From IMG/VR virus record IMGVR_UViG_3300036845_000456, positions 16,968 through 80,967 of that record: a stretch of DNA of 64,000 nt; one strand, written 5' to 3'. The DNA is from a virus. The position numbers were made by a program, and so were the translations under genes. Every line of letters begins with the position of its first letter. Positions within the stretch are counted from its first letter, which is position 1. The notes under the pieces were generated by a model. That model was not told where the DNA came from. It ran no database searches and saw only the letters and a program-made list of their open reading frames with translations. This document shows positions 1 through 64,000 of this stretch, one piece after another.

Positions 1-285
1 CCCGATCTTGGCTACTGGTATGGGACCGTCAGTGTCACTTATTCGGGCGGTTACAATCTGCCGACCGAAACACCGAACTCATTGTTGTTCGCATTCGAAG
101 CACTGGTGCGTGAACAGTACATGAGTTGGATACGCGCGCCGTCGTCGTTCGGGGTGAGGCAGATACGACATAAGGAATCAGCCATCGGTTACTACGGGCC
201 AAACCTTTTCCCCACGACCGGCCTGCCCGCGACGTGGACAGCCGTGCAAACCGTGCTCAACAAGTTCATGCGCCACTGGGTCTGA
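1..285 (+). CDS. Head-tail connector (gp6-like adaptor), 5' truncated by the window edge
   Basis: The reading frame is open from base 1 and ends at the TGA at 283-285, so 94 C-terminal residues are visible. The stretch TVSVTYSGGYNLP followed by a helical ALVREQY region and a final short helix fits the C-terminal half of gp6-like head-tail connector proteins, which form the ring below the portal at the capsid vertex. It lies 2 bases before the capsid gene. Such connectors more often follow the capsid gene, so the order here is slightly unusual. The family call rests on pattern recognition of the C-terminus only. Confidence 0.6.
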   Translation, partial: PDLGYWYGTVSVTYSGGYNLPTETPNSLLFAFEALVREQYMSWIRAPSSFGVRQIRHKESAIGYYGPNLFPTTGLPATWTAVQTVLNKFMRHWV

Positions 286-287
286 TC

Positions 288-1376
288 ATGAAACATCAAC
301 AAGTCACCGCCGAGAGTGCCATTACGCTTAAGCGTCCAGCCGAATTCGTCTGGCGTGCGGCGGCGGCCACGCTGCGCGGCTTCGTCGGCGGCATGTCGCC
401 GACAGTGATGGCGCGCAACATGTACGGCGACGATCCGGTGACGCCGCTGGTGCTGCGCGGCGCCACCACGCAAGCCGTCACCAGCGTTCCGGCTTGGGCT
501 GGGGCAGTGGCTTTCCAAAGCGTGTCGCGGGCCATCGAGGAAGTCGTCGCCTTGTCGGCGATCGGCGCGGTGCTGCGCGCGGGCGCGCTCAATGTCGATC
601 TTGGCCGCAACGCCTCAGTGCGCGTGCCCGGCCGCGCCACGTCGCCGGCTGACGCCGGGCAGTGGGTCCAAGAAGGCCATCCGATTCCGGCGCGCGCCCT
701 CCACCTGCTGGGCGGTCCGGTGCTGTCGCCGACCAAGCTGGCGGTGTTGGTCACCATGACGCGCGAGATGACAGAGGCGAGCAATATCGAGGATGTGGTG
801 CGCATGTTGTTGACGGAGGCGGCCAGCATCGCCCTCGATGCCGCGCTGTTCTCGACCAATGCGGCGACGGCGGCCATGCCTGCGGGGATTCTGCTCGGCA
901 TCACGGCGTTGCCGGCGACCACCGGCACCGGGCTCGGCTTCGATGCCTGCGGCCAGGACCTTGGTAATCTCGTGCAAGACATCGCCTCGCGCGGCGGCGG
1001 CGCGCATGCGTACTTCATCGCCGCGCCGCATCAGTCAACCGCCATCCGGTTCTGGGCCGGTGGCCAATTCGGCCGCACCGTGGACGGCGACGTTCTGCCG
1101 GTCGCCGCGTCCGCCGGTCTGGCGGAAGGCACCGTGCTGGCGATCGAGCCCGCCAGCCTCGCGCTCACCTTGAACGATCCGCAGTTTTCGGTCGCCAACG
1201 TGGCGACCGTGCATCAGGAAGACACCACGCCGCTCGACATCGTCAGCGGTGGCACCGTGGCGACGCCGGTCAAATCGATGTTCCAGACCGACGCGCTGGC
1301 GCTGCGCATGACCTTGACAGCGAATTGGGGCATGCGCGCGCCGCACGTGTCCTACATCACCGGAGTCGGCTGGTGA
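288..1376 (+). CDS. HK97-type major capsid protein
   Basis: A protein of 362 residues. The end (FQTDALALRM..., then WGMRAPHVSYITGV) matches the conserved end of HK97-fold capsid proteins, where a phrase about a line long ending in 'fqtdsvalr...W.lr.p..v..i.gv.w' is typical. Residues 100-200 contain the expected E-loop/spine-like region with a TPADAGQWVQE-like stretch. No long N-terminal scaffold or delta domain is obvious. ATG at 288 was chosen because it follows the upstream stop immediately and gives a full-length protein. It would form the icosahedral shell. The downstream gene overlaps its stop by 4 bases (GTGA). Confidence 0.8.
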   Translation: MKHQQVTAESAITLKRPAEFVWRAAAATLRGFVGGMSPTVMARNMYGDDPVTPLVLRGATTQAVTSVPAWAGAVAFQSVSRAIEEVVALSAIGAVLRAGALNVDLGRNASVRVPGRATSPADAGQWVQEGHPIPARALHLLGGPVLSPTKLAVLVTMTREMTEASNIEDVVRMLLTEAASIALDAALFSTNAATAAMPAGILLGITALPATTGTGLGFDACGQDLGNLVQDIASRGGGAHAYFIAAPHQSTAIRFWAGGQFGRTVDGDVLPVAASAGLAEGTVLAIEPASLALTLNDPQFSVANVATVHQEDTTPLDIVSGGTVATPVKSMFQTDALALRMTLTANWGMRAPHVSYITGVGW

Positions 1377-1774
1377 TCGACGTCAGCATCGATGTTGATG
1401 CGCTCACGGAAAAGCTCGCCGCCGAACTGGAAGCGCTCAAGGCGTTCGTTCCAGAGATGGCCGAAGAACTGACCGACTGGCAGCGGCAAGACATGCACCG
1501 CCAGTACCCCAACACGCAAGAAGATCAGGACTCGGCGTCTACGGATATCTGGCCGCGCTCGCGGCTCAGCGAGGAAGCCGTTCAGAAAGAGCGCGCCAAC
1601 CGACGCGCCTACTTCATGCGCCGCCAGCGCAGTATCAGAAATGTCGGGCCGCGCCGCCAGCCGGGCGGTGGGCAACGCTACCGAAGCCAGCGCCAGATTC
1701 TGCGCGATGTGTTGTTTGATCAACTCGAAGATCGCATGGACGCGCTGATGATCGAGAAACTCGGATGGCCGTAA
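1373..1774 (+). CDS. Putative head-tail joining / tail completion protein
   Basis: A protein of 133 residues that starts at a GTG overlapping the capsid stop (GTGA), indicating translational coupling. It begins with an acidic amphipathic helix (residues 1-35) and then has a basic, polar stretch (WQRQDMHRQYPNTQEDQD, then an Arg-rich segment near residues 70-110). Size and position between capsid and sheath genes fit a small neck or gp10-like completion protein. No residue pattern proves this, so the function is inferred from synteny. Confidence 0.5.
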   Translation: MIDVSIDVDALTEKLAAELEALKAFVPEMAEELTDWQRQDMHRQYPNTQEDQDSASTDIWPRSRLSEEAVQKERANRRAYFMRRQRSIRNVGPRRQPGGGQRYRSQRQILRDVLFDQLEDRMDALMIEKLGWP

Positions 1775-2121
1775 ATTTCGAAACCAGTCTCTATTCTCCC
1801 GAGCAGGATCAGTTCGGGCGGCCGATCACGGTCACTCCAATCGCTTCGCAGCCCAACGTCGGGGCCTACGAGAACCGGGGCATTTACGATTCCGGGCCGA
1901 TCAACATCCTGCTCGATGACGGATCGATCTTTTCCGACCAGCGCACAATCGTTGACATCTGCGCCGCTGAATACGCCGTGCCGCCGAAGCAACTAGATCA
2001 GATTTCGATTCCGTATGATCCGGCCAGCGGGCTCCCGCCGCTCGGCGACTTCGAGATCACCAACGTGATCGACAACGGCGGCGGCGAATTGACGTTGGAA
2101 CTGAAAAAGATCGTGTCCTAA
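1765..2121 (+). CDS. Putative neck / head-tail joining protein
   Basis: A protein of 118 residues that overlaps the end of the previous gene by 10 bases. It appears beta-rich. The central phrase GSIFSDQRTIVDICAAEYAVPPKQLDQI and the final strand GGELTLELKKI resemble short phage head-tail joining proteins that fold as beta barrels. Its position in the neck block supports a connector role. I do not recognise a specific family. Confidence 0.5.
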   Translation: MAVNFETSLYSPEQDQFGRPITVTPIASQPNVGAYENRGIYDSGPINILLDDGSIFSDQRTIVDICAAEYAVPPKQLDQISIPYDPASGLPPLGDFEITNVIDNGGGELTLELKKIVS

Positions 2122-2160
2122 GCCAGCACCCTACTACTAAATACATATAAAGGGCCGAGC

Positions 2161-2538
2161 ATGACTGTCAGTTATGCCGCATCGTTGAGATCAGCGCGGA
2201 TGCAAGCTGTCATCGCTGCGATCGATGCCAATGGTGCGGCCAGCTTGGAAATCGGCAGCAGCGGGATGGCAACGCTGTTGGTGACAATCGCCTTGCCGGC
2301 GCCGCCGTCGTTCACCGAAGCGAACGGCATCATCACCATGGCCGGCGTGCCGCTGACCGGCGTGGCGGCGGCGATGGGCCACGCGCTCAGCGCGCAAATC
2401 AAAGACGGCGCCGGCAATGTCGTCGTGTCGGGACTTATCGTCGGCGAATTCAGTGGCGACGTCATTCTCAGCGACGCGGATATCGTGCAGGGCGAGACCG
2501 TCACAATATCGAGCGCGATGATCACACACTCACCATGA
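2161..2538 (+). CDS. Conserved structural-region protein of unknown function
   Basis: A protein of 125 residues, rich in Ala, Val and Gly, with a likely all-beta C-terminal half (VVSGLIVGEFSGDVIL then QGETVTISSAMITH). Proteins of this type occur between capsid and tail genes in alphaproteobacterial phages and may be a minor structural or decoration protein. The next gene overlaps its stop by 4 bases (ATGA). Function is not determinable from the sequence. Confidence 0.55.
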   Translation: MTVSYAASLRSARMQAVIAAIDANGAASLEIGSSGMATLLVTIALPAPPSFTEANGIITMAGVPLTGVAAAMGHALSAQIKDGAGNVVVSGLIVGEFSGDVILSDADIVQGETVTISSAMITHSP

Positions 2539-3407
2539 GTATCGATTGCAGAATCAGAGCCGCCGAAGCGCCCGACACTTGCGCGGTAACGATCCTGCCC
2601 GGCGCGGTCGGCAGGATCGAAGCCAGCGAGGCGCCCGATATTTGCAACATCGCGGGCGAAGCCGGTGTCGTCGGTCTGTTGCCGCAGAGCGACGCCTACA
2701 ACATCTGGCAGGCGTTCTTTGATCGCGTGTCGGTCGATAGTTTCTTTTCCGGTTACACCATCCGCCCGACCGTCATGTTGCCGGTGCAGGCGAACTTGCT
2801 TCCGTACCTTGGCATTTACATGGGTGACGAGGATATGCGCCCCGATGGCGATGCCAATGCGGGCATGATCCGCTTCAACCATTCCGGCAAGATCGGCTTC
2901 TCGATCATCATCGCCAACAACAATCGCAAGCAACTATTACAGCAAGTCGATGCCGCGTTCTGGCGCATCATGGGGCTGCTGTGGACCGATCAGGACTTGA
3001 TGAACGTTCTGGTCAACAGCAATCCCGAAGGCGTCGGCATCGAAAGCATCCCGCGCGGGCAACGCAAATTCGTGTGGGGCTCGACCGGCGCCAACAACGA
3101 AACACCCTTCTGCGAGTGCCGCTACGACGTCACCGCGTTCTGGCGCTCGGAATGGTGGCCGCCGATCACCGACACGCTGGACGAGATCAACATCAAGACC
3201 GGCGTGAAGATCGGCGAGACGCCGGCACAGATGGCACAGCGTCATCAAGTTGAAGTCGATATCGTTCTGCAAAGCGACGGCACAACGAAAGGATCAGGCA
3301 ATGGTCAACGTCAGGTTTCAAGCCCATACTCAACAAAGACGCCCGCGAGTCCCTATCGGCCGGACGCGTTACCAAAAGCCCGGCATCCGCGTCGAGCCCC
3401 GCGATAG
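2535..3407 (+). CDS. Putative tail terminator / tail completion protein (Mu gp37 position)
   Basis: A protein of 290 residues coupled to the previous gene by an ATGA overlap. After a Cys-containing N-terminus (about residues 1-50) it has the phrase YNIWQAFFDRV and a mixed alpha/beta middle containing a PTVMLPVQANLLPYLGIYMG stretch. In the Mu gene order the slot before the DUF2635-like gene and the sheath is held by the tail terminator, which is the main reason for this call. Its last 36 codons overlap the next gene in another frame, and that tail is Pro/Arg-rich and probably dispensable. Confidence 0.5.
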   Translation: MSIDCRIRAAEAPDTCAVTILPGAVGRIEASEAPDICNIAGEAGVVGLLPQSDAYNIWQAFFDRVSVDSFFSGYTIRPTVMLPVQANLLPYLGIYMGDEDMRPDGDANAGMIRFNHSGKIGFSIIIANNNRKQLLQQVDAAFWRIMGLLWTDQDLMNVLVNSNPEGVGIESIPRGQRKFVWGSTGANNETPFCECRYDVTAFWRSEWWPPITDTLDEINIKTGVKIGETPAQMAQRHQVEVDIVLQSDGTTKGSGNGQRQVSSPYSTKTPASPYRPDALPKARHPRRAPR

Positions 3408-3681
3408 CGACATGCGCCGCTTGTTGATGCATCCACAAGCCGGCAAGTTCCGCTCGCAAGGCTCGATCGAATGGCCCGACGATCAGTACACGCGCCGCCG
3501 CTTGGCCGATGGCTCGATCAAGCTCGCGCAGCCGCCGCAGCCGGCGCCAGCCGCAGAGCCGGCCGCACCAGCCGCAGAACCGGAGAAGCCAGCGCCGCCG
3601 CAACGGGCGCAGCCGCAGCAGTATAGAGCGCGTGAAACGCCAAAGCGCGAGACAAAGCCCGATCAAGAAACAAACGAATAG
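3301..3681 (+). CDS. DUF2635-like protein (Mu gp38-like)
   Basis: A protein of 126 residues. The segment RVEPRDSDMRRLLMHPQAGK...YTRRRLADGSIK fits DUF2635, a small protein encoded directly before the tail sheath in Mu-like contractile-tail phages. ATG at 3301 was preferred over one 51 bases upstream because AAAGGA lies about 8 bases before it. The C-terminal half is a Pro/Ala/Glu-rich low-complexity tail unlike the core family. The molecular role of the family is poorly defined; it is tail-associated. Confidence 0.65.
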   Translation: MVNVRFQAHTQQRRPRVPIGRTRYQKPGIRVEPRDSDMRRLLMHPQAGKFRSQGSIEWPDDQYTRRRLADGSIKLAQPPQPAPAAEPAAPAAEPEKPAPPQRAQPQQYRARETPKRETKPDQETNE

Positions 3682-3750
3682 CGTCTTCCGCCCCCAAGCC
3701 CCCCAACGAAGACGCTAAGCCGGTGTGGATACTCCCGTGTTCACACCGGC
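3679..3750 (+). promoter_or_regulatory. Two strong hairpins before the sheath gene
   Basis: Two perfect inverted repeats stand in tandem. TAGCGTCTTC (3679-3688) pairs with GAAGACGCTA (3708-3717), and GCCGGTGTG (3719-3727) pairs with CACACCGGC (3742-3750). Neither is followed by a T tract. Instead an A/C-rich unpaired leader (3757-3788) follows. They could be mRNA stabilisers or processing points that separate the neck message from the abundant sheath message. Confidence 0.55.
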
Positions 3751-3792
3751 ACTGATCTAACAAAACTAACAAACCAAACAAACCCGCCTGAT

Positions 3793-3808
3793 CGCTCGGT
3801 GCGGAGCG
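3793..3808 (+). repeat. Leader repeat upstream of the sheath gene (copy 1)
   Basis: The sequence CGCTCGGTGCGGAGCG forms a 5-bp stem and lies 28 bases before the sheath start. The same 15 bases (without the first C) recur at 5756-5770, before the tube gene. The two most highly expressed tail genes are thus preceded by the same element, which suggests a shared regulatory or mRNA-stabilising role. Confidence 0.55.
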
Positions 3809-3835
3809 TGATCGCTCGATGCATGGAGAACCCCA

Positions 3836-5710
3836 ATGCCGATCAGTTTCGCCCAAATCCCGCAAAATCTGAAAGTCCCACTTTACTGGGTGGAGGTGGA
3901 CCCCTCCATGGCTGGTCTGCCGTCGATCAACCTGCGTGCGTTGATTGTTGGTACGGCGACCGGCGGCACGGCTGAGATGAACATCACGATTCCGATCGGG
4001 TCGCAGGCGATGTCGTCGCAGTTCTTTGGCGCCGGGTCGGAGATCGACCGGATGTTCAAAGCGTACTACGCGAATAATTTCGCAAACGAGGTTTGGGGAT
4101 TGCCTGTTCCGGCATCAGTCAACTCGGAAAAAGCCACAGGTGAAATCAAGATCACGTCGCCCTGTACGGCGGCGGGCACGATCGCACTCTACATCAGCGG
4201 CGAGCATGTGCCGACCAACATTGCCACCACCGACACCACGGACGACATCGCCAATGCGATTGTTGATTCGATCAACAATTGGTTTGGGATCGGGACGATT
4301 GGCAATGCGACGTCGTTGCCGGTGACGGCGACGATGACGCCAGCGGTGGCGAGCGCGTCGCAGGCCATCAACGCGGCGACGTGGAGCAACACGCCGACTG
4401 GGCAGGCGACCTACACCACTACGGCGCCGCACAACTTCACGGTCGGCGAGCAGGTGCAAATCACCGGCATTACGCCAGCCTCCTACAATGGGACGTTCGT
4501 TGCCCAAACCGGCACGACCGGATCAACCATTGTCGTGCCGATGCTGAACAACCCGGGAACTTACGGCTCGGGTGGAAGTGCCGCCGGACCGCCGACGGCG
4601 CCGTCGCAAGTCAATCTGCTGTGCAACTGGGCGGGCATCAGCGGCAACGACATTCCGATGATGTTGAACTACTACGGCTCGCGCGGCGGCGACGTGACGC
4701 CGGTCGGGCTCGGCATCACGGTTGATCCGTTCCTGACGGGCGGCACCGGCACGCCGGACTTCACGACCGCGCTCAATTCGCTCGGGAATGAACCTTACGA
4801 ATATGTTTGTATGCCTTACACGGACTCCGACAGTTTGTTTGTTTGGGAACAAGAATACGGGTTCTCAGACACGGGCCGTTGGGGTTGGGAGCGTCAACTA
4901 TTTGGTCACATTTTCTCGGCGCGGCGTGGGGTCAGCACCGGCTCCGCCGACAACGGTTATCCCGATCTTGTGCTGTGGGGCGAGACAAACAATTCGGGCG
5001 TGGTGTCGGTGATGGCGTTCGAGAACGCCACGCAGTCGCCGATGTTCGAGGCTGCGGCGGCCTACACCGCCAAGGCGCAGCGGGCATTGGTCAATGATCC
5101 GGCGCGGCCGTTGCAGAGTCTGTCCCTCAATCAAATCAAGCTGGCGCCGATCCACCAGCGATTTGATTTCCCTGAACTGAATTCGCTCGCCAGCAATGGG
5201 CTCGCGATCCAGATGCCGGGCACCGACGGACAGCCGATGATCGCCCGCGAACAGACCACCTACCAGTGGAACCTGTACGGCGCCACCGACGACGCCTACG
5301 AGTTGGTCACGACGCTGGCGACCTTGGCCAAGCTGATGCGCAATCAGAAGGCCATGGTGACCAGTTCGTTCCCGCGCCACAAGCTTGCCAATGACGGCAC
5401 CAAGTTTGGTCCAGGGCAAGCGATCGTTACGCCGGGAATCATCAAAGGCGCACTGGTCGCGCAATATCGCAATGATGAATTCAACGGCCTCGTGGAAAAT
5501 GTGGAGCTATTCAAGCAGTTCCTGATGGTCGAGCGAGACAGCGTGGACCCCAACCGCGCTAATGTCTTGTATCCGCCTGACCTTATCAATCAGTTGCGTA
5601 TCTTCGCAGTGCTGAATCAGTTCCGCTTGCAGTACGGCCGTGGAGTTGATGAGGCAATCATCGGTCCGGCGCCGGGGCCGTTCCTGGCCTCGTCGCAGGC
5701 CAACGGCTAG
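3836..5710 (+). CDS. Tail sheath protein (Mu gpL-like)
   Basis: A protein of 624 residues. Its N-terminal phrase on PSINLRALIVGTATGGTA, its C-terminal half with VTTLATLAKLM and PGIIKGALVAQYR, and its position directly before the tube gene identify a contractile tail sheath of the Mu/P2 kind, the outer cylinder that contracts during DNA delivery. A Thr/Gly-rich beta segment (about residues 185-260, with TTTAPHNFTVGEQVQI) looks like an inserted surface domain not needed for the sheath core. ATG at 3836 follows a GGAG ribosome site. Confidence 0.85.
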   Translation: MPISFAQIPQNLKVPLYWVEVDPSMAGLPSINLRALIVGTATGGTAEMNITIPIGSQAMSSQFFGAGSEIDRMFKAYYANNFANEVWGLPVPASVNSEKATGEIKITSPCTAAGTIALYISGEHVPTNIATTDTTDDIANAIVDSINNWFGIGTIGNATSLPVTATMTPAVASASQAINAATWSNTPTGQATYTTTAPHNFTVGEQVQITGITPASYNGTFVAQTGTTGSTIVVPMLNNPGTYGSGGSAAGPPTAPSQVNLLCNWAGISGNDIPMMLNYYGSRGGDVTPVGLGITVDPFLTGGTGTPDFTTALNSLGNEPYEYVCMPYTDSDSLFVWEQEYGFSDTGRWGWERQLFGHIFSARRGVSTGSADNGYPDLVLWGETNNSGVVSVMAFENATQSPMFEAAAAYTAKAQRALVNDPARPLQSLSLNQIKLAPIHQRFDFPELNSLASNGLAIQMPGTDGQPMIAREQTTYQWNLYGATDDAYELVTTLATLAKLMRNQKAMVTSSFPRHKLANDGTKFGPGQAIVTPGIIKGALVAQYRNDEFNGLVENVELFKQFLMVERDSVDPNRANVLYPPDLINQLRIFAVLNQFRLQYGRGVDEAIIGPAPGPFLASSQANG

Positions 5711-5755
5711 ACCAACAACAATCAAAAAACCAAACAGTCAACCCAAGCTGACCAA

Positions 5756-5770
5756 GCTCGGTGCGGAGCG
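5756..5770 (+). repeat. Leader repeat upstream of the tube gene (copy 2)
   Basis: GCTCGGTGCGGAGCG is identical to 15 of the 16 bases at 3793-3808 and lies 32 bases before the tube start. It forms a short hairpin. The flanks of the two copies differ apart from a shared A/C-rich context, so the element itself appears conserved. Confidence 0.55.
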
Positions 5771-5802
5771 ACGTCGCATAACCGCAGCGAGGATATAACC
5801 CC

Positions 5803-6168
5803 ATGGCACAGCGCTTTGCTGGAATCGCCTTCCTAAACGTGGACGGCGCGCAACTGGCTTTGCGTGGAAATTTCACTGTGTCGCCATCTCCGGTCGAGCG
5901 AACCATGATCGCCGGCCAGGATGGCGTTCACGGCTATCAGGAACTTCCACGCGTGCCCTACATCGAGGGCGACATCTCGACCGTTCCCGGCTTCTCGTTG
6001 GAAGGGTTGCTAACAGAAACTGACAGTACTGTTGTTGCTCAATTGGCAAACGGGATGCAGTACACACTTTCTGGAGCAACTTGCAAAGGCGGCTTCGAAG
6101 CCAACACCCGCGATGGTCAAGTGCGGGTTAGGTGGGAAGGACTGATCTGCGACGAGTTGCCGATCTAA
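5803..6168 (+). CDS. Tail tube protein (Mu gpM-like)
   Basis: A protein of 121 residues with the pattern of Mu-type tail tube proteins: a short N-terminal strand, a VERTMIAGQDGVHGYQE segment near residue 31, then EGDISTVPGFSLEGL and a final beta hairpin with RVRWEGLICDELPI. It forms the inner tube through which DNA passes. Its position directly after the sheath and before the tail chaperone is canonical. The leader contains an AGCGAGGA ribosome site. Confidence 0.82.
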   Translation: MAQRFAGIAFLNVDGAQLALRGNFTVSPSPVERTMIAGQDGVHGYQELPRVPYIEGDISTVPGFSLEGLLTETDSTVVAQLANGMQYTLSGATCKGGFEANTRDGQVRVRWEGLICDELPI

Positions 6169-6202
6169 CAAACAACTAATCCAAACAACAAGAAGGTGAT
6201 GC

Positions 6203-6712
6203 ATGAACGAACACGTCGGTGCAATCAATCAGCTTACCGAGCAGCAGCGCCGTGCGGGCCAGCCGCGCGGGCGAGAGGGCTTTGTTCAAGGGCAGGTGCC
6301 AACCGCCGAGCCGACGCCGAAGACGATCGAGCCGCCCCGGCCACCGGCTCCGCATCCGGGGCCCGAGATCGAGGCGTCGCCAGCGGAGCTTGATGCGGCG
6401 GCGCCATCGACCGAAGAACTTTGGCCGATCGTGGTGAAGCTGTCGTTCAAGTCGATCCGCAACAACAAGGGCGAGACGGTCAACGAACTGTCGTTCCGCG
6501 AGCCCAAGGGCGGCGACATCAATCGCTATGGCAATCCGGTGCGGATGAACAGCCAGGGCGATTGGGTGATCGAAGAACGCAAGATGCACTATGTCATGGC
6601 GGCACTCTCCGATATCCTGCCGCCGTTCCTCGATCAGATGGACCCGCGCGACTGGAATTTCTGTGCCTATGAGTTGATGCGTTTTTTTCTTCCCAGTCGT
6701 CGGGTCTTGTAG
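6203..6712 (+). CDS. Tail assembly chaperone, unshifted product
   Basis: The short form, 169 residues, shares its first 162 residues with the frameshifted form and ends in a seven-residue-long tail after the slippery site. The N-terminal 60 residues are Pro/Glu-rich and the conserved core lies at about residues 70-160. In well-studied phages both forms are required in a fixed ratio during tail assembly. Ribosome site AAGGTG lies before the ATG at 6203. Confidence 0.75.
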   Translation: MNEHVGAINQLTEQQRRAGQPRGREGFVQGQVPTAEPTPKTIEPPRPPAPHPGPEIEASPAELDAAAPSTEELWPIVVKLSFKSIRNNKGETVNELSFREPKGGDINRYGNPVRMNSQGDWVIEERKMHYVMAALSDILPPFLDQMDPRDWNFCAYELMRFFLPSRRVL

Positions 6713-6873
6713 GCAACGAGGAAGACATCGTCCTCGATTGCTATCGGCTCGCCCACTACTATCACCAACCCCCCGACTTGTTTCTGGCCATGTCATTGGC
6801 CGACGTGCGTCTGCATTTGCGGCGCACATCGCAACTCGCGCGCCTAATGCGACGGGACTCTGATGGCGACTGA
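6203..6873 (+). CDS. Tail assembly chaperone, -1 frameshift product (gpE/E'-type)
   Basis: Translation in the first frame gives a 169-residue protein ending at the TAG at 6710-6712. A slip of -1 at the T run 6682-6688 continues to the TGA at 6871-6873 and gives 223 residues. The first part contains the phrase NELSFREPKGGDINRYG and then LPPFLDQMDPRDWN, the mark of Mu-like tail assembly chaperones that prepare the tape measure for tube assembly. The extension is helical (DCYRLAHYYHQPPDLFLAM), as in known E' extensions, and overlaps the tape measure start by 11 bases. Such a frameshift is conserved in this position in many tailed phages. Confidence 0.75.
6682..6688 (+). promoter_or_regulatory. 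Canonical -1 ribosomal slippery heptamer T TTT TTT
   Basis: Seven T bases sit in exactly the phase required (X XXY YYZ): T is the last base of a CGT codon and the next two codons are TTT TTT. Slipping back by one base leaves both tRNA-Phe anticodons fully paired. It lies eight codons before the zero-frame stop, and the -1 frame stays open to 6873. Confidence 0.8.
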
Positions 6874-9800
6874 GCAACAAGTTCTCACCCTCACCACGGA
6901 ATTCAATGATCAGGCTTCGGCGGCCATCGCCGGGGTGCGGCAGGCTATTGACCAGTTGAGCGGGCCCGCTGTGCGCGAGGCGCAGCGGCGCGTGAATCAG
7001 GAGATGGGCGAATGGGAGAAGGCCGTTCGCAATCTCGGCCGCGAGGCATTGGGGGTCGGGCGCGCGTTCGGTGATCTGGTCAAAGTCATCGGGCCGTTCC
7101 CGGTCGCGGCGGGGTTGGCTGGTTATGAGATCACGCGGATCATTCGTTCGTCGGCGGAATGGTCGCGCGGTGTTGTTGAGATGAGCAACGCCGCCAAGAT
7201 GGCGGGTCTGAGCTTCGGCGAATTCAAAGGCATTTCTGAGCAGATGCAGCGCATGGGCCTGACGGCTCGGGAAGCTTCGGCTGGGATAGCCGGCTTCAAT
7301 CGCGCCTATGCCGAAGTGCTGACGAGCGGCGGCAAGCGCGCCGAGATCATGAGCCTCGCGGGCATGGGCTATGCGCAGAACATGGCGCAAGTGTTGCTCA
7401 ATCTGCGCGGTATTACGGACGAGACGGATCGGCTCAATGCGGTTCGGCAAGCTGGCGAGAATGTTTATCAGAATGCGGTGAATGACACGCACGACACGGT
7501 CATCGCCCGCTATCGCGAGCGGCAGTTCCTGGCAAAATTCAACGCCGAGTTTCTGATCAACATTCACCGCGATCTGAACAAGGAAGACGTCAAGCGCATG
7601 CAAGCGCGCGATGAGCTTAGCACGAAGGCGCGCGAGCTTAACGAGGCGATGACGGAGGAAGCGCAAACACGGGAAGAAATTAACGAAAAATGGAATGAAT
7701 TTCTGGCTGGTCCAGAATTGAAGATGATCCAATTGTTGATCGATATTGAAAAGAACATTCTGGCGCGGATGGAGCAAACGGCACCAGCATTTGGCGTCGG
7801 ACCAGCAGCGCCAGCGCGGCCGGGTCAAACAAACACGCCGGGTCCGAGCGAATGGTCATGGGGCTCAGCCTTCGGCATGGGCAAGCCTGCGTCGGCGCCA
7901 TCGGCTGCGCCGCTTCCGCCGCCCCAAGGTCTTGCTGACCAGCTTGGACTTGGGACGCTCGGCGGCCCGGCGGCCGGGCCTGCGACCGGCGCGGCGAAGT
8001 TTTATGGATTCACTGATGCGGGAAACGGCGGCGGATCGATCGCCGACAACTGGCGCCAATCGGAGAACGTCGAGGACGATCGCAGCGGCCAGTTCGATCA
8101 GAACACCAACGAAGTTCGCCGGCTCAATGACAACCTGCAACGGATTCTTACCCTGACCAAGCCCGGCGGCGGTCTGGCTGGGCAACTCGGCTTGGGTAAC
8201 ATCAGCAGCCTGGGTGGGGGCGGCGGCGGGGGTGGTGGTTATCGTGGCACTACGGGCACAACAGGCACGGATGGCACGAGTCCGACAACACCGCCCCCGC
8301 CTCCGGTAACCGGTCCGACAGGCACGCCGCTCGCGGCAGTGACGGGCGGCCAGCCGTTCGGCATCAACGTCAGCCCGGAACGGTTCAGCCAGATAACCGG
8401 CTTGCCGCCGAGCTTCATGAACGTCACGGCGGGGCAACGCGCCTACGCTCGCGGCATCAGCACGGGGATGGGGCCGGGCGGCGTAGGGGTTCGAGATGCT
8501 AAATTTGTAGGTGGGAAACCAGCGGCGGATTGGCCGACGACGGCGGCGCCCGGCAGCGGCGGCGGTTTTGGTGCGACCGGAACTGTAACGGGAACTGGTG
8601 CGAGTATCTCTGGGAGAACATCTATCGCTGAGCTTGAGAAAAATTCTCAGGCTCAAGCGGCGATTGCTAGGTTTGCCGCAGCGAATCCGAACGTCACGGA
8701 TGCCAAGACTCAGCTTTACAGTCTAGTGGCAGGCGAAAGCGGCTTTGGCAGGGACATGAGTCCTGGCAGGAAGTACAGCGGCTACTTCCAAATGGGGCAG
8801 GAAGAAACTTTTGCCGCCACCGGCCAACGCATCTCCGGTGCACAATTGGCCGCTATGCCTTTTGACCAACAGCTAGATATCTATACCAAGTGGGTACATC
8901 ACGCTTCCCCAAACGCAACCAACCTTGGTTTATTTAACGCTGCCAGCAATCCGGCATTTCAGACCGCGTCAGATGACACCGTTGTCTATCATGCCGGTAC
9001 TAGGGCGGCTCAGCAAAATGCAAAAACATGGGGTGCGAACAGTCCTGGTGGTCCAGGGGGCGACATTACTGTTGGTGGCATCAAAAAATACTATTCTCGC
9101 GGTGACACTGAAACAAATAGACAGATTGCAGCGGCAGGCACCCCGGCCGCGACTACCGCCGTAACATTCGCCGGCACGGGCGGCCCACAAGTTACTGAAA
9201 CACTCCCGAGCGGCGCGCAAGTCATACGCGGCGCGGCGACTACGGCGGCGGTGACAGGCGTCAATCCGTTGTTAACAGGAATAAACCCGACCACTGGCGG
9301 TTCAATCGATAAAACGGTTCTGCAACAAGCCGCGCTAATAGCTGGATCAACCGGCAGCCATCAGGCAGTCTACAATTTCATCAAGAGCCAGGGCCTGACA
9401 TATACCTCAGGTGAAAACTGCGCCGAGTTTGTCACTGCGGTGCTGTCAAAGGGGGAGGGCCTCGCGCCCGGCCAGTTGCCGGCGGGCGTGAAGTCGGATT
9501 ACCCGGCGGCTGCATCCTATACGCACTACGGCGATGCGGTGGATGCGTTGCATGCTCAGCCCGGTGACGTCCTCGCTAGGCACGACGCGGGAGGCAGTCA
9601 CGCGATGATCGTCGGGCCTGATGGCTACGACCCCAAGACCGGGACGCTGAATATCTTATCGGCCAACAACGATGCGAACCTTCATATTAAGGTCGGCCCA
9701 AATGGAAAGCTCCCGGGGTACTACGGCAACTTCCGCATCGGCCACCTGAACATTGGACCACCTAAGACTGCTACGACCGCGCAAGCTGCGGTTAGCTCGA

Positions 9801-10198
9801 CCGGTCTTCCGACTGATCCCTTCGCGTGGCCTAGCGGTGCATCAGAAACTGCTGCTGATTCGATCAGGCGAATGAATGCGACTGCTTACGGGGGCGACAA
9901 GGGAATGACGCTCCCGAGCACAGATATCCTTCCCAAGAAGGATGACGTTCTGACGGGCAGTCGCTGGGATACCGGCGATGTCGAAGCCGATCGCGCGACT
10001 ATTGATCAAACCGCGCAGGCTGCGCGGATCAAGCAACAAGCGCGCATTCATCTCAAGATCGCGCACAAGAACGCCCCGGCCGATGTGTCTGCCAAGGCTG
10101 ACGGCGACGCCTTCAAGGGCCACACGATGGAGCGCACCAACGCGCCGCCGCCGGAAGCGCCGACCAAGTTTAAGGCCGGCGGGTTGGAGTTTGCCTGA
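6863..10198 (+). CDS. Tape measure protein 1 with transglycosylase-like and Cys/His peptidase-like domains
   Basis: A protein of 1111 residues after the tail chaperone, hence the tape measure that sets tail length. Residues 1-300 are helical, with a hydrophobic stretch near 70-95 (VIGPFPVAAGLAGYEI). A Gly/Pro/Thr-rich middle (about 300-590) follows. Residues about 590-735 resemble a lytic transglycosylase, with SLVAGESGFG carrying the likely catalytic Glu. Residues about 810-965 look like a CHAP/NlpC-P60-type amidase, with GENCAEF (Cys near 851) and GGSHAMIVG (His near 912). Its N-terminal 270 residues are clearly paralogous to the next gene. The enzymatic domains would open the cell wall during injection. 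Confidence 0.75.
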   Translation: MATEQQVLTLTTEFNDQASAAIAGVRQAIDQLSGPAVREAQRRVNQEMGEWEKAVRNLGREALGVGRAFGDLVKVIGPFPVAAGLAGYEITRIIRSSAEWSRGVVEMSNAAKMAGLSFGEFKGISEQMQRMGLTAREASAGIAGFNRAYAEVLTSGGKRAEIMSLAGMGYAQNMAQVLLNLRGITDETDRLNAVRQAGENVYQNAVNDTHDTVIARYRERQFLAKFNAEFLINIHRDLNKEDVKRMQARDELSTKARELNEAMTEEAQTREEINEKWNEFLAGPELKMIQLLIDIEKNILARMEQTAPAFGVGPAAPARPGQTNTPGPSEWSWGSAFGMGKPASAPSAAPLPPPQGLADQLGLGTLGGPAAGPATGAAKFYGFTDAGNGGGSIADNWRQSENVEDDRSGQFDQNTNEVRRLNDNLQRILTLTKPGGGLAGQLGLGNISSLGGGGGGGGGYRGTTGTTGTDGTSPTTPPPPPVTGPTGTPLAAVTGGQPFGINVSPERFSQITGLPPSFMNVTAGQRAYARGISTGMGPGGVGVRDAKFVGGKPAADWPTTAAPGSGGGFGATGTVTGTGASISGRTSIAELEKNSQAQAAIARFAAANPNVTDAKTQLYSLVAGESGFGRDMSPGRKYSGYFQMGQEETFAATGQRISGAQLAAMPFDQQLDIYTKWVHHASPNATNLGLFNAASNPAFQTASDDTVVYHAGTRAAQQNAKTWGANSPGGPGGDITVGGIKKYYSRGDTETNRQIAAAGTPAATTAVTFAGTGGPQVTETLPSGAQVIRGAATTAAVTGVNPLLTGINPTTGGSIDKTVLQQAALIAGSTGSHQAVYNFIKSQGLTYTSGENCAEFVTAVLSKGEGLAPGQLPAGVKSDYPAAASYTHYGDAVDALHAQPGDVLARHDAGGSHAMIVGPDGYDPKTGTLNILSANNDANLHIKVGPNGKLPGYYGNFRIGHLNIGPPKTATTAQAAVSSTGLPTDPFAWPSGASETAADSIRRMNATAYGGDKGMTLPSTDILPKKDDVLTGSRWDTGDVEADRATIDQTAQAARIKQQARIHLKIAHKNAPADVSAKADGDAFKGHTMERTNAPPPEAPTKFKAGGLEFA

Positions 10199-13017
10199 TG
10201 CCCTCGCGCACCGAAGAAGTCGTGTTGCGGGTCAGCCTGATTGCTGATGACGAGGCAACGAAAAAGGTTCAGGCGCTCAATCAGCAACTCAGCCAACTTG
10301 GCCAGCCGGCACAGCACGCGGCGCAGGCGGCGACGAAGCAAGTTGGCGAATTCGAAAAAGCGCTCGGCAATCTGGCGCGCAGTGCGCTCGGCGTCACCAG
10401 TTCTTTAGTCGATCTGGCCAAGGTTATCGGGCCGGTCGGGGCCGGGGTGGCGCTGCTCGGCGTCGAGCTTTTCCGCAGCATCGGGCAGGCCAAGGAATGG
10501 GCCCGCGCCGTCGTGGACATGGGCAACGCGGCGCGCATGTCGGGGATGCAGCCGGGCCAGTTTCGCGATCTCGTTCAGCAGTTCCAGCGGGCCGGTGTCA
10601 GCGCGCAAAACGCGATGCAGACGATCGCGCAATTCAATCGCGCGACCGCCGAGCTAACCATGGCCGGCAGCGCGCGGCGTGATTCACTGTTGCGGATGTC
10701 GGGCGCCTATCGCGACCAAATGGCCGATGCCATCATTCGGGTTTCGACATATCGAACGACCTATGAAAAGTTCAACGAGGTTCGGCATCTCGGAGAGAAT
10801 GCCTACAACAACGAACTAGAGAGATCGGGTGACAAAACGCTGGCCCGTGAAAAGCAATTGATGTTGTTGGAGCAGTTTGGCGCATCGTGGCTGATCAACG
10901 TCAACAAAGACTTTACGCAGGCAGACGAGAGGCGTCTTCAGAATGCCGAAAAGGCATCCGAAAAGGCCAGCGAATTGAATGATGCGTTGACGGAGGAAGC
11001 GCAGACCCGCGAGGAAATTTTCAACAAAACATTAGGCTGGACGACTGATCTTGAAATCCGCATTGTCAAATTGGGAACCTTGCTTGAATCAAACATTTTA
11101 GATCGACTGAACCAAGTAACGGACCCGTGGGGTACGCACCAAGGGGCCGGGGCACCCGCGCGACCAGCGCCGCCAGCGCAATCACTGGGTCAACGTTGGC
11201 GAAATGCGTGGGGCATTGGTGGCGGGCATCCGGCCGCGCAATTCCTCGGCGGCGACGCGGCAGATGTGCTGGGCCTTGCTCCGGGCTCGCTCGGCCATGG
11301 TGACATCACGAAAGGCTGGCGGCACTCGGAGAACGTCGAGGATTCGCGCGATGCGCTCCAACAACATGTCGATGACGTCGCAAGGCATGGCACGGCGGTT
11401 GATACCAGCACCAAGGAATTCCACCAACTCAATCAGAACGTCGAACGGCTCATAGACAACGGCGTATTTGGTCCGCCGGTCGCAATGGCTAAGGGCGGCG
11501 TTGTTAGAGGGGCCACGCATGCGCTTGTCGGCGAAGGGGGGCCAGAAGCGGTTATTGGCAGCAAGGGCGGAATGGCCGTCGTTAACAAACCGACACATAT
11601 GGTTCTCGGTGCGGATCAAACACATGCGGTTGTGCCGCTTAAAACGGGCTACGGGACTGCTGCGGTTACGGAAGGCCAAGTGGCGTCTGCCGCAGGCGCG
11701 GCGCCACCACGGCCCCCTGGTGGTCCGGGTGGCGTAATATCGCCCGCAATCCTTCATGAAGCAGCGGCAATCGCCAAGACGGGTAATGAGGGAGCAGTCA
11801 AAGCATATATCCAATCCAAAGGTGTGCATGTTGACGACGCTTGGTGCGGCGACTTCGTTGGCTCGATGATTAAAGCATCCGGCGGCGGTCTGCCCGAGGG
11901 ATATGCGACCGGTTCAAGTTATTTGGCAAGGGGCTATCACGTTGATCCCGAGAACGTTCGACCAGGAGATTATGCAGCCTTCGAGATCGGCACGCACGGC
12001 AAATACAAAGGACTACCTGTACCGCCCGGAGAAGCCGGCGGTCATATCGGTGTTGTTGGTGAGGGCGGCTACAACCCGGAAACCAAACAATTTGAGATGG
12101 TTCAAGCCAATGTCTCGCGGGACTATTGGCGCTCGCCCCAAGGCATTGAATTTCGTCGCCCCTATGATGTTGGATCGGCTGATGCCGCCGCGATCGCCTA
12201 TGGTCATGCGCTGTCTAGTACGCCTATGATGATGGCCGAAGGTGGCACCGTTGTTCCGCAAGGTCACATCCCGCCGCGCTCACTGTTCTCAAAACAACAA
12301 TTCCAAGATTATTTGGAACGCACGCAAGCCTTGTCGAACCCGGTCAGCGATATCGGTGCGGCGATGCAACGCGGCGCTGCCGGCGCGGCTCCGTGGCTCG
12401 GCCCGGTTTCCGATTATCGCGGCGCGGCGACACCAGCCGAGGCGCTGAGTCATGCGACGTCGTCACGTTTATGGAGTGCATTCAGGGCCGTTGGTGGCGC
12501 AGCGGTGTCGCCGATTACGGGTGCTGTCGAAACGACTGTCGGGCGCGCCTACGCGGCACTGACCGGGATGTCGCGCGAACAGGCAAACGAGGCCGCCGGC
12601 ACGGCGGTTTCAGCGGCGCGTGGAATACCCGCGATTAGTGATGTTACGCCGATGACTGGTGCCGCAAGAATGATCATGCAGGGGCTGAAACAAGGCGGGT
12701 CATTGGCGCCGCCGCAATCGCTCAGCGAGCTTGCCGGTGCTGGCGCGCTGCCCGCTGCCACCGGTCCTGCGACGGGCGCGGCAACGTTCACCGGGCGCGA
12801 GGACGATCGACGCGCGCTCGATCGTTCATTTGGTGGCGGTTTTGGCGGCGGCATGACCGAAGGCACGATCACGATCGAGCATCAGGAAACCGGGCGCAGT
12901 GGCCCGCGCAAGGCACCGCTGTTCCGCAAGCCACAGATTGCTCGGCAAACGCAGATGCAGCCCGCCGAGCACGGTCCCGACAATCATTGGTCGAACAGTG
13001 AAGATGTGGTGCACTGA
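10198..13017 (+). CDS. Tape measure protein 2 (tandem paralogue) with Cys/His peptidase-like domain
   Basis: A protein of 939 residues whose ATG shares the last base of the previous stop. Residues 40-260 match the first tape measure in order: RSALGV then LAKVIGPVGAGVALLG, an AVVDMGNAARMSGM stretch, ELNDALTEEAQTREEI, and later WRHSENVEDSRD. It lacks the transglycosylase-like part but has its own amidase-like domain at about residues 520-680, with AWCGDF (Cys near 549) and GGHIGVV (His near 614). Gly/Ala/Pro-rich segments follow. Whether it is a second tape measure or a hub- or tip-located hydrolase is unresolved. Confidence 0.65.
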   Translation: MPSRTEEVVLRVSLIADDEATKKVQALNQQLSQLGQPAQHAAQAATKQVGEFEKALGNLARSALGVTSSLVDLAKVIGPVGAGVALLGVELFRSIGQAKEWARAVVDMGNAARMSGMQPGQFRDLVQQFQRAGVSAQNAMQTIAQFNRATAELTMAGSARRDSLLRMSGAYRDQMADAIIRVSTYRTTYEKFNEVRHLGENAYNNELERSGDKTLAREKQLMLLEQFGASWLINVNKDFTQADERRLQNAEKASEKASELNDALTEEAQTREEIFNKTLGWTTDLEIRIVKLGTLLESNILDRLNQVTDPWGTHQGAGAPARPAPPAQSLGQRWRNAWGIGGGHPAAQFLGGDAADVLGLAPGSLGHGDITKGWRHSENVEDSRDALQQHVDDVARHGTAVDTSTKEFHQLNQNVERLIDNGVFGPPVAMAKGGVVRGATHALVGEGGPEAVIGSKGGMAVVNKPTHMVLGADQTHAVVPLKTGYGTAAVTEGQVASAAGAAPPRPPGGPGGVISPAILHEAAAIAKTGNEGAVKAYIQSKGVHVDDAWCGDFVGSMIKASGGGLPEGYATGSSYLARGYHVDPENVRPGDYAAFEIGTHGKYKGLPVPPGEAGGHIGVVGEGGYNPETKQFEMVQANVSRDYWRSPQGIEFRRPYDVGSADAAAIAYGHALSSTPMMMAEGGTVVPQGHIPPRSLFSKQQFQDYLERTQALSNPVSDIGAAMQRGAAGAAPWLGPVSDYRGAATPAEALSHATSSRLWSAFRAVGGAAVSPITGAVETTVGRAYAALTGMSREQANEAAGTAVSAARGIPAISDVTPMTGAARMIMQGLKQGGSLAPPQSLSELAGAGALPAATGPATGAATFTGREDDRRALDRSFGGGFGGGMTEGTITIEHQETGRSGPRKAPLFRKPQIARQTQMQPAEHGPDNHWSNSEDVVH

Positions 13018-13020
13018 GCC

Positions 13021-13605
13021 ATGGCCTCGATCTTCGCCGTCAGCACCAAATATCATAAGCAATTCATCGGCAATCCATGGCGCGATGATCTCGTGCCAGC
13101 GTCGTTTCGCGGCGCCGAGTTTCATTGCGAAGCAAACAGTTTGGAGAGTGGCCGCCGCTTAGTGCAGCACGAATTTCCCAAGCGTGATATCAACTATTGC
13201 GAGGACATGGGACACAAAGCCATTAGCTGGACGGTGCGTGGCTATTTGATTGTCTATCCGGTGGACGTGACCGGGTCCGATCTTTATCAGCGCGACTACC
13301 GCACCCCGCGCGATGCGCTCTATCGGGTGCTGGCGGACGGCCAAGCTGGCGTTTTGCAGACGCCGACATATCCGCCGATCAGCGTATGGTGTCAGCGTTT
13401 TCGCTTTACTGAGGAAGAAAAGCTTGGCGGCTACTGCACGGTCGATATGACGTTCTTCGAGGCGGGCACCGAAACCTACGCGCTGCAAGACACGCGCACC
13501 GCGCTGATCAACACATCGACTGACTTACGCGACCGCGTAGTGACGCAGTTGATCGGCGTTCAGACGGGTGTCGCCACGCCGATAGCGCTAGTGCCGGGAT
13601 CATAA
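13021..13605 (+). CDS. DNA circularisation protein N-terminal domain (Mu gpN-like), split gene part 1
   Basis: A protein of 194 residues with the start of the DNA circularisation N-terminal family: PWRDDLVPASFRGAEF, then GRRLVQHEFPKRD, then EDMGHKAISWTVRGYL. In Mu, gpN is one protein of about 490 residues in the tail/baseplate. Here the family ends after the N-terminal domain and the second half is a separate gene four bases downstream. It probably acts in the central baseplate hub. Confidence 0.7.
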   Translation: MASIFAVSTKYHKQFIGNPWRDDLVPASFRGAEFHCEANSLESGRRLVQHEFPKRDINYCEDMGHKAISWTVRGYLIVYPVDVTGSDLYQRDYRTPRDALYRVLADGQAGVLQTPTYPPISVWCQRFRFTEEEKLGGYCTVDMTFFEAGTETYALQDTRTALINTSTDLRDRVVTQLIGVQTGVATPIALVPGS

Positions 13606-13609
13606 ACAA

Positions 13610-14278
13610 ATGGACAAGGTTGACGCGCAAGAGGCCAGCGGCATCGTGATCCGCATGATGACGCAGCTTGCGGCGACCGTGCCGGCGAGCGGTGTCAGCG
13701 GCGCCAGCGCCAGGGCGGCGATCGGCGACGTCACCGCCAACGCCTATATCTGGCTGCGCAACGATACGCTCGGGCCGCCGCTCAACAACGTGTTCCTGCT
13801 CGCGGTGCAGAACGGCTGTACCTATCAGCAAATGGAGATCGTGCGCGCCTCGATCGTCGCCGAAGCACCGCAGACGCTGGGCGCCGTGCTGGTGCAGAAT
13901 TGCGGCATCGAGCTATGCCTCGCCAGCGAAGGTGAGATCATCGCCAATACGGCGTTCGTCAGTCGGCAAGACGTGCAGATGATGAAGGAATCGATTCAGC
14001 AGCCGTTTCAGGATTCGATCGAGATTGCTGCCGATGACATGGATCAAGAGACGTTCGCCGATATAAGCGCGCTCTACGCGGCGGTGACCAACCATCTTGT
14101 GGTGACCGCGCGGCCGTTGCCGCAGTTGCTGAATTATCGGTTCAATCAAGTGCTGCCGACGCTGGTGATTGCGCAGCGGCTGTATGCCGATGCCAGCCGT
14201 GCCGACGAGATCAGGGCGGAAAATAAAATCGTCCATCCTTTGTTCGCGCCTGTCGAAGGCGTGGCGTTATCCGCGTGA
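13610..14278 (+). CDS. Mu gpN-like C-terminal half, split gene part 2
   Basis: A protein of 222 residues, mostly helical, ending in PLPQLLNYRFNQ...VIAQRLYADASRADEI, the conserved end of Mu gpN/DNA circularisation proteins (typically 'PLPR..tYr....lPsLvlAqRlYgD.sRadEi...N.v.HP.F'). It has its own ATG 5 bases after the stop of part 1. There is no sign of a frameshift because the linker is clean. The two proteins probably assemble together. Confidence 0.65.
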   Translation: MDKVDAQEASGIVIRMMTQLAATVPASGVSGASARAAIGDVTANAYIWLRNDTLGPPLNNVFLLAVQNGCTYQQMEIVRASIVAEAPQTLGAVLVQNCGIELCLASEGEIIANTAFVSRQDVQMMKESIQQPFQDSIEIAADDMDQETFADISALYAAVTNHLVVTARPLPQLLNYRFNQVLPTLVIAQRLYADASRADEIRAENKIVHPLFAPVEGVALSA

Positions 14279-14284
14279 ACTCAC

Positions 14285-15559
14285 ATGCCGCCAACTCAGT
14301 TCAAGCCGTCGGAAATCGCCACGCTTAATGTCAACGGCATTAACTATCGAGAATGGGAAACGGTGTGGGCGCAAGAGCGCTGGAACGAATCGTTTTCGTT
14401 TTTTCGTTTCACCACGGCCGAGCGCAAGCCGATCCCGCTCAGCGCGGCGATTACCTTGGCCGACATACAGGCAGGCATATTCGGGACGCAGCCGATTCCA
14501 GATATCCCGGTCTATGTCTGTGACAAGCTCGTACTGACGCTAGGCGGTTCGCCTGCGATCGCTGGCTACGTCACGCAGCGCCAAGTCGCCTACGACAAAG
14601 AGCGCCATCAGGTATTGCTGATCGGCAAGTCGGCAACGTTCTGGCCGTTCAAGTCGCACATCAAGACCGAACAGGCCAAAATGGACGGCTTCGACATCAT
14701 GAAGGTCGCCAATACGCTGATCGGCCCGCTCGGGGTGACAGTGCGGGCCGTTGGCGCTCCTGACTCGCGACCATTCGATAAATTGCAGGCGCCGCCGGGC
14801 GGAAACATTTGGGAGTTTTTGGAAAAGCTGGCGCGTCAACGCTCGGCGATTCTCGGCTCCAATGCGGCGGGCGAAGCGTTGCTGATCTTCGATCATACTT
14901 GGGGCTCGGCGGTCGATACCTTGGCCGAAGGCGTCAACATCAAAAAGATGCAGGCGGTCATTTCGATCGAGGACCAGTGGGGCGATATCGAAGTGCTCGG
15001 TCAGACGTCCGGCGACGACCAGAAAAATGGTCCCGACGCCAATGAAATGGTGGCCCATGCCAGCGGTCAAAGCTGTATCGCGGCCAATTGCGTCATCCCG
15101 GTCGAGGAACCGGTTCGCGGCCAGGATGAACTTCAGACGCGCGCCGACTTCGAAGCCAAGTGGACGGATGGCACGAAGAAAACAGCGTTGATCACGGTGT
15201 ATGGATGGTTCAGCGCATACGGGCTTTGGCATGCTGGCCAGAATGTTGCTGTGTATTCGCCGAGCGTTCCGTTGAATGAAGTGATGAAAATCAAAACCTG
15301 CACCTGGACGCAGGACAGCGAGAACGGCACCGAAACCGTGCTCGAATGCGTGAACCCGGCCGCACTCAACGACGACACGCAAATCAACGTCGGCAATCCG
15401 CTTTCGACGGCCGATCCCGCGCCAGCGAATATCAAGAACGTTAAGTACAACATAACCGATATTCGCGCGGCGATAATCGGCGCGAGCGGCAGCGACATTT
15501 TCCTGAAGCAAGCGCTGGCGCCGAAAGACTTACCAGAAACACCGATCCCAATGCCGTGA
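14285..15559 (+). CDS. Baseplate hub protein (Mu gpP / gp44-like)
   Basis: A protein of 424 residues. It starts NVNGINYREWETVWAQ, has ITLADIQAG... and a YVTQRQVAYDKERHQVLLIG segment, and a middle with WEFLEKLARQRSAILGSNAAG. This is the domain order of Mu gp44-type hub proteins (relatives of T4 gp27), which form the trimeric centre of the baseplate. Its place between gpN-like and gp45-like genes matches Mu exactly. Confidence 0.78.
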   Translation: MPPTQFKPSEIATLNVNGINYREWETVWAQERWNESFSFFRFTTAERKPIPLSAAITLADIQAGIFGTQPIPDIPVYVCDKLVLTLGGSPAIAGYVTQRQVAYDKERHQVLLIGKSATFWPFKSHIKTEQAKMDGFDIMKVANTLIGPLGVTVRAVGAPDSRPFDKLQAPPGGNIWEFLEKLARQRSAILGSNAAGEALLIFDHTWGSAVDTLAEGVNIKKMQAVISIEDQWGDIEVLGQTSGDDQKNGPDANEMVAHASGQSCIAANCVIPVEEPVRGQDELQTRADFEAKWTDGTKKTALITVYGWFSAYGLWHAGQNVAVYSPSVPLNEVMKIKTCTWTQDSENGTETVLECVNPAALNDDTQINVGNPLSTADPAPANIKNVKYNITDIRAAIIGASGSDIFLKQALAPKDLPETPIPMP

Positions 15560-15568
15560 GGTAGAACC

Positions 15569-16480
15569 ATGGTGCATCGCGCAACAGGCCAAGCCACATC
15601 ATTTCGCGGCTACATCGGCGGGGGCGCCCGCTCAAGCGTCGATACAATCAACGACACCACGCTCATGCAGAGCATGGCGGGCAACTTCATGAATGGCGAG
15701 TCGCGCGAGGGGATCGAGGCACCGCAGAACTACGGCTCAAGCTCGATTTGTCTACCGGCAGTCAAGGATATCTTGGGCAAAATCCAGCAATGCGCGGAAG
15801 TCGTGCAGAACTTCATCGGTGGTAGCCGCTCGTATCCAATCGCCGGTAACATGGATGATCGTCGCCACCGTCTCATGGGGCTTGACCCTGGCGACAACTC
15901 GATGTTCTCGACACAGGGCCGGAAGCAACAAATCCAGATGGCTGTGGAAGGAATATTCCACAGCCTGCCGATGGATAAGACCATGCGTATGGCGCTGCTC
16001 GATGAGCAGACCGAGCAGGATATGAGCAGCAAGAGCTATCAGAATCAGCAGACGGCGCAGCAAGCTGGCGGGCGCGCGCATGAAGCGGCGCGGGAGGCGT
16101 TGCGTTTCGGCATTATCAAGGACCTGATGCAGCCGCTGGTCAAGCCGAGGCGCGGAGTGCCGACTCTGTATGACCCCGGCGGCACCGGCAGCGCCACGGA
16201 GGGGACCAACGCCTTCGGCAGCTACGGCGGCGGCAACCGCATGGGGCAGAAATCGCTGAAGGACAAAAATCAGCAGTCCAAGCGCTTCATGCATCTGACT
16301 CAGGATGAAGCGGCTTCGAGCGGCACCAACGTTCGGCACTATTTGGATGACGGCAACGGCTACTATGAAGTCAACACGGACAAGAATGTTTATGTGGGTG
16401 CGTTGAAGGGCAAGGGCAGCTTCGCAAAAATCGTCACGCTCAAGGGCCCGATGAAAAACGGCTTGGGCAAGATTGGCTGA
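15569..16480 (+). CDS. Baseplate spike / assembly protein (Mu gp45-like)
   Basis: A protein of 303 residues in the Mu gp45 (gpV-like) slot. The N-terminal third lacks a clear motif. The C-terminal part, with FMHLTQDEAASSG and Gly-rich beta turns, is where an OB-fold and spike helix would lie. It probably forms the membrane-piercing tip of the tail. The call relies on synteny more than on motifs, and the N-terminus looks longer than in Mu. Confidence 0.6.
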   Translation: MVHRATGQATSFRGYIGGGARSSVDTINDTTLMQSMAGNFMNGESREGIEAPQNYGSSSICLPAVKDILGKIQQCAEVVQNFIGGSRSYPIAGNMDDRRHRLMGLDPGDNSMFSTQGRKQQIQMAVEGIFHSLPMDKTMRMALLDEQTEQDMSSKSYQNQQTAQQAGGRAHEAAREALRFGIIKDLMQPLVKPRRGVPTLYDPGGTGSATEGTNAFGSYGGGNRMGQKSLKDKNQQSKRFMHLTQDEAASSGTNVRHYLDDGNGYYEVNTDKNVYVGALKGKGSFAKIVTLKGPMKNGLGKIG

Positions 16481-16486
16481 TCGCCC

Positions 16487-17047
16487 ATGCCGCCAGTTCC
16501 CGCAAGACGCTGGGATGTGCCGGCGCCGAGCCCGTGCCCGGACATCCGGCTTGTCCAGAATCTCTACTTTCCGAAATACTCGGTCACGCTGGATTGGCGG
16601 TTGCTGGATGACGGTCGGCTTGACGATACGCAAGCGCTCGCCACCGCACTGTGCGTCGCGCTCGGCACCGACGGGCTCGCTTCGACCGACGATCAGCTTC
16701 CTGATCCTGACTCCAGCGACCGCGAGGGTTGGTGGGGCGACTTCGATGCTGGTCCGATCTGGAACGGCTGGCCGATCGGCTCGAAGCTGTGGTTGATGCG
16801 GCGCGCGGCGATCGAAAGCCCGAACGCCTTGCGCGGGGCGACCGTCGCGCGGATCAAGCATTACATCTTCGCCTGCGTGCAGCCGTTCGTGGATAACCGT
16901 ATCGCCACGACCTACACGGTGAACGTCGTGCGCGCCGATGTGCAACGAATCGATGCTTTGATTGTCGTCTATCGCGGCAACACGCCAGCCGTCGAGTTGC
17001 GCTACGCGATTCTGTGGGACGAATTCGTCAGCACCGCCTCCCGGTAA
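16487..17047 (+). CDS. Baseplate wedge protein (Mu gp46-like)
   Basis: A protein of 186 residues with DWRLLDDGRLDDTQALATAL near residue 35 and REGWWGDFDAG...GSKLWLMRRA, the core phrases of the phage GP46 family (a gp25/gpW-like wedge). It links the hub to the outer baseplate. It starts 6 bases after the previous stop and precedes the gp47-like gene, as in Mu. Confidence 0.8.
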   Translation: MPPVPARRWDVPAPSPCPDIRLVQNLYFPKYSVTLDWRLLDDGRLDDTQALATALCVALGTDGLASTDDQLPDPDSSDREGWWGDFDAGPIWNGWPIGSKLWLMRRAAIESPNALRGATVARIKHYIFACVQPFVDNRIATTYTVNVVRADVQRIDALIVVYRGNTPAVELRYAILWDEFVSTASR

Positions 17048-17055
17048 ACAATCCC

Positions 17056-18132
17056 ATGCCCTGGTCAACGCCGACTTTGCGCCAAGTGCGCAGCCTTGTG
17101 CGCGACAACGTCAACGCCATTCTCCCAGGCGCGGACGCGGCCGTGCCGAACAGCGTTTTGCGCGTCGTGTCTGATGTGACCGGCGCGACCTGTCATCTCA
17201 CGCTGCAATATGTTGATTGGTTAGCTTTGCAGTTGCTGCCAGACACCGCCGAATCAATTTGGTTGGACCGGCACGCCAACATATGGCTGGTGAATGACGA
17301 CGGCTCGATCGGCCGTAAGGTGGCGACGCTGGCCAGTGGCATCGTCAACATGAGCGGCAATATTTGGGCCGTCATTCCAGCCGGAACATCGCTGAACGTC
17401 GGTTCAGTTTACTACGAGACAACGCAGCAAGTGACGGTGACATCAGGCTCGGCGCCTGTGCCTGTCCCGACGCGCGCGATTGATCCTGGCGCCGCTGGCA
17501 ATCTCGATCCCGGCGCGACAATGGGCGTGAATGCGGCGGTTGGCATTGATCCGACCGCGACCGTCGTGACGATGCAGGGAGGCACCGACACCGAGACGGA
17601 CGAGGAATTACGTTCGCGGGTGTTACTGCGGATTCGCGAGCCACCAATGGGTGGCGATGCGACCGACTACGTTGAATGGGCGCTCGCGGTCCCTGGCGTA
17701 ACGCGCGCATGGCCGTTCCCGCAAGAGATGGGCATCGGCACGATGACCTTGCGCTTCATGATGGACGACTTGCGCGCGGGCAATGGCGGGTTTCCATTGC
17801 CGGACGATGTCGATGCGGTCGCCGCCTACATCAACAAGGTACGGCCGGTCACCGTCAAAGACATGTTTGTCGTCTGCCCAATCCCCTATCCGGTCAACGC
17901 GCGCATCGCGTATCTGGATGCCGATAATCATGCGGTGCATGACGCCATCGTCACCAGCTTGTTGAACCAATTCCTGGTGCGCTCGAAGCCTGGGCAGACG
18001 TGGTATCGCGCGTGGCTCGATGAAGCCATCATGAGCGCGCCCGGCGTCAACGCGTATGATCTGATCGCCAGCGATGTTGCGATGCCAAGCAGCGGCTACA
18101 TGCCCGTGCTGGGCGACGTGACTTATGGATAA
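17056..18132 (+). CDS. Baseplate J-like protein (Mu gp47-like)
   Basis: A protein of 358 residues with the baseplate J pattern: LRQVRSLVRDNVNAILPGAD at the start, the WLDRHANIW... segment, NLDPGATM in the beta core, and TETDEELRSRVLLRIREPPMGG followed by DYVEWALAVPGVTRAWPFP. It is the wedge that couples sheath contraction to the hub. ATG at 17056 was chosen over an in-frame upstream start because the upstream one lies inside the preceding gene. Confidence 0.85.
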   Translation: MPWSTPTLRQVRSLVRDNVNAILPGADAAVPNSVLRVVSDVTGATCHLTLQYVDWLALQLLPDTAESIWLDRHANIWLVNDDGSIGRKVATLASGIVNMSGNIWAVIPAGTSLNVGSVYYETTQQVTVTSGSAPVPVPTRAIDPGAAGNLDPGATMGVNAAVGIDPTATVVTMQGGTDTETDEELRSRVLLRIREPPMGGDATDYVEWALAVPGVTRAWPFPQEMGIGTMTLRFMMDDLRAGNGGFPLPDDVDAVAAYINKVRPVTVKDMFVVCPIPYPVNARIAYLDADNHAVHDAIVTSLLNQFLVRSKPGQTWYRAWLDEAIMSAPGVNAYDLIASDVAMPSSGYMPVLGDVTYG

Positions 18133-18135
18133 ATC

Positions 18136-18858
18136 ATGGCCGACCAACATGTGCGGCGCAGTGGCGACGATTACGCTCAAGGCATGCTTGAGCTACTGCC
18201 GCATGGTCAGGCATGGCCGCGCTCGCCCGATAGCACGCTCGTCAACGTCGTTGAAGGACTCGCTCAATATTGGGGATTTGTCGATGGCCGGGCCGCCGAC
18301 TTGTTGGAGACTGAATCCGATCCGCGCAAAACGATCGAGCTATTGCCGGATTGGGAGCGTGCCTGGGGCCTGCCTGATCCGTGCCTGATTAATCCGCCGC
18401 GCGACCTGACCAGCCGCCACAAGGCGCTGGTCGCCAAGATAACGTTGCTGGGCTCGCAATCGCGGGCGTTCTACATCGGCGTTGCGGCGGCGCTCGGCTA
18501 TCTGATCACGATCACCGAATATTCGCCGTACATGTGCGGCGTGTCGCGCTGCGGCAATCGCAGCAAGATTTTCAATCCCGACGATCCGACGCGGATGTTC
18601 TGGCAATTGGGCAAGCCGGAAATCCGCTATTACTGGACCGTGCATGTCGCGGCGGTGAAGCTGGTCAAGTTCCGCGTGGCGTCGAGTCAGACTGGCATCA
18701 ATCGATTGCTGGAAATCTACGGGCCCTATGATCTGGAATGCATCTTGAACAGATGGAAGCCGGCGCACACCGAAATCGTGTGGGACTTCTCGCCGTTGTG
18801 GGCGCTGGACTATACGAATCCATTCAATACGCAGTATCTGCCGATGGGGATACCCTAA
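18136..18858 (+). CDS. Tail protein of the Mu gp48 / YmfQ (DUF2313) family
   Basis: A protein of 240 residues: YAQGMLELLPHGQAWPR at the start, followed by ETESDPRKTIELLPDWERAWGLPDPC, both hallmarks of YmfQ/DUF2313. It sits after the J-like wedge, as in Mu, and is thought to bridge the baseplate to the tail fibres. Four cysteines in the middle (near residues 134-142) could bind metal. Confidence 0.8.
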   Translation: MADQHVRRSGDDYAQGMLELLPHGQAWPRSPDSTLVNVVEGLAQYWGFVDGRAADLLETESDPRKTIELLPDWERAWGLPDPCLINPPRDLTSRHKALVAKITLLGSQSRAFYIGVAAALGYLITITEYSPYMCGVSRCGNRSKIFNPDDPTRMFWQLGKPEIRYYWTVHVAAVKLVKFRVASSQTGINRLLEIYGPYDLECILNRWKPAHTEIVWDFSPLWALDYTNPFNTQYLPMGIP

Positions 18859-19548
18859 ATGGCCGACAACAAACAAATCAAGGACGGGCTGGGCAATCTG
18901 TTCTATCTGCGCAGCCGCGACGTGTCAGCCGGCCAGGATGGCACCTTGCAGCGGTCGCTGTTCTTGGCCACGCCGTATGCGCTCGACTACAAGCCGGGCG
19001 GCATCTTTCAGCGCTGCGATACGAGCGGGGCGTTCCTGTCCGGCCTGGGCAGCTTGAGCCCGGTCTATTCGTTCCAGTGGACGGCCACGACCTTGGTCGC
19101 CGCGATCACGCGCCTGCGCTTCCAGGTTTGGTCGGGGGGCACGGCCTTCGCATCAACGGCGATCGGCACTTTCAATATGATCACAGCGCGAGGGTTTACG
19201 AGTCCTGATTCCGGCGGCACGGAAGATTACTTTGGCGACGGCAGCAATCGGCTGCGGGCGGATATGACGAATGCCGTGGCGGCGATCATGATCGCCAACA
19301 ATTCTGCGCTCACGCCCGGCACGCGCACCTTGGATTCGGCGCCGCTCGACCAACGCAGCTTCATGATCCCGACCACGGCCAACACGATGTTCAGCCCGGC
19401 GCCGATAACTCTGTTTGAGAAGTTGAACGGGGAGCATCCGTTGATCCTTCAGGCCAACGAGGGGTTCGTCGTCAGAGCGCAAGTTCCTGGCAGCGGGTCA
19501 TGGAGCTTCGCCATTACGCTCGAATGGGCGGGCATCCCGAATTACTGA
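18859..19548 (+). CDS. Conserved beta-rich structural protein, likely fibre or decoration
   Basis: A protein of 229 residues directly abutting the previous stop. It has alternating Ser/Thr/Gly beta segments, with FQVWSGGTAFASTAIGTF and later ANEGFVVRAQVPGSGSWSF. This type is frequent near tail-fibre genes in tailed phages of alphaproteobacteria. No enzymatic motif is visible. It may be a short tail fibre subunit or a capsid decoration protein. Confidence 0.55.
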   Translation: MADNKQIKDGLGNLFYLRSRDVSAGQDGTLQRSLFLATPYALDYKPGGIFQRCDTSGAFLSGLGSLSPVYSFQWTATTLVAAITRLRFQVWSGGTAFASTAIGTFNMITARGFTSPDSGGTEDYFGDGSNRLRADMTNAVAAIMIANNSALTPGTRTLDSAPLDQRSFMIPTTANTMFSPAPITLFEKLNGEHPLILQANEGFVVRAQVPGSGSWSFAITLEWAGIPNY

Positions 19549-19561
19549 GGGGAGATAACCA

Positions 19562-20869
19562 GTGCTCTACAATCAACCTTTTGATCAGCCTGCCAATCCC
19601 AATGCGCCATACGTCGATGGCGATCCCGACGCCGGGATCGAAGGCTCGATCGTGCCCGCAGGCGGTGTTGAGTTTGATCAACGCGAAGTGGTTGAAGTCA
19701 TCAACGCGGCTTACACGCGCCATTACAGCGACTTCAGCAACACGGCGTGTGCGGCGCCGAGCAACGGCGACCTGACACAGCTACGCAAAGCGATCGAAGG
19801 CTTCATCCGTACTACGCCGATTCCGCAATGGTACATCGACAACGTGGTGAACTATCAGGTGCACGGCACGGGCGCCAAGTATTTTGACTTGAACGTCGCG
19901 TTCGAGGACTTATCCAAGTTTATCATCACGCACAACGGGTTCGTAACGTTGGCATGCGCGGCCGGCAAGTGGACCTATGGTGCGGTCGGAGTGTCGCTCG
20001 ACCATCCGAACGGCAATCGCATCACTGTCGCGGGCGCCGCCATGTTGTCGCTGCCAGTGTCCACCGACTTCACTGTGACCGGCTATGACGCCACGTCGCG
20101 AGCGAATGATCGCAACAATAACCTCACCAGATTGCGGACGCGCTTCGCCACCGAATTCGATTTTAGTTCGGGGCAGGGTGTTTACGCCTCGTGCGTCGGC
20201 ATGGCGTTCAAAAACATCTTGATCGTTGGGGACCGCTCCGCGAAGGGCGGGTTTGGTGTGCTGCAAGGGCAACTGAACGTGGCCAATGTGTCGGTGTGGG
20301 GAGGCTATGTTGGCGTCGGCGGCGGTTTGTTGTCGCTCACGGATGGCAGCTTTTTCTCCGGGACTGGCAGCACTGGCCACGGCATCGGCCTCGCCAGCGG
20401 CGGCAACATGTGGCACGGCGTAAATACTCAGGTTTGGACCACGTCCAACGACAACAACGGAGTCGGGGCTGGCTTTGACTGCGGCGCCAATGGTTACGCG
20501 CAGTTCTTCGCCGAAGGCAATGCTTGGTCCGGGTTGATGTGCAGCATCATCGGTCAGTATCAGGTGGGGTCAAACTCGAAGTTCAGCTATAATGCGCAGC
20601 AAGGCGTGTTTTTAGATCAGGGCAGCTTCTACGCCGACAATTCTACGGGGGCCGCACAGTTCGTGAACAACGGTGGCCCGGCTGGCCTGTACGTGACAGT
20701 TCAATCGTCAGCCCAATGCCCCGGTGCGCAGTTCTCAGGCAATGGCGGTCCCAGTGTAACAGCGGGTTATGGCAGCATCATTAATGCGCCGGGGGCAGCG
20801 GGTGTCATTGGTACTTGCTCACCAGCGGCGAATGTGCTGAGCGCCGACGGGTCATACATCTTGGTATGA
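19562..20869 (+). CDS. Putative tail fibre / tailspike with beta-helix-like region
   Basis: A protein of 435 residues starting at GTG after a GGGGAGAT ribosome site. Residues 1-110 are an anchor-like domain. The rest is Gly/Asn/Ser-rich with many short strands and turns (for example GGNMWHGVNTQVWTTSNDNN), as in right-handed beta helices of pectate-lyase-like tailspikes. It could recognise or cut host surface polysaccharide. No catalytic carboxylates can be assigned by eye. Confidence 0.6.
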   Translation: MLYNQPFDQPANPNAPYVDGDPDAGIEGSIVPAGGVEFDQREVVEVINAAYTRHYSDFSNTACAAPSNGDLTQLRKAIEGFIRTTPIPQWYIDNVVNYQVHGTGAKYFDLNVAFEDLSKFIITHNGFVTLACAAGKWTYGAVGVSLDHPNGNRITVAGAAMLSLPVSTDFTVTGYDATSRANDRNNNLTRLRTRFATEFDFSSGQGVYASCVGMAFKNILIVGDRSAKGGFGVLQGQLNVANVSVWGGYVGVGGGLLSLTDGSFFSGTGSTGHGIGLASGGNMWHGVNTQVWTTSNDNNGVGAGFDCGANGYAQFFAEGNAWSGLMCSIIGQYQVGSNSKFSYNAQQGVFLDQGSFYADNSTGAAQFVNNGGPAGLYVTVQSSAQCPGAQFSGNGGPSVTAGYGSIINAPGAAGVIGTCSPAANVLSADGSYILV

Positions 20870-20879
20870 GGATCAACAA

Positions 20880-21473
20880 ATGCTTTTGCTTTATTGCAAC
20901 ATAGCGAATGCGGCGATCGTCGCCATCCACGACGATGCGCAAGCCCCCGTTCCGATGTCGGCCTACGGCGCCGCAGGCACCATCCGCATTGTTCCTTGGG
21001 CCGGGTTACGCGGCGATTTGCAAAAGTTAGGAACGCCGCCGCCTGTTTCCAGTGATCCAACCGCGCAAATACCCGACACGCGCCCTTATGCGCAGCCGAC
21101 CGAAACGCCGGCCATCCTGAAAGCCTATGCGGCGCAAGTCCGTTATAATTTGTCCGTGCAAGGCGTTTCGTTCACGCCGTCGGGCGGCGGCCAAATTACG
21201 GTCAATAGCGACCGAGAGAGTCAATCGTTGCTCAACAATCTGGCCTCACACGCGGCCACCCTGGCGCCCACCGCTTCGGTGGATTTCACACAAAACAACA
21301 TGGCCTACACCATCACGGCGCAAGACGCGATCAACATGTTCAACGCGGTCATGGCGCAAGTGCAGACCGTGCGCAACATCGAGGCCACCTGCATTGCGGA
21401 TCAGAATGCGACGACGCCGAGCATGCGCGTGTATGCCGACATCGACAACGCCTTCGCTGGCGCAAAGCGATAA
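20880..21473 (+). CDS. DUF4376-like tail fibre-associated protein
   Basis: A protein of 197 residues. The C-terminal 110 residues read as a DUF4376 domain, with AYAAQVRYNLSVQG, then TDRE-like NSDRESQSLL, then YTITAQDAINMFNAVMAQV. Such domains occur in tail fibre or fibre-assembly proteins. The N-terminus begins with a hydrophobic stretch but is not a clear signal peptide. It follows the spike gene closely. Confidence 0.6.
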   Translation: MLLLYCNIANAAIVAIHDDAQAPVPMSAYGAAGTIRIVPWAGLRGDLQKLGTPPPVSSDPTAQIPDTRPYAQPTETPAILKAYAAQVRYNLSVQGVSFTPSGGGQITVNSDRESQSLLNNLASHAATLAPTASVDFTQNNMAYTITAQDAINMFNAVMAQVQTVRNIEATCIADQNATTPSMRVYADIDNAFAGAKR

Positions 21474-21485
21474 TGAGAGGCCGCC

Positions 21486-21869
21486 ATGGCCGGTCCGACC
21501 TATTACGAAGCCACCGTCAACATCGCGATGAACGAGGACTGGGTGGTCCCGTTCGTCTACGGCACGTTTGCGCCGGACGGCATAACCGTGGTGCCGTTTG
21601 ATCTGACGGGCAGCACATTGAAGATGGAAATTCGGGTGCAGGAAGCCGACAACGAAGCAATCGTCTCGGTGAACTCGCCCGACAACGGCATCGAATTCTA
21701 CAACAACGATCCGACGACCGGCGAATTCTTCATCGCCATCACGCGCGACAAGCTCTGGCGCCTCTACCCGGGCAATTTCTTTATCGATTGCGTGCGCTTG
21801 ACGCCGAGCGGCTATCAGGAACGGCTCTGGGAAGGCACGGCGACTGTGGTGCAGGGGACGACACGATGA
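21486..21869 (+). CDS. Small tail-region protein of unknown function
   Basis: A protein of 127 residues with an apparent immunoglobulin-like beta pattern ([11 protein letters not shown], then [11 protein letters not shown], then [24 protein letters not shown]). It resembles short baseplate upper-protein-like domains that attach fibres, but the likeness is weak. The next gene overlaps its stop by 4 bases. Confidence 0.5.
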
Positions 21870-23200
21870 CCGAACGATTTGGCCTCGGCAGTTCCGCAGC
21901 CTCGCGCATCAGCCTGTCGGCCAACGTGCAGCCGTTCCCGGGTGGGCCGAGCTTGATCGTGCCGCCGATCGGACCGCCGGGAAACACCGGGCCGGTTGGC
22001 CCTCCCGGCCCTCCTGGCGGTCCTGGCCCACAAGGCCCGCAAGGCGCCATTGGTCCTGTCGGCAGCATCGGGCCACAGGGTCCGGTCGGTCCGCAAGGTC
22101 CCGGCGGCTCGCTTGGCTACGGCGGCACATCAACAACATCGCTGACGATCGCGACCGGGCCGCAGACGCTGACGACAACCACCAATCTCGCGTATCTGCC
22201 GGGGATGCGCGTTCGCATTGTCAGCAACGGCACGCCGACAGCGTGGATGGAGGGCCAGTGCACGAGCTACAGCCCGAGCGGGACGGCGTTAGCGTTCAAT
22301 TGCGACTTGACCAGTGGCAGTGGCGCCTATGCGGACTGGAATGTCGGACTCGGCGGGCAGCAAGGTCAAGTTGGCCCTACGGGGGCACAAGGCGCGCAGG
22401 GGCCATCGGGCGATATTCACGCGCCTCTAGGCGGGCGCCTGATGTTTGTCAGCGGGACGCAGTTGAGCTATTTGCCGTTCAATGGCGATTGCATCAAAAT
22501 CAACGGGATAATCTATCAAATTCCGACGACCGGCATCGTCGGACTAAGCAACACGAATTGCATCATCGATGGCGCCCCCGGTAAGAATCTGACTGCCGCC
22601 CTCAACTATTACGTCTATGTGTTCAATAACAATGGAACGTTGACGGCGGATTTCAGCACGACCGGCTACATCATTAGCCAAAACGCAGGCAACGTCGGCG
22701 TGGCGATCAAGAATGGTGATAATACCCGTAGTTTGATTGGGCTGATCTATGCTGCCACTGGCGGTGTCTTCTATGACAGTTCTCAGTATCGCTACGTGCG
22801 AAGCTGGTTCAATCGACGGCGCATCCATGTTGCTAGTGGTGCAGGGAACTGGGGTCCAGCCGGGTCTACAAATTGGGCGCAGACTGGGCAAGCGGTATGG
22901 GTTGTCATGTTTCCAGAAGACGTTTTGAATCTGACCTATGGCAATATAATTTACACGAACAATCCTCTGTCAACCGTATTACTCGCGCTTGGCATCGACA
23001 CACAGGGAATGTTTGGATTCGGCAACACGTATGCAGGCGTGACTTGCGAGGAAGCAGGTAGTTACTATTCAGCAACTTGTTCTTTGTCCGTATCTGGTCT
23101 TAGTGCTGGGGTGCATGGGATAATCGGTTATTATCAAGTAACAAGCGCCGGTGCTTCGGCGGCCGGTTCACAGAATAGCATCACAGGGACGCTGACCTGA
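21866..23200 (+). CDS. Tail fibre protein with collagen-like repeat
   Basis: A protein of 444 residues. Residues about 36-81 consist of Gly-X-Y triplets ([17 protein letters not shown] and on), which form a collagen-like trimeric stalk. A second short G-X-Y run lies near residue 165 ([14 protein letters not shown]). The C-terminal half is beta-rich and may be the receptor-binding head. Start ATG at 21866 overlaps the previous stop (ATGA). The downstream gene starts at the last base of its stop. Confidence 0.7.
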
Positions 23201-23568
23201 TGTTTGATCTCGAACCAGAGTACGTCGAGGGCCTGAACATCATCGCGTGGTGGCACGGCGTGACCGTGGGCGACGTCATCCTACGCATCGCCACGCATCA
23301 GCCGCGCGGCATGCGCCCCGAGCTAATCGAGAAGGCGAAAGGCCATCCCGTGTTGGCCGAGCTTGGCGTTGAGCGGCATATTCAGAAATGTCAGCAAGAG
23401 CCGGTCGATCTCAGCATCGCGATCCGCTGGTTCGTGCACGATTTCTTCGTCAAGAAAACATGGCTGCGCGAGAAGCACGCACAGCAGGGTGCTTATAACC
23501 GCGCCGCTCGCCATGCCGCCGCGCCGCCGAAGATGCACGTCGTGCGGCGGCCGGCCATCATGCGATGA
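23200..23568 (+). CDS. Protein of unknown function in the fibre-lysis block
   Basis: A protein of 122 residues that begins at the TGATG junction with the fibre gene. It is helical and becomes strongly basic at the end (RAARHAAAPPK...VVRRP). A Trp-rich N-terminus (IIAWWHGVTVGDVI) is visible. No family is recognised. Its position suggests late expression with the tail genes. Confidence 0.5.
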   Translation: MFDLEPEYVEGLNIIAWWHGVTVGDVILRIATHQPRGMRPELIEKAKGHPVLAELGVERHIQKCQQEPVDLSIAIRWFVHDFFVKKTWLREKHAQQGAYNRAARHAAAPPKMHVVRRPAIMR

Positions 23569-23586
23569 ACGCGATGGAATGCGGCG

Positions 23587-23811
23587 ATGAATATCGTGAC
23601 GTTGATCGCCGTTCAGTTGATCACGCTCACCGGGCCGGACGGTCAGGTGATCGAGCTTAATCCGCTGACCGTGTCCACCGTTCGCACCGTGCGCGGAAGC
23701 GACCACTTCGTTACAGGAACGCACTGCATTATATTCACGACGGACGGCAAGAACGTCAACGTCAATGAGACGTGCCAAAAGGTTCACGAACTGTTGGAGC
23801 AGGCAAAATGA
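23587..23811 (+). CDS. Small conserved phage protein
   Basis: A protein of 74 residues with a short hydrophobic start and the phrase VIELNPLTVSTVRTVRG...HCIIFTTDGKNVNVNETC. Small proteins of this kind lie before endolysins in many alphaproteobacterial phages. Two conserved cysteines are present. Function is unknown. It overlaps the endolysin start by 4 bases. Confidence 0.55.
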   Translation: MNIVTLIAVQLITLTGPDGQVIELNPLTVSTVRTVRGSDHFVTGTHCIIFTTDGKNVNVNETCQKVHELLEQAK

Positions 23812-25094
23812 CCAGGATCGTCGTATCAAGCGGCCATGGCACAAAAATCCGGGGCGCCGCAGGTTCCCCTCGGCCGCCGCAACATGATGAAGTCGATCAA
23901 GCAATCAAAATGATGAACGCCGTTGCGGCTAAGCTGAAGGCCGCAGGTGTCGAAGTCGTCACCTATACCGACACGGTATCAACAAGTCAGAGCGAAAATC
24001 TGGATCGTATTGTTGATTTCCACAATGCGCAGACCCGCGATTTGGATGTGTCGATCCATCTTAACGCCTTCGATCATTCTGCCCATGGTGTAGAAGTTCT
24101 CTACGTGACCCAGTCGAGCCTTGCGTCGAAAGTTTCGGCCGCAATTGCTGAAGCTGGCGGCTTCACAAATCGAGGCGCCAAGAAACGAACCGATCTCGCA
24201 TTCCTGAATGGCACGGAGGAACCGGCGATCCTGCTTGAGTGCTGGTTCTGCGACCATACTGGCGATTGCCAATCGGCCGATGCCAAGCACGACGCCATTG
24301 CGGAGGCCATCGCCGAAAGCATGAGCGGCTATGACGTGCCAGACGAAGAACAGCCGTCCGAGCCGCCAACAGATTTGCCGCCGCAACCGCTGCCCGAACC
24401 GCCGACGGAAGCGAACCGCGTTGACATCGTCGGCTGGACTGAGGGCGACGTCGCGGTGGTGATCAACGGCACGCTGATCAACGGCAACGCGCGCTGTCGC
24501 AACATCGTCCGCATCCGCGCCACGATGACCGGCGACGTTGTTGTCAGTCTCAACGGCGAGGAATTCCACAACAAGCCGCCAGCGCCGGGTGAACCGGACG
24601 GGCCGACCGAGCCCGAGCCCGGCGAGGGCATTCCCGAGAATCAGAAGAACATCACCGCGACGGTTTTCGGTGGCGAGGCGGACAACGAATACTCGGCCTA
24701 TGGGCCCTACGATTCTCAGGGGCGCGGGCCGTATCTCAACGACACTGATCTTTATGTCAGCTTGCCGGTCAACGTGACCGACGCGGCCATGCGTGAGCGC
24801 GGCGTGCGCGTGTTCAGTGCCGACAATGAATTGAGCGCAGTCGGGCCGATCATGGACAAGGGACCGTGGGTGGTGAATGACGACGACTATGTGTTTGGTG
24901 ATCAACGACCGATTGCCGAGACTTGCTATAAGAACAAACAGCCGTTGCCATCAGGGAGCGGGAACAACGCAGGCAAGGTGCCCACGAATGACGCCGGCAT
25001 CGATCTGTCGCCCGCCATGGCCGACATGCTCAACATCGAGGGCAAGGGCAAGGTGTCGTGGATGTTCGTCAGTGAGGACGAAGACGTCGCATGA
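23808..25094 (+). CDS. Endolysin: zinc N-acetylmuramoyl-L-alanine amidase (Amidase_3)
   Basis: A protein of 428 residues. The N-terminal 180 residues have the Amidase_3 zinc site: SSGHG (His10), Glu28, SIHLNAF (His84) and the catalytic ILLECWFCDH (Glu144). It would cut the bond between muramic acid and the peptide stem. A Pro/Glu-rich linker (about 185-220 and 260-285) joins to a C-terminal part with YSAYGPYDSQGRGP, likely a cell-wall-binding or extra domain of unknown type. The lack of a signal peptide fits holin-dependent release. The next genes overlap in a coupled cassette. Confidence 0.82.
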   Translation: MTRIVVSSGHGTKIRGAAGSPRPPQHDEVDQAIKMMNAVAAKLKAAGVEVVTYTDTVSTSQSENLDRIVDFHNAQTRDLDVSIHLNAFDHSAHGVEVLYVTQSSLASKVSAAIAEAGGFTNRGAKKRTDLAFLNGTEEPAILLECWFCDHTGDCQSADAKHDAIAEAIAESMSGYDVPDEEQPSEPPTDLPPQPLPEPPTEANRVDIVGWTEGDVAVVINGTLINGNARCRNIVRIRATMTGDVVVSLNGEEFHNKPPAPGEPDGPTEPEPGEGIPENQKNITATVFGGEADNEYSAYGPYDSQGRGPYLNDTDLYVSLPVNVTDAAMRERGVRVFSADNELSAVGPIMDKGPWVVNDDDYVFGDQRPIAETCYKNKQPLPSGSGNNAGKVPTNDAGIDLSPAMADMLNIEGKGKVSWMFVSEDEDVA

Positions 25095-25276
25095 CCCGCG
25101 TCGGCAAGAAAGTCGCGGTCAGTGTCGTGTTCGACATCGTCAAGATCGAAGTAATCTGCGGCGATGACTATGAGGCGCAAGTTCTCTACGACGATATCTG
25201 CGACAGAATGAAAGCCGGCGAAGGCATCACACTGGCGCTATCACAGAATAGGAGCGTTTCGGAGGGCAAACCATGA
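25091..25276 (+). CDS. Small protein in the lysis cassette
   Basis: A protein of 61 residues overlapping both the endolysin stop and the following membrane protein start by 4 bases. Alpha/beta, with VFDIVKIEVICGDDYEAQV. No membrane segment. Not recognised. It could be a lysis accessory protein. Confidence 0.5.
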   Translation: MTRVGKKVAVSVVFDIVKIEVICGDDYEAQVLYDDICDRMKAGEGITLALSQNRSVSEGKP

Positions 25277-25494
25277 GTATCGCTGGAATTCTGATCGGTG
25301 TTCTCAACTGCGTGCTGGTCGCGGCCATCTTGGTGTTGGTCGGTGCAATCGTCGTGTGGGTGGCATCGTTGTTTCAGTGGCCGATCCCCTGGAACATTCA
25401 GCGCATCTATTTGCTGATCGTGTTGCTGGTGTTCATTATCTGCGTGATCTCGTTACTCGTGGGGGCACCTATGGTGCATATCTTTCACTACTAG
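25273..25494 (+). CDS. Putative holin (two-transmembrane protein)
   Basis: A protein of 73 residues with two long hydrophobic helices (about residues 5-33, containing ILVLVGAIVVWVASL, and 43-66, containing IYLLIVLLVFIICVISLL) joined by a short PIPWNIQR turn. Size, topology and position right after the endolysin fit a class II holin, which would make holes in the inner membrane and release the amidase. No sequence family is certain. Confidence 0.6.
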   Translation: MSIAGILIGVLNCVLVAAILVLVGAIVVWVASLFQWPIPWNIQRIYLLIVLLVFIICVISLLVGAPMVHIFHY

Positions 25495-25589
25495 CGATCA
25501 GCCTGATTTCTATCCCGACTTGCCGCTACCGGCCGACGTGCCGCCGATCTGCACGCACTGCTAACCCGTTTCCTCCCGGACTTGCCCTG

Positions 25590-25624
25590 CCCTGGCCGCA
25601 CCGCTGGGGTGGGGTTTTTTTTGA
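25590..25624 (+). terminator. Possible terminator at the end of the late operon
   Basis: A GC-rich imperfect stem around CCGCACCGCTGGGGTGGGG is followed by eight T bases at 25615-25622. It lies between the last plus-strand gene and the first minus-strand gene. The T run is clear. The stem is poor, so the call is tentative. Confidence 0.4.
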
Positions 25625-25804
25625 TCAAACGGGCGGTTTGTTTTTCAGACGCTCGCGGAATTCTGCGTCCGTCTCTCGCCGATAGCCGTCTGGAATCGGT
25701 GTCGAGAATAACAATACCGGCGGCGGCGCCTCGCCGGGCTGCAACTTGATCAGCCGGCGAATTTCCATGGGCTCAGCCATCCAATCAAAAATATCGCGTG
25801 GCAT
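25625..25804 (-). CDS. Small protein of unknown function
   Basis: A protein of 59 residues. The internal ATG at 25804 was chosen because ACGAAAGGAAC precedes it at proper spacing. Longer upstream reading lacks support and would run through a terminator. The phrase PRDIFDWMAEPMEIRRLI is acidic and helical, and the end (RETDAEFRERLKNKPPV) is charged. It is the last gene of the minus-strand operon. Confidence 0.55.
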   Translation of the reverse strand: MPRDIFDWMAEPMEIRRLIKLQPGEAPPPVLLFSTPIPDGYRRETDAEFRERLKNKPPV

Positions 25805-25882
25805 TGTCTTGTTCCTTTCGTATGCTCTGCACTGAGGCACAGCGGGTTCTGACGCCCTTGTGTCTCCGGTTGTTCGGAAACT

Positions 25883-25928
25883 AAAAAAGGCCGCTCGATG
25901 GATCAAACCATCAGCGGCCTATTTTTTT
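25883..25928. terminator. Bidirectional rho-independent terminator
   Basis: AGGCCGCT pairs with AGCGGCCT and the inner GATGG pairs with CCATC. The stem is flanked by six A bases on the left and seven T bases on the right, so it can stop transcription in both directions. On the minus strand it directly follows the stop of the helix-turn-helix gene at 25927. Confidence 0.85.
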
Positions 25929-26157
25929 ACTTGAGCGGGCGCAGTGCAGCGGCGTCTTCCAATGTGATTTTCTTCCGCACCATCGTGCGCAACAGCAGCG
26001 CCACGAGTTTCGGCACGGCATGGCCGCCGCTGGCGTAGTAGCGCACGGTGCGCGGATCGATCCCGAGAAAGTGCCCGCACCCGACTTGGCTCAAGCCAAG
26101 TTTATCAAGTGCGAGATTGAATTCATCGGGGGACATGGGCAGCAGTTCGTTAGGCAT
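25927..26157 (-). CDS. Small helix-turn-helix protein
   Basis: A protein of 76 residues. LDKLGLSQVGCGHFLGIDPRTVRYYASG reads as a Cro/C1-type helix-turn-helix with recognition helix near DPRTVRYYA. A second helix bundle (VPKLVALLLRTMV) may dimerise. It probably binds DNA and regulates phage genes. ATG at 26157 follows AAACGAAAGGAC. Confidence 0.65.
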   Translation of the reverse strand: MPNELLPMSPDEFNLALDKLGLSQVGCGHFLGIDPRTVRYYASGGHAVPKLVALLLRTMVRKKITLEDAAALRPLK

Positions 26158-26240
26158 GGTGAAGTCCTTTCGTTTATAAGTCGGCTTGGCGATACGTGAG
26201 ACGCCGCTGTTTCTTCGGGTCAGCGCGTTCTGATCGCCAC

Positions 26241-26268
26241 GGCCCCGGGCGCTCCAACGTCCGGGGCC
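26241..26268 (-). promoter_or_regulatory. Leader hairpin with TTGGAG loop (copy 1)
   Basis: GGCCCCGGGCG pairs with CGTCCGGGGCC (one non-Watson-Crick position), with loop CTCCAA on the plus strand and TTGGAG in the minus-strand transcript. It lies between the minus-strand gene ending at 26274 and the next gene at 26157. Confidence 0.7.
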
Positions 26269-26273
26269 ACTCG

Positions 26274-26492
26274 CTATCGGAACCCTTCGATGAATGCCGC
26301 GACGCCGTTGCGGTCGCCATTGGCGGCGTACATGACGCCGATCATTGCCAGTTCCGGCCGACATGGCGGAAGCCCTGGATAATTTTGGTTCATGTCAGAG
26401 ATCATCGAGGCGACTGCATTGACGAGATCGCCGCGCTGCAAATATTCGCGGGCCCTGGCCTTACACCATTCCAACCGTTCGGCCTCTGTCAT
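26274..26492 (-). CDS. Small conserved phage protein
   Basis: A protein of 72 residues, helical: EWCKARAREYLQRGDLVNAV then MNQNYPGLPPCRPELAMIG and GDRNGVAAFIEGFR. This pattern recurs in alphaproteobacterial phages with unknown function. It is coupled by ATGA overlap to the gene upstream. Ribosome site GAAAGGC. Confidence 0.6.
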   Translation of the reverse strand: MTEAERLEWCKARAREYLQRGDLVNAVASMISDMNQNYPGLPPCRPELAMIGVMYAANGDRNGVAAFIEGFR

Positions 26493-26665
26493 GACAGGTG
26501 CCTTTCGTCTTCGCCGACGACAATCCGATGCGTCGCTTCATCGATGGTGACCGCAAGCTCAACCAGAGCTTCCACGATCAGCCGCGCCTCGAACGCGACT
26601 CGCCCCGACGTCGCCGTCTCGATCAGGGCCAGCCGGGCTTCGTGCCTTTCTTCCTTGGTTCGCAT
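26489..26665 (-). CDS. Very small helical protein
   Basis: A 58-residue protein read from the ATG at 26665 to a TGA overlapping the next start. It begins MRTKEERHEARLALIETATS and contains FEARLIVEALVELAVTIDEA, a charged helical pattern consistent with a coiled coil. The exact ATGA coupling to the next gene supports that it is real. Function unknown. Confidence 0.6.
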   Translation of the reverse strand: MRTKEERHEARLALIETATSGRVAFEARLIVEALVELAVTIDEATHRIVVGEDERHLS

Positions 26666-26671
26666 GGGGGT

Positions 26672-27079
26672 TCATCTCCGGTTGTTGGGGTGGGCTCGCA
26701 GCCACGTGCCGAGCTTGCCGCAAAACTGCTCGTCTGGGTGGCCGTCGCAGAACGCCTCGATCGAAGCCTCGATGTCCGCTTGCTGGGCCGCCTCCTGCCG
26801 CGAGGGAGGCCGTGGGCTGCGTGGCGGCGGCGGGGCTTGTGAGAGTGGCGGCGGGTCGGGCAACGCCTCTGTGCGCCGCTGCGGCGGCGCGGTATAGACT
26901 TCCGGCCCCGGACCGGGCGGGAGGAAGGCCACAGGAGGCCGTACAGGCACGGGCACGGGTGGCCAATAGGGTGACGACCGGCAACCCCACGGATCGCACA
27001 GGAGGACGCCAGCGCCCGGCGCCGGGCCTGCCGAGAGGGCGCCGAGCACGATGCCGGCAATGAGGGGGGCGAGGTTCAT
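26672..27079 (-). CDS. Proline-rich exported protein
   Basis: A protein of 135 residues with a short hydrophobic N-terminus (NLAPLIAGIVLGALSAGP) that may be a signal peptide, a Pro-rich middle with VPVPVRPPVAFLPP, and a helical C-terminal part with EASIEAFCDGHPDEQFCGKLGTW. Two cysteines in the last part could form a disulphide in the periplasm. Possible envelope role; function unknown. Confidence 0.55.
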   Translation of the reverse strand: MNLAPLIAGIVLGALSAGPAPGAGVLLCDPWGCRSSPYWPPVPVPVRPPVAFLPPGPGPEVYTAPPQRRTEALPDPPPLSQAPPPPRSPRPPSRQEAAQQADIEASIEAFCDGHPDEQFCGKLGTWLRAHPNNRR

Positions 27080-27303
27080 GGCACCGTCTCCCCGGGGGCA
27101 AAGGCGATGCTGAGCAGGCGCACGCCGTTACCGTTGCCGTCGTCGGTGTAGACCGTCATTTCCCGGCGCTGCGTGTGCGGGTCGATCTCGACCACGACGC
27201 GGGCGCGGATGTCGGCTTCCATGAGGGTCAGGTAGCGGTCGATCAGGACGTCGCGGTTGATCATGATCTCGTAGCGTCCAAGATTGGTAGGCTCGGTGCT
27301 CAT
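27076..27303 (-). CDS. Small protein of unknown function
   Basis: A protein of 75 residues, with DRYLTLMEADIRARVVVEID, TVYTDDGNGNG and ending LLSIAFAPGETVP. Coupled to both neighbours by 4-base overlaps. Ribosome site AAACGAAAGGAAAC precedes the ATG at 27303. No family recognised. Confidence 0.55.
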   Translation of the reverse strand: MSTEPTNLGRYEIMINRDVLIDRYLTLMEADIRARVVVEIDPHTQRREMTVYTDDGNGNGVRLLSIAFAPGETVP

Positions 27304-27716
27304 GTTGTTTCCTTTCGTTTGACTCGATGTCTCCAGTGATGCGTTGACCAGCCCGCGCGCGCAGCGGAGTAGCCCATGGCTTCAGCGCAATCGCCGTTGC
27401 AGAAGAACTCGTCCACGTAGGACTCGCCGTCCCAAGTCGTGTAGCTGTAGACGGTGCGGCGTCCACTTACGTGCCGCGTCCAGCGATTGTCGTAGATGTC
27501 TTCGGACGCGCGCTCGTGTTCCTCCTTCTCATAGTGGTACTTGACCGAGACGATTTGCTGATTGGTGCGCTTCTGTAGGTCCTCGCGCGTCACAAGTTCA
27601 GCGTCGAAGTCGAAGCGTCCCCTACCCATTGGGTGCTCAACGTAGTGCTGCGTTGTGTGCTTGCGGATCGGCTTGCCGCACATCCGGCAATATGGCTGAG
27701 TGTTTGATTTGAACAT
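27300..27716 (-). CDS. Zinc-ribbon-like protein of unknown function
   Basis: A protein of 138 residues from the ATG at 27716. It has CRMCGKPI near residue 10 and CNGDCAEAMG near residue 113, two CxxC-type pairs that could bind one zinc. The middle is charged and helical. I prefer 27716 over an upstream in-frame start because the upstream part overlaps the preceding winged-helix gene. Confidence 0.6.
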   Translation of the reverse strand: MFKSNTQPYCRMCGKPIRKHTTQHYVEHPMGRGRFDFDAELVTREDLQKRTNQQIVSVKYHYEKEEHERASEDIYDNRWTRHVSGRRTVYSYTTWDGESYVDEFFCNGDCAEAMGYSAARAGWSTHHWRHRVKRKETT

Positions 27717-27718
27717 CG

Positions 27719-27961
27719 TCAGTGCGTCTCCGCTTTGAGAGCCTTGCGGCCGTGGTCGGTGATGGTCACCCACAGGATCGGCCATCCGTAGGGAGGCCGG
27801 ATGCGACGTTCATGGGGATGGATCAGGCCGCGCTCGATCAGGCAAAAGAGCGTGGCCGGCTTGACGTCGTGGCGGGTGACCAAGTTGAACTCGGTCGCCC
27901 CGGTCGGGCAGCCGTTGAGAATGTTGAGCACGATGTGCTCAGACTCTGTCAGGGTTTTCAT
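27719..27961 (-). CDS. Winged-helix-like small DNA-binding protein
   Basis: A protein of 80 residues. LTESEHIVLNILNG is followed by HDVKPATLFCLIERGLIHPH and a beta wing (GWPILWVTITDHGRKAL), the usual order of a winged helix. It may regulate transcription. It begins at ATG 27961. Confidence 0.55.
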   Translation of the reverse strand: MKTLTESEHIVLNILNGCPTGATEFNLVTRHDVKPATLFCLIERGLIHPHERRIRPPYGWPILWVTITDHGRKALKAETH

Positions 27962-27968
27962 TTGATGA

Positions 27969-28337
27969 TCATCCCTGACACGTCGTGTACGGCAGGAATG
28001 CCCAACCCGTACCGATCGGCGATTGCACAAACCCCCAGTTGCCTGAGACGTCGAGCAACGCGAGCGCTGTACCGGGCGGCAGCGCGCCGACGATCGGACC
28101 ATTGGGAACGACGCGCAGATTCAGCCACACCCACGGCGGCCCGATGACGATGCATACGGGCGGCGGGGGAGGCGGTGGCGCGACGATGACCGGCGGTGGT
28201 GCCACGACTACAGGCGGCGGCGTTACGACGATCGGTGGTGGCGTCACCACAAAGGGCGGCGGTTGAATGACCACTTGCGCGGTGGTCGCGCCCGTCAACG
28301 CCAGCAGCGCGGCGAGCGCAGTCAGAGTGCGTTTCAT
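27969..28337 (-). CDS. Exported SH3-like protein with proline-rich stalk
   Basis: A protein of 122 residues. Residues 1-20 (KRTLTALAALLALTGATTA) are a clear signal peptide. Residues 21-65 are a Pro/Val repeat (PPPFVVTPPPIVVTPPPVVV). The C-terminal 55 residues resemble a bacterial SH3 domain (LNLRVVPNGPIVGALPPG, then GNWGFVQSPIGTGWAFL). It probably acts in the periplasm, perhaps binding cell wall. ATG at 28337 follows GGAGGAAC and a TTGGAG-loop hairpin. Confidence 0.65.
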   Translation of the reverse strand: MKRTLTALAALLALTGATTAQVVIQPPPFVVTPPPIVVTPPPVVVAPPPVIVAPPPPPPPVCIVIGPPWVWLNLRVVPNGPIVGALPPGTALALLDVSGNWGFVQSPIGTGWAFLPYTTCQG

Positions 28338-28359
28338 TTGATATGTTCCTCCGGGTTCG

Positions 28360-28421
28360 CCCGGCGCTCCAACGCCGGGGATGCAGCAGCGCATCATGGG
28401 GCCCCGCTCCAAATGGGGCCC
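28360..28421 (-). promoter_or_regulatory. Double leader hairpin with TTGGAG loops (copies 2 and 3)
   Basis: CCCGGCG (28360-28366) pairs with CGCCGGG (28373-28379) around the loop CTCCAA. GGGCCCC (28399-28405) pairs with GGGGCCC (28415-28421) around GCTCCAAAT. In the minus-strand transcript both loops show TTGGAG. Between them GATGC and GCATC can form a third small stem. The layout resembles that at 29387-29453. Confidence 0.7.
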
Positions 28422-28431
28422 GGTGCTACGC

Positions 28432-28581
28432 TCACCATCTTTTTTTGAATGAAGATTTACGCTTGATCGCTCGCGTGTTGCAGAGTCGAATTCCGGTTTT
28501 CCTATCGAGAAAATAGACGCGGACTTTCCCGGGTTGGAACTTTTCCACATGAAATTGGAAACGAGTTGCTGCTTTGGTCAT
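28432..28581 (-). CDS. Small basic protein
   Basis: A 49-residue protein from the ATG at 28581, with AGGAGC before it. Highly basic: FHVEKFQPGKVRVYFLDRKTG, then RAIKRKSSFKKRW. Possibly nucleic-acid binding. Overlaps the upstream gene by 4 bases. Confidence 0.5.
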   Translation of the reverse strand: MTKAATRFQFHVEKFQPGKVRVYFLDRKTGIRLCNTRAIKRKSSFKKRW

Positions 28582-28787
28582 TGCTTGCTCCTGGGTTTTA
28601 GCTGTTCGAGCCGGGCGAATAGTCTCTGAATGCATTCGACAGCGGCTCGCTCGCCCTTGAGGCCGAATTGCTTGAGCACGCGCCGGAAGTCATAGGCCGG
28701 CGCGTGGTGCTGCCCGCACACCGCGCAGAGATTGACGCGGAAGTGGCGCCTGCGGGGCGCGGGCAGCGCGATCGGTTCGAAGGTCAT
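28578..28787 (-). CDS. Small CxxC protein
   Basis: A protein of 69 residues with VNLCAVCGQHHAPAYDF, a CxxC-HH metal-binding-like motif, followed by a basic helix (RVLKQFGLKGERAAVECIQRL). Overlaps both neighbours by 4 bases. Function unknown. Confidence 0.5.
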   Translation of the reverse strand: MTFEPIALPAPRRRHFRVNLCAVCGQHHAPAYDFRRVLKQFGLKGERAAVECIQRLFARLEQLKPRSKQ

Positions 28788-29359
28788 CGCAACCGGTCGC
28801 CGCGCGGTGCACTGGTGGTGCCAAGCACGTTGCCGCGCGCGTCGTAGTCCTTGGTGGTGTTGCCGGTTGTTGTTGACGTGCCACGGCTGTTGCCACGGGC
28901 GTCATAGAACCGGTTCGAGCCGTCGCCTTGCGGCACGACCGTGCCGATGCTGCGGCCGTCCGGCGCGTAGACCCGGCTTTGCTCGGCCGCCCCCGCGTTC
29001 GTGACTATGGCCAGCAAGAGCAATCCCGCCAGCATGACTCCGACCAACGATAGCCAGAACCACATCGCGGTTCTGCTCATGGGCTCGATGTAGGCAGGCT
29101 CCATGCTGACCGGTCGCGGCTTGACGATCTCGCCGGTTGACCAATCGACGGCCTTCCAATTCACGCCACGTTGCGGCTGCGGCTGCCACTGACGATCGGG
29201 ATTGGTCCCGAGCAACAGCAGCAACAACCACGCCAACAGCGGCGAGATCAGGACAGCTAGGACGAACCAACCGAAACCGGAGCGTTGATAGTGACGTGTG
29301 GCCGCAATGCTGACGGCGATTGCGAACACGATCCAGATGATGAAGCAGACGAATGACAT
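28784..29359 (-). CDS. Membrane protein with YD-like repeat tail
   Basis: A protein of 191 residues from the ATG at 29359. It has three hydrophobic helices: residues 1-18 (SFVCFIIWIVFAIAVSIAA), about 30-50 (FVLAVLISPLLAWLLLLLLG) and about 98-122 (FWLSLVGVMLAGLLLLAIV). The end has tyrosine-glycine repeats (FYDARGNSRGTSTTTGN then DYDARGNVLGT). Likely an inner membrane protein with a small exposed tail. Function unknown. Confidence 0.6.
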   Translation of the reverse strand: MSFVCFIIWIVFAIAVSIAATRHYQRSGFGWFVLAVLISPLLAWLLLLLLGTNPDRQWQPQPQRGVNWKAVDWSTGEIVKPRPVSMEPAYIEPMSRTAMWFWLSLVGVMLAGLLLLAIVTNAGAAEQSRVYAPDGRSIGTVVPQGDGSNRFYDARGNSRGTSTTTGNTTKDYDARGNVLGTTSAPRGDRLR

Positions 29360-29386
29360 TGTCGTTTTCCTTCGGGGTTTGATTGA

Positions 29387-29453
29387 CCGGCGACTCCAAT
29401 CGCCGGGATGCGAGCGCATCATGGAGTCCGTCGCACACGGACTCGGTGCTGCA
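29387..29453 (-). promoter_or_regulatory. Leader hairpin with TTGGAG loop (copy 4) plus a second stem
   Basis: CCGGCGA (29387-29393) pairs with TCGCCGG (29400-29406) around CTCCAA. Further along, GAGTCCGT pairs with ACGGACTC around 29424-29444, and GATGCG pairs with CGCATC. The string AGCGCATCATGG is shared with the leader at 28389-28400, so the two leaders appear duplicated. Confidence 0.65.
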
Positions 29454-29471
29454 CTTTTAGGTTTGTCTGAT

Positions 29472-29612
29472 TTAGCCGAACAACTGCCCGATGAAGGTGA
29501 TCAAATCCACAATCGAGAGCAGGGTGGCCCACTTGAACGGGCCTTTGATCCGCTTCGGATCGGCGCGGTAGTCCTCGCTGAGTTGTTGTAGTGGCGACTT
29601 ACGCTTTTCCAT
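29472..29612 (-). CDS. Small membrane protein
   Basis: A protein of 46 residues from the ATG at 29612. A charged N-terminus (KRKSPLQQLSEDYRADPKR) is followed by a hydrophobic helix (WATLLSIVDLITFIGQLFG). One-pass membrane peptide. Overlaps the previous gene by 14 bases. Function unknown. Confidence 0.5.
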   Translation of the reverse strand: MEKRKSPLQQLSEDYRADPKRIKGPFKWATLLSIVDLITFIGQLFG

Positions 29613-29802
29613 GTTCAGGTTCCTTCGCGGTTTGAGCCCACGTCTTCGGCAGAAAGCCTTCCTTGCACAGCCAGCTATCGAGCGCGCCGAATAGCTCGGC
29701 CATCTCGACGGCCATGTCGGTGCAATCGTCGTCCGCGTCATAGGCGGCGTTGATCTCTCCGATTAGCTCACGCAATCGGGTTAGTGTTGCTTCCGGGTCC
29801 AT
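29599..29802 (-). CDS. Small acidic protein of unknown function
   Basis: A protein of 67 residues from the ATG at 29802, preceded by CCGAAGGAG. Helical and acidic: ATLTRLRELIGEINAAYDAD, then VEMAELFGALDSWLCKEGFL. Its 5' end overlaps the tail of the upstream gene by 35 bases in another frame, so the exact start is uncertain. Confidence 0.5.
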   Translation of the reverse strand: MDPEATLTRLRELIGEINAAYDADDDCTDMAVEMAELFGALDSWLCKEGFLPKTWAQTAKEPEHGKA

Positions 29803-30307
29803 GTTCGACTCCTTCGGGTGGATTGGGATAGAGCGGTCCGTCGCTCTCGTAGATGTAGCGGCGTTCACCGGTAGCCTGAAAGTGTTGCTCATTCTTCGCC
29901 AAGCGAGCCGCACGCGTGTCGCTGCGATCGGCAATGTAGGCGTCGATCTTAGCAACGACGCGCTTCAGTTCCTCGTGGGCGTGGTTCGAGCCCGTAAGGA
30001 TGTCGCGCGCCAACTGGGCAAGCACAGATGCGTACTTGTGTTCAGTCCAATGCTTGCGATTCTTTGCAGTGCGCTCGCAGATGCTTTCGTACACTTCCTG
30101 CTCGCTGGGATAGTTGAGCCGCGCGGCCTTGTGCTTTGCCTCATTGATGTTTTTGGCAAAGCCAAGCCGCTCGTTGTAGTACACGCTATCGATGCGCCAG
30201 CCGGTGTTGCCGTTGCGGTCGATCATCGCTACGGCCATGCCGTTCTGGCGAACGCCGTAACGGGCATTGATGCCGACACCATCGATGTGGTGAAGTGTGA
30301 TGCTCAT
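29768..30307 (-). CDS. Conserved hypothetical protein
   Basis: A protein of 179 residues that begins SITLHHIDGVGINARYGVRQ and contains VYYNERLGFAKNINEAKHKA, then a long helical middle. The end is Pro/Gly-rich (PLYPNPPEGVEHGPG). Ribosome site CCGGAGGG precedes the ATG at 30307. No family recognised. Confidence 0.55.
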   Translation of the reverse strand: MSITLHHIDGVGINARYGVRQNGMAVAMIDRNGNTGWRIDSVYYNERLGFAKNINEAKHKAARLNYPSEQEVYESICERTAKNRKHWTEHKYASVLAQLARDILTGSNHAHEELKRVVAKIDAYIADRSDTRAARLAKNEQHFQATGERRYIYESDGPLYPNPPEGVEHGPGSNTNPIA

Positions 30308-30328
30308 TCAGAAACCCTCCGGTTTGAA

Positions 30329-30344
30329 CCGCACTCCAATGCGG
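30329..30344 (-). promoter_or_regulatory. Leader hairpin with TTGGAG loop (copy 5)
   Basis: CCGCA pairs with TGCGG around the loop CTCCAA (plus strand), which is TTGGAG in the minus-strand transcript. It lies 22 bases before the start at 30307. Confidence 0.6.
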
Positions 30345-30357
30345 CGCTCCTGTTTGT

Positions 30358-30840
30358 TCAAAGCGGCCGTTGTTTGAGGCCGGGCGCCTTGAAGTTGTGA
30401 TCATAGTTCACGTCACGGCTGTCGAAGCCGAGCGGGAAACGCCATGTCGGATCGCGATAGCCCCACAGATGAAACTTGTTGGACGTATCGACCTTGCGGC
30501 TTTCCGCCGGGTATAGTTCGACGGCTTCGCACTCGGCGCCGAGCAATTGGTTCTTGATCTCTTGCAAGTGCCGCCAGTCGCGAATGATCGCACCGTCGCG
30601 GCGGCGGATGTTCAGATGCAGCAAGCCCGCATTGTCATGATGGCGCACTTGCACCTGATAGAGATCATTGAGCCAATATTCGCAGCCCGCCTCGTATTCA
30701 TCGAGCCGAGCCTTCGCTTCCGTTTCGCTCACGTTCCATAGCTTGGCGGCATAGGCCAGACTTTCGCCCGGCTCGATGCTCGGCCGCGACGCTGGTCTGA
30801 GCGGAGTCCAGTGTCGCGGCTTTTTGCTTCCGTTGGACAT
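30358..30840 (-). CDS. DUF7694-like conserved phage protein
   Basis: A protein of 160 residues. LHLNIRRRDGAIIRDWRHLQ, then KNQLLGAECEAVELYPAESR and KFHLWGYRDPTWRFPLGFD, match a phage family of unknown function that has a compact alpha/beta core. It precedes the DUF3150-like gene and is probably co-transcribed with it. Confidence 0.65.
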   Translation of the reverse strand: MSNGSKKPRHWTPLRPASRPSIEPGESLAYAAKLWNVSETEAKARLDEYEAGCEYWLNDLYQVQVRHHDNAGLLHLNIRRRDGAIIRDWRHLQEIKNQLLGAECEAVELYPAESRKVDTSNKFHLWGYRDPTWRFPLGFDSRDVNYDHNFKAPGLKQRPL

Positions 30841-30842
30841 GT

Positions 30843-31739
30843 CTAAGACATGAACCTGGAGACATCAGCCAAGATTTCCTCGGCTGACTTCTGCACGACG
30901 GCGCGAACGTCATCGTTGTTGCGGAGAACCGGCGCTTCCTCCGCGCAAAGTTCGTGCTTGATCCGCTCGGTGATCGCGGTCAGCGCCGGATCATCTTGCA
31001 GATTGAAGGCTGGCAACAAGTCGGCAAGCTCGCGTACGTTGGCGACCAGCGAGTCGGTGAAGAACTTGCGGCCTTCGCCTTCGCCGTTGGTCTTGTACTC
31101 GCCGAGCTTCTTGGCCATGTGCCCGACCACCTTGGTGATCTGGTCAACGGTGTCGCGCGTCGAGCGAACCTCCGCTTGCTCGGACGCCGCCGTGATCTCG
31201 GCGCGGATGTCGGCAACCGTGTCGGCATCCAGCACGTCGGACCGGAAGTCGTCCGCCTCGGGCAGCGGCATGAAGGTCAAGTCGAGCTTGAACTTCGTGC
31301 GGATTTCATCGGCGCTCGGGTAGTCTTCGGCCTTCCACAAGCCGTTGAGTCTCTGCTTGGCTTCCTCCACGAATATCGGATAGTCGCGGCAGAAGTCGTC
31401 GGCAGCCGTATGAAAGTCCCGTTTGATCTCGCGGAACTGGCCGGTGAACTTCGCGTACAGCACATTCGGCAGAATGCGCGGGCCTTCATCGGCCCACGGC
31501 TTGGTCATGCGATAGTGCAAGTCGCGCGCCCGGCTGACCAACTCGGTCAGGCGCTTCAGCCGCTCGGCGTTGAGCAGCAACTTGTTGTAACGCCCGGCGT
31601 CGGCGCTCGCATTGTGCGCCTGATTGACTTCGTCGGTCACCTTCTTATCGAGGCGACGCGCCGTCCACATCGAGATGTTGACGGCGACAAGCACCGCCTT
31701 CCGCGACAGCGGCGAGGCGATTTTGGTGTTGGCTAACAT
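30843..31739 (-). CDS. DUF3150-like protein of the MoxR-VWA cluster
   Basis: A protein of 298 residues, largely helical, without catalytic motifs. Phrases near residue 100-120 (FREIKRDFHTAADDFCRDY) and YPSADEIRTKFKLDLTFMPL agree with DUF3150 proteins, which are often encoded beside a MoxR-type ATPase and a VWA protein. They probably form the third component of a remodelling complex. The next two genes upstream are exactly these partners. Confidence 0.6.
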   Translation of the reverse strand: MLANTKIASPLSRKAVLVAVNISMWTARRLDKKVTDEVNQAHNASADAGRYNKLLLNAERLKRLTELVSRARDLHYRMTKPWADEGPRILPNVLYAKFTGQFREIKRDFHTAADDFCRDYPIFVEEAKQRLNGLWKAEDYPSADEIRTKFKLDLTFMPLPEADDFRSDVLDADTVADIRAEITAASEQAEVRSTRDTVDQITKVVGHMAKKLGEYKTNGEGEGRKFFTDSLVANVRELADLLPAFNLQDDPALTAITERIKHELCAEEAPVLRNNDDVRAVVQKSAEEILADVSRFMS

Positions 31740-31794
31740 GGTAGGCTCTCCGTTTTGTTTGGTAGGCTGAAGGTTGAAGGGGAAACGGGACGGA

Positions 31795-33366
31795 CTAGGC
31801 GTCCGTCCCGACGTCGATCACGTCGCCCCAAGGCAACGTGCTTTTCAGGTAGGTCACGATGCGAGGGTCGCCATACGCCGCCCAAAGGACGGGCGCCTGC
31901 GGTTCCGGGCCAGGGTCGCCAATCTCAAGATCGGTCAGCGCCACGATCAGCGAGCAGTCTGGATCGTTTTCATCAATCCACTGGAACGCTGGTCGCAAGT
32001 CCGTGCCGCCACGGCCGACCGCCTTGAACTCGACTTGGTCGCCGTCGAGATAGCGATCGACCGCATTGACCCGCGTGTCGTTGTAGACGACCACGGCTTC
32101 CGAGATGATGCCCGCGTCCATCGCCGCCTGAACCTCGTTGCCGACTTTGTTCAGGACGTCGTCAGACATGGACAGCGACGTATCAACAAGAAACGCGACT
32201 TTGTTGATGCCGTCGCGCTGCGTGCCGGGCAGCACGAACCCGGTGTGTGCGAACCGGCGATTCGGTCGGTTCCACGTTTCTGAGCGGCTGGCGCCCGCGT
32301 CGAAAAACTGGCGCATTTCTTCGCGCCAATCCTCGGTCGGCGTCTTGCGCCGCTCAAGTTCCGACTCCCAATGGCCGGGCAAGCAGCCGGCCTTCTTGGC
32401 GAGCGCAGCGGCTTGATGCGCGATGACGTCCCAATGCGCGTCGAGATCGGGGGCCTGTTCAGCGGGCGCGTCGAGCACGCCACCGCAATCCCAAGCCTGT
32501 TGCTCATAGCCGGGGCGCGGCGTAGCATTGCCCTCCCCGTCAGCGTCTGCGTCCTCGCCCACGTCCTCGCCGACGTCAGCGCCGTCGCCTTCGCCTTCGT
32601 TAGTGCCGCCGTCCTCGTCACCGTCGTTGCCCTCGTCGCCGTCTTCGTTTTCGTCAACGTCGCCGTCACCGCCAGCGCCATCGGCACCGTCGTCGGCATC
32701 GCCGTCGTCAACGTCGCCGCCGTCGGCATCGTCCGCGTCACTGTCTGCGTCACCGTCAGCGTTTGCGTCAGCGGCTTCGTCTTCGTCACCGGCATCGCCG
32801 TCGTCACCGTCAGCGTCATCGGCAACGTCGTCGTCAGCGTCTCCGTCTTCGTTGCTGCCAGCGTCATCGCCATCGTCTGCGTCCACGGCATCGTCTTCGT
32901 CACCGCCAGCGTCATCGGCAGCGTCTTCTTGTTGCTGCTGTTGCTGTTCCTCGATTTCCAAGACGCGGTAGATGTCTTCGGTCGCCATGCCGGCAAACTC
33001 GGGACGGTTCAGCACCCAATCGGGGAGCTTGAACCCTTCCGCGAGAATGTCAGGGTTGATCGAATAATCGCACGCCTTGTTCCAACGCAGCGGATCGCGC
33101 CCACGGCGCCGCGTCGAATGGTGGCGGGCATCGTGTTCGCTTTCGTGAACTTGGATGCCTTCCAGGAACTCTTGCGACAACTCGCAAACGAATTGCGGGT
33201 TGTAGTAGTGTTTGATCGAGTCGGTGGCCATGCGTGGAATTGACCAGCATGGCACCGGCTCGACGTTCGCGACCAGCACGCCATAAAACTTGCGTGCTTG
33301 AATGATGGCCGCGCGCGCCTTCATCACCTTGTCTTTGGCGACGCGCTCCATTTCGAGGCGGTTCAT
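31795..33366 (-). CDS. VWA-domain / metallopeptidase-like protein (DUF2201-type) with acidic repeat
   Basis: A protein of 523 residues. Residues 74-83 (HESEHDARHH) resemble an HExxH-type metal site. Residues 146-280 are an Asp/Ala/Gly repeat (encoded by a hexamer repeat on the DNA). The C-terminal part has a VWA domain with the MIDAS-like DTSLSMS near residue 400 and RGGTDLRPAFQWIDENDPD. Such proteins work with MoxR ATPases to load metal or remodel complexes. A long-chain acidic segment inside may be a flexible linker. ATG at 33366 follows a GGAG site. Confidence 0.68.
   Translation of the reverse strand: MNRLEMERVAKDKVMKARAAIIQARKFYGVLVANVEPVPCWSIPRMATDSIKHYYNPQFVCELSQEFLEGIQVHESEHDARHHSTRRRGRDPLRWNKACDYSINPDILAEGFKLPDWVLNRPEFAGMATEDIYRVLEIEEQQQQQQEDAADDAGGDEDDAVDADDGDDAGSNEDGDADDDVADDADGDDGDAGDEDEAADANADGDADSDADDADGGDVDDGDADDGADGAGGDGDVDENEDGDEGNDGDEDGGTNEGEGDGADVGEDVGEDADADGEGNATPRPGYEQQAWDCGGVLDAPAEQAPDLDAHWDVIAHQAAALAKKAGCLPGHWESELERRKTPTEDWREEMRQFFDAGASRSETWNRPNRRFAHTGFVLPGTQRDGINKVAFLVDTSLSMSDDVLNKVGNEVQAAMDAGIISEAVVVYNDTRVNAVDRYLDGDQVEFKAVGRGGTDLRPAFQWIDENDPDCSLIVALTDLEIGDPGPEPQAPVLWAAYGDPRIVTYLKSTLPWGDVIDVGTDA
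32533..32925. repeat. Degenerate hexamer repeat (GYCNNC, plus strand), locus A
   Basis: About 390 bases read on the plus strand as tandem GYC NNC (for example GTCACCGTCAGC, GCCAGCGTCATC) with no exact long copy. On the minus strand this codes for the acidic Asp/Ala run of the VWA protein. The same pattern occurs at loci B, C and D. There is no fixed unit longer than six bases. Confidence 0.7.
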
Positions 33367-33385
33367 TTCTGACTCCGGGTTTGTT

Positions 33386-34417
33386 TTACTGGACAGTCAC
33401 GTCCGAATTTTCGACCGCCCATTTGCTGTAGGCGGCGACGTTGGCCAGCTTGTCATCGCGCGACACCGCGTCGGTCACCGTGAGAACTTCGAATTCACGC
33501 GGCAGCCGCTTGGCGTAGGCGATCACGTTCGGGAATGTCTTCCGGTCAGCAAGTCTGGCGATTGCCGTGCACACGGCGTAACGCTCGCTCGGCTCGCTCG
33601 GCACTTTGGCCGTTGCCGGGCTGGCCAAGATATCGTCAATGTTTGTCAGCGACTGATACATCGCCACAAACGCTTCCATCTCGGACGCCACGGTCTTACC
33701 GACCATTGCGGTGAACGCGCGCAAGCGGCGCGCGGGTGGCTGTTTGATGTAGGGCCCGCAGCGATAGATCGTGCGCGGGTTGGCCGACGCGTTCTGATCG
33801 CCGTCGGCGTCGCGGTACAAGCAATCCGGCCGAAACCGGATGAACGCGACAAGCTCGGGCGCCAAGTTGGTCGCCTTGGCGTGGGCAATCCACGACGGCA
33901 CGTCCACAATCATCGTGTAGTGGGCGAAGCGGCGCCGCAGCGGGACCGGCATCTGAATGACGGCGCGCGAGTCCTTGCTGCGGTTGCCCGCCGCCAGGAT
34001 CACGCAATTGTCGGGCAGCGTGTAGTCGCCGACGCGGCGATCGAGCACGAGTTGCATCATGACGGACATCATTTGCATCGTGCCGGTGTTGATCTCGTCA
34101 ATGAACAACAGCGTCGGGCCGTCGCTGCCGTCAGACTTCGGCAGTTCCTTCGGCGCCAGCCACACCGTCGTGCCGCTGGCGAGATCGGGCACGGGCAAGC
34201 CGCGCACGTCCACGCTTTCGCGGATGTTGGTGTGGAAGGGGATCAACTTACTGGCCATCTTTTGCGCAATCTGATGCGCAAGTTCGGACTTGCCGATGCC
34301 GCTCGCGCCCCACAACATGACGGGCTGGCCTTCGAGCAGGTGCATGATGATTTGATCGACCGCGTCGAGCGCGGTGATCGCGTTCTCGACTTCGAGGTTA
34401 ATGTCGTTGGTAGGCAT
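33386..34417 (-). CDS. MoxR-type AAA ATPase
   Basis: A protein of 343 residues. Walker A is GASGIGKSE at residues 37-45 and Walker B is LLFIDEIN at 103-110. Then come CVILAAGNRSKDS and PVPLRRRFAHYTMI with sensor and Arg-finger-like residues. This is the MoxR/CbbQ type of AAA+ ATPase, which remodels partner proteins together with a VWA protein. It has a GAAGGA ribosome site and is preceded by a TTGGAG-loop hairpin. Confidence 0.78.
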   Translation of the reverse strand: MPTNDINLEVENAITALDAVDQIIMHLLEGQPVMLWGASGIGKSELAHQIAQKMASKLIPFHTNIRESVDVRGLPVPDLASGTTVWLAPKELPKSDGSDGPTLLFIDEINTGTMQMMSVMMQLVLDRRVGDYTLPDNCVILAAGNRSKDSRAVIQMPVPLRRRFAHYTMIVDVPSWIAHAKATNLAPELVAFIRFRPDCLYRDADGDQNASANPRTIYRCGPYIKQPPARRLRAFTAMVGKTVASEMEAFVAMYQSLTNIDDILASPATAKVPSEPSERYAVCTAIARLADRKTFPNVIAYAKRLPREFEVLTVTDAVSRDDKLANVAAYSKWAVENSDVTVQ

Positions 34418-34440
34418 GTTTCGTTTTCCTTCGGGGTTTG

Positions 34441-34462
34441 GCCCGGCGCTCCAACGCCGGGC
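34441..34462 (-). promoter_or_regulatory. Leader hairpin with TTGGAG loop (copy 6)
   Basis: GCCCGGCG pairs perfectly with CGCCGGGC around CTCCAA, giving TTGGAG on the minus-strand transcript. It lies 24 bases before the MoxR start codon at 34417, just after the stop of the upstream gene. Confidence 0.7.
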
Positions 34463-34475
34463 ACTGAGATCGATT

Positions 34476-34949
34476 TTATTTCTTGCGGCTGATCAGGTCC
34501 GACAGCGCGACCGCTGTAGGCGCATCTTTCGGGCGCCGCAGTTCCCAACCATCCGCGTTGTCATAGCCGGACAGTCGGCGAATGGCGGCGCCGCGAATAG
34601 CGTCGATGATCCGATACGCCAGCGAGGCTTCATAATCATCGGTTTCGCACGCCTGATAGTCGAAGCAGTCGCAGGCTTTCAGAACCGTGAGCGCTTGCTT
34701 GCCCTGCGGCATCATCAGGAAAGGCTCGAACCGGCGAAACTGATAGCTCGGGAGATCGTCGTCATCGCCGTAGCGATGGCGAACAGAGCGTTCGTTCTCG
34801 GTCAGCAAGATAGCGCCGATCTCGCTCGCATTGGTGCGATCGAAATAGACGCGCTCGTGTGCTCCCGGAACGTAGTAGCTGAGCTTGTGTTCGACAGCGA
34901 AAGTCAGCAGGCCATCGATATGATCGTGGCCGACGATAAAAGCAGACAT
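34476..34949 (-). CDS. Conserved phage protein (KACDCFDYQACETDDYE type)
   Basis: A protein of 157 residues. Starts SAFIVGHDHIDGLLTFAVEH and contains KACDCFDYQACETDDYE, then AIRRLSGYDNADGWELRR. This set of phrases is common among phages of alphaproteobacteria and actinobacteria but the function is not known. Probably the first gene of the minus-strand operon. ATG at 34949 follows GAGAAAGGAAAC. Confidence 0.65.
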   Translation of the reverse strand: MSAFIVGHDHIDGLLTFAVEHKLSYYVPGAHERVYFDRTNASEIGAILLTENERSVRHRYGDDDDLPSYQFRRFEPFLMMPQGKQALTVLKACDCFDYQACETDDYEASLAYRIIDAIRGAAIRRLSGYDNADGWELRRPKDAPTAVALSDLISRKK

Positions 34950-34970
34950 GGTGTTTCCTTTCTCGGGTTT

Positions 34971-35066
34971 GCATCTCGAAGCGGCGCGTGTGCCAAAAAC
35001 GGAGCACGCTTACAGTCATTCGCGACCGTCCCAAAAGCGATGACGTTCACCGCCGCTTGGAGATGC
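34971..35066 (-). promoter_or_regulatory. Long-range leader stem
   Basis: GCATCTCGAAGCGGCG (34971-34986) pairs with CGCCGCTTGGAGATGC (35051-35066) at 15 of 16 positions. The enclosed 64 bases can form more pairing. Adjacent to it GCGCGCT pairs with AGCGCGC (35069-35086). It sits in the 5' leader of the minus-strand operon. Purpose unknown. Confidence 0.55.
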
Positions 35067-35500
35067 AGCGCGCTCGTAAGCGCGCTGTATTGATTATTTG
35101 CTCAAGTAAATGTTTTGGAGGTTCGTTGCGTTGGCGGCGATTTTGATCGTGTCACGTTGGACATGGTCGATCAGGCTATTGCGGTCGCGTTGGACATTCG
35201 CCAGCACGCACGCCAGACCCGGTGCACTCCGTTTCTTCTCGACGCCTCGGCGCCTTTACTAACCATCACCGGCCTACCGTGATCACCGCGATCCTCGCGC
35301 CTTGCGGCGCTACTGCGGGAACGGCCCTAGCCAGTTCTGGCGCCCGGACTTAAGCCTGCTAAGGTGTCCGGGGAACCCGACCCCCTCCCGGGGGCAACAC
35401 TGTATATATAGGAACGATATTCCTAGGGTCAAGGGCCCTATAGGGTAATTCGTTACCACTGCGGGCTGGCGGTATATTCTGCCGAATAACGGGGGCAACC
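35067..35500. other. Non-coding control region between divergent operons
   Basis: No gene is convincing in either direction. It holds the minus-strand promoter candidate, the palindromic AGGAACGATATTCCT, the GC-rich inverted repeats around 35300-35395 and an operator-like palindrome near 35501. On the minus strand the mRNA leader would be about 450 bases long, which is large and suggests regulatory RNA folding. Confidence 0.5.
35405..35432 (-). promoter_or_regulatory. Sigma-70-type promoter for the minus-strand operon
   Basis: On the minus strand TTGACC (35432-35427) and TATATA (35410-35405) are separated by 16 bases, a strong match to the -35 and -10 boxes. The spacer contains the palindrome AGGAATATCGTTCCT, which could be an operator. 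Confidence 0.6.
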
Positions 35501-35525
35501 GTCAACATTTCGTTGACACGGGTTG
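35496..35525 (+). promoter_or_regulatory. Palindromic operator before the cysteine-cluster gene
   Basis: GTCAAC (35501-35506) pairs with GTTGAC (35512-35517) around ATTTC, and outside of it CAACC pairs with GGTTG. A TTGACA -35-like box lies in the right arm. It is about 30 bases before the first plus-strand gene and may bind a repressor. Confidence 0.5.
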
Positions 35526-35552
35526 CGCCGTATTGCAACGGTTGCGGGCGAG

Positions 35553-36158
35553 ATGATTCCCATGACAGAAAATCACCGGACCTGTGGCACGTGTACCCAA
35601 TGCTGCAAGCTTCTCCCGATGCAGAAGGGTAGCGATGCGCGCCATCCTGAGATCATGGCCATGGTTGCCGTGCCCGGGATGATTCGAGATTTCGATAAGC
35701 CGGCCGGCAAGCGTTGCAAGCACCAGCGCCACGGCAAAGGCTGCGCGGTTTACGATTATCGCCCGATGGGCTGCCGCATCTGGTCCTGCCGCTGGTTGGT
35801 CGGCGACGACACCGCAGACCTACGGCGGCCCGATCGGTCGCACTACGTCATCGACATCATGCCGGATTTTATCGGCGTCGATGATAACCGGATGCAGGTG
35901 ATTCAAATCTGGATCGATCCCGATTATCCAGACGCGCATCGCGATCCGGCCTTGCGCGAGTATATCGAGCGGCGCGGCCGTGACGGCATCGTCGCATTGG
36001 TCCGCTTCAGCCCGCGCATCGGAATGTTGTTGGTGCCTCCGAACATGGCGAGCGATGGGCAATGGCATGAAGTTGTTCTGCCGGAAGCAACGGCGCCGCA
36101 ATGGGGGCTCTGGCCCGACGAGTTTCGCAAGGAATTGGCAAGCAATGATCAGGGATGA
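35553..36158 (+). CDS. YkgJ-like cysteine-cluster (zinc/iron-chelating) protein
   Basis: A protein of 201 residues (or 198 from the ATG at 35562). Starts with CGTCTQCC, the CxxCxxCC cluster, followed by KRCKHQRHGKGCAVYDYRP and MGCRIWSC, the pattern of the YkgJ family thought to bind iron or zinc. No enzymatic role is established. It opens the plus-strand operon of accessory genes. Confidence 0.7.
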   Translation: MIPMTENHRTCGTCTQCCKLLPMQKGSDARHPEIMAMVAVPGMIRDFDKPAGKRCKHQRHGKGCAVYDYRPMGCRIWSCRWLVGDDTADLRRPDRSHYVIDIMPDFIGVDDNRMQVIQIWIDPDYPDAHRDPALREYIERRGRDGIVALVRFSPRIGMLLVPPNMASDGQWHEVVLPEATAPQWGLWPDEFRKELASNDQG

Positions 36159-36444
36159 CGATCCGCTGTTGATCCAGCCCAAGAACACCATGCCGCGCAT
36201 CGATGCGATATGGGCGTTTCTGTCGGTTGATGAAAAGGATGGCAACGAAGGCGTGACGGCTGCGACGATGAGCGGTCAACTCGTGCCGCTGATCGCCGCC
36301 GACGAAAAGCGGTTGGCCTCGCTGCGGCCGATCGCGCAGAACATGGTCGAACGGTTTGGTATGAAAATCAGGCTGGTCAAGTTTCACGTCCGCGAAGTGA
36401 TCGAGGAATATAGCCCAACCTCAAACCCGAAGGAGTCAGCGTGA
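36145..36444 (+). CDS. Protein of unknown function
   Basis: A protein of 99 residues from ATG 36145, overlapping the previous stop by 14 bases. Alpha/beta with PRIDAIWAFLSVDEKDGNEG, then LRPIAQNMVERFGMKIRLVKF. No domain recognised. Translationally coupled with the next gene (GTGA). Confidence 0.55.
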   Translation: MIRDDDPLLIQPKNTMPRIDAIWAFLSVDEKDGNEGVTAATMSGQLVPLIAADEKRLASLRPIAQNMVERFGMKIRLVKFHVREVIEEYSPTSNPKESA

Positions 36445-36809
36445 CCGAGAAGCTTCTGCATGTAAGCCTGTTGGTAAAAGAAAATCATGTGTGGGATTTG
36501 CTCCGCACATTTGACGAGCACAAAGTCGGCAATGTTGAAGTGACGGCCGTGGTGCCGCCGCCACTGGCATTGCCGGCGCCAGAGCGGCAGCGTGCAAAGT
36601 CAGCGGGTCGAGTGCCGGCCGGGCAAAACAAGGAAGCCGTGCTCGCTGCCACCAAGCCCGGCGAAACGTTCAGCGCGCGCGACGTCAGCGCCAAGACCGG
36701 GATCACCACCAAGCAAGCGTCAAGCGCACTCTACAATCTGATGCTCAACGGCATGGTGCGCCGTGCCGGTTTCGGCAAATTTCGACTCACCGCAGCGGGG
36801 ACCAAATGA
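36441..36809 (+). CDS. Putative winged-helix DNA-binding protein
   Basis: A protein of 122 residues from a GTG overlapping the previous stop. The N-terminal 50 residues are an alpha/beta module. The C-terminal 60 read as a winged helix (ATKPGETFSARDVSAKTG then QASSALYNLMLNGMVRRAG). It may regulate the surrounding operon. Confidence 0.6.
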   Translation: MTEKLLHVSLLVKENHVWDLLRTFDEHKVGNVEVTAVVPPPLALPAPERQRAKSAGRVPAGQNKEAVLAATKPGETFSARDVSAKTGITTKQASSALYNLMLNGMVRRAGFGKFRLTAAGTK

Positions 36810-37129
36810 CATTCAAAGCCTATAAAAGTTACCAGTTTGTTGACAAGGACCCGGTGATCGACGTGGTCCGCACGGCGGTGCAGGACTCCAAGCTGAGCTA
36901 TACCGACATCCACGATCTCAGCGACGTGTCGGTCAGCACCATGTATAATTGGTTTCACGGCCAGACTCGCCGGCCGACGCATGCGGCGGTGGCGGCGGTG
37001 CTCGGGGCGCTCGGCTATGAACTGACGCTGGCGCGGAAACGCGCGGCTAAGGTGATCCAACTCGATGCCGAACGGGCACAGCGGGCGCGAGCCAGGGCGG
37101 CCAAGCAGAAACGGCAAGCGGCATCGTAA
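36806..37129 (+). CDS. Xre-like helix-turn-helix protein
   Basis: A protein of 107 residues. Residues 25-75 show the five-helix pattern with SYTDIHDLSDVSVSTMYNWF and RPTHAAVAAVLGALGYEL. The tail is very basic (RARARAAKQKRQ). A repressor-type regulator, common in phages of Rhizobiales. Coupled by ATGA to the previous gene. Confidence 0.72.
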   Translation: MTFKAYKSYQFVDKDPVIDVVRTAVQDSKLSYTDIHDLSDVSVSTMYNWFHGQTRRPTHAAVAAVLGALGYELTLARKRAAKVIQLDAERAQRARARAAKQKRQAAS

Positions 37130-37145
37130 ACGAAATAGGACGGGC

Positions 37146-37568
37146 ATGGGGATGGATACCGGTTATCTGATTGATCCGAGCTTGCAGCGGGTCAGCTTGA
37201 TCGAGCTTGAAACGCCAGTGGTGGCCACCATCGAGCGGTTGATCGGCGACAGCTACGGCATCGATCATGCGACGATCAGCGATGTCGGCGACATGATCTG
37301 GGTCGCGGGCGGGAGCTTGCTGGCGCAGAAGCCGGTCTATGCGTTTCGGTTGCCGGTGCAGCGCGATCCGTTTGCGGGCAAAGCGATCATCATCGGCGGC
37401 GATGACCAGCACAAACCGATCATTCCGATCGACGTGGTGAAACAGGACATCGAATGGCTCGGGCTGATCGTGCCGACCGTCACCGTCATCAACGAAGAAA
37501 CTGAATTGTTCGGCCGGAAAGCAATCCGGCATCGCGCCGTCGTCACTTACGAAAGGCCCAAGAAATGA
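37146..37568 (+). CDS. Conserved protein of unknown function
   Basis: A protein of 140 residues from ATG 37146. Beta-rich: GYLIDPSLQRVSLIE, then FRLPVQRDPFAGKAIIIGGD, then WLGLIVPTVTVINEE. Resembles small phage proteins without known function. The next gene overlaps its end by 4 bases. Confidence 0.55.
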   Translation: MGMDTGYLIDPSLQRVSLIELETPVVATIERLIGDSYGIDHATISDVGDMIWVAGGSLLAQKPVYAFRLPVQRDPFAGKAIIIGGDDQHKPIIPIDVVKQDIEWLGLIVPTVTVINEETELFGRKAIRHRAVVTYERPKK

Positions 37569-37795
37569 GCACTACTGAGATTGAGCGCCCGCACGTGCAG
37601 ACTATCGATGATGCCGATCTGGTCTTGCTCGGCATGCTGGTCGATGCCCACGGCTTGCCGGAAGTGCTATGGGGACTGGCGCGTGTTTGCTCGGATCGCG
37701 CGGAAGCCATCGCCAAGGACGACGCACACCGGGCCAATGAGTGGATGTCGCATTCGGTGCAATTAGATGATCTCGCTGCCGAGATCGGAGAATGA
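37565..37795 (+). CDS. Small acidic helical protein
   Basis: A protein of 76 residues, IDDADLVLLGMLVDAHGLPE then WGLARVCSDRAEAIAKDD. Resembles small phage regulators but with no clear family. Overlaps neighbours on both ends. Confidence 0.55.
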   Translation: MSTTEIERPHVQTIDDADLVLLGMLVDAHGLPEVLWGLARVCSDRAEAIAKDDAHRANEWMSHSVQLDDLAAEIGE

Positions 37796-38219
37796 ATTGC
37801 GCGACGTGTTGATCATCGCGCCGCTGGCGTTCGGCGTCGGATTCTTTATCGGGGATTCCTGGCAAGACTCTGCGCCGGTCGCGGTGTCCAGTGGCGGCCT
37901 CACGATCGTGCAGCGGTTGGCGCCAACGCCATCGTCAACGCCACCGCCATCGCCGACGCCCACGTCAACGTCTACGCCTTCGATCTCGGCCTCGCCCACG
38001 CCGTCGCCAGCGTCAACGTCTCTGTCTGCGGCCACGGCTACGTCATCGCCTCCGTCAACGTCCACGTCAACGCCTTCGCCTTCGCCATCGCCAGCGTCCT
38101 CGCCTTCGTCTGCGGCAGCGTCCTCGCCTTCGTCAACGCGCAATATCTGCTCGCCCGGGTGGCGCGAGAATTTCTATCGCCACGGAGTTCTGCACTGGCG
38201 GTGTCGCTATGGCCGATGA
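37767..38219 (+). CDS. Membrane-anchored Ser/Thr/Pro low-complexity protein
   Basis: A protein of 150 residues (120 residues less 10 if started at the TTG at 37797 that follows a GGAG site). One membrane helix (VLIIAPLAFGVGFFIGDSW) lies near the start. Residues 55-125 are almost only Ser, Thr, Pro and Ala, encoded by the hexamer repeat at locus B. A short C-terminal piece (GWRENFYRHGVLHW) ends it. Possibly an envelope protein with a disordered stalk. The first ATG lies inside the upstream gene, so the start is uncertain. Confidence 0.5.
   Translation: MISLPRSENELRDVLIIAPLAFGVGFFIGDSWQDSAPVAVSSGGLTIVQRLAPTPSSTPPPSPTPTSTSTPSISASPTPSPASTSLSAATATSSPPSTSTSTPSPSPSPASSPSSAAASSPSSTRNICSPGWRENFYRHGVLHWRCRYGR
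37920..38136. repeat. Degenerate hexamer repeat (GYCNNC), locus B
   Basis: About 217 bases of GYC NNC units (GTCAACGCCATC and similar) on the plus strand. In this gene it is translated in the frame giving Ser/Thr/Pro. Same consensus as in loci A, C and D. Confidence 0.7.
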
Positions 38220-38403
38220 TCAATGGACCGCGCAAGACAAGTTGGCCTGCATCGAGCGCGAATTGCGCTACCGGCTGCGCGTCTATCCGCGCCGGGTGGC
38301 CGAAGGCAAAATGACAGAACAGCAAATGCGGCGCGAGATTTCCATCATGGAAGCAATCGTCGCCGATCTGCGGGCCAATGCTGAGAGGGACCGGTTGATA
38401 TGA
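38209..38403 (+). CDS. Small helical protein
   Basis: A protein of 64 residues from ATG 38209. DKLACIERELRYRLRVYPRR then EISIMEAIVADLRANAERD; a typical coiled coil of phage accessory proteins. Overlaps neighbours by 4 to 11 bases, so it is coupled. Confidence 0.6.
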   Translation: MADDQWTAQDKLACIERELRYRLRVYPRRVAEGKMTEQQMRREISIMEAIVADLRANAERDRLI

Positions 38404-38687
38404 CGGATCAGGAAACGGAAACGGGATACGGGCTGACGGTCGGCTTTGATCCGCTGTTGCGCAGCTTGCGCCGCCATTTTCTCAAACCACGCTACGACAT
38501 TCCTGATAAGACAACCGCGCGCGCCATCAAAACTTCGCCGACGTCCTCGTCAGCGTCTACGCCGACGGCCTCGTCATCGTCATCGCCCACGTCAACGCTC
38601 TCGCCACCGCCCCTGCCTTCGCCAACGTCGTCGCCATCGTCACCGCCCTCGCCAGCGCCAACGTCTTCGCCCTCGGTGCGTCCGTGA
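38400..38687 (+). CDS. Small protein with low-complexity Ser/Pro tail
   Basis: A protein of 95 residues. The first 45 residues (GYGLTVGFDPLLRSLRRHF and on) look like a real domain. The rest is Ser/Thr/Pro from the hexamer repeat at locus C. The true functional protein may be the short head. Coupled to the upstream gene by ATGA. Confidence 0.45.
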   Translation: MTDQETETGYGLTVGFDPLLRSLRRHFLKPRYDIPDKTTARAIKTSPTSSSASTPTASSSSSPTSTLSPPPLPSPTSSPSSPPSPAPTSSPSVRP

Positions 38688-38840
38688 TCCAGCATCTACG
38701 GCATCGACTATGTCCTCGTTACCGTCATCGTCTCCGTCAATGCCCGCGCTAGAGCCGACGCCACCGCCTACGCCGACGCCAACGCCCTCGTCATCGCCGA
38801 CGCACCGTCAACGCCTTCGCCGACGTCTTCGCCAACGTTC
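38530..38840. repeat. Degenerate hexamer repeat (GYCNNC), locus C
   Basis: Two blocks of hexamer repeat (about 38530-38680 and 38735-38840), interrupted by 50 bases of different sequence. The first is translated by the gene at 38400. The second has no gene that I can support, so repeat persists even where nothing is translated. Confidence 0.65.
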
Positions 38841-38862
38841 TAACCACGGGAGTAACTAAGCC

Positions 38863-39519
38863 ATGCAGCGCGCCTACCAAATCGCATTCATCAAAGGCTA
38901 CATCGCGCATCCGTACTGGCCGCAGCGCGAGCGGCTGATCAACATCCAGAAGGAGTCCGGGACCAAGCGCGTGCGCTCGGAGGAAAAGCGCGTCAAGGTC
39001 TTGCGCGACTATCTGGCCACCAAAAACATGAGCATGGCCGATTACGAAGCGCTTGAGGAAGAAGCCGATCGCCAGTTCTATACGGCGGCCGATCTCGACA
39101 ATGCCGACGGCCACGACACGACCGAGATTGTGATCCCGGCGCATCAGATATACGGCATGGCGGCGCAAGCTTGCGGTCTGGCCTCAAGTTCGATCCGCAT
39201 TGCCCGCGCCGAAAATCTGCGCACGGTCCTGACCGTGTCCGACATATTCACCGGCAAGCACAAAGCAGACGGCGTATGGGAGCGTTTCGTCGTCGTCACC
39301 GCTGGCGCCGGCAACAAGCTGAGCAATCAAAGAGCGCTGCGCAGCAACGAGTATGTTGGTCCGTTTCAGGCGACATTTGAAGTGAAGTTCAGCGAGGAAG
39401 TCATCGATCCGAAAAAGGTTGACGATTTTCTCGGCTTCTGTGGCCGCGAGATCGGCGTTGGCGCCAGCCGCAAGCTCGGTTGGGGCCGCTTCGAGATCGG
39501 CAAGGCCAAAGCCAAATGA
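38863..39519 (+). CDS. Conserved phage protein with RAMP-like glycine loop
   Basis: A protein of 218 residues. The C-terminal part has GVGASRKLGWGRFEIG, resembling the glycine-rich loop of RAMP-fold proteins. The middle contains IVIPAHQIYGMAAQACGLAS and DIFTGKHKADGVWERFVVV, a phrase set seen in phage proteins of unknown function. No catalytic histidine is evident. RAMP membership is a guess from the loop; no CRISPR array is near. Confidence 0.5.
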   Translation: MQRAYQIAFIKGYIAHPYWPQRERLINIQKESGTKRVRSEEKRVKVLRDYLATKNMSMADYEALEEEADRQFYTAADLDNADGHDTTEIVIPAHQIYGMAAQACGLASSSIRIARAENLRTVLTVSDIFTGKHKADGVWERFVVVTAGAGNKLSNQRALRSNEYVGPFQATFEVKFSEEVIDPKKVDDFLGFCGREIGVGASRKLGWGRFEIGKAKAK

Positions 39520-39704
39520 TACACAAACAAGAAGCTGAGTTGCTGGTAGCAACTATCGCCAAGCTTTCTAACGTAATTGTGCCTGTGGAAGCGGCGTTGG
39601 AAGCGATGTACGCCGTCGAACTCGCACGGTATGACCGGACAAAGAATCGGGGTGTGCATTATAAACCGCAAAGGTCATCTGCAACCTTAGAAGCCGCAGA
39701 ATGA
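39516..39704 (+). CDS. Small helical protein
   Basis: A protein of 62 residues overlapping the previous stop by ATGA. Begins IHKQEAELLVATIAKLSNVI and has a charged tail. Unknown. Confidence 0.5.
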   Translation: MIHKQEAELLVATIAKLSNVIVPVEAALEAMYAVELARYDRTKNRGVHYKPQRSSATLEAAE

Positions 39705-39707
39705 ACC

Positions 39708-39980
39708 ATGCCCATGAACTTTGAAGTCCAGCGGCGCCAGTGCAAAACCTGCATCTTCCGAGCAAAGCACTGGCCGCCCGGTTTCCTTGAAGCCAAGCTC
39801 GATGACATCAGGGACCCGGCCATGGCTGGGTTTTTTCTGGGCTACAGAATATGCCACCACAGCAAGGCCGCATGCTGCGCCGGATTTTGGGCCCGGCACA
39901 AAGACGACTTCACGTTCGGGCAGATAGCGCAGCGCCTTGGCTTGGTGGAATACGTGGACGACGATCAGCTTGACGGTTGA
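39708..39980 (+). CDS. Cysteine-rich, metal-binding phage protein
   Basis: A protein of 90 residues. QCKTCIFRAKHWPP, then FFLGYRICHHSKAACCAGFW, then RHKDDFTFGQIAQRLGLVE. The CxxC...CHH...CC pattern is conserved in many phages and plasmids of alphaproteobacteria and suggests metal binding. Function unknown. It ends the plus-strand operon before a strong terminator. Confidence 0.7.
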   Translation: MPMNFEVQRRQCKTCIFRAKHWPPGFLEAKLDDIRDPAMAGFFLGYRICHHSKAACCAGFWARHKDDFTFGQIAQRLGLVEYVDDDQLDG

Positions 39981-40024
39981 AACGCTGCGTCGCTAAGATC
40001 AACCGTCGAGTTTGGTAGGCTCGC

Positions 40025-40073
40025 AAAAGCTGGCGGCGTCCGTCGTGGTGTTCGGACGTTCGCCAGCTTTTTT
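40025..40073. terminator. Strong bidirectional terminator
   Basis: AAAAGCTGGCG (40025-40035) pairs with CGCCAGCTTTTTT (40061-40073), with inner GTCCG/CGGAC. The T run on the right and the A run on the left allow use from both sides. It ends the plus-strand operon at 39980. Confidence 0.88.
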
Positions 40074-40074
40074 A

Positions 40075-40288
40075 ATGCCCCGATCGCACTGGACCGAATC
40101 AGCATCGAATCAGGAACGAATCGGTCGCTGGCCTAAAGTCTGGCAAGTTATGGATTAGCTTTCGGGGAAGTGCCGCCGTCGGCAATGGAAGTCCGGGCTT
40201 CGCGCCTACATTGGCCGGCGGCGGCGATCTCGGCACCTTGCCGTTGGGCGTCAAGCGCCTACTGGCCGAGATCATGGCGTTCGGGTAA
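40075..40288 (+). pseudogene. Possible frameshifted small gene
   Basis: An ATG at 40075 gives a 28-residue peptide (PRSHWTESASNQERIGRWPK and on) that ends at TAG. A second frame in the same stretch ends with DLGTLPLGVKRLLAEIMAFG just before TAA at 40286, which looks like a real protein end but lacks a start codon. A 2-base change would join them. The hairpin AAGGACCG/CGGTCCTT follows at 40287-40328. I can not tell decay from an error in the sequence. Confidence 0.3.
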
Positions 40289-40458
40289 AGGACCGCCGCC
40301 ATCGCTGTTTTGAGGCGACGGTCCTTCCCCTCTGGCGCCCCTGGCGCGGGCTCATCGAAAGTGCGCCGGGGCTAACCTGTCAACGGAAAGTAGACACCTT
40401 TGCGGGAGACTGTCAACCGGACGGAGACAGCTTCCGAGAATTGGTGCCTCGGTGGTCA
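40289..40458. other. Intergenic spacer with a hairpin
   Basis: Apart from the AAGGACCG/CGGTCCTT hairpin, I see nothing coding. No promoter elements stand out. The operons on the two sides converge here. Confidence 0.4.
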
Positions 40459-41286
40459 TCATGCGGCGGGCAGCAATTGCAGCGCCCGCTGGTACTGAGA
40501 GTCTAGCTCTTTGTTGGCCGCCGCGTCGGCGAGGACCATCTTGCGCAGCAGCGGCATTCCGCTATCGATCGACTCCAACACTTCGGCCCGCGTCGCCGGC
40601 CGCCCTTCTCGATAGTAATCGATCCGCTTGGGCTCACCGAGCCGGATCAGAAAGCCTGCCTTGCCTTGGCCGACCGGGAACGCGGAATAAGTCAGCGTGA
40701 TGTAGATCGCGCAGGCGCCGGGATTGCGGTCGAGATGTTCGCCGGGCGGGGCGATGACCTCGCCGCTTTCCAGCATCTCGGCGATGCCCTTGGCGTTGCG
40801 GCGCATGCGCGGCTGGCTCAGAAACGGGCACGCCTTGACGCCATATTCTGCGCATTCCAGATGCGATGGCGGTTCCGACGTGACGCGGTTAACCACGCAC
40901 ATCGGCCCGATCACGAAAGCCAAATGCCGTCCGAGCGTTTGCCCGCACAGCCAGCATAGTTTCTGATGCACCGCGCGCTTGTACTTGCGCATATCAGCGG
41001 CGCGAAAATCATAGCTGCCGTCGTCGCCGCGCGTCACAAACCACGGCACGACATAGCCGTTCTCGGCGATCGGCAGATGCCGCATGCGGCGCGGGATCGG
41101 GATGGCAAGGCTGCGTTCATTCAGTTGGTTCATCGGGTTGCCCTTTAGTTTTGGAAGTTTGATTGTTCCCATATCGAGTTTTTTCATCAGTTCGACCGCC
41201 ATCTCAGCTTCTACAAGCGGAATGCGTCGATCACTGATGCGCAGTTCCCAAAGATGCCGTTCCCTTTTCATCATCAGGCTCTGCAC
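40459..41286 (-). CDS. Conserved phage protein with cysteine clusters
   Basis: A protein of up to 275 residues from a GTG at 41286. LCWLCGQTLGRH and HLECAEYGVKACPFLSQ form two Cys clusters that may bind metal. The rest (YITLTYSAFPVGQGKAGFLI) is beta-rich. The conserved part starts around NQLNERSLAIPIPRRMRHLP, where the ATG at 41133 with an AAAGGGC ribosome site could also begin translation. The upstream part overlaps the next gene by 56 bases. Confidence 0.6.
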   Translation of the reverse strand: MQSLMMKRERHLWELRISDRRIPLVEAEMAVELMKKLDMGTIKLPKLKGNPMNQLNERSLAIPIPRRMRHLPIAENGYVVPWFVTRGDDGSYDFRAADMRKYKRAVHQKLCWLCGQTLGRHLAFVIGPMCVVNRVTSEPPSHLECAEYGVKACPFLSQPRMRRNAKGIAEMLESGEVIAPPGEHLDRNPGACAIYITLTYSAFPVGQGKAGFLIRLGEPKRIDYYREGRPATRAEVLESIDSGMPLLRKMVLADAAANKELDSQYQRALQLLPAA

Positions 41287-41605
41287 TCTCTAATCGCCGC
41301 AACGTCTCAGCGATGATCTCATGCCCGATCTTCGCGTCATCCCAAGTGGCAAAGTTCCAGCGACAGCCCCCGTATTCGCCGCCAAAAACTTCGGTTTCGA
41401 ATAGCAGCGGCGGTCCGTCGCTCGGCACAAGATCGAGCCCGGTGAAAATCGTGCTGACGCTGATGCCGTCAGCGATCCGCGTCAGCCCAACCCGGCGATT
41501 GCCGATGTCCTGATACCACGCGAACCATTTGTCATCATTCACGCACGGCACCGGCCGATGCTCGGCATCGAGCCAGTAGGTGAACTGATCCATCACGCCA
41601 TTCAT
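41231..41605 (-). CDS. Conserved phage protein of unknown function
   Basis: A protein of 124 residues: VGLTRIADGISVSTIFTGLD, then PPLLFETEVFGGEYGG, then WDDAKIGHEIIAETLRRLES. This pattern occurs in many alphaproteobacterial phages with unknown function. Coupled to the next gene by ATGA. Confidence 0.65.
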   Translation of the reverse strand: MNGVMDQFTYWLDAEHRPVPCVNDDKWFAWYQDIGNRRVGLTRIADGISVSTIFTGLDLVPSDGPPLLFETEVFGGEYGGCRWNFATWDDAKIGHEIIAETLRRLESAEPDDEKGTASLGTAHQ

Positions 41606-41988
41606 GCTAATTTCCTCAATCTTGCTCCGTGTTTGGCGAGAACGGCCTGGATGCGCGCGATGACTTGGTCGCCGACGCCGGGCGCGGCGCGCAATTCGGC
41701 TTCGCTGAGCATCAGCAAGTCGCGAATGAACGTCAACGGCCGTGGCTCTGCTTGGTGCTTCTCAAACTTATTCCAACTGTTGAACGCGTTCATCAGCCGC
41801 TTCTGATAATCGAGCCCCCAATCGACGGCTTCCAGCGGGACTTCAAGGAACGCTAAATCCAATTCGACCGTCTTGCCATCGGACGCGTCGGTTGGCGTGA
41901 GTCGCAATGCGGTTTGCAGCAATTGCAGCGCTTCAGATATTTTCTGCGTCGCTTCCAGAACCATCATGATCGGCGAATTCTCAGTCAT
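41602..41988 (-). CDS. HhH-containing protein of unknown function
   Basis: A protein of 128 residues. The C-terminal 35 residues (SEAELRAAPGVGDQVIARIQ) match a helix-hairpin-helix of the kind found in DNA-binding proteins and the RNA polymerase alpha C-terminal domain. The N-terminal part is helical. May bind DNA. Confidence 0.6.
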   Translation of the reverse strand: MTENSPIMMVLEATQKISEALQLLQTALRLTPTDASDGKTVELDLAFLEVPLEAVDWGLDYQKRLMNAFNSWNKFEKHQAEPRPLTFIRDLLMLSEAELRAAPGVGDQVIARIQAVLAKHGARLRKLA

Positions 41989-42170
41989 CCGAGAACCCCT
42001 AATCGTCGGCTACGCGGCGGTGGATTGCCGAATCTGGTCAGCAGTCGCTGCATGAGCGCGAGATAGGTCCCGGCCAGTTGCTCGGCTGCGGCGTCCATCG
42101 TCGGTTCTTCGGACAGAATAGCATATAGTTGGTCCGTTAGTTCCTGGAGTCGTTCTTCTTTCGATTGCAT
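41985..42170 (-). CDS. Small helical protein
   Basis: A protein of 61 residues from ATG 42170. QSKEERLQELTDQLYAILSE then AEQLAGTYLALMQRLLTRFG. Coiled-coil like. Coupled downstream by a 4-base overlap. Confidence 0.55.
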   Translation of the reverse strand: MQSKEERLQELTDQLYAILSEEPTMDAAAEQLAGTYLALMQRLLTRFGNPPPRSRRLGVLG

Positions 42171-42192
42171 TTGAGTCCCCCGTTTGTGAGCA

Positions 42193-42231
42193 CCGCCGCC
42201 GGACCAGGGTAGCGTGGAAGTCCGGCGGCGG
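42193..42231 (-). promoter_or_regulatory. Leader hairpin
   Basis: CCGCCGCCGGAC (42193-42204) pairs with GTCCGGCGGCGG (42220-42231), 12 pairs without mismatch. It lies between two minus-strand genes, like the other leader hairpins, but its loop does not contain TTGGAG. Confidence 0.65.
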
Positions 42232-42270
42232 CGAGCCTCGCGATCTTAAGGCCCCTTAAGGCCGCGCGGC

Positions 42271-42615
42271 TTAGGCTTCGCCGCTCTCGGCGGCGCGCAG
42301 TTCGTCGGCGGCGCGCTGAATCGCCGACGCGATTTCTGAGCCGCTGATCTTTTCGCTGCCGGTGATGTTCTTCGCCACCGTGGCACCGAGCTTTTCGGCG
42401 TCGTCCCACACCAAACGTTTCAGGCTATCAGCAATCATTTTTAGATCGCTGCTGCCTTTGTTTGTCAGGAACGAGCTACGCATGTGCGGCGGCTTGAATT
42501 GTTCCGGCGGCGATGGCGCTGGCGCCGACTCGGCGCGCATGTCGTCGGAAAGTTTCTGTAGATTGACCGGCGCTGGGCGCGGCGGTTCGCGGTGCTGTGC
42601 AGATTGGTCAGTCAT
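42271..42615 (-). CDS. Protein of unknown function
   Basis: A protein of 114 residues. Pro-rich start (PPRPAPVNLQKLSDDMRAES) and a helical end (LGATVAKNITGSEKISGSEI, then AADELRAAESGEA). Possibly a regulatory adaptor. No family recognised. Confidence 0.5.
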   Translation of the reverse strand: MTDQSAQHREPPRPAPVNLQKLSDDMRAESAPAPSPPEQFKPPHMRSSFLTNKGSSDLKMIADSLKRLVWDDAEKLGATVAKNITGSEKISGSEIASAIQRAADELRAAESGEA

Positions 42616-42618
42616 CGT

Positions 42619-42927
42619 CTACTTCCTCCGTGGTGTTGAACTCTGGGTGGACTTGGCGACTTCGGATTGGTGAGCTTTCAGATGCTTCATCACGCGATGC
42701 GCGTGTTGCAGTTTGCGAATGCGCGGATCGGCGGCGGCCTCGCGCTTTTCGTCTTCGGTCAACGCGCGCGGCGTTAGTGTTTCATCAAATGCCAGCATCT
42801 CGCCGCAGTCGATGCACATCGTCCAATCGCCCACGCGGGGGCTTGCGTCGCCGACCGCGTTGGTGGTGGCAGTGAACGCTAAACCGCACGCGGGACAGTT
42901 GGATTCCAGCATTCTGCGAGTTGCCAT
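42619..42927 (-). CDS. Zinc ribbon protein
   Basis: A protein of 102 residues: ESNCPACGLAFTATTNAVGD then MCIDCGEMLAFDETLTPRAL, two CxxC pairs of a zinc ribbon, and a basic C-terminal tail. Likely nucleic-acid binding. Common in phages of alphaproteobacteria. Confidence 0.65.
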   Translation of the reverse strand: MATRRMLESNCPACGLAFTATTNAVGDASPRVGDWTMCIDCGEMLAFDETLTPRALTEDEKREAAADPRIRKLQHAHRVMKHLKAHQSEVAKSTQSSTPRRK

Positions 42928-42979
42928 TTCAGTCCTCGCGTTTTTTTAATTTGTCCGCGCAAAGGGGCATCATCGTCTG

Positions 42980-43216
42980 TCACCGTTCCTGTTGGTCAGG
43001 TACGAGCACTAGTTGCTCGCCGTTGAAGATATGAATCAGTCCATCGTCATTCTCGACGGCGTACCGAGGACTGCCGCTGCGCTTGGAAAAGGCGGCCAGC
43101 ACCACACCAGCAAACGAATAATCCCCGCCGCGCTTGGCTACCCGGTCCCCCTCGTGGAAGAAAAACGGGATCGCGTTAGCGGCCCTATATTTTGGATCTC
43201 TGGTTACGTCACGCAT
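42980..43216 (-). CDS. Small SH3/KOW-like protein
   Basis: A protein of 78 residues from ATG 43216. HEGDRVAKRGGDYSFAGVVL then SPRYAVENDDGLIHIFNGEQ; beta-rich, resembling a small barrel domain widespread in phages. Function unknown. Overlaps the upstream stop (TAATG). Confidence 0.6.
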   Translation of the reverse strand: MRDVTRDPKYRAANAIPFFFHEGDRVAKRGGDYSFAGVVLAAFSKRSGSPRYAVENDDGLIHIFNGEQLVLVPDQQER

Positions 43217-43524
43217 TACGTAGTCTTGCCTAATCTGACTAGCGTTTCGATGGCACACTGCTCTGGTGATTTGCCTTCGATCACAGCGTGTAGTCGGCGT
43301 AGCGCGCGCTGAAGATAGTCTTCGGTAATCGTCACAGGAACAAACCACAAGCCGTCGTCATTGGCTTGGTCATCAACCACAGCTTTGATCGCAGCCTCGT
43401 CCATCTGTCCGCGCAGGGCAGCTTCAGCTAGGCGAATGGCTTCCGGGAGCGCTGGCCAGCCAGCATTCGGATAAATATCTCTGTACTCTTTGACCAGAGC
43501 CCTTGCAGCGCGCTCTATATCCAC
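43216..43524 (-). CDS. Protein of unknown function
   Basis: A protein of 102 residues from GTG 43524 following a GAAAGGA site. Mostly helical (EYRDIYPNAGWPALPEAIRL and DYLQRALRRLHAVIEGKSP). No domain recognised. Its leader contains the long-range stem at 43542-43670. Confidence 0.55.
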   Translation of the reverse strand: MDIERAARALVKEYRDIYPNAGWPALPEAIRLAEAALRGQMDEAAIKAVVDDQANDDGLWFVPVTITEDYLQRALRRLHAVIEGKSPEQCAIETLVRLGKTT

Positions 43525-43541
43525 GGGACTATTCCTTTCTC

Positions 43542-43670
43542 GGAACTTAGAGGCGACCTAACCGGGCGGTTCATTCTCTCGTACTAGTTTGGCTATCAGA
43601 GAGCCTTGCCGACCAAACCCCGACCCTGCTTGCATGGGTGGCAGATGCCGATAGATCGCTTCTAAGTTCC
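43542..43670 (-). promoter_or_regulatory. Long-range leader stem
   Basis: GGAACTTAGAGGCGA (43542-43556) pairs with TCGCTTCTAAGTTCC (43656-43670) at 14 of 15 positions. About 100 bases are enclosed, with the small stem AGAG/CTCT inside. It lies in the leader of the gene starting at 43524. Comparable to the element at 34971-35066. Confidence 0.5.
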
Positions 43671-43682
43671 TACTGGCGTTTC

Positions 43683-43856
43683 TCACTCTGTTGGCTTTGG
43701 AGAATATTCACTGACAGCCCTTACAATAAAATCTCGTTCCTCGACCGTGATGTAGTTCGGTAACTCAACGATCCTCAATCCGCCGCCCATGTCTCGCACT
43801 TGCGGTTCGAAGAATTTGGCAATGATCGCGTGACGTAGTTTCTCAGGTTGTTCCAC
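43683..43856 (-). CDS. Very small protein (57 residues)
   Basis: From GTG 43856 to TGA 43683: EQPEKLRHAIIAKFFEPQ, then MGGGLRIVELPNYITVEER. A clean helix-strand pattern. AAAGAAG lies before it. Function unknown. Confidence 0.55.
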   Translation of the reverse strand: MEQPEKLRHAIIAKFFEPQVRDMGGGLRIVELPNYITVEERDFIVRAVSEYSPKPTE

Positions 43857-43921
43857 GGGCTTCTTTCACAGTGTTGGTGGGGCGGGCCGCCGAGCCGGGC
43901 TCGGACTCCGAAGGCTATCGA

Positions 43922-43955
43922 CCGCCCCTGCTAAGTGCCCCATATCCAGGGGCGG
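43922..43955 (-). promoter_or_regulatory. Leader hairpin
   Basis: CCGCCCCTG (43922-43930) pairs with CAGGGGCGG (43947-43955). Between genes at 43856 and 43970. Right next to it (43964-43983) is a copy of the leader string CGGGACTATTCCTTTC that also precedes the gene at 43524. Confidence 0.55.
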
Positions 43956-43969
43956 GAATTTCGTCGGGA

Positions 43970-44197
43970 CTATTCCTTTCCCGCAAGGACTGATTGAGCG
44001 TACTCGATTGCGTTGCGCTTGGCAGTCCATTGCAGACATCCAGGCTTCAGCGACCAGTTTGCCTCATTCGCAAAATCTTGGATCACACGCCGATATCGCT
44101 CTTTTTCTCCTACAAGCTGATCATAGACTTGACGAAGGCGCTCATTCTCGCGCTCAAGCCTATCGATGCCCCATTCGTCCAGCCTGGAAACCGTCAC
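43970..44197 (-). CDS. Coiled-coil protein
   Basis: A protein of 75 residues from GTG 44197 preceded by AGGACAGGAG, a strong ribosome site. WGIDRLERENERLRQVYDQL is a long charged helix. The end (YAQSVLAGKE) is formed by the copy of the leader sequence, so the 3' end may have been altered by recombination. A start at 44263 would overlap the upstream gene and seems less likely. Confidence 0.55.
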   Translation of the reverse strand: MTVSRLDEWGIDRLERENERLRQVYDQLVGEKERYRRVIQDFANEANWSLKPGCLQWTAKRNAIEYAQSVLAGKE

Positions 44198-44211
44198 CGC
44201 TGTCTCCTGTC

Positions 44212-44397
44212 CTACGCGAAAAGTTGGCTTTGGAGGTCGATATACTCGCTTTCGGTGGCCCACACCTGCCAGACTTTACCGGCGCTATTAGCACGGACAC
44301 GGAATCCGCTACGCTCAGCAACCCCAGCAAGTCTCTTTGGGACGGTGCGCCATTCCAGGGCGTCCTCTCGGCGAACTGCAAAGGGCGATTTGTTCAT
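44212..44397 (-). CDS. Small protein of unknown function
   Basis: A protein of 61 residues: EDALEWRTVPKRLAGVAERS then RVRANSAGKVWQVWATESEY. A small beta/alpha module. Starts directly at the end of the first direct repeat copy at 44398. No ribosome site is obvious. Confidence 0.45.
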   Translation of the reverse strand: MNKSPFAVRREDALEWRTVPKRLAGVAERSGFRVRANSAGKVWQVWATESEYIDLQSQLFA

Positions 44398-44419
44398 AAC
44401 CGGTGTCCGATATGTCCTA
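44398..44419. repeat. 22-bp direct repeat, copy 1
   Basis: A perfect 22-base repeat (ending in GATATGTCCTA) found again at 44917-44938, 519 bases apart. It contains TGTCC twice, spaced by GATA, so it could be a protein-binding site. It lies just before the gene start at 44397. Confidence 0.6.
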
Positions 44420-44701
44420 TCCTAGCCCTTCGAGTCGGTTATGGTTGTCGGAGCGGCGCCGCACCCGACAGGCGTTCCAGAAATTTCGTTCTCCGTGGAC
44501 ACCGCGTGCAAATCCTTCGATGAAGGCGACCCTTTGAGCTTTCGCGACAGCGGTATCGTCGGGGTATTCGTAACAAGCTATTTCAGAGGCCATGAGGCGA
44601 ATCCAGCCATCATCTTCGTCTAGATTGACAGGGCGAAATTCGCCAGTGAGTACGTTCATGTATCCGATCAAACGTTTCATAGGTGTCTCACGCCCTGTCA
44701 T
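44417..44701 (-). CDS. Protein of unknown function
   Basis: A protein of 94 residues from ATG 44701 (an ATG at 44680 also possible). RLIGYMNVLTGEFRPVNLDE then AKAQRVAFIEGFARGVHGE. Similar short proteins are seen in other phages, with a likely alpha/beta fold. Function unknown. Its 3' end overlaps repeat copy 1 by three bases. Confidence 0.5.
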   Translation of the reverse strand: MTGRETPMKRLIGYMNVLTGEFRPVNLDEDDGWIRLMASEIACYEYPDDTAVAKAQRVAFIEGFARGVHGERNFWNACRVRRRSDNHNRLEGLG

Positions 44702-44704
44702 TTC

Positions 44705-44860
44705 TTAGTTTTGCGGTGCTTTAGCGTTGCGGTCGATATCCGCAAGCACCCGCAAGGCATTTGCCGCATTACATGCCGCCTGCGCGAAGTTCACAGCCTC
44801 AGGGGCTGCCGCCGCGCTTGCAGCTTTTTCCAACAACGTCTCAACCACTTTCGAGTCCAT
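44705..44860 (-). CDS. Very small Ala-rich helical protein
   Basis: 51 residues from ATG 44860: DSKVVETLLEKAASAAAAPE, then NFAQAACNAANALRVLADID. A GGAG site precedes it. Overlaps the upstream gene by 20 bases. Helical and likely oligomeric. Function unknown. Confidence 0.5.
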   Translation of the reverse strand: MDSKVVETLLEKAASAAAAPEAVNFAQAACNAANALRVLADIDRNAKAPQN

Positions 44861-45083
44861 CGGGTTCTAGCTCCGACTTCATGGGGGCCGACGACTTAAG
44901 TCCGGTGCATCGGCGAAACCGGTGTCCGATATGTCCTAACTGCGACATCTGTATGGGTGAGCCGCCAGACAAACCAGGGTTACCCAAGGCTCCCGCCCAA
45001 CCGTGCACGCGCAGCACCCACGCCCCGGGCGCGTTGGCTGGCGAGCGATAGATCGCCCACACGGTGGCAACAAGTTCAGTCAC
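44841..45083 (-). CDS. Truncated paralogue of the gene at 46117
   Basis: 80 residues. The first 27 residues (TELVATVWAIYRSPANAPGA and WVLRVH) align with those of the protein at 46117 (TDDLLTIWVIYQNPRDFPGK and WVLRGQ). The rest diverges at the position of the 22-bp repeat and gives a Ser/Gly/Pro tail. It looks like a partial copy whose end was replaced by recombination at the repeat. Confidence 0.45.
   Translation of the reverse strand: MTELVATVWAIYRSPANAPGAWVLRVHGWAGALGNPGLSGGSPIQMSQLGHIGHRFRRCTGLKSSAPMKSELEPDGLESG
44917..44938. repeat. 22-bp direct repeat, copy 2
   Basis: Identical to 44398-44419. It lies inside the reading frame of the truncated paralogue at 44841 and about 60 bases before the ATG at 44860. 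It may mark a recombination point or an operator. Confidence 0.6.
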
Positions 45084-45333
45084 GATATTTTTCCACTTCC
45101 TTTCGTTGCTCGTCGGTCAGGCCGCCAAACTCGATTTTTTTGCCTGCGGCCTGGGCGGCGCGGATTTCTGTTTCGCAGCATTGCATGCAGAGGATTAAAT
45201 CGGCTTCCGGCGACGACAGCGCGCGCCACACCGGCTTGCCGCACTCGCCGCAGCTATCCACGCTGCTGGTCACGGGCGGATCGATATCGGCCACGCGACA
45301 GCAAACGAGCACGGTTTGGTCTTCGGCCTTCAT
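45076..45333 (-). CDS. Zinc ribbon protein
   Basis: 85 residues from ATG 45333. DSCGECGKPVWRALSSPEAD then ILCMQCCETEIRAAQAAGKK; two CxxC pairs plus CC, typical of a zinc ribbon. The C-terminus is charged. Coupled to the upstream gene by ATGA. Confidence 0.6.
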   Translation of the reverse strand: MKAEDQTVLVCCRVADIDPPVTSSVDSCGECGKPVWRALSSPEADLILCMQCCETEIRAAQAAGKKIEFGGLTDEQRKEVEKYRD

Positions 45334-45596
45334 GCCGTCACCTTCTCGCGGTCCTTGCATGGCAGCTTGATCGAGCGCGGATCATCCTGGCGCCCGGCAA
45401 CCGTGATCATCGCTTTGAACCCGCATCTGTTACACTCAACAACATAGTAGCCGCAGCGCGGCGCGGGATACGGCACGTTCTCTTTGCAGCCCTTGTTCCC
45501 GTGCGTGAGATCAAGATCAATGCCGCGCGGATACGCCGGGTCCGGTTGCTGCGTGGGCGATACGCCGCGATCGATGAAGTTGACGCGGAAGCTCAT
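45330..45596 (-). CDS. Conserved Cys-rich phage protein
   Basis: 88 residues from ATG 45596. NKGCKENVPYPAPRCGYYVV then ECNRCGFKAMITVAGRQDDP, ending in KLPCKDREK. The CxxC and extra cysteines could bind zinc. A similar protein is frequent in alphaproteobacterial phages. Function unknown. Confidence 0.6.
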   Translation of the reverse strand: MSFRVNFIDRGVSPTQQPDPAYPRGIDLDLTHGNKGCKENVPYPAPRCGYYVVECNRCGFKAMITVAGRQDDPRSIKLPCKDREKVTA

Positions 45597-45865
45597 GCCG
45601 TGCCCTTCAGTTCCGGTTGCCCCTCGAAGCGCGCAAGCTGTTCCTTGAGCAAGATGATAATGTCGTCGCGGTTGGCGTTGCTGATGTAGTTGGCGCGGCC
45701 GCCGAAGTCTGCGAACGGGAATATCATCAGGCAAAATCCGGTCTTGCGATCATCGCCCGTGGCGCCGTCGTTCAAAACTGAATCGAGGACACGCGCGAGC
45801 CGTTGCATCTGGTCGCGATATTTCTGCTCAATCGGCTGGTCGCCGAGTGTGTGATCTTCGGGCAT
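45593..45865 (-). CDS. Conserved phage protein of unknown function
   Basis: 90 residues. GFCLMIFPFADFGGRANYIS then NANRDDIIILLKEQLARFEG. Such phrases recur in phage genomes without known function. Overlap with the upstream gene is 38 bases, with the downstream 4 bases. Confidence 0.6.
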   Translation of the reverse strand: MPEDHTLGDQPIEQKYRDQMQRLARVLDSVLNDGATGDDRKTGFCLMIFPFADFGGRANYISNANRDDIIILLKEQLARFEGQPELKGTA

Positions 45866-46133
45866 CTTGTTCCTTCTCGTTGATCGCGATCAGCGGGTGC
45901 ATGCACTCAAGATGCATTTGCAGCATTGCTTCGCGGAACTCGGTGGTCGCTTTGGGATTGTCAAGAACTCTAAAGCCGGCGAGCCAAGTCGCCAGCAAGT
46001 CGGCGAGCGCGCCGCCAACGATATCTGGCTCGCGACCAGCAAAGAGCGGGCGAATCTGCTCCACCAGCGCCACGATTTCCAGCACGTCGGGATTTGTCAG
46101 GCTTGTCAGCGGCGTGTCAGAGCCAGACTTCAT
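45828..46133 (-). CDS. Protein of unknown function
   Basis: 101 residues. LEIVALVEQIRPLFAGREPD then LATWLAGFRVLDNPKATTEF and MLQMHLECMHPLIAINEKEQ; helical. Similar to small phage proteins of unknown role. Overlaps neighbours on both sides. Confidence 0.5.
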   Translation of the reverse strand: MKSGSDTPLTSLTNPDVLEIVALVEQIRPLFAGREPDIVGGALADLLATWLAGFRVLDNPKATTEFREAMLQMHLECMHPLIAINEKEQDARRSHTRRPAD

Positions 46134-46347
46134 AAATCACCGGATCATCATCGGGGTGGCGCGTCAGCATCGCCAAGCCGGGCGGCACATGTTTGCGCGC
46201 CTGCTCCAACGTTTCGCAGATAAAGCCATTCGCGTGCGGCCGGACCACGCGGCCGGGCAATGCGTCCTGCCCGCGCAGCACCCATTTGCCCGGGAAATCG
46301 CGCGGGTTTTGATAGATCACCCATATGGTCAGCAAGTCGTCGGTCAT
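46117..46347 (-). CDS. Small conserved phage protein
   Basis: 76 residues from ATG 46347. TIWVIYQNPRDFPGKWVLRG, then ETLEQARKHVPPGLAMLTRH, then PVIYEVWL; a compact alpha/beta unit. Paralogous in its first part to the protein at 44841. Function unknown. Confidence 0.55.
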   Translation of the reverse strand: MTDDLLTIWVIYQNPRDFPGKWVLRGQDALPGRVVRPHANGFICETLEQARKHVPPGLAMLTRHPDDDPVIYEVWL

Positions 46348-46355
46348 GGTGTCCT

Positions 46356-46805
46356 TCACTGAATCTCGAACGTATCGACACCAATTTCGTCCTGCATGGC
46401 CTCGCGCAGTTTCGGCATCAGAGCCCACGGGCCGAGATTTTTGCAGGCTGGACAGAACGCGGCCACTGCGCCTTCCGTTGCCTCGCCCGTCTTGGCTGTC
46501 GGAGAGATGATGGCGATCCCGCCAAGCCCATCCCCGCCGTCCTCGATCGTCGTCAGGGCCCGCCCGCATTGGAAGCAAGCCGGGCGCACGTTCTGTTTGG
46601 CCGCCTGATCGATATTTCTAGCCCAATTCGCGAATATGATGACAGATTTCCGCGCGTCTTCGTCGCCGCCCTCCGCAGCCTCCATCATGGCATCGAGGTG
46701 ATCGACCGGAATCATCTCGACGGTGCATACTGCCGCGCCATCGTTTGCAGCAATCGCCTCGCGGAAACAGTCAAACCAATCTTCGCCAAGTGGATTGTTG
46801 CTCAT
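46356..46805 (-). CDS. Cys-pair protein of unknown function
   Basis: 149 residues. FDCFREAIAANDGAAVCTVE, then a long helix, then FQCGRALTTIEDGGDGLGG and FCPACKNLGPWALMPKLREA. Two CxxC pairs (CFQCG, CPAC) suggest a zinc ribbon of about 60 residues. Coupled to the gene at 46802. Confidence 0.55.
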   Translation of the reverse strand: MSNNPLGEDWFDCFREAIAANDGAAVCTVEMIPVDHLDAMMEAAEGGDEDARKSVIIFANWARNIDQAAKQNVRPACFQCGRALTTIEDGGDGLGGIAIISPTAKTGEATEGAVAAFCPACKNLGPWALMPKLREAMQDEIGVDTFEIQ

Positions 46806-47008
46806 GCCAATGCCCTCTTGCGTTCTTCCTCGATCGCCGTACGCAGGATCGTGACCATGCTTTCGTGTAGGCTGGGATGATCGTGCGCCGCCAGCTTGGC
46901 CGCCGTCACCAGCAAAGCTGGGATCGCGTCCGTGGAATCAGTGCCGTTGGTTTGCAGCCAATCCAGCAATTGCTGGGTGACGCGTTCGGCAGACGTGAGA
47001 CTCGGCAT
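46802..47008 (-). CDS. Small helical protein
   Basis: 68 residues from ATG 47008. SAERVTQQLLDWLQTNGTDS then LLVTAAKLAAHDHPSLHESM. Helical. Overlaps neighbours by 4 and 1 bases. Confidence 0.5.
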   Translation of the reverse strand: MPSLTSAERVTQQLLDWLQTNGTDSTDAIPALLVTAAKLAAHDHPSLHESMVTILRTAIEEERKRALA

Positions 47009-47250
47009 CAAGACTTTCCTTTGCGGTGAACAACCTCTGCTAGTGTTTCACAGACCCAGTGCCATTTAAGAGTTTCACAACCGGCATCCGTGATTGCGTA
47101 CATACTGGTTCCGAATTTTGGCGGCATCCATTCGACCAGTCCCTGGCTTAGCAAATGGTCAGCTACTTCACGCGGTAGGGAGACGCCGTAAATATCATCC
47201 CCCAACATTGTTCCAAGGTAAGATGCCTGTTCTTTTGTCAGCACGTTCAT
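47008..47250 (-). CDS. Small winged-helix-like protein
   Basis: 80 residues. LTKEQASYLGTMLGDDIYGV, then ADHLLSQGLVEWMPPKFGTS, then YAITDAGCETLKWHW. The order of helices and strands is compatible with a winged helix. Coupled to the annealing protein upstream by 4 bases. Confidence 0.5.
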   Translation of the reverse strand: MNVLTKEQASYLGTMLGDDIYGVSLPREVADHLLSQGLVEWMPPKFGTSMYAITDAGCETLKWHWVCETLAEVVHRKGKS

Positions 47251-48392
47251 TCACCGCCCGCGTCCCACCCATCGAGCCACGACTTCGCATCGGCCGAGCG
47301 CTCGCGCGCGCGGTACTCGGGCGGCACCGCACGGCGCTGCACGCCAGCGCGGCGGGCGCTCTGCCCGGCGATGAACGCGGCGCGTAAGTTGGCGGCCTGG
47401 GCGTCGGTTTCGACGTCTTCCTCGGGCCTGTCGCCGGGCGCTTCATCGGCGTCAGTTGATTGGTCCCGGTTAGCATCAGCGGCGGGCCCGTCGTGTTCTC
47501 GGCTAGAGGGCGACGAGCCCGCCCCGGCGGTGCTGTCCTCCCGGGGGGGCGGATCAGCGGCGCCGGTTTGCGGTGATTGCTGTTGCGGTGTCTGCACCTG
47601 TTGATCGGCGGGGAACGTTTCGTTCACGTCGGCCATGCCGTCGGCGACCGATTTCATCATCGCGATCACCCTCGCGACGTCAGCCGCCAACCAATCCTTG
47701 GCCGGGCGGCCGATGACGCGATCGACGCGATGCACGTCGATGCCCATGTTCCTGATGCCCTGGATGGTACGGTCGCGCCAGCCTGCCAAGTCCTTGCCGA
47801 TTTTGTTGACCAGCGAGTCCATGGCTTCCTGAAATGCAAATTCGCAATAGATTTCCAGCGCGTTGACGATGCAATTCCTGATCGCTTTGCTTTGCCCGAT
47901 TTGATAGGCGATATCCAACTGCCGATCGGCGTCCTTGGTCTTCAGGCTGCGCTGCCCTTTGCGCTGGCGATAGGCGCGCTCCATCGAGAACCCGGTTTCG
48001 ACATCGGTGAACCGCGCATAGAACACCCACGCGTCACCGACGTCGATCTCGCGAACTTCATTAATGCAATTGCCGTAGATACGGGCGACGGAATTCGCCA
48101 GCTTGATCGAGGGCCCTTCGACATAGCCCTTCGTGCCGTCCTGATTGTTCACCGGAAAACGATAGAACCAATCCGAACCGGCCGCAGCCGCAAGAGCCGA
48201 GAGTTTGGCAAGGATTGCCTTCTCGTCTCGTTGCACCGCGACCGGCTGGGCACCGATCACGCGCTCGGCAATCCCGGACGTTGGTCGCACCAGCGCCGCG
48301 CCGCTCGGCGGTTGATTCCGTTGAGCGCCAGCGTTGGCGAACTCGTCTAGTGCTTTGCGCTGATCAGTGCGGTCCAAATCATTATTCGACAT
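47247..48392 (-). CDS. Putative single-strand annealing protein
   Basis: 381 residues from ATG 48392. The core, with WFYRFPVNNQDGTKGYVEG, then PSIKLANSVARIYGNC and ERAYRQRKGQRSLKTKDADR, IGQSKAIRNCIVNALEIYCE, matches a phage recombination protein group usually next to YqaJ exonucleases. The C-terminal 110 residues are disordered with Pro/Gln-rich and charged segments (TPQQQSPQTGAADPPPRED). It would anneal complementary DNA ends. It overlaps the exonuclease by 11 bases. Confidence 0.65.
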   Translation of the reverse strand: MSNNDLDRTDQRKALDEFANAGAQRNQPPSGAALVRPTSGIAERVIGAQPVAVQRDEKAILAKLSALAAAAGSDWFYRFPVNNQDGTKGYVEGPSIKLANSVARIYGNCINEVREIDVGDAWVFYARFTDVETGFSMERAYRQRKGQRSLKTKDADRQLDIAYQIGQSKAIRNCIVNALEIYCEFAFQEAMDSLVNKIGKDLAGWRDRTIQGIRNMGIDVHRVDRVIGRPAKDWLAADVARVIAMMKSVADGMADVNETFPADQQVQTPQQQSPQTGAADPPPREDSTAGAGSSPSSREHDGPAADANRDQSTDADEAPGDRPEEDVETDAQAANLRAAFIAGQSARRAGVQRRAVPPEYRARERSADAKSWLDGWDAGGE

Positions 48393-49383
48393 CTTCGGAT
48401 TGCTCCTGTGGTTGCGGTTTGTGCTTGAGAATGCGCAGCACGCGCGGCGCCGTCGCGGGCACAGTGTAGGCCCGGCGCGGCTGGGTCTTCCACGACAGGC
48501 AACGGCCGTCGCGCAGATTGCCGAACGTGTTGTCGCCGAGCTTGGCTTGCAACTCGGTCTTGATCTCGGCTTCCTGCTTGGTGATGCGCTTGCGCGCGGC
48601 TTGCAATTCGAGCAAGTCATCGACCAATTCAAGCGCGCGGTTGTCATAGGTCAAATCAACGCTCGTGCCCTTGTCAGTGCGATACAGCAACTTGATCAGT
48701 TCCGAATCGCGCTGCGGGTCGAACGGTGGCATGATGCAAGGGTCGAGATAGTCGTGCCAAAAAATCCGCACGCTATCTTGAATGATATACTCAAGCGCGG
48801 AATCGCGGTCGATTGGAAACATTCTAAACGAGGCGTCGAACTCGCCCTTGATGATCACCGCGAGCACGCCCCATGCGGCGCCGCTCAGCATCATTTCGGT
48901 CAGCGTTTGCAGGATGTAGTACGGCGGCGGATCGGCCTCGCCGTAGTCAACCATCTCACCCGGATCGACCATCCAGCGATTGCGGAAGACGAAACGGCTG
49001 ACGGACTTTGCCTGCACGATGCCGGGGCCCTCGTGCTCGGGCGCGAGCGCAAAACCGTCCGGCGTGGCGCCCAAGCGTAGCTCGGGATCGCGTAGGTAAA
49101 TCTTGGCGCGGGTCAGTTCCCAGTGCGGCTTGTACTCGGCGAGCGCTTCGAACACCGCCGGTTCATCCCACCGACCGCGCCGCAACACCGGATTGTCAGC
49201 CATCGGCGGGCGCAATCCCTTTTTCTCGGCATACAGTTCAGCTTGTGAGCCGTAGGCCGCCTCGCCGCAGACGATGGCGACGTCGCTGGCGGTGATGTCC
49301 TGCATGCGCAGCGACAGCCATTGCTCGCGCGATGTGATCGCAATGCGCTCGATGGTCACCGGGGCGCAAGCTCCATTTGGCAA
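48382..49383 (-). CDS. YqaJ-type recombination exonuclease
   Basis: 333 residues from TTG 49383, or 325 from GTG 49359, which has a GGAG site 11 bases upstream. The PD-(D/E)XK nuclease core appears as ITASDVAIVCGEAAYGS, GATPDGF (residues 105-111) and VQAKSV (123-128). YqaJ-type exonucleases digest one strand of duplex ends and work with an annealing protein, encoded next here. Start choice is uncertain. Confidence 0.78.
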   Translation of the reverse strand: MPNGACAPVTIERIAITSREQWLSLRMQDITASDVAIVCGEAAYGSQAELYAEKKGLRPPMADNPVLRRGRWDEPAVFEALAEYKPHWELTRAKIYLRDPELRLGATPDGFALAPEHEGPGIVQAKSVSRFVFRNRWMVDPGEMVDYGEADPPPYYILQTLTEMMLSGAAWGVLAVIIKGEFDASFRMFPIDRDSALEYIIQDSVRIFWHDYLDPCIMPPFDPQRDSELIKLLYRTDKGTSVDLTYDNRALELVDDLLELQAARKRITKQEAEIKTELQAKLGDNTFGNLRDGRCLSWKTQPRRAYTVPATAPRVLRILKHKPQPQEQSEDVE

Positions 49384-49561
49384 TGCGGTAAAAACGAGAA
49401 TCAGCAGCGACGCGAGCGTAGCGCAGCATATTTCCCGCGTCCACCTTTGGTTGTCAGGTTCGTGATGGGAGAAATGTAAAATTTTGCGTTGCCGCTCGGA
49501 TGGGCGTCCCCTATCGTTTGGTTAGCTAAAGCGGCGGTTGGTTCCCGATTTCTAAAGAGGC
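49384..49561. promoter_or_regulatory. Divergent control region
   Basis: Between the exonuclease (minus) and the Cro-like gene (plus). On the plus strand TTGTCA (49451-49456) is followed 18 bases later by TGTAAA, a possible promoter. Short repeats of GGTTGTCAGG and GGTTGGTT type occur. This arrangement suits a genetic switch, though no perfect operator pair is visible. Confidence 0.4.
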
Positions 49562-49565
49562 ATGG

Positions 49566-49826
49566 ATGGCACCGGTTACACGGGGCGGGAACGGCGCGCT
49601 TATGCGCGTCAACACCAAGGCGACGGCAGCCGACGGGGGCATAGCAGCGCTGCGCAAGCGGCCGGGGATGCTGGCGAAGATCGCGCGCGAGCTTGGCTTG
49701 CAGCGGCAGGCAACATCGAAATGGACGAAGGTACCTGCGGCGCACGTGCTCGCGGTGGCGCGCATCTCGCGCATCTCGCGGAGCACGCTACGGCCCGATC
49801 TCTATCCCAAGCGGGGACGCGAATGA
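49566..49826 (+). CDS. Cro/YdaS-like regulator
   Basis: 86 residues. GIAALRKRPGMLAKIARELG, then LQRQATSKWTKVPAAHVLAV, then SRISRSTLRPDLYP. The motif HVLAV...RPDLYP is typical of YdaS-type Cro-like proteins. Probably controls early promoters. Alternate starts are at 49562 (other frame) and 49602. The next gene is coupled by ATGA. Confidence 0.72.
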   Translation: MAPVTRGGNGALMRVNTKATAADGGIAALRKRPGMLAKIARELGLQRQATSKWTKVPAAHVLAVARISRISRSTLRPDLYPKRGRE

Positions 49827-50140
49827 CGTCGCGCCGTTGTCCATACTGCCATCAGACGCTGCCGGAATTCCGGCTCGGGGTGAAGCTCGCCCCGATCAAG
49901 GCGGCGCTCTATGACTTGGTCTGCCGGGCTGGCCAGGATGGCATCGATTCAGCCGACCTGTTCGCGCTGCTGTATGCCGACGATCGGCGCAAGTGGTCGC
50001 GCGACAATGGCCGCCAATACAGCGCGTTGAAAGCCCACATCGCGCAACTCAACAGCGAGATCGCGCACGCCGGCTATCGCATCGTGTCGGCCCGCGCGGG
50101 CAACGTGAACGGGCGCTACCGATTGGAAAGGCGGCCGTAA
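49823..50140 (+). CDS. Zinc finger / winged-helix-like protein
   Basis: 105 residues from ATG 49823. CPYCHQTLPEFRLG is a short metal-binding loop. Residues 25-105 look like a winged helix (PIKAALYDLVCRAGQDGIDS then ALKAHIAQLNSEIAHAGYRI). Could be a regulator of the replication operon. Confidence 0.6.
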   Translation: MTSRRCPYCHQTLPEFRLGVKLAPIKAALYDLVCRAGQDGIDSADLFALLYADDRRKWSRDNGRQYSALKAHIAQLNSEIAHAGYRIVSARAGNVNGRYRLERRP

Positions 50141-50148
50141 TCAATCAG

Positions 50149-50337
50149 ATGGAAACGTTCCACGACGACGAAACACCGGCCATGAAGCACCGAGCGACCA
50201 GCGCCAAATGCCAGACCTGCGGGATGCGCGTTCGCGTCGGCTTCACCTATTGCCTGCCGTGTCGGCGCCGACGCTACCGCGCGGCCTCGCTCAAGGGCTG
50301 GCGCACGCGCAAGGCGCGGCAGAGGATGCGCGCATGA
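50149..50337 (+). CDS. Small zinc ribbon protein
   Basis: 62 residues (50 if the ATG at 50182 is used). AKCQTCGMRVRVGFTYCLPC has two CxxC pairs, followed by a strongly basic tail (RRRRYRAASLKGWRTRKARQ). Probably binds nucleic acid. Confidence 0.6.
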   Translation: METFHDDETPAMKHRATSAKCQTCGMRVRVGFTYCLPCRRRRYRAASLKGWRTRKARQRMRA

Positions 50338-50753
50338 GCCCACGGCGTGGCCAGATTGACCTGTTCACCAAGCGGGTGCGGAGGCCGCCGCCGGCCCCTG
50401 AATTTTCGATGCAGGCCATGTTGGCCGATATCTTGTCAAAATGGGCCGCGCGCGATTGGCGGTACACACATATGCCGCTTGGCGAGTATCGCACCGATGC
50501 GACCGCCGGCAGGCTCAAGAGGATGGGGGTCATCGCCGGCTGGCCGGACTTCATCCTGCTGTCGCCCAAGCCGCAGTCGCTGGCGCATTTTCTGGAGCTT
50601 AAGCGGCGCGGGGGCGCGCTCTCGGAATCACAGGCTGCATTCGCCGCGTATTGCCAGGAGCACGGCTACCCGTTCGCCTGCGTCGATCGGTTCGATGACG
50701 CGGTGAATGTGCTCAAGCAATGGGGCGCGCTGAGAGTGAGTATTCAGGCATGA
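50334..50753 (+). CDS. VRR-NUC endonuclease
   Basis: 139 residues. GVIAGWPDFILLSPKP, then AHFLELKRRGGALSESQAAF, then YCQEHGYPFACVDRFDDAVN. D...ELK and following residues are the PD-(D/E)XK core of the VRR-NUC family, related to Holliday junction resolvases. May act on recombination or replication structures. Coupled by ATGA to both sides. Confidence 0.75.
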   Translation: MSPRRGQIDLFTKRVRRPPPAPEFSMQAMLADILSKWAARDWRYTHMPLGEYRTDATAGRLKRMGVIAGWPDFILLSPKPQSLAHFLELKRRGGALSESQAAFAAYCQEHGYPFACVDRFDDAVNVLKQWGALRVSIQA

Positions 50754-50956
50754 GGCGAGACAAGGATACCGCGCCCCCGGAAGCGCAGAGCATCGACGTC
50801 TATCTCTGCGATCATTGCGGCCATGTGCATTTTGTTCTGCTCGGTCACGCCGACAAGGTGATCGCCGGGGCAACGATGACGCCCGACGATGCCGACAGCT
50901 TCAGCGCTGATATCCGCGCTGTGGTTGCGCAAGTACGGGAGCGAACGCTGCAATGA
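50750..50956 (+). CDS. Small CxxC protein
   Basis: 68 residues. YLCDHCGHVHFVLLGHADKV has CxxC-HxH features of a metal site; the end is helical. Coupled by ATGA. Function unknown. Confidence 0.5.
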   Translation: MRRDKDTAPPEAQSIDVYLCDHCGHVHFVLLGHADKVIAGATMTPDDADSFSADIRAVVAQVRERTLQ

Positions 50957-51105
50957 GCAGGATAGCGGGGACAAATAGGAACATTGGGAGGGACCGCACC
51001 GTCCGTGCTGCTATCGTCTCTATAAACTCTGGCAAAAAAGGGCTCATCACCATGAATTGCCGAACCTTCATTCAAGCTCGCCGCCATGCCTTAGCGCCGT
51101 ACTGA
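50953..51105 (+). CDS. Possible very small gene
   Basis: 50 residues: SRIAGTNRNIGRDRTVRAAI and on, basic. Coupled to the previous stop by ATGA, which is the main support. Composition is not distinctive. It may be only a leader for the helicase gene. Confidence 0.3.
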   Translation: MSRIAGTNRNIGRDRTVRAAIVSINSGKKGLITMNCRTFIQARRHALAPY

Positions 51106-51126
51106 CGTCGCAGGACTTCGCCGGGT

Positions 51127-52677
51127 ATGGCAGACGCGCAACTGGGCGTGTTTGAGATTGGTTTTGCGTCGTGGTCGCGCATTCTAAGCGGCTCCGCGAA
51201 CGATGACGCGCGGCTGCAAAATTTCCGCCATTGCACCACGGAAGTCGCGAGCTACGTCACGCGCGGATTGGAAAAGGCGGTCGCCGTTGACGAACTGATC
51301 GAGCTTGCCGCCTCGCATGGGCTGACCGAAAACATCGGCATTGAGAACGTCGAAGGCATCATCACCAAGGCGTTCGAGGCGCGAATAAACGGCGATGGCA
51401 GCGGTGGGCTCGGCGAGCAACACCAACAAGACTACACCGCGAAGCCGCCGCTCAACGTTGTCCCGATTGTCTTTCCGTTCCCAATCAAAGGCGATGATAT
51501 CCCGCGCCGGCCGTGGATCATTCCCGGGCTGTTGCTGCGCCGGCACGTGACCATGCTGGTGGCGCCGCCCGGATCGGGCAAGAGCCTGTTCACCTTGCAG
51601 CTTGGCATGGTCTGCGCGGCGGGGCTGACGAATTGGGGTGGCTGGCGGCTGCGCGGCCCGGTGCGGGTGCTGGTGATCAATAGCGAGGAAGACAAAGATG
51701 AAATGCATCGGCGCTTGTTTGCCGGATGCAGGCTGATGAACCTTGACGAAGACAGCTTGGCCACCAGTTTTGCCTTTGCCGAAGCGCCCGACGATATCGT
51801 CATCGCCAAGGCGGACGCGCGCACCAAGACGGTGACGCGCACGCCGATGATCGAGCGCATCGTGCAAACAATCATCGCCGGACAGTTTGACATTCTGATT
51901 GTTGATCCATTCGCCGAAACCTTCATCGGCGACGAAAACTCGAATTCCGAGCTAAAATGGGCGTGCGTGTTGTGGCGCGAAGTCGCTCGTCGTACTAATT
52001 GCTCTGTGTTGCTGGTGCATCACACGCGCAAATTCGCGCAGGACATGGCCGGCGACATGGATGCGGCGCGCGGCGCCGGGGCGCTGGCGGGCATCTGCCG
52101 GGTGGTGTGCACGCTGTTCGGCATGACGGATCAGGAAGCCGAGCGGCATGGCCTCACAGCGGACAAGCGCACCCGGTATTTGCGGCTCGATGATGCCAAG
52201 TCAAATCTCACGTTGGTGACGCCGATCGCCAAATGGTTTGAGAAGATATCGATCCAATTGCCCAATGCGGGCGATGATCTTCCGGCCGATGAAGTCGGCG
52301 TGCTGATGCCCTGGAAGGCGCTGACCGCGTTCGACAAGATGACCAGCATGCAGGCCAACGCCATGCTTGATGAATTCGTGGCCGGCTATCAGGACGATGA
52401 CGGTGTGCAGACCGGCGATCCGTTCGCGCCGACGCCGCTGCGTGGATCGAAGCCGCGTCGTTGGGCTGGATATGTGATCCAGCGGCATTTGAATTGCGCC
52501 GAGAAGGACGCCGCTGATATCCTGGCTAGTTGGATCAGCAACGGAATCGTGACGGTGGTCCAGAAGGTAGTAAAAACTGGCAAGAAGAAGGGCAACGTGC
52601 CGAGTGATTGTATTCGTGTTGTTGACGGCATGCGCCCTGGCAAGGAGCTTGATCGCGACGAAGACATGCGACTGTAA
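51127..52677 (+). CDS. RepA-like replicative helicase (AAA_25 type)
   Basis: 516 residues. Walker A APPGSGKS (residues 146-153) follows PWIIPGLLLRRHVTMLV; Walker B is FDILIVDPFAE near 260. VLLVHHTRKFAQDMAGDMD, then ARGAGALAGICRVVCTLFG, is the typical downstream helicase region of RSF1010 RepA-like proteins. It would unwind DNA during phage replication. The N-terminal 110 residues have no recognised domain. ATG 51127. Confidence 0.75.
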   Translation: MADAQLGVFEIGFASWSRILSGSANDDARLQNFRHCTTEVASYVTRGLEKAVAVDELIELAASHGLTENIGIENVEGIITKAFEARINGDGSGGLGEQHQQDYTAKPPLNVVPIVFPFPIKGDDIPRRPWIIPGLLLRRHVTMLVAPPGSGKSLFTLQLGMVCAAGLTNWGGWRLRGPVRVLVINSEEDKDEMHRRLFAGCRLMNLDEDSLATSFAFAEAPDDIVIAKADARTKTVTRTPMIERIVQTIIAGQFDILIVDPFAETFIGDENSNSELKWACVLWREVARRTNCSVLLVHHTRKFAQDMAGDMDAARGAGALAGICRVVCTLFGMTDQEAERHGLTADKRTRYLRLDDAKSNLTLVTPIAKWFEKISIQLPNAGDDLPADEVGVLMPWKALTAFDKMTSMQANAMLDEFVAGYQDDDGVQTGDPFAPTPLRGSKPRRWAGYVIQRHLNCAEKDAADILASWISNGIVTVVQKVVKTGKKKGNVPSDCIRVVDGMRPGKELDRDEDMRL

Positions 52678-52694
52678 AACCCGGAGATACGTTT

Positions 52695-54626
52695 ATGGCG
52701 TTCTTGGATCGGCTGCTACGATCTGCAAGCAGGCTTTGGAGTGAATGGCGGGCGCGTGCACGCCATGTGGGGTTCAGGCTGCTTGGCGAGTGGCCGGGGC
52801 CGTGGCAGGATAGGGGCTCGCCCACGCCAGCGCCAACGTCAGCGTCTTCGCTTCCGCCAGCGCCCACGCCAACGCCTACGCCAACGTCGCCGACGTCCAC
52901 GCCATTGCCCGCGCCAACGCCCACGTCGCCGTCTACGCCGACGCCCTCGTCACCGCCAACGCCAACGCCCGAGCCGCCGCCATCGTCTACGTCCTCGTCG
53001 TCGTCCTCGCCTTCGCCTTCGCCGACGCCTTCGTCACCGCCACCGTCCTCGCCGACGTCCACGCCATCGCCCGCGCCCTCGCCATCGTCACCGCCGACGC
53101 CATCGCCAGCGCCAACGCCCACGACTTCGGTCCCGCCATCGTCTACGTCACCGCCTTCGTCTACGTCTACGTCACCGCCAGCGCCCGAGCCGGTGCCAGC
53201 ATCGCTGCTGGCTCCGGTGTTCCAACTCCCGGCCTATCGCAAAGAAAAGTGGGTCACGCCGAAACCGGCCGACATTGCGCCGAAACCGGTCAAGCGCACG
53301 GTGCTGCATCGCACCGAACCCGCCAAGCCGCGCCAGCCAAGACCACAGGCGCCGGTACTGACCGACGATCCCGAGCAGTGGGGTCAATATTACTTCCGCG
53401 ACGCGATCCTCGATCAACTCGATGTCTTTTGGGTCTATCTAAAGCGGATGAAGCGCGGCGACCGCGACAGCTACGATCTATTGCATCAAATCGGCATTCA
53501 GATGGTGCCGTTTTCAGCCACGCATAACTTCGACAAGTGGCTCGGCGGTAGCGAGAACGTTGAACTGTCGCCGTGGTTTCGCCAGCGCCGTCCCAGTTTT
53601 GGCGCCATCGCCTACGGCTTCGATGATATCGCCAAGGCCGAAGATCGCATGACCATCGTGGAAAGCGCAGAAGAACCGCCGGACCATGTTTATGCTGACG
53701 TTGAACAGCGACTGAAAGCCGAAGGGGTTCTCGGCAAGCGTCCGGCTTATTTCGTCGCCACGTCCTACAAGTTCGACAAGCGCATCGAAGATCGGCCGAT
53801 GACGATGTTCACGCCGCGCTTCCTGTATTTTCGCAAGATGCAGCGGACGCCGCCAGAACTCGAACACCTGACTGGTGGCGATACCTATTTCATGTGCGTG
53901 TACTGGGATCGGGCCGACAAAAAAATCCACAAACGGTACCAGAGGCGGCGCGGCGGCATCCCGCAAGAGTATGGTGTATTCATCGAGCATGTGACTGGAC
54001 GCGTGCGGATTCTGAAAACCAAGATACACGAGAAGGTCACGATCAAGTGGTCGAAAGGACCTTATGGCGGCAAGTGTTCAGAACCAACGGAATTCATCAA
54101 CACGCACTGGGACGTGCCTGATCGCTTCCTGCGTTGGACGCATCGCGATATGGGCGACATCGAGCCGGAAGATTATTTGCGCCGCATGTTCATCAACGCC
54201 GCCAATCTATACGAATCGGCGGCGCTCGGCTCGGTGGTGCGCGTTGCCGTACACAAGAACGACTTGACCGCGACATTCGGTGTCGAGATCAGGCGCATGG
54301 CGCATTTCTTCCGCGATCGCGACGTCGCGGTGACGACGAAAGGCAGGCGCCGCCCGGTGCTGCGTATGGTGCGGGCGCACATGCGCAAGAACGGCACCAA
54401 GGTGAAGACCTACTTCAGCGGCATGAAGAAGTTCACCTGGGCTGGCTACAAAGTGGAGATCAGCGTCCCCGGCAAGGATCATTTTCATCTGCCGGAAGTC
54501 AACGTTGGTGCCATCTCGCTCGGCGCCAAAGAGCGCGTTGACGAGCGCGGCTTTCTCACCAATCAGCAATACGGAAAGCTTCTCGTCGAGAAAATGCAAC
54601 AGGGAGCAGGAGTACGCAAACCATGA
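52695..54626 (+). CDS. Large protein with Ser/Thr/Pro repeat and conserved C-terminus
   Basis: 643 residues. Residues 1-40 are a basic head (RLLRSASRLWSEWRARARHV). Residues 42-170 are pure low complexity (TPTPTPTSPTSTPLPAPTPT), encoded by the hexamer repeat at locus D. Residues about 230-640 are globular, with VYLKRMKRGDRDSYDLLHQI, YFVATSYKFDKRIEDRPMTM and later EPEDYLRRMFINAANLYESA. No enzymatic motif. It lies with replication genes and may be a DNA-linked structural protein. Confidence 0.6.
   Translation: MAFLDRLLRSASRLWSEWRARARHVGFRLLGEWPGPWQDRGSPTPAPTSASSLPPAPTPTPTPTSPTSTPLPAPTPTSPSTPTPSSPPTPTPEPPPSSTSSSSSSPSPSPTPSSPPPSSPTSTPSPAPSPSSPPTPSPAPTPTTSVPPSSTSPPSSTSTSPPAPEPVPASLLAPVFQLPAYRKEKWVTPKPADIAPKPVKRTVLHRTEPAKPRQPRPQAPVLTDDPEQWGQYYFRDAILDQLDVFWVYLKRMKRGDRDSYDLLHQIGIQMVPFSATHNFDKWLGGSENVELSPWFRQRRPSFGAIAYGFDDIAKAEDRMTIVESAEEPPDHVYADVEQRLKAEGVLGKRPAYFVATSYKFDKRIEDRPMTMFTPRFLYFRKMQRTPPELEHLTGGDTYFMCVYWDRADKKIHKRYQRRRGGIPQEYGVFIEHVTGRVRILKTKIHEKVTIKWSKGPYGGKCSEPTEFINTHWDVPDRFLRWTHRDMGDIEPEDYLRRMFINAANLYESAALGSVVRVAVHKNDLTATFGVEIRRMAHFFRDRDVAVTTKGRRRPVLRMVRAHMRKNGTKVKTYFSGMKKFTWAGYKVEISVPGKDHFHLPEVNVGAISLGAKERVDERGFLTNQQYGKLLVEKMQQGAGVRKP
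52816..53192. repeat. Degenerate hexamer repeat (GYCNNC), locus D
   Basis: About 375 bases of GYC NNC units on the plus strand (GCCAACGTCAGC and similar), translated in the Ser/Thr/Pro frame of the gene at 52695. The same consensus as loci A to C. Copy-to-copy identity is low and no longer unit exists. Confidence 0.7.
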
Positions 54627-54973
54627 AGACGCGGCGCAATGCGTCACTGACGGAATTGGTGCACGATGCGGCGGAAGCGCTGGAGGAATTCGCGCGCTGG
54701 CCGGAAACCGAATCGCGCAAGATCGCGGCTGACAATGCGGTGGCCGACTTGGGCGCGGCCTTGCATGGTTACGATGTCGTGGTGCCCCGGGCGATCATGT
54801 TGACGCTGGTGGCGGACATGCTTGAAGGGATGTTTCTGCGCAAATGCCCGGTGGCCGGCATGCGGCTGGCGTTCGACAAGATGCTCGATATTTTCGATCC
54901 CGGGAAACACATGCGACCGAAGCCGACGAGTGAGCCGAAAGATCAGGAACAGGTGCACGATGCCGCAGGATAA
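54623..54973 (+). CDS. Small helical protein
   Basis: 116 residues. TELVHDAAEALEEFARWPET, then a hydrophobic middle (AIMLTLVADMLEGMFLRK), and a charged tail. Coupled to the previous gene by ATGA. Function unknown. Confidence 0.55.
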   Translation: MKTRRNASLTELVHDAAEALEEFARWPETESRKIAADNAVADLGAALHGYDVVVPRAIMLTLVADMLEGMFLRKCPVAGMRLAFDKMLDIFDPGKHMRPKPTSEPKDQEQVHDAAG

Positions 54974-55295
54974 TGGCACGGTTTACGTTAACAGCCTCAA
55001 TCACGCGATCGTCGCGCGCATGGCAAGAATCGTCAGTTGGCAGACTGCAACCCGCACCGTCATGGTTGCCGGCAGCCAAGAATTGCCACGCATCACGCGC
55101 GACTATAGTCCCCCTCCGAATATCGATCTGCCGAATGAATTGCCGTACAAATACATTGTGGTCGGGATGATCGTAAAGCCCGGCACTGGCGTGCGCTATG
55201 AAACCGACACGCTGTTGACAGAAGCCGATATTGATCGAATGACCCACCAAGAAAATCTCAGGGTCATCTTTGACAGAAAGCCGTGGCCCTGGTGA
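54960..55295 (+). CDS. Protein of unknown function
   Basis: 111 residues from ATG 54960. SLNHAIVARMARIVSWQTAT then YKYIVVGMIVKPGTGVRYET; alpha/beta. Overlaps the previous gene by 14 bases. No domain recognised. Confidence 0.5.
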   Translation: MPQDNGTVYVNSLNHAIVARMARIVSWQTATRTVMVAGSQELPRITRDYSPPPNIDLPNELPYKYIVVGMIVKPGTGVRYETDTLLTEADIDRMTHQENLRVIFDRKPWPW

Positions 55296-55343
55296 GCCGA
55301 AACAACGTAAATCGAAAAGATCACAAAGCAGGAGGAAGGCAAA

Positions 55344-55598
55344 ATGGAACAACTCGTCATCCACGAACAGCAGCAGCCGCTGAGCGACAAGGCGATCAAG
55401 TTCCGCGTGCTCGCCGAGCACCGGGTGACGCGGCTGGTGCGCTTGATTGCGCAACTCGGCAATCTATCGCGGCGCACGACTTATGATTACACGCCGGCCG
55501 AAACCGAGCAGATGTTCCGCGCGCTGCGCGAGGCGCTCGACGCCCTGGAAGCGAAGTTCCGGGGCAAGCAGAGCGCCGCGTTCCGGTTCGAGGATTGA
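55344..55598 (+). CDS. Small charged protein
   Basis: 84 residues after the strong site AGGAGGAAGG. PLSDKAIKFRVLAEHRVTRL, then YTPAETEQMFRALREALDAL. Helical, basic N-terminal half. Possibly DNA- or RNA-binding. Confidence 0.55.
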   Translation: MEQLVIHEQQQPLSDKAIKFRVLAEHRVTRLVRLIAQLGNLSRRTTYDYTPAETEQMFRALREALDALEAKFRGKQSAAFRFED

Positions 55599-55605
55599 TA
55601 ACAAA

Positions 55606-56424
55606 ATGAAGGCGCATCAGCGGGAAATTCGCGAGGAAAATAATCGATTGGACCCTCGTGAAGTGGCGCACGATTTGAGCGGTTATTCGATCGAGACGAT
55701 TTCACGCCATGATGCTGCGCAAGTCATCATCCGCTATGAATGGCTGGGAACCATGGGACGCACGGTGCATCACATCGGCTTGGTGTCACCGCAACGAGAA
55801 TTGCACGGCGTCGCGTGTTTTGGTCATGGGCCTGCGGGCTATATCCGTAAGCTAATTGGCGAGCCCGCCCTTTGTTTGGAACGTGGCGCTTGTGTGCATT
55901 ATGCGCCAAGGAACGCGGCGAGCTTTCTGATCAACAATGCCTGCAAACTGATTTATCGAATTGCGGGCGTGTCATTGTTTTTTGCTTATGCTGATCCGAA
56001 GGCGGGCGAGTATGGCGGTGTTTATCAGGCTGCGGGATGGGCTTATCTCGGGCAAGGGCTGCAAGGTCGGCCGCAGGGCCGCAAGCTTCGCTACGAAGTC
56101 CTACGTCCCGGCCTCGATCCTAATGATGATCGGAATTGGTGCACGACGCGCGAACTACGGCGAGGCGAGAAATTGGAGCATCTGACATTTGCGCAGGCCA
56201 GGGCGAAGGGGTGGCATATTCGGCGCCGGGCGGGCAAGCATGTATATGCGATCCATGTCGGCCGTGAGCGCAAGCGTTGGCGCAAGGCCCTCGTGTGGTT
56301 GCCTTATCCGGCGCCGTATCCTGAACTGAAACGGAAGCTGCCGGTGCTGTCGATCGAGCCGTTTCGGATCACGCCGCCGATTGCCGACCAAGCCGATATG
56401 TTCGCATCACTGACCAAGTTTTAG
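55606..56424 (+). CDS. Mom-like GNAT-fold protein (putative DNA modification)
   Basis: 272 residues from ATG 55606. QVIIRYEWLGTMGRTVHHIG, then CLERGACVHYAPRNAASFLI, then FAYADPKAGEYGGVYQAAGW with the GNAT-type ADP...GEYGGVYQA loop. These match the Mom family of phage proteins, which modify adenine in phage DNA and protect it from restriction, as in Mu. The C-terminal 110 residues are a basic extension (RERKRWRKALVWLPYP). Acting on DNA is inferred from the family. It lies just before the DndB-like gene. Confidence 0.55.
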   Translation: MKAHQREIREENNRLDPREVAHDLSGYSIETISRHDAAQVIIRYEWLGTMGRTVHHIGLVSPQRELHGVACFGHGPAGYIRKLIGEPALCLERGACVHYAPRNAASFLINNACKLIYRIAGVSLFFAYADPKAGEYGGVYQAAGWAYLGQGLQGRPQGRKLRYEVLRPGLDPNDDRNWCTTRELRRGEKLEHLTFAQARAKGWHIRRRAGKHVYAIHVGRERKRWRKALVWLPYPAPYPELKRKLPVLSIEPFRITPPIADQADMFASLTKF

Positions 56425-56578
56425 TGTTATTTCGAAGAAAAAGTTTCGAAATCGAGCCGAGAACGGCTTGACAGTGATTGATTTTGGGGTTTTCAATTTA
56501 GGCGTGCCGCTGCGACGTCCGGCAAAGATATCGGCAACGGCACGCCAGAACCTCGGTCAACCAAGGAGGGATTTCCCT

Positions 56579-58012
56579 ATGACCGTCAATCAATCTAGCA
56601 AGCGCTTCGCTCCCCTGCAAACGCACAACGTCACGATCCCCGATCACTTGCTCGTGGTCCCAACGCACGATGATCTGCTGACGCAGACCCATACGTTCGG
56701 ATACGACGGCGAGCAGTTTTTCGGCACTGCTTACATCCAAGGGCGCCGACTGCAATTCACGACGGCAATGCCGATCTCGAAGATGATCGAGATCAGCAAG
56801 ATCGATCGCGCCAAAGCTCGCAGCAACGTCAGGGAAGTCATGGAACGTGCCAACCGGCCGCGTGTCGCGGGCCATTCCAAGGCATTACGCGAGTATTTGT
56901 TGACGACGGCATGCCGTGATGAAAAATTCATTTTGCCGGCGTTTACGTTCAACTTCGGCGATGAATCAACAACCCCCGAAGACGTTCCCGAAGCTGTGCT
57001 GATCATCTACGCGCGTGAAAACGACGTCAGCACGAATGGTTGGCCTGCTCTGTTCCAACTTCCGAGCAATATCAAATTGGATACGACCGACGGCGCGCAT
57101 CGCGGTGACGAAAGCGCAAAAATCCTCGGCGATGCCAGTCTGTCTGACGCGGAACGTGCGAACTTGCGGCGCAATGCTTGTGCGGTCACGGTCATCTTCG
57201 AGCGTAAACGTGTCGATGCGCATCAGGATTTTGCCGATTGTGCGAAGGCTAAACCGATCACCGGAAGCCTGATCACATCTTTCGATGTCCGCGATCTGCG
57301 CAATGCGCGCGCCGTGGAACTGGTACAGCGCGTGCCGTTCTTGACCTATTACGTGGATGCGACCGCTGCCAATGTTAATCTCTCGGCTGCATCCCTAAAA
57401 ATATGGTCGATGTCCGCTGTGCGCGGGTTTGTTGCTCACGTTCAGGATCGTTTTCCGCCTGCTACTGGCCAGCATGTTGAGACGACTCTGGTCGAGAAAA
57501 TGGACGGTGCCGAAGATTTCTTCACAGAAGTCATTAGACACCTACCACAACTCAACACTTTGGATCGCGCGCGCCTGGAATTGGAGGAACGGCAGCGGAC
57601 GAATGTTCCAATCAAAACACCCATGACGCGCACCGAGACGCCCGCGACTTTCCGCAATAAACGTGGTGGCGATATCGCCTTGCGTGGCGTCGGCATGAGC
57701 CTGTTTGCACGTGGTTTCGTGCATTGCAAGCAATACGGCGTGGACTATGCAGAGATGGCTAGCAAGCTCGCGACCCTCGATTGGCATTTGCTCGATATTG
57801 AAAGAACCGAGTTACCTAATCCTGAGACTGACGAAGGCCGCGAGAATTTCGCCGATAAGGTGCGCGAGCACACGAATCCGATCTGGCAAAGCATGGTTGT
57901 CGTCGGGGAGAGCCGATACAAAATCGGTTCATCCAATGACGAAGCCAATGCCGCGTGGACGCGCATACTCGCCAAGATCGATCCGGCAAGTCTGTCACAA
58001 GCGGCAGAATAA
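56579..58012 (+). CDS. DndB-like protein (DGQHR-type)
   Basis: 477 residues from ATG 56579, preceded by the strong site AAGGAGGGATTTCC. Residues 171-175 read DGAHR, a variant of the DGQHR motif, after NIKLDTT. Then comes DAHQDFADCAKAKPITGSL (residues 213-231), the typical second motif of DndB/DGQHR proteins. DndB regulates phosphorothioate DNA modification in bacteria; related proteins occur in other DNA-modification systems. No DndC, D or E partner is seen here. In this phage it could regulate or counter host modification, or work with the Mom-like gene upstream. Confidence 0.65.
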   Translation: MTVNQSSKRFAPLQTHNVTIPDHLLVVPTHDDLLTQTHTFGYDGEQFFGTAYIQGRRLQFTTAMPISKMIEISKIDRAKARSNVREVMERANRPRVAGHSKALREYLLTTACRDEKFILPAFTFNFGDESTTPEDVPEAVLIIYARENDVSTNGWPALFQLPSNIKLDTTDGAHRGDESAKILGDASLSDAERANLRRNACAVTVIFERKRVDAHQDFADCAKAKPITGSLITSFDVRDLRNARAVELVQRVPFLTYYVDATAANVNLSAASLKIWSMSAVRGFVAHVQDRFPPATGQHVETTLVEKMDGAEDFFTEVIRHLPQLNTLDRARLELEERQRTNVPIKTPMTRTETPATFRNKRGGDIALRGVGMSLFARGFVHCKQYGVDYAEMASKLATLDWHLLDIERTELPNPETDEGRENFADKVREHTNPIWQSMVVVGESRYKIGSSNDEANAAWTRILAKIDPASLSQAAE

Positions 58013-58026
58013 AGGCGACCAACACA

Positions 58027-58209
58027 ATGCCCGCCATCTACCAATGGCAGGCGCGCGCCAGCGAGGCACTTGTCCTCGCTGGCACTGCCGCAACCATAAT
58101 TGAGCGCGAGTTATTGATCGACATCGCCAGCGCCTACGATCGGCTCGCACGGATCAATTCTGCCAAACATTCAGGCGGACAACGTGAGCGATCTCCTTCA
58201 ACAGCTTGA
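58027..58209 (+). CDS. Small helical protein
   Basis: 60 residues from ATG 58027. QWQARASEALVLAGTAATII then IDIASAYDRLARINSAK. Ala-rich helices. Overlaps the next gene by 26 bases. Function unknown. Confidence 0.5.
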   Translation: MPAIYQWQARASEALVLAGTAATIIERELLIDIASAYDRLARINSAKHSGGQRERSPSTA

Positions 58210-58564
58210 GGACATGAAGGCCGATTGGGCCAGCAACTCGCGCGAACTGATGGCGCTCAATGCCGAGCTTGGCCCGCTGCAAACGCGCCGCTACGGCATC
58301 ATCGACGCAATCAAGCACACGCATGCTTGTTGCGTGCAACGCGATCAATATGAGCGCCAGCAAGTCTATGTGGTCGGCTACCGTCGTGCCGGCGCGGTCG
58401 AGCGGTTCAAGCTGTTTGCTGATCTCAATGAGATCGACGTCGATCTCGGCCCGCTGAACGTCCAACGCCGTGAACTGCTCAGATTGGATAAATACTTTAG
58501 GTTGACGAGCGAAGCTGTCCGCAAAGCCATGAGTGACGCGGCTAAAGGTTCAACCCGACGATGA
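58184..58564 (+). CDS. Coiled-coil protein
   Basis: 126 residues from GTG 58184. LLQQLEDMKADWASNSRELM, then LQTRRYGIIDAIKHTHACCV, then ERFKLFADLNEIDVDLGPLN. Alternating charged helices. No domain recognised. The last gene before the pentamer array. Confidence 0.5.
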   Translation: MSDLLQQLEDMKADWASNSRELMALNAELGPLQTRRYGIIDAIKHTHACCVQRDQYERQQVYVVGYRRAGAVERFKLFADLNEIDVDLGPLNVQRRELLRLDKYFRLTSEAVRKAMSDAAKGSTRR

Positions 58565-58582
58565 TGGATTAGATCATCGCCG

Positions 58583-60250
58583 GGTCAATCCCTTCGCCTG
58601 CCTTGCCCGGCCATGGCTCGCCTTCGCCCTGCCGTGCCTGACCCGGCATAGCCAAGCCTTGCCTGCCATGCCTCGCCGGGCCCTACCAACCAAGCCTTGC
58701 CGTGCCTTGCCCCGATCACCGGGCCAAACCAAACCATGCCTGCCCTGCCTCGCCTCGACCAGCCGTGCAGCGTCTGGCCCGACCGTGCCGCGACGTGCCG
58801 CGCCTCACCACGCCTGCCGCGTCCACACCATGCCTAATTACGCACTGCCCGGCCCAGCGACATGACGCCATGACGTGCCCGATTGCGCCCTGCCCTGCCT
58901 GCCTTACCGCGCCTTACCAAGCTCTACCTTCGCCATGCCTCTTTGCGGCTCGCCCAGTTGCGCCTTGCCTGCCGTGCCCGATCACGTCACGCCTCGCCTC
59001 GCCAGATTCTGCCGAGCCTTGCCTCGCCCCGCCAAGTCACACCGCCGGACCTAGCCCTACCGAGCCACACAAGCCCCGCCGTACCGCGCCTTGTCACACC
59101 AAGCCAAACCGCGCCTGCCCGGCCAAGCCCCGCCATGCCACAACCTGCTGCGCCGAGACGTACCCTGCCGATCGAGCCTAGCCGAACGCACCGAGCCCTG
59201 CCTGCCGCGCCTTGCCGAACCACGTTACGCCGGGCCATGCCACGCCCGAAGCGCCTATTCTCGCCGGGCCTACCCGTGCCTGCCTTGCCTAAGCCGCGCC
59301 GGGCCACACCCCGCTATGCCAGGGGCTGCCGTGCCGCACCGAGACGCGCCGCCCGAGCCACGCCTGCCATGCCTTGTCCGGCGTGCCCCGGCCGGGCCCC
59401 ACCTTGCCCCGCCGTGCCTGCCTAGCCTGACCTTGTCCAGCCGAGCCGTGCACGGCCCCGCCTGACCTAATCCGGCGTCGTCCTGCCGAACCGCGCCACG
59501 CCTGCCCCGCCAAGCCCTGCCCGGCCATGCCACATCCGAGCCTCGCCTCGTCTTGCCGCGCCTCGCCTGCCATGCCTGCCCTGCCTTGCCGCGCCTTGCC
59601 GCGCCCTGCCAGACCCGACCCGGGCAGGCCCCGCCTCGCCTCGCTGGACCTTGCCTGCCTCGCCAGGGCAAGCCCCGCCTCGGCAGGCCCTGCCGCGTCA
59701 TGCCCGGCCTCGCTATGTCAAGCCGGACCGCGCCTTACCGCGCCTGCCTCCCGCGACAGGCCGCGCCGTGCCATGCCTCTTTTCGCCCAGTGTGACCTTC
59801 CGTGCCACACCAGACCGCGTCTCACCGCGCCTCGAAGCGCCGCCCAGTGCTCGCCTGCCCTGCCTCGCCTACGCCAGACCGCGCCTTGCCGCGACGTCAC
59901 AGGCCCGACCGCGCCCGGCCATGCCACGCCTGCCTCGCCACGCCTAACCCCCTTCGGGCCCGGCTACGCCTCGTTGCGTCAAACCGGGCCACGCCTTGCC
60001 TGCCTCACCAGACCACGCCTTGATCCGCCATGCCTGACCGTATCTCACCCCGCCGCTGAAACGCCCAGTCACGCCACGCCTGCCATGCCTGCCCAAGCCA
60101 AGCCCGCCCATACCCCGCCGCTGCCCGGCCTCACCGAGTGCGCCGGGCCCTGCCATGCCGGAACACGTCCCGCCTGCCATGCCTGAACTCGTCACGATGT
60201 GACGCCACGTGCCATGTAATACCCCGCCTCGCCTCGCCTGCCATGCCTGA
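58583..60250. repeat. Degenerate pentanucleotide repeat array, about 1.7 kb, no convincing gene
   Basis: The stretch is made of five-base steps such as TTGCC, CTGCC, GCGCC, CGCCT, AAGCC, so that GCC recurs nearly every five bases (consensus NNGCC, first two bases free). GCC recurs on the plus strand, GGC on the minus strand. No exact longer unit exists and no ribosome site precedes any of the several long open frames, which read as Ala/Arg/Pro/Leu/Cys in all phases. Open frames here follow from the lack of stops in this repeat, so none is reported as a gene. It lies between the plus-strand block ending at 58564 and the minus-strand block. Confidence 0.7.
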
Positions 60251-60254
60251 TATT

Positions 60255-60791
60255 TCATCCCGGTGGCGGCGCATGCGTTTCACCGTCCTTGCCGCCACGT
60301 CGCCGCGACGGTTTGATCCGCGCACCCGCCGCAACAATGTGTTGTAAGCCGGTTTCGAGTTGTTCTGATAGGCCGGGGAAGCGTTGGTCGAGAAACATCG
60401 CCATGTTGCGCAGTCGTGTGATAACGTCACGACATCGCTCGATCCCGTCAGCAACAACTTCCTTGGCTTGCGTAACCGTCAGTTCCGGCGCAGACAAATC
60501 AAGATAGGATTGACTGCGTTTCGGCACAAACGGATCACGAACATAAACCACCGACGAGATCGTCATTGGTGTATCAACAACAACAACAGTGACGAAGCGG
60601 AGTAGTTTGCGTGCTCGGTCAAGCCGTTGCCGGTGTGCCGCGACGTGATCATCCCAAATGAATTCCTTGTGTAAGGGATGATCCTTTGCGCGCGCGGCCT
60701 CAACGATCAGTTGGGGCGAAAGGCGGCCGCGATTTTTCTTGCGGATGTCCGCCAGTGCCTTGTGGACGCGCGCTTGCCGGTGCGATCTCAT
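60255..60791 (-). CDS. Conserved phage protein of unknown function
   Basis: 178 residues. KALADIRKKNRGRLSPQLIV, then EAARAKDHPLHKEFIWDDHV, then RQRLDRARKLLRFVTVVVVD. These phrases recur in alphaproteobacterial phages. Mostly helical. The stop lies exactly at the edge of the pentamer array. Function unknown. Confidence 0.62.
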   Translation of the reverse strand: MRSHRQARVHKALADIRKKNRGRLSPQLIVEAARAKDHPLHKEFIWDDHVAAHRQRLDRARKLLRFVTVVVVDTPMTISSVVYVRDPFVPKRSQSYLDLSAPELTVTQAKEVVADGIERCRDVITRLRNMAMFLDQRFPGLSEQLETGLQHIVAAGARIKPSRRRGGKDGETHAPPPG

Positions 60792-60797
60792 GACGGT

Positions 60798-61664
60798 TTA
60801 CTCCGTGCCAATATACTCTGCGTCAGAGCCGTTGCCGCCGCGTTCAACGATCGTGCGGCTGGTGGCTGGCAACGCTAGATCAACATCAGCAAGCAGACCG
60901 TCCATCTCACGACGTTTCACTTCCTCATTGAACCACATCAAGATGTCGGCTGTGTCCTGATCAAAGAAAACCGGCTTTTCATAAGCCTTTTGCTGGACCG
61001 CGCGACCTTGCAGTTTGACCACGCTGCGGAAGTCGGCGTCATTATCGGCAACGATCTTGAACGAGCCGTATGGGCCGCCACGCTCGCCACGCCAATCGCC
61101 GATACCAACGATCACGCCGGCTGCTCCGAGCAAGTTACTGATCGTTCGCTCGCTTAGTACGTTCTTCATGTACTGGATCGAAATGCGACACGCCCACTGT
61201 GGAAAGATCGGCCGCGTGCGCACATCCGGCGTCCGATTCATGTCAGAATTTCGAACCATCGCAGAAAAGATTTGCGGCACGCCATATAAGTCGATGGTGA
61301 CATCCATGATTTTCGTCAAGCGCTCGATTTGCGCGCGCTTGGCGCCAGGAATATCGATCGCCGCTTGTGCCAAGCTCCCATGCAAGGCGCCATTGGGAAC
61401 GTGAAACAACGTCTTTTCTGGTTTGCGGCAGAGATAGAACGAACTGCGATATTCCTTGAGCGGATCATGCTTGAGCCGCTGTTCCAAACTGGCGCGGTTC
61501 TGTTGCGGTGATGGCAAAATCAGTTCCTGCCAAGCCTTGAACGGAAACCGGTGCATGATCAGCGGCGACGTGCCAAGCAAGTTGGCGCGCACTTCGCCCA
61601 TTTTGATCTCTTGGACTTCGATTTGCGTCGTTTCGGTCTTTTTACGTGCCGGTGCTTTAGCCAT
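60798..61664 (-). CDS. Conserved phage protein with RAMP-like glycine loop
   Basis: 288 residues. ANLLGTSPLIMHRFPFKAWQ, then LKHDPLKEYRSSFYLCRKPE, then LLGAAGVIVGIGDWRGERGG and PYGSFKIVAD. The GxGxWR...GxxGSF segment (about residues 188-210) is a glycine-rich loop like those in RAMP-fold proteins, and similar phage proteins of unknown function share it. A GAAGGAT site precedes ATG 61664. Confidence 0.5.
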   Translation of the reverse strand: MAKAPARKKTETTQIEVQEIKMGEVRANLLGTSPLIMHRFPFKAWQELILPSPQQNRASLEQRLKHDPLKEYRSSFYLCRKPEKTLFHVPNGALHGSLAQAAIDIPGAKRAQIERLTKIMDVTIDLYGVPQIFSAMVRNSDMNRTPDVRTRPIFPQWACRISIQYMKNVLSERTISNLLGAAGVIVGIGDWRGERGGPYGSFKIVADNDADFRSVVKLQGRAVQQKAYEKPVFFDQDTADILMWFNEEVKRREMDGLLADVDLALPATSRTIVERGGNGSDAEYIGTE

Positions 61665-61699
61665 GGTGGTTTTGTATCCTTCGGGTTTTATGCACGAGC

Positions 61700-61735
61700 G
61701 GCGGCACGATCGCCCGTCAGAGAGATCGTGCCGCC
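61700..61735 (-). promoter_or_regulatory. Leader hairpin
   Basis: GGCGGCACGATC (61700-61711) pairs perfectly with GATCGTGCCGCC (61724-61735). It is the leader of the minus-strand gene at 61664. The loop has no TTGGAG. Function unknown; might stabilise the mRNA. Confidence 0.65.
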
Positions 61736-62044
61736 TATCTCGCGCGAGAGTTAGGATTAAAGCCTGACGGGCAGCGCTGAATTTGCAGTGTCAACCGAAT
61801 GTTGTCAACTCTGCAATATATGCGTATAGGCCAAACGACGGCGCATCGCGCCCGGCGGGCAGGTGGCGCGTAACAAATAACGGCCCGCAGTCGGCTCGCG
61901 TGGTGTCCACTTTCGCACTGCGCGGCGCGCCGATGTCGGGGCGGCCGGCTCTGATCGCCGGGCGCGGCGAATGCAAAACGTTGCGTGGGCCTACATGCCC
62001 CTGCCCCTTCCATCGGCTTAACCCCATACGCGAGCTTGCCCCAA
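61736..62044. promoter_or_regulatory. Divergent promoter region
   Basis: Plus strand: TTGTCA (61802-61807), 17 bases, TATAGG (61825-61830). On the minus strand two TTGACA boxes (61809-61804 and 61794-61789) lie 15 bases apart; no convincing -10 was found. About 200 further bases to the next gene hold no other feature I can name. Confidence 0.5.
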
Positions 62045-62320
62045 ATGATCCGCGAAGATTTCATCGTTGAGGGAATAGTGTTCAACGTCACGATCGCGAT
62101 GCCCGCGCACGCAACAGGCTGGTTTAGCGTCAACGTCTGCGGCCCGGGCAAGCGCCGCAAGCTCCGCGAATATTGCCTCGGATGGAACGGAGAACGGTTC
62201 GCGCACAGCGGAGCGCTGCAAGAGCTTGAGCGCTACCACCCCAACGTCCTGCCGCAAATTTTGCAATGGCTGCAAAGCCCGGAGATGCGCGAGGCATTGA
62301 GCACAGCAACCAATAAGTGA
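62045..62320 (+). CDS. Small protein of unknown function
   Basis: 91 residues from ATG 62045. VEGIVFNVTIAMPAHATGWF, then SVNVCGPGKRRKLREYCLGW, ending in LQELERYHPNVLPQILQWLQ. Beta-rich front and helical end. No family recognised. No strong ribosome site seen. Confidence 0.5.
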   Translation: MIREDFIVEGIVFNVTIAMPAHATGWFSVNVCGPGKRRKLREYCLGWNGERFAHSGALQELERYHPNVLPQILQWLQSPEMREALSTATNK

Positions 62321-62442
62321 TCCCGTGATTTTTGGGTTGTGCGCCTCGCCCCCATTCCCACGCTATATTCTGTCCTTCCCCCATTATTCGCGCAAAAGCG
62401 GGGAAAAGCGGGGAACAGCGGGTGGCCACGAGGCGCCCCCAT

Positions 62443-62555
62443 TTCTTCGTAACTACCTTCCCTTCAGGAAGGAAGAAGAAAAGGGGGAAGACCATCCCCC
62501 CCTTTTTCTGCTTCGCTTCGCTGAAAAAGGGGGGTTCAGGTGTAGTTACGAAGAA
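62443..62555 (+). promoter_or_regulatory. Nested inverted repeats in the leader of the NusG-like gene
   Basis: TTCTTCGTAACTAC (62443-62456) pairs perfectly with GTAGTTACGAAGAA (62542-62555). Inside this, CCCCCCTTTTTC pairs with GAAAAAGGGGGG (about 62496-62534), with a 14-base apex. A small CTTCC/GGAAG stem lies in the left half. The structure is about 113 bases long and begins 122 bases after the small gene's stop. Confidence 0.75.
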
Positions 62556-62676
62556 CCAGTGGCGCCGAGCCAAAAATTCCGCGCTTTGCCCCTCGGTTGC
62601 ACTTCCAGAGAAAAGTTAAGCCAATTGTCGGCAAACTCTTGACTCGGATTGTAGTCCTGCGTCAGAAATCGCGTTC

Positions 62677-63189
62677 ATGGTCGGGCAAGCCACAAAACGT
62701 TGGATCGTTGTGCGCACGCGTGGCGGTCGGGAAAACTGGGCTCTGGAAAATGCCACCGCGCAAAAATTCGAGTGCTACTTGCCGAAAATCCTCGAACGCG
62801 TGACCTTCAACGATCAAAAACTCTCCGTCGCTCGACCGCTGTTTCCGAGCTACATGTTCGTCCTCGCCGATCGCTGGCGCGTCTTGCTCTCAACTTTCGG
62901 AATTGTCGGAATCGTCATGCGCGGTAGCGAGCCCGATTGCTTGCCCAATCGCGTGATCCATGATCTACGCGAACGCGAAGGCGACGACGGAATTATCGTC
63001 CTGCCAAAACCAAAAGCAGTTCTCGGTCCCAACTCTCAGGTGCAAATCCTCAAAGGTCCGTTCCAAGGCCATGCCGGCGTCATCGCCAACATGCGCCCAC
63101 ACGAACGGGCTCGCGTGCTGCTCGACTTCCTCGGACGCAAGACCGACGTACTGATCGCCAACTCCGATCTCGCCTTGATCGCCGCTTGA
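62677..63189 (+). CDS. NusG/RfaH-like transcription factor
   Basis: 170 residues. KRWIVVRTRGGRENWALENA, then FECYLPKILERVTFND, then VARPLFPSYMFVLADRWRVL form the NGN-type domain. GPNSQVQILKGPFQGHAGVI is the KOW motif (about residues 116-135). NusG paralogues such as RfaH and LoaP act as processive antiterminators. The family fit is good. It likely acts on late transcription. The gene carries a strongly folded leader. Confidence 0.75.
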   Translation: MVGQATKRWIVVRTRGGRENWALENATAQKFECYLPKILERVTFNDQKLSVARPLFPSYMFVLADRWRVLLSTFGIVGIVMRGSEPDCLPNRVIHDLREREGDDGIIVLPKPKAVLGPNSQVQILKGPFQGHAGVIANMRPHERARVLLDFLGRKTDVLIANSDLALIAA

Positions 63190-63449
63190 AAGATTTCCAG
63201 TACGTGCCGTGTCGAACAATTCTGGTGCGAGCTTGATCCCAGTGGGTAACCAGCGCTGGTGCGGTAGCTTGTGAAAAACCCGATGGCAACAATCAAGTCA
63301 CCATCGGGTTCTCATATTCGGCCTGCCTTGACCAGCCTCGGCCCGATTTGCCTGACCGGGCATCGCCATTTCTGGCCTCACCGCGCTACACGTGCCGCGC
63401 CGCTTCCGGCCGCACCATGCCCCGCCTGCCATGCCTAAGTGATTTGTCT
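63190..63449. other. Spacer with terminator and pentamer-like patch
   Basis: Contains the hairpin at 63277-63310, an ops-like string (TGCGGTAGCTTG, 63259-63270) and a second island of GCC-rich pentamer repeat (about 63320-63435). I see no gene with a start and a ribosome site in it. Confidence 0.5.
63277..63310 (+). terminator. Hairpin terminator candidate
   Basis: AACCCGATGG (63277-63286) pairs perfectly with CCATCGGGTT (63301-63310), with a 14-base loop. A weak T-rich run (TTCTCAT) follows. It is located about 90 bases after the NusG-like stop. Confidence 0.6.
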
Positions 63450-63782
63450 ATGCCAGATCAACCCGATCATCTCAACCGGTCAGCACCATGGCGACGATGG
63501 TATGGGCTACGATCTTGGCGCCGACGTGCGCGCGCCCAACTCATAAGCGAGCCATGGTGCGAAAGCTGTAAACGGAAAGGCGCCGCTGTTGCTGCAACTA
63601 CCGCTGACCACATCCAAAGGCATGCAGGCAACTATGAGCAATTCCACTTCGGTCGGCTGCAAAGTTTGTGCACGAATTGCCACAATCAAGACAAGGCTTT
63701 CGCGGAACATCGTGGCTTCACGAAGGGCACTGACGTTGATGGCTTTCCGCTCGATGAAGCGCACTTCTGCTACCGCGACTGA
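63450..63782 (+). CDS. HNH endonuclease
   Basis: 110 residues from ATG 63450. EPWCESCKRKG (Cys37, Cys40), TTADHIQRHAG (Asp53, His54) and LQSLCTNCHNQDKA (Cys74, Cys77, His78) give the HNH active site with a zinc. In many phages an HNH protein of this kind precedes terminase and helps DNA packaging. Its place at the right end of the window fits that role. Confidence 0.82.
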   Translation: MPDQPDHLNRSAPWRRWYGLRSWRRRARAQLISEPWCESCKRKGAAVAATTADHIQRHAGNYEQFHFGRLQSLCTNCHNQDKAFAEHRGFTKGTDVDGFPLDEAHFCYRD

Positions 63783-63924
63783 GCGCACCACCTACACCAC
63801 CCCACATCAGCAAAACCATCGTTAATCTAAGGTTGAGTGACTAAGGCAGCCTTTACCACTCAACCGCAAATAGCGATTTGGTATCGTGGTATAGCACACT
63901 TAGCTCCATGGTACTTCTTGGGGG

Positions 63925-64000
63925 ATGGCTAAATCTTCAATGATATCAAGGGGATGGGGGGATCTCGTTTTTGATCCGGTCGCCAATCCCGCGAGCGCGG
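63925..64000 (+). CDS. Possible start of the next gene, cut by the window end
   Basis: An open frame from ATG 63925 (AKSSMISRGWGDLVFDPVAN) runs to the window end. GGGGG lies immediately before it, which is close for a ribosome site. Its position after the HNH gene is where a terminase small or large subunit is expected, but 25 residues are too few to identify it. Confidence 0.35.
   Translation, partial: MAKSSMISRGWGDLVFDPVANPASA

Follow-up and report, generated by a model that had tools for sequence, protein, structure and literature searches.

The length of a phage tail is usually ascribed to one tape measure protein, which is homotrimeric where it has been seen. In phages JBD30 (PMC11445458) and 80alpha (PMC7048315) a tape measure trimer occupies the tail channel, its C-terminus lying in the core of the baseplate, and in XM1 the length of the tape fits that of the tail (PMC10457771). 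The tapes of PHROG 2276 and its kin, such as XM1 gp10, JBD30 gp46, 80alpha gp57 and P1 Sit, have in common with the locus described here a match to PHROG tape measure families, a long helical N-terminus, a frameshifted chaperone upstream and, often, a peptidoglycan-hydrolase module on the C-terminal side. Each of these phages has a single tape gene, and wherever the oligomer has been resolved or inferred it is a trimer of a single protein, whereas the present locus has two diverged paralogues with complementary C-termini.

The locus lies within the window, the whole 64,000-base stretch of DNA that was analysed (bases 16968-80967 of a record of 80,967 bases from an uncultivated virus). The window has a Mu/SfV-type contractile tail cassette (3836-18132), identified with Pfam and PHROG by its ordered genes from the sheath to baseplate J. 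Gene order and gene families are common to modules of this type, and the sheath has 40-43% identity with SfV-like phage sheaths; unlike these modules, the cassette has two tapes and a circularisation/hub gene that is split in two. Its features are as follows.

3836..5710, + strand: tail sheath (Pfam Phage_sheath_1C, 2.8e-12; phrog_165, 1e-132)
5803..6168, + strand: tail tube (Pfam Tail_tube, 2e-30)
6203..6712, + strand: tail assembly chaperone, G-like product (Pfam Phage_TAC_7, 2.5e-7)
6682..6688, + strand: in-frame slippery heptamer T-TTT-TTT, for a GT-like product (sequence)
6863..10198, + strand: TMP1, alpha-type tape measure protein, 1111 aa (phrog_2276, 5e-8; homology to TMP2, E 4e-67)
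10198..13017, + strand: TMP2, beta-type tape measure protein, 939 aa (PHROG matches; homology to TMP1)
13021..13605, + strand: DNA-circularisation/hub protein, N-terminal part of the split gene (Pfam DNA_circ_N, 4e-17; phrog_184 positions 5-156)
13610..14278, + strand: hub protein, C-terminal part of the split gene (phrog_184 positions 292-403, 1e-18)
14285..15559, + strand: baseplate hub, Mu gp44-like (Pfam Gp44-like_2nd, 1e-9; phrog_177, 7e-39)
15569..16480, + strand: Mu gp45-like baseplate spike (Pfam Phage_Mu_Gp45, 2e-7)
17014..18132, + strand: baseplate J wedge (Pfam Baseplate_J, 5e-52)

The -1 frame of the chaperone gene is open past the heptamer as far as a stop at about 6871-6873, just beyond the start of TMP1, and an in-frame slippery heptamer is present in 15 of the 17 loci examined, single- and tandem-tape alike. 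It seems that a single G/GT-type chaperone pair serves both tapes. As regards the other genes of the cassette, the split of the Mu gp43-like circularisation/hub gene (about 190 and 222 aa) is shared by most relatives. Window-type sheaths have 624 aa, some 100 residues more than the approximately 520 aa of most relatives, the extra length being an inserted Ser/Thr/Gly-rich stretch (AATWSNTPTGQATYTTTAPHNFTVGEQVQITGITPASYNGTF) at roughly residues 170-250 of the 3836-5710 product. In two relatives (L070 and L071) an inserted 1574-aa ORF, with no assigned function, separates the chaperone gene from that of the tail tube.

The sequence-only reading had described two tandem paralogous tape measure genes here, and this was confirmed, both ORFs being complete at the coordinates listed, homologous to one another and matched by PHROG tape measure profiles. 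TMP1 and TMP2 have 34% identity and 51% similarity over 441 residues (BLASTP, E 4e-67), the alignment being collinear through ALGV..VIGP, EEAQTREEI and SENVED, and a second HSP pairs their Cys/His domains (32%, E 5e-9). The in-order alignment of the first 270 residues, as originally noted, is thus correct and in fact an underestimate of the homology. The profile search proposed with that reading matched both proteins to the tape measure family phrog_2276 (TMP1 5e-8, TMP2 4e-5), while TMP2 additionally matched the tape measure profiles phrog_13674 (2e-6) and phrog_167 (3e-9). The genes also occupy the position of a tape, downstream of the tube (5803) and the frameshifted chaperone, with TMP2 directly after TMP1, the stop of the latter and the start of the former overlapping by one base (TGATG). 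Both are members of known tape measure families. Searching cultured phages (INPHARED) by tblastn with TMP1 and TMP2 gave no match to either, and a sequence search of the PDB returned nothing significant.

The domains of the two proteins are as follows.

6863..7780, + strand: TMP1 N-terminal helical tape domain, residues 1-306 (profile A5; helical in a low-confidence model)
8618..9145, + strand: TMP1 lysozyme/transglycosylase-like stretch, residues 586-761, by motif only (conserved in the TMP1 orthologues of L004 and L008)
9317..9670, + strand: TMP1 CHAP-like Cys/His domain, residues 819-936 (iterated CHAP profile, 3e-26)
10198..11118, + strand: TMP2 N-terminal helical tape domain, residues 1-307 (profile A5; low-confidence model)
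11749..12111, + strand: TMP2 CHAP-like domain, residues 518-638 (iterated CHAP profile, 4e-30; Pfam CHAP, E 0.018)

In low-confidence AlphaFold models (mean pLDDT 36 for TMP1 and 37 for TMP2, from seven-row alignments and carrying no information on oligomers), helices span residues 16-306 of TMP1 and 4-304 of TMP2. Foldseek with the two models gave no match below E 0.001, which at such confidence is not evidence of different folds. The tape domain is followed in both proteins by a conserved stretch, WRxSENxED..LNxN, up to about residue 425. The CHAP assignments were made via an intermediate profile, iterated from relatives with a Pfam CHAP match, and such iterated E-values are optimistic; searched directly, the Pfam CHAP family matches TMP2 at E 0.018, under its curated cut-off, and does not match TMP1. 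Residues 586-761 of TMP1 show the expected E-S-G..YFQMG..YHAG motifs, and had no significant match in Pfam, PHROG or the PDB by which to place them in an SLT/lysozyme family; a profile comparison with the SLT domains of relatives also gave no support. The transglycosylase-like domain called earlier in TMP1 consequently holds at the level of its motifs. As for the idea that the two proteins carry different enzyme domains, TMP1 does have this one extra motif-level domain, but the CHAP-like domain is common to both.

Relatives were sought by scanning IMG/VR with both proteins, their N-terminal profile and two sheath profiles. Genome contigs searched directly with the N-terminal profile gave no relative, and the sheath then served as bait to reach relatives in genomes. 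Both tandem members are present on 13 non-redundant contigs (the window, L004, L008, L027, L052, L055, L056, L057, L073, L101, L102, L151 and L187), and four partial contigs (L003, L009, L012 and L025) are consistent with a tandem pair. The tandem genes are no more than 10 nt apart, with a one-base overlap in most. An assembly artefact as the source of the pair was ruled out, given its presence on 13 contigs with diverged copies. The comparison set consisted of 45 complete single-tape relatives. The single-tape relatives, IMG/VR contigs and the Bradyrhizobium prophages L016 and L017 (one tape each), share with the window the tail cassette, the tape domain and the pool of hydrolase modules, and differ from it in having one tape gene with both of the C-terminal elements described below. 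No tandem pair was found in sequenced hosts: there was a single match per genome in 391 genomes of the Bradyrhizobium cytisi family, and surveys of the order (397 genomes) and class (385 genomes) around L017/Bradyrhizobium cytisi likewise gave single matches per genome only. The carriers of the pair are some soil phages, with Bradyrhizobium-like bacteria as their putative hosts. In two further contigs the tape is seemingly divided into two ORFs, of 433 and 614 aa in L134 (5059-8162), and of 341 aa (fused to the chaperone) and 611 aa in L138 (3336-6802). The second ORF of each has an alpha element and a beta-like end, the cause being either gene fission or a sequencing frameshift.

In a tree of the N-terminal domain, the tandem copies fall in three separate clades, each apart among single-tape phages: A, the window type (support 100/100), B, with L056, L102 and L187 (100/99), and C, with L151 (100/98). 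The sisters of clade B are the single tapes L045, L062, L072 and L105, and that of clade C is the single tape L197, together with L169, whose contig ends inside the tape. Branching within clade A is only partly resolved in this tree. The AU test rejects the grouping of all tandem rows as one clade (p 4e-8), a clade of B and C (p 2e-6) and the placing of all alpha-type copies together (p 7e-65). In agreement with the tree, the first copies of clade B are C-terminally like the B-type single tapes (GKLTADxNAP...KTExNR). The N-terminal domains of the two copies in one phage are 28-57% identical, so that gene conversion, which could homogenise N-termini, would have to be old. Altogether the phylogeny supports at least three separate doublings of the tape gene (A, B and C), and the tape measure duplication suggested by the sequence-only reading is strongly supported as old, conserved and recurrent.

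Single tapes end in the consensus ..GKisVDVNAPkGTxVxAxGgGlFKxxExNRQTQMePA.., in which NAPxGT was termed the alpha element and RQTQMxPA the beta element, the alpha loop being about 20 residues ahead of RQTQM on one chain. In the window, these are divided between the two proteins.

10046..10117, + strand: TMP1 C-terminal alpha element (IHLKIAHKNAPADVSAKADGDAFK), beta absent
12943..12978, + strand: TMP2 C-terminal beta element (RQTQMQPAEHGP), NAPxGT absent

Both elements were scored with profiles built from single tapes only, every single tape being scored leave-one-out. All 45 single tapes have both elements (alpha 9.9-23.3, beta 12.8-29.7). The alpha-type copies (n=14) score 6.3-21.6 for alpha and no more than -0.4 for beta, which is lost in 14/14, and the beta-type copies (n=10) score 3.4-27.2 for beta and no more than 1.6 for alpha, lost in 10/10. 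Complementary retention of alpha and beta holds in all three duplications, with no exception among the scored tapes, including L151 (clade C) and L187, both of which were found after the pattern was recorded. Certain elements are altered. The alpha loops of clade A read NAPADV, NAPPDV or NASADT, and NAPADV, at the same aligned site, scores 6.5, about the 95% level of shuffled sequences (6.4) and under their 99% level (9.8); the beta element of L151 is degenerate (QPTQMEH) and scores 3.4 vs a 95% shuffle level of 2.4. The alpha-type copy is upstream in clades A and B and downstream in clade C (L151), so the division of the two elements is not a matter of gene order alone.

This last point bears on the idea that truncation at the duplication junction removed beta from the upstream copy without functional meaning. 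Such an event would suit clade B, in which the first copy stops where RQTQM would start (NRTMPLQ, then the overlapping start); however, the loss of alpha from the partner copies is left unexplained, and in L151 it is the downstream copy that lacks beta, a reversed order which excludes simple truncation as the whole cause. We regard this explanation as extremely improbable. The two genes could also encode serial tapes, with TMP1 and TMP2 stacked end-to-end along the channel and the tail length being their sum, as two full-length genes in order might suggest. In such an arrangement alpha and beta, neighbours on the chain of a single tape, would sit one tape length apart, and stacking does not require domains of equal length; it is thus considered very unlikely.

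Where measurable, dN/dS is 0.03-0.45 in both copies and both halves, the estimates being unreliable for pairs with saturated dS and for the shortest partial contigs. Both copies are under purifying selection where measured. Both also retain the tape domain of about 307 residues, the ends of which agree within 0-2 residues in 9/9 complete pairs, while a difference of no more than 2 residues in tape domain length is seen in about half of the single tapes compared pairwise at 30-60% identity. The equal length may be inherited from the ancestor, and since there are only three independent duplications it is supporting rather than decisive.

The sequence-only reading had offered two functional interpretations, that one copy had become a tip protein or that alternative tapes set the tail length, and neither is favoured by these data. 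In the first, one protein would set the length and the other, derived from a tape, would have no part in this and would deliver hydrolases from the hub or channel as a plug or tail-tip lysin. The enzyme modules of the two copies do differ, and reciprocal C-termini are also compatible with docking at different spots of the hub. However, a whole tape domain of equal length is kept in both copies of every complete pair and under purifying selection, the helical domain shows no decay in either copy, and the order of the alpha and beta types is swapped in L151, all of which make such specialisation unlikely. In the second, each virion would take one of the two tapes, giving two tail types or a switch. 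Both genes are intact, as this would require, but each copy is without an element kept by all 45 single tapes, the tape domains are equal in length and the genes overlap and have one chaperone common to both, so this is rated as highly improbable.

Hydrolase modules (CHAP, SLT, Phage_lysozyme2, Amidase_2 and M15) are swapped freely among these tape proteins, and the notion that enzyme modules are partitioned as rigidly as the C-terminal elements was dropped, the modules being shuffled. A side observation concerns L010 (5574-9827), a single tape-like protein of 1417 aa with no match to the TMP-type tape domain: the CHAP-like domain of TMP1 is 77% identical to the first of its two tandem Cys/His (CHAP/TIGR02594-like) domains, a likeness which, judged by sequence, is probably module exchange between distant phages. 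The free exchange of modules would suit an explanation in which the chief reason for keeping two genes is a larger set of hydrolases; constructive neutral evolution would then account for the C-terminal partition as a neutral side effect, and a mixed tape would bring no benefit in itself. However, the single tapes L038, L105 and L154 already hold two modules on one chain, so that duplication is unneeded for this, and the reciprocal loss still demands both chains at one place. This explanation appears quite unlikely.

What is preferred is that TMP1 and TMP2 are the two halves of a heteromeric tape, co-assembled side by side in one tail, to which we give slightly better than an even chance. By analogy with the tapes of other phages, each chain having lost one of two neighbouring C-terminal elements, both would be needed together at the hub to replace an ordinary tape, and it is for this reason that a heteromer with its chains side by side is judged more likely than alternative or end-to-end tapes, or than a tape accompanied by a tip protein. 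Co-assembly in one tail, hub docking by alpha and beta, the stoichiometry and the hydrolase activity are inferred, the docking role being borrowed from other phages. The one-base overlap suggests that one transcript would yield TMP1 and TMP2 through coupled translation. A single G/GT-type chaperone would handle both chains, which would then run alongside each other through the channel of one tail, with their helical domains, equal in length at about 307 residues, making one mixed bundle. The C-termini of both chains would meet in the baseplate hub, where TMP1 would supply alpha (the NAPxGT strand-loop) and TMP2 beta (RQTQMxPA), together rebuilding the C-terminal anchor. With a CHAP-like peptidoglycan-hydrolase module on each chain, one tail could deliver several predicted hydrolase modules. 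The mixed bundle would need an adjusted hub, given that known tails have a homotrimeric tape. Such a tape would have its origin in a tandem duplication; by subfunctionalisation each copy would then have lost the C-terminal element that the other retained, and from that point neither would be dispensable. The fuller proposal, that this is an obligate heteromeric tape, with paired chains in every tail forming one ruler and a composite hub anchor, and that duplication with reciprocal loss gave rise to it on three or more occasions, we hold to be evenly balanced between true and false.

Recurrent duplication with identical reciprocal loss amounts to a natural mutagenesis experiment separating two functions of the tape C-terminus and naming the residues behind them, NAPxGT and RQTQM; it also makes the copy number of the tape and the arrangement of its bundle testable. 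If true, it would stand as a clear example of parallel subfunctionalisation, here in a structural protein of a virus. The literature searched, which takes in only a minority of subscription papers, yielded no phage described as having a pair of paralogous tape measure proteins, so that a precedent may exist; a match on SuMu deals with homologues that were named on the basis of mass spectrometry. Judged by the literature searched, the paired, complementary tape arrangement is new. Duplication and specialisation of tail parts, as here, are described for the tail proteins of RcGTA (PMC7296036) and for Tub and BplB of phage P1 (PMC9024508); in these the multiplication affects other tail proteins (in P1, tube-like proteins), whereas in the present case it affects the tape measure.

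Follow-up and report, generated by a model that had tools for sequence, protein, structure and literature searches.

We argue that the pentanucleotide array in this phage DNA is almost certainly the guide bank of a VIPR system, and that it very probably encodes about 20 guide RNAs. The window (the whole 64,000-nucleotide stretch that was analysed) carries this vrRNA array at 58599-60247 on the minus strand, where it reads as GGCNN. The assignment draws on lag-5 autocorrelation, on parsing by GGCAGGC and on the linkage of such arrays to the Vipr gene. Since the sequence, the unit, the locus layout and the orientation all fit the system described in a recent preprint (PMC13142463, bioRxiv 2026.04.26.720920), we read the array as VIPR. 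The GGC/NN structure and the link to the gene were established here before we met that preprint.

As far as the main text of PMC13142463 describes it, VIPR (Viral Interference Programmable Repeat) consists of the Vipr protein, the vrRNA and accessory genes (vap1-6). Vipr is a RAMP that has an RRM core, a G-loop and a thumb. Each vrRNA alternates GGY with a hypervariable NN over 9-16 repeats, and the NN pairs read DNA with a one-base skip. The systems are found mainly in phages and act against rival phages, and some vrRNAs target other VIPR systems. In SUSP1 (type II) the repeats are followed by an invariant structured 3' tail, and array architectures vary by type. VIPR is thus a kind already known, and the window system is a further member of it, with a RAMP protein that has a G-loop, a hypervariable tandem GGY/NN array and an accessory gene, the candidate vap.

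Measured over 58583-60250, the NNGCC array has an identity of 0.489, 0.459 and 0.431 at lags of 5, 10 and 15. The baseline from 200 dinucleotide-preserving shuffles is 0.320, which gives z values of 18, 13 and 10. The five-base period claimed by the first-pass annotation is therefore real. GCC occurs 211 times against 120 expected, and 99 of the 210 gaps from one GCC to the next are exactly 5. A scan of the whole window found no second region with a comparable lag-5 excess. The best edges are about 58599 and 60247, a length of 1.65 kb, and the array starts 7 nt past the stop of the minus-strand gene at 60255-60791. It lies between a plus-strand block that ends with ORF 58184-58564 and a minus-strand block that begins with ORF 60255-60791. 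The two blocks are convergent, and the array does separate them as had been described. The minus-strand unit is GGCNN, often GGTNN and more rarely GACNN. Two positions of the unit had been called nearly free, and NN is indeed high-entropy.

One can imagine that the array codes for a protein of low complexity made of Ala, Arg, Pro, Leu and Cys. Long frames are open in it, and small ORFs are annotated within the array in several mycobacteriophages. However, this openness follows from the unit itself: a stop codon can only arise from NN=TA, on either strand, so long open frames are to be expected in all phases. Frequent steps of 4, 6, 9 and 14 bases interrupt any reading frame, and no product is conserved between relatives. 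A coding region is hardly credible on these grounds, and the earlier statement that no convincing gene lies inside the array holds. It must be noted that six Cheoctovirus records (L002, L248, L251, L253, L254 and L260) have small annotated 'hypothetical proteins' inside their arrays, and that some vipr starts reach into the array. These are probably misannotations. Rfam has no family that matches the window, the array or the 12 related loci searched, and there are no tRNA genes in the window.

The protein beside the array also speaks for a guide bank. The minus-strand gene at 60798-61664 encodes a 288 aa RAMP/Cas7-like protein, Vipr, identified by PHROG match (phrog_4652), profile and fold. 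A profile of 54 homologues has a single confident match among solved structures, PDB 36pp_D, 'SUSP1 Vipr protein' (E=8e-39). All 54 of the aligned homologues fall in phrog_4652. The C-terminal glycine-rich loop of the window protein is GIGDWRGERGGPYGSF, and the G-loop glycines G183, G187 and G200 are invariant or nearly so in the alignment. The AlphaFold model has a pLDDT of 86. The best 50 Foldseek matches to this model are all CRISPR RAMP proteins, mostly Csm3/Cas7, with TM-scores that are moderate (0.25-0.39 by query). Judged by homology and by this model, the product belongs to the Vipr family and has a predicted RAMP fold like that of Csm3/Cas7. Between vipr and the array is the 178 aa gene at 60255-60791, also on the minus strand. 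It matches phrog_15946 and is a candidate vap (vipr accessory) gene by its conserved adjacency to vipr, which it adjoins in many array-bearing phages. A fold search with its protein found no confident relative, only weak PadR-like matches.

The link between array and gene holds far beyond the window. A scan for the DNA pattern finds similar arrays in at least 120 viral contig stretches. Linkage was examined in 79 viral contigs with diversified NNGCC arrays, among the matches listed, all found by DNA pattern only. A vipr gene of the phrog_4652 type is present in 66 of these 79, at a median distance of 88 bp, and the other 13 have no detectable vipr in the DNA covered. GGC is on the vipr gene strand in 64 of the 66 linked contigs. 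The control was 119 viral stretches chosen by another repeat, of similar total length (1.1 Mb). Only 3 of these have a vipr-type gene: L305 and L311, which carry six-letter systems (see below), and L360, which has a GGY array of its own. The relation can also be found in the other direction. All 19 listed loci of L386-L407 (the L048 clade) were found by protein alone and have arrays, as do L005 and L006, and L004 with more GGT. A distant DNA search with the array of L018 found no phage record.

This linkage also bears on the proposal of the first-pass annotation that the array is a DNA-binding platform or a landmark for replication or packaging. Such a scenario requires a phage protein that binds GCC every half helical turn, and the very regular 5-bp spacing of GCC would suit it. 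However, the strand is fixed relative to vipr in those 64 of 66 contigs. The array is found before, between or after the two genes, which suits an element that is transcribed. The protein linked to it has the RAMP fold, which binds RNA, and the spacing is off by 1 at cassette borders. We found no support for a platform or landmark and consider it very improbable. The array is best read as a guide-RNA array transcribed from the minus strand.

Known phages have the same arrangement. The cluster F1 mycobacteriophages (Cheoctovirus), the Gordonia phages Pipp, UmaThurman and Ecliptus, and Cyanophage Cy-LDV1 have NNGCC arrays, and both the phrog_4652 and the phrog_15946 gene flank arrays in all three of these sets. 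The phrog_4652 gene is beside the array in every named phage examined, and phrog_15946 in many. The first-pass annotation knew of no phage family with such an array. These phages, together with the system in PMC13142463, contradict that. Their arrays differ from that of the window in being shorter (about 180-350 bp), and those of F1 are far less degenerate. They also lie within early operons, whereas the window array lies between convergent blocks. The suggestion that the stretch is hypervariable is borne out, and the arrays of relatives are hypervariable too.

Another account is that of a selfish microsatellite without function, which grew by slippage and afterwards gathered mutations. Cluster F1 arrays do differ mainly by indels in steps of 5, and perfect GCCNN microsatellites exist in bacterial genomes. 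Among bacterial NNGCC matches vipr is present in 2 of 120, and most of the others are plain microsatellites. The two exceptions are L152 (a Fibrobacteres MAG) and L164 (a Patescibacteria MAG), each with the gene beside the array. Yet decay would strike all five positions of the unit. Instead GGC is kept in 87% of middle units in phage arrays while NN is high-entropy. A microsatellite would also have to account for tight linkage to one gene family and for the exchange of cassettes. We think this account has very little chance of being right for the window array.

There are 24 four-base steps in the window array, and 23 of them are GCCT, which is GGCA|GGC on the minus strand. This rule is also true of most related arrays that have such steps. 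We read the GGCA|GGC steps as guide borders. They divide the window array into 22 intervals, of which about 20 are of guide length. Two intervals are 9 nt, most of the others are 54-111 nt and one is 146 nt. Most blocks are 54-89 nt, or about 11-18 units, and the block 59655-59577 can be read in phase as 15 units followed by GGCA. No invariant 3' tail like that of SUSP1 was recognised between the window blocks, and none of them has an Rfam match.

The clade L386-L399 supplies the comparison. Its Vipr proteins are 99-100% identical, and its arrays consist of blocks mostly 34-54 nt long (5k+4) and bounded by GGCA|GGC. These blocks recur across phages in different combinations, and 11 of the 14 arrays have a fixed first block. 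We infer that each block bounded in this way is one guide cassette. The shuffling of cassettes behind a fixed first block resembles CRISPR spacer turnover. In five other relatives (L021, L035, L042, L062 and L075) longer fixed inserts break the arrays at regular distances (in L035, AGCAAACTTCTGCACCTCC...TGTGTTT). These inserts are possibly tails or ribozymes, and Rfam has no match for these arrays.

It is worth considering whether the window array, though a VIPR array, has decayed and is now largely non-functional in this phage. Perfect GGC makes up 55% of its middle units, against 87% over all phage arrays. There are also the two 9-nt intervals and several out-of-phase blocks. On the other side, both vipr and the candidate vap have reading frames that are open and intact. 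The 23 border marks are kept, and GGT, an accepted form of GGY, makes up another 17% of units. Wholesale decay is unlikely, though it is a more serious possibility than any of the readings that deny a guide array. The units are more degenerate than average, and part of the guide bank may be old or decayed.

The array, the gene family and its fold, the linkage, the co-orientation, the cassette structure and the hypervariability in relatives are our own observations. The production of RNA, pairing with a 1-nt skip and the repression of rivals are carried over by analogy from preprint PMC13142463. On that analogy the minus strand of the window array would be transcribed, either together with vipr and vap or close to them. 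A filament of Vipr RAMP subunits would bind each block of the RNA, about 11-18 GGYNN units long. The protein would grip GGY as a scaffold, and the NN pairs would jointly base-pair with double-stranded DNA, with one target base skipped between pairs. A guide bound in this manner would shut down genes that belong to competing phages or prophages.

Guide targets were sought in several ways, and for the window's own guides these searches turned up none. An exact scan of viral contigs gave 0 matches with one 9-unit guide of the window and 0 with one guide of the L386 clade. One window guide, allowed up to 3 mismatches, had 0 matches across 11 related records. When all window guides were run against some 2.9 Mb of DNA collected for the analysis, they showed no excess over permuted ones. 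A pool of 321 guides gave 2 matches of at least 19/20 at skip 1 and 0 at other skips, and permutations gave 0-3. There is a single persuasive case in a relative. When 11 units of a guide of L093 (784-883) are read with a 1-nt skip, 21 of 22 positions match the antisense of the L056 vipr gene, and the antisense vipr of L018 and L108 is matched nearly as well. The match falls at the stretch KKTDNIE(T/S)YVY, with the skip on the wobble base. The top score among 40 permuted guides was 19, and other skips scored 17-18. By sequence, this guide would be directed at the vipr of other phages.

The window system shares with VIPR, as PMC13142463 describes it in its main text, the RAMP family, a small accessory gene, GGY/NN on the gene strand, a phage location and guide-sized blocks. 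It differs from that description in having about 20 guide blocks over 1.65 kb that are split by GGCA|GGC alone, with a 3' tail that was not recognised, in its many degenerate units, and in sharing its genome with a second RAMP whose units have six bases. Class 1 CRISPR-Cas has the same backbone protein fold with a glycine-rich loop (the Csm3/Cas7 RAMPs of types III and VII), but the guide letters in the window are not contiguous. The window array has no repeat-spacer form, and there is no cas family among the selected reading frames that were scanned. TIGR-Tas we take to be a different system, set apart by its description as having another protein family and another repeat logic. As described in PMC12045711, it has in common with the window a tandem array of guides that is carried by phages and sits next to a single small protein.

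The second RAMP deserves its own argument. A 218 aa gene at 38863-39519 on the plus strand, with the G-loop GVGASRKLGWGRFEI, is tied to the Vipr family by profile-profile comparison (probability 99%, E=2.8e-18). A hexamer pattern, CGYCNN, marks three plus-strand arrays near it, which we propose as guide arrays of a second system: 37921-38134, 38536-38671 and 38723-38833. The last is directly before the gene, and past that array comes a GGGAG that resembles a ribosome site and would serve the gene itself. The homology to RAMP proteins is shared with standard VIPR; the repeats are CGYCNN hexamers and not GGY/NN pentamers. It looks as if the second system works like VIPR while standing outside its standard membership. 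The third scaffold letter varies from C to T as it does in GGY, and this makes the gene strand the likelier one for the hexamer RNA.

Relatives of this second family with CGYCNN arrays are L261-L266, L305, L311 and L437-L440. Six of them (L261-L266) were found by protein alone, and in 5 of the 6 the hexamer arrays are directly upstream; the sixth, L264, has a weak and broken pattern downstream only. L305 and L311 were found by the hexamer DNA pattern only, and both carry the second RAMP gene. In L437-L440 the gene DNA is 88-94% identical (about 89%) and the array flanks are fixed. The CG.C positions of their arrays agree at 93-100% and the NN positions at 22-26%, which is chance. Fixed CGYC with NN at chance level is, as far as an alignment can tell, a guide-like pattern.

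The main rival here is that the hexamers are codons (NCG YCN) of a proline-rich linker, which may be true for some tracts. Indels in the hexamer tracts are nearly all multiples of 3. The arrays of L266 and L311 are preceded by a stop codon and followed by the next gene, and no start codon with a ribosome site is evident for them. Several six-letter loci have a separate ribosome site for the RAMP gene past the array. We do not count another CGTCNN-rich tract in the window, 32538-32913, among the guide arrays, since it most likely encodes the acidic linker of a minus-strand protein (31795-33366). A further CGYCNN tract at 52819-53185 is in frame within ORF 52695-54626 and is (S/T/A)P-rich. This could be a linker or one more hexamer array. 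Hexamer guides tried at skips 0-4 gave two 20/20 matches, both from one record family, and these look like leftover array sequence.

We lean towards a phage with two RNA-guided systems, a five-letter VIPR (GGY/NN) and a divergent RAMP with six-letter CGYC/NN guides that have four scaffold and two coding letters. Having both appears unusual within our sample of 12 plus 8 records. Among the 12 pentamer-system records there is no full member of the second family, and one weak match over 57 positions is the pentamer Vipr of L048 itself. The six-letter records have a single RAMP each (8 of 8). The main text of PMC13142463 does not describe a six-letter unit, and its wording there is GGY/NN 'or a related consensus'. 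If our proposal is true, the second system would add a possibly new form of noncontiguous RNA-guided recognition, one that follows a skip rule of its own.

The window encodes a tail sheath, two tape-measure-like proteins and baseplate genes at 3836-18132, and these genes mark its source as a contractile-tailed phage. The protein at 56468-58012, which adjoins the VIPR locus, has a DndB domain (DNA-sulfur modification-associated, PF14072, E=1.6e-26). An unexplained repeat of an uncultivated phage becomes a readable list of about 20 encoded DNA targets, from which its rivals would be predictable. VIPR arrays are common and modular, with cassettes that are added, dropped and rearranged around a nearly unchanged protein. 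With a six-letter system beside a divergent RAMP, one could test directly how guide letters get their spacing from RAMP proteins, and this spacing bears on the origin of the CRISPR backbones with their six-base periodicity.
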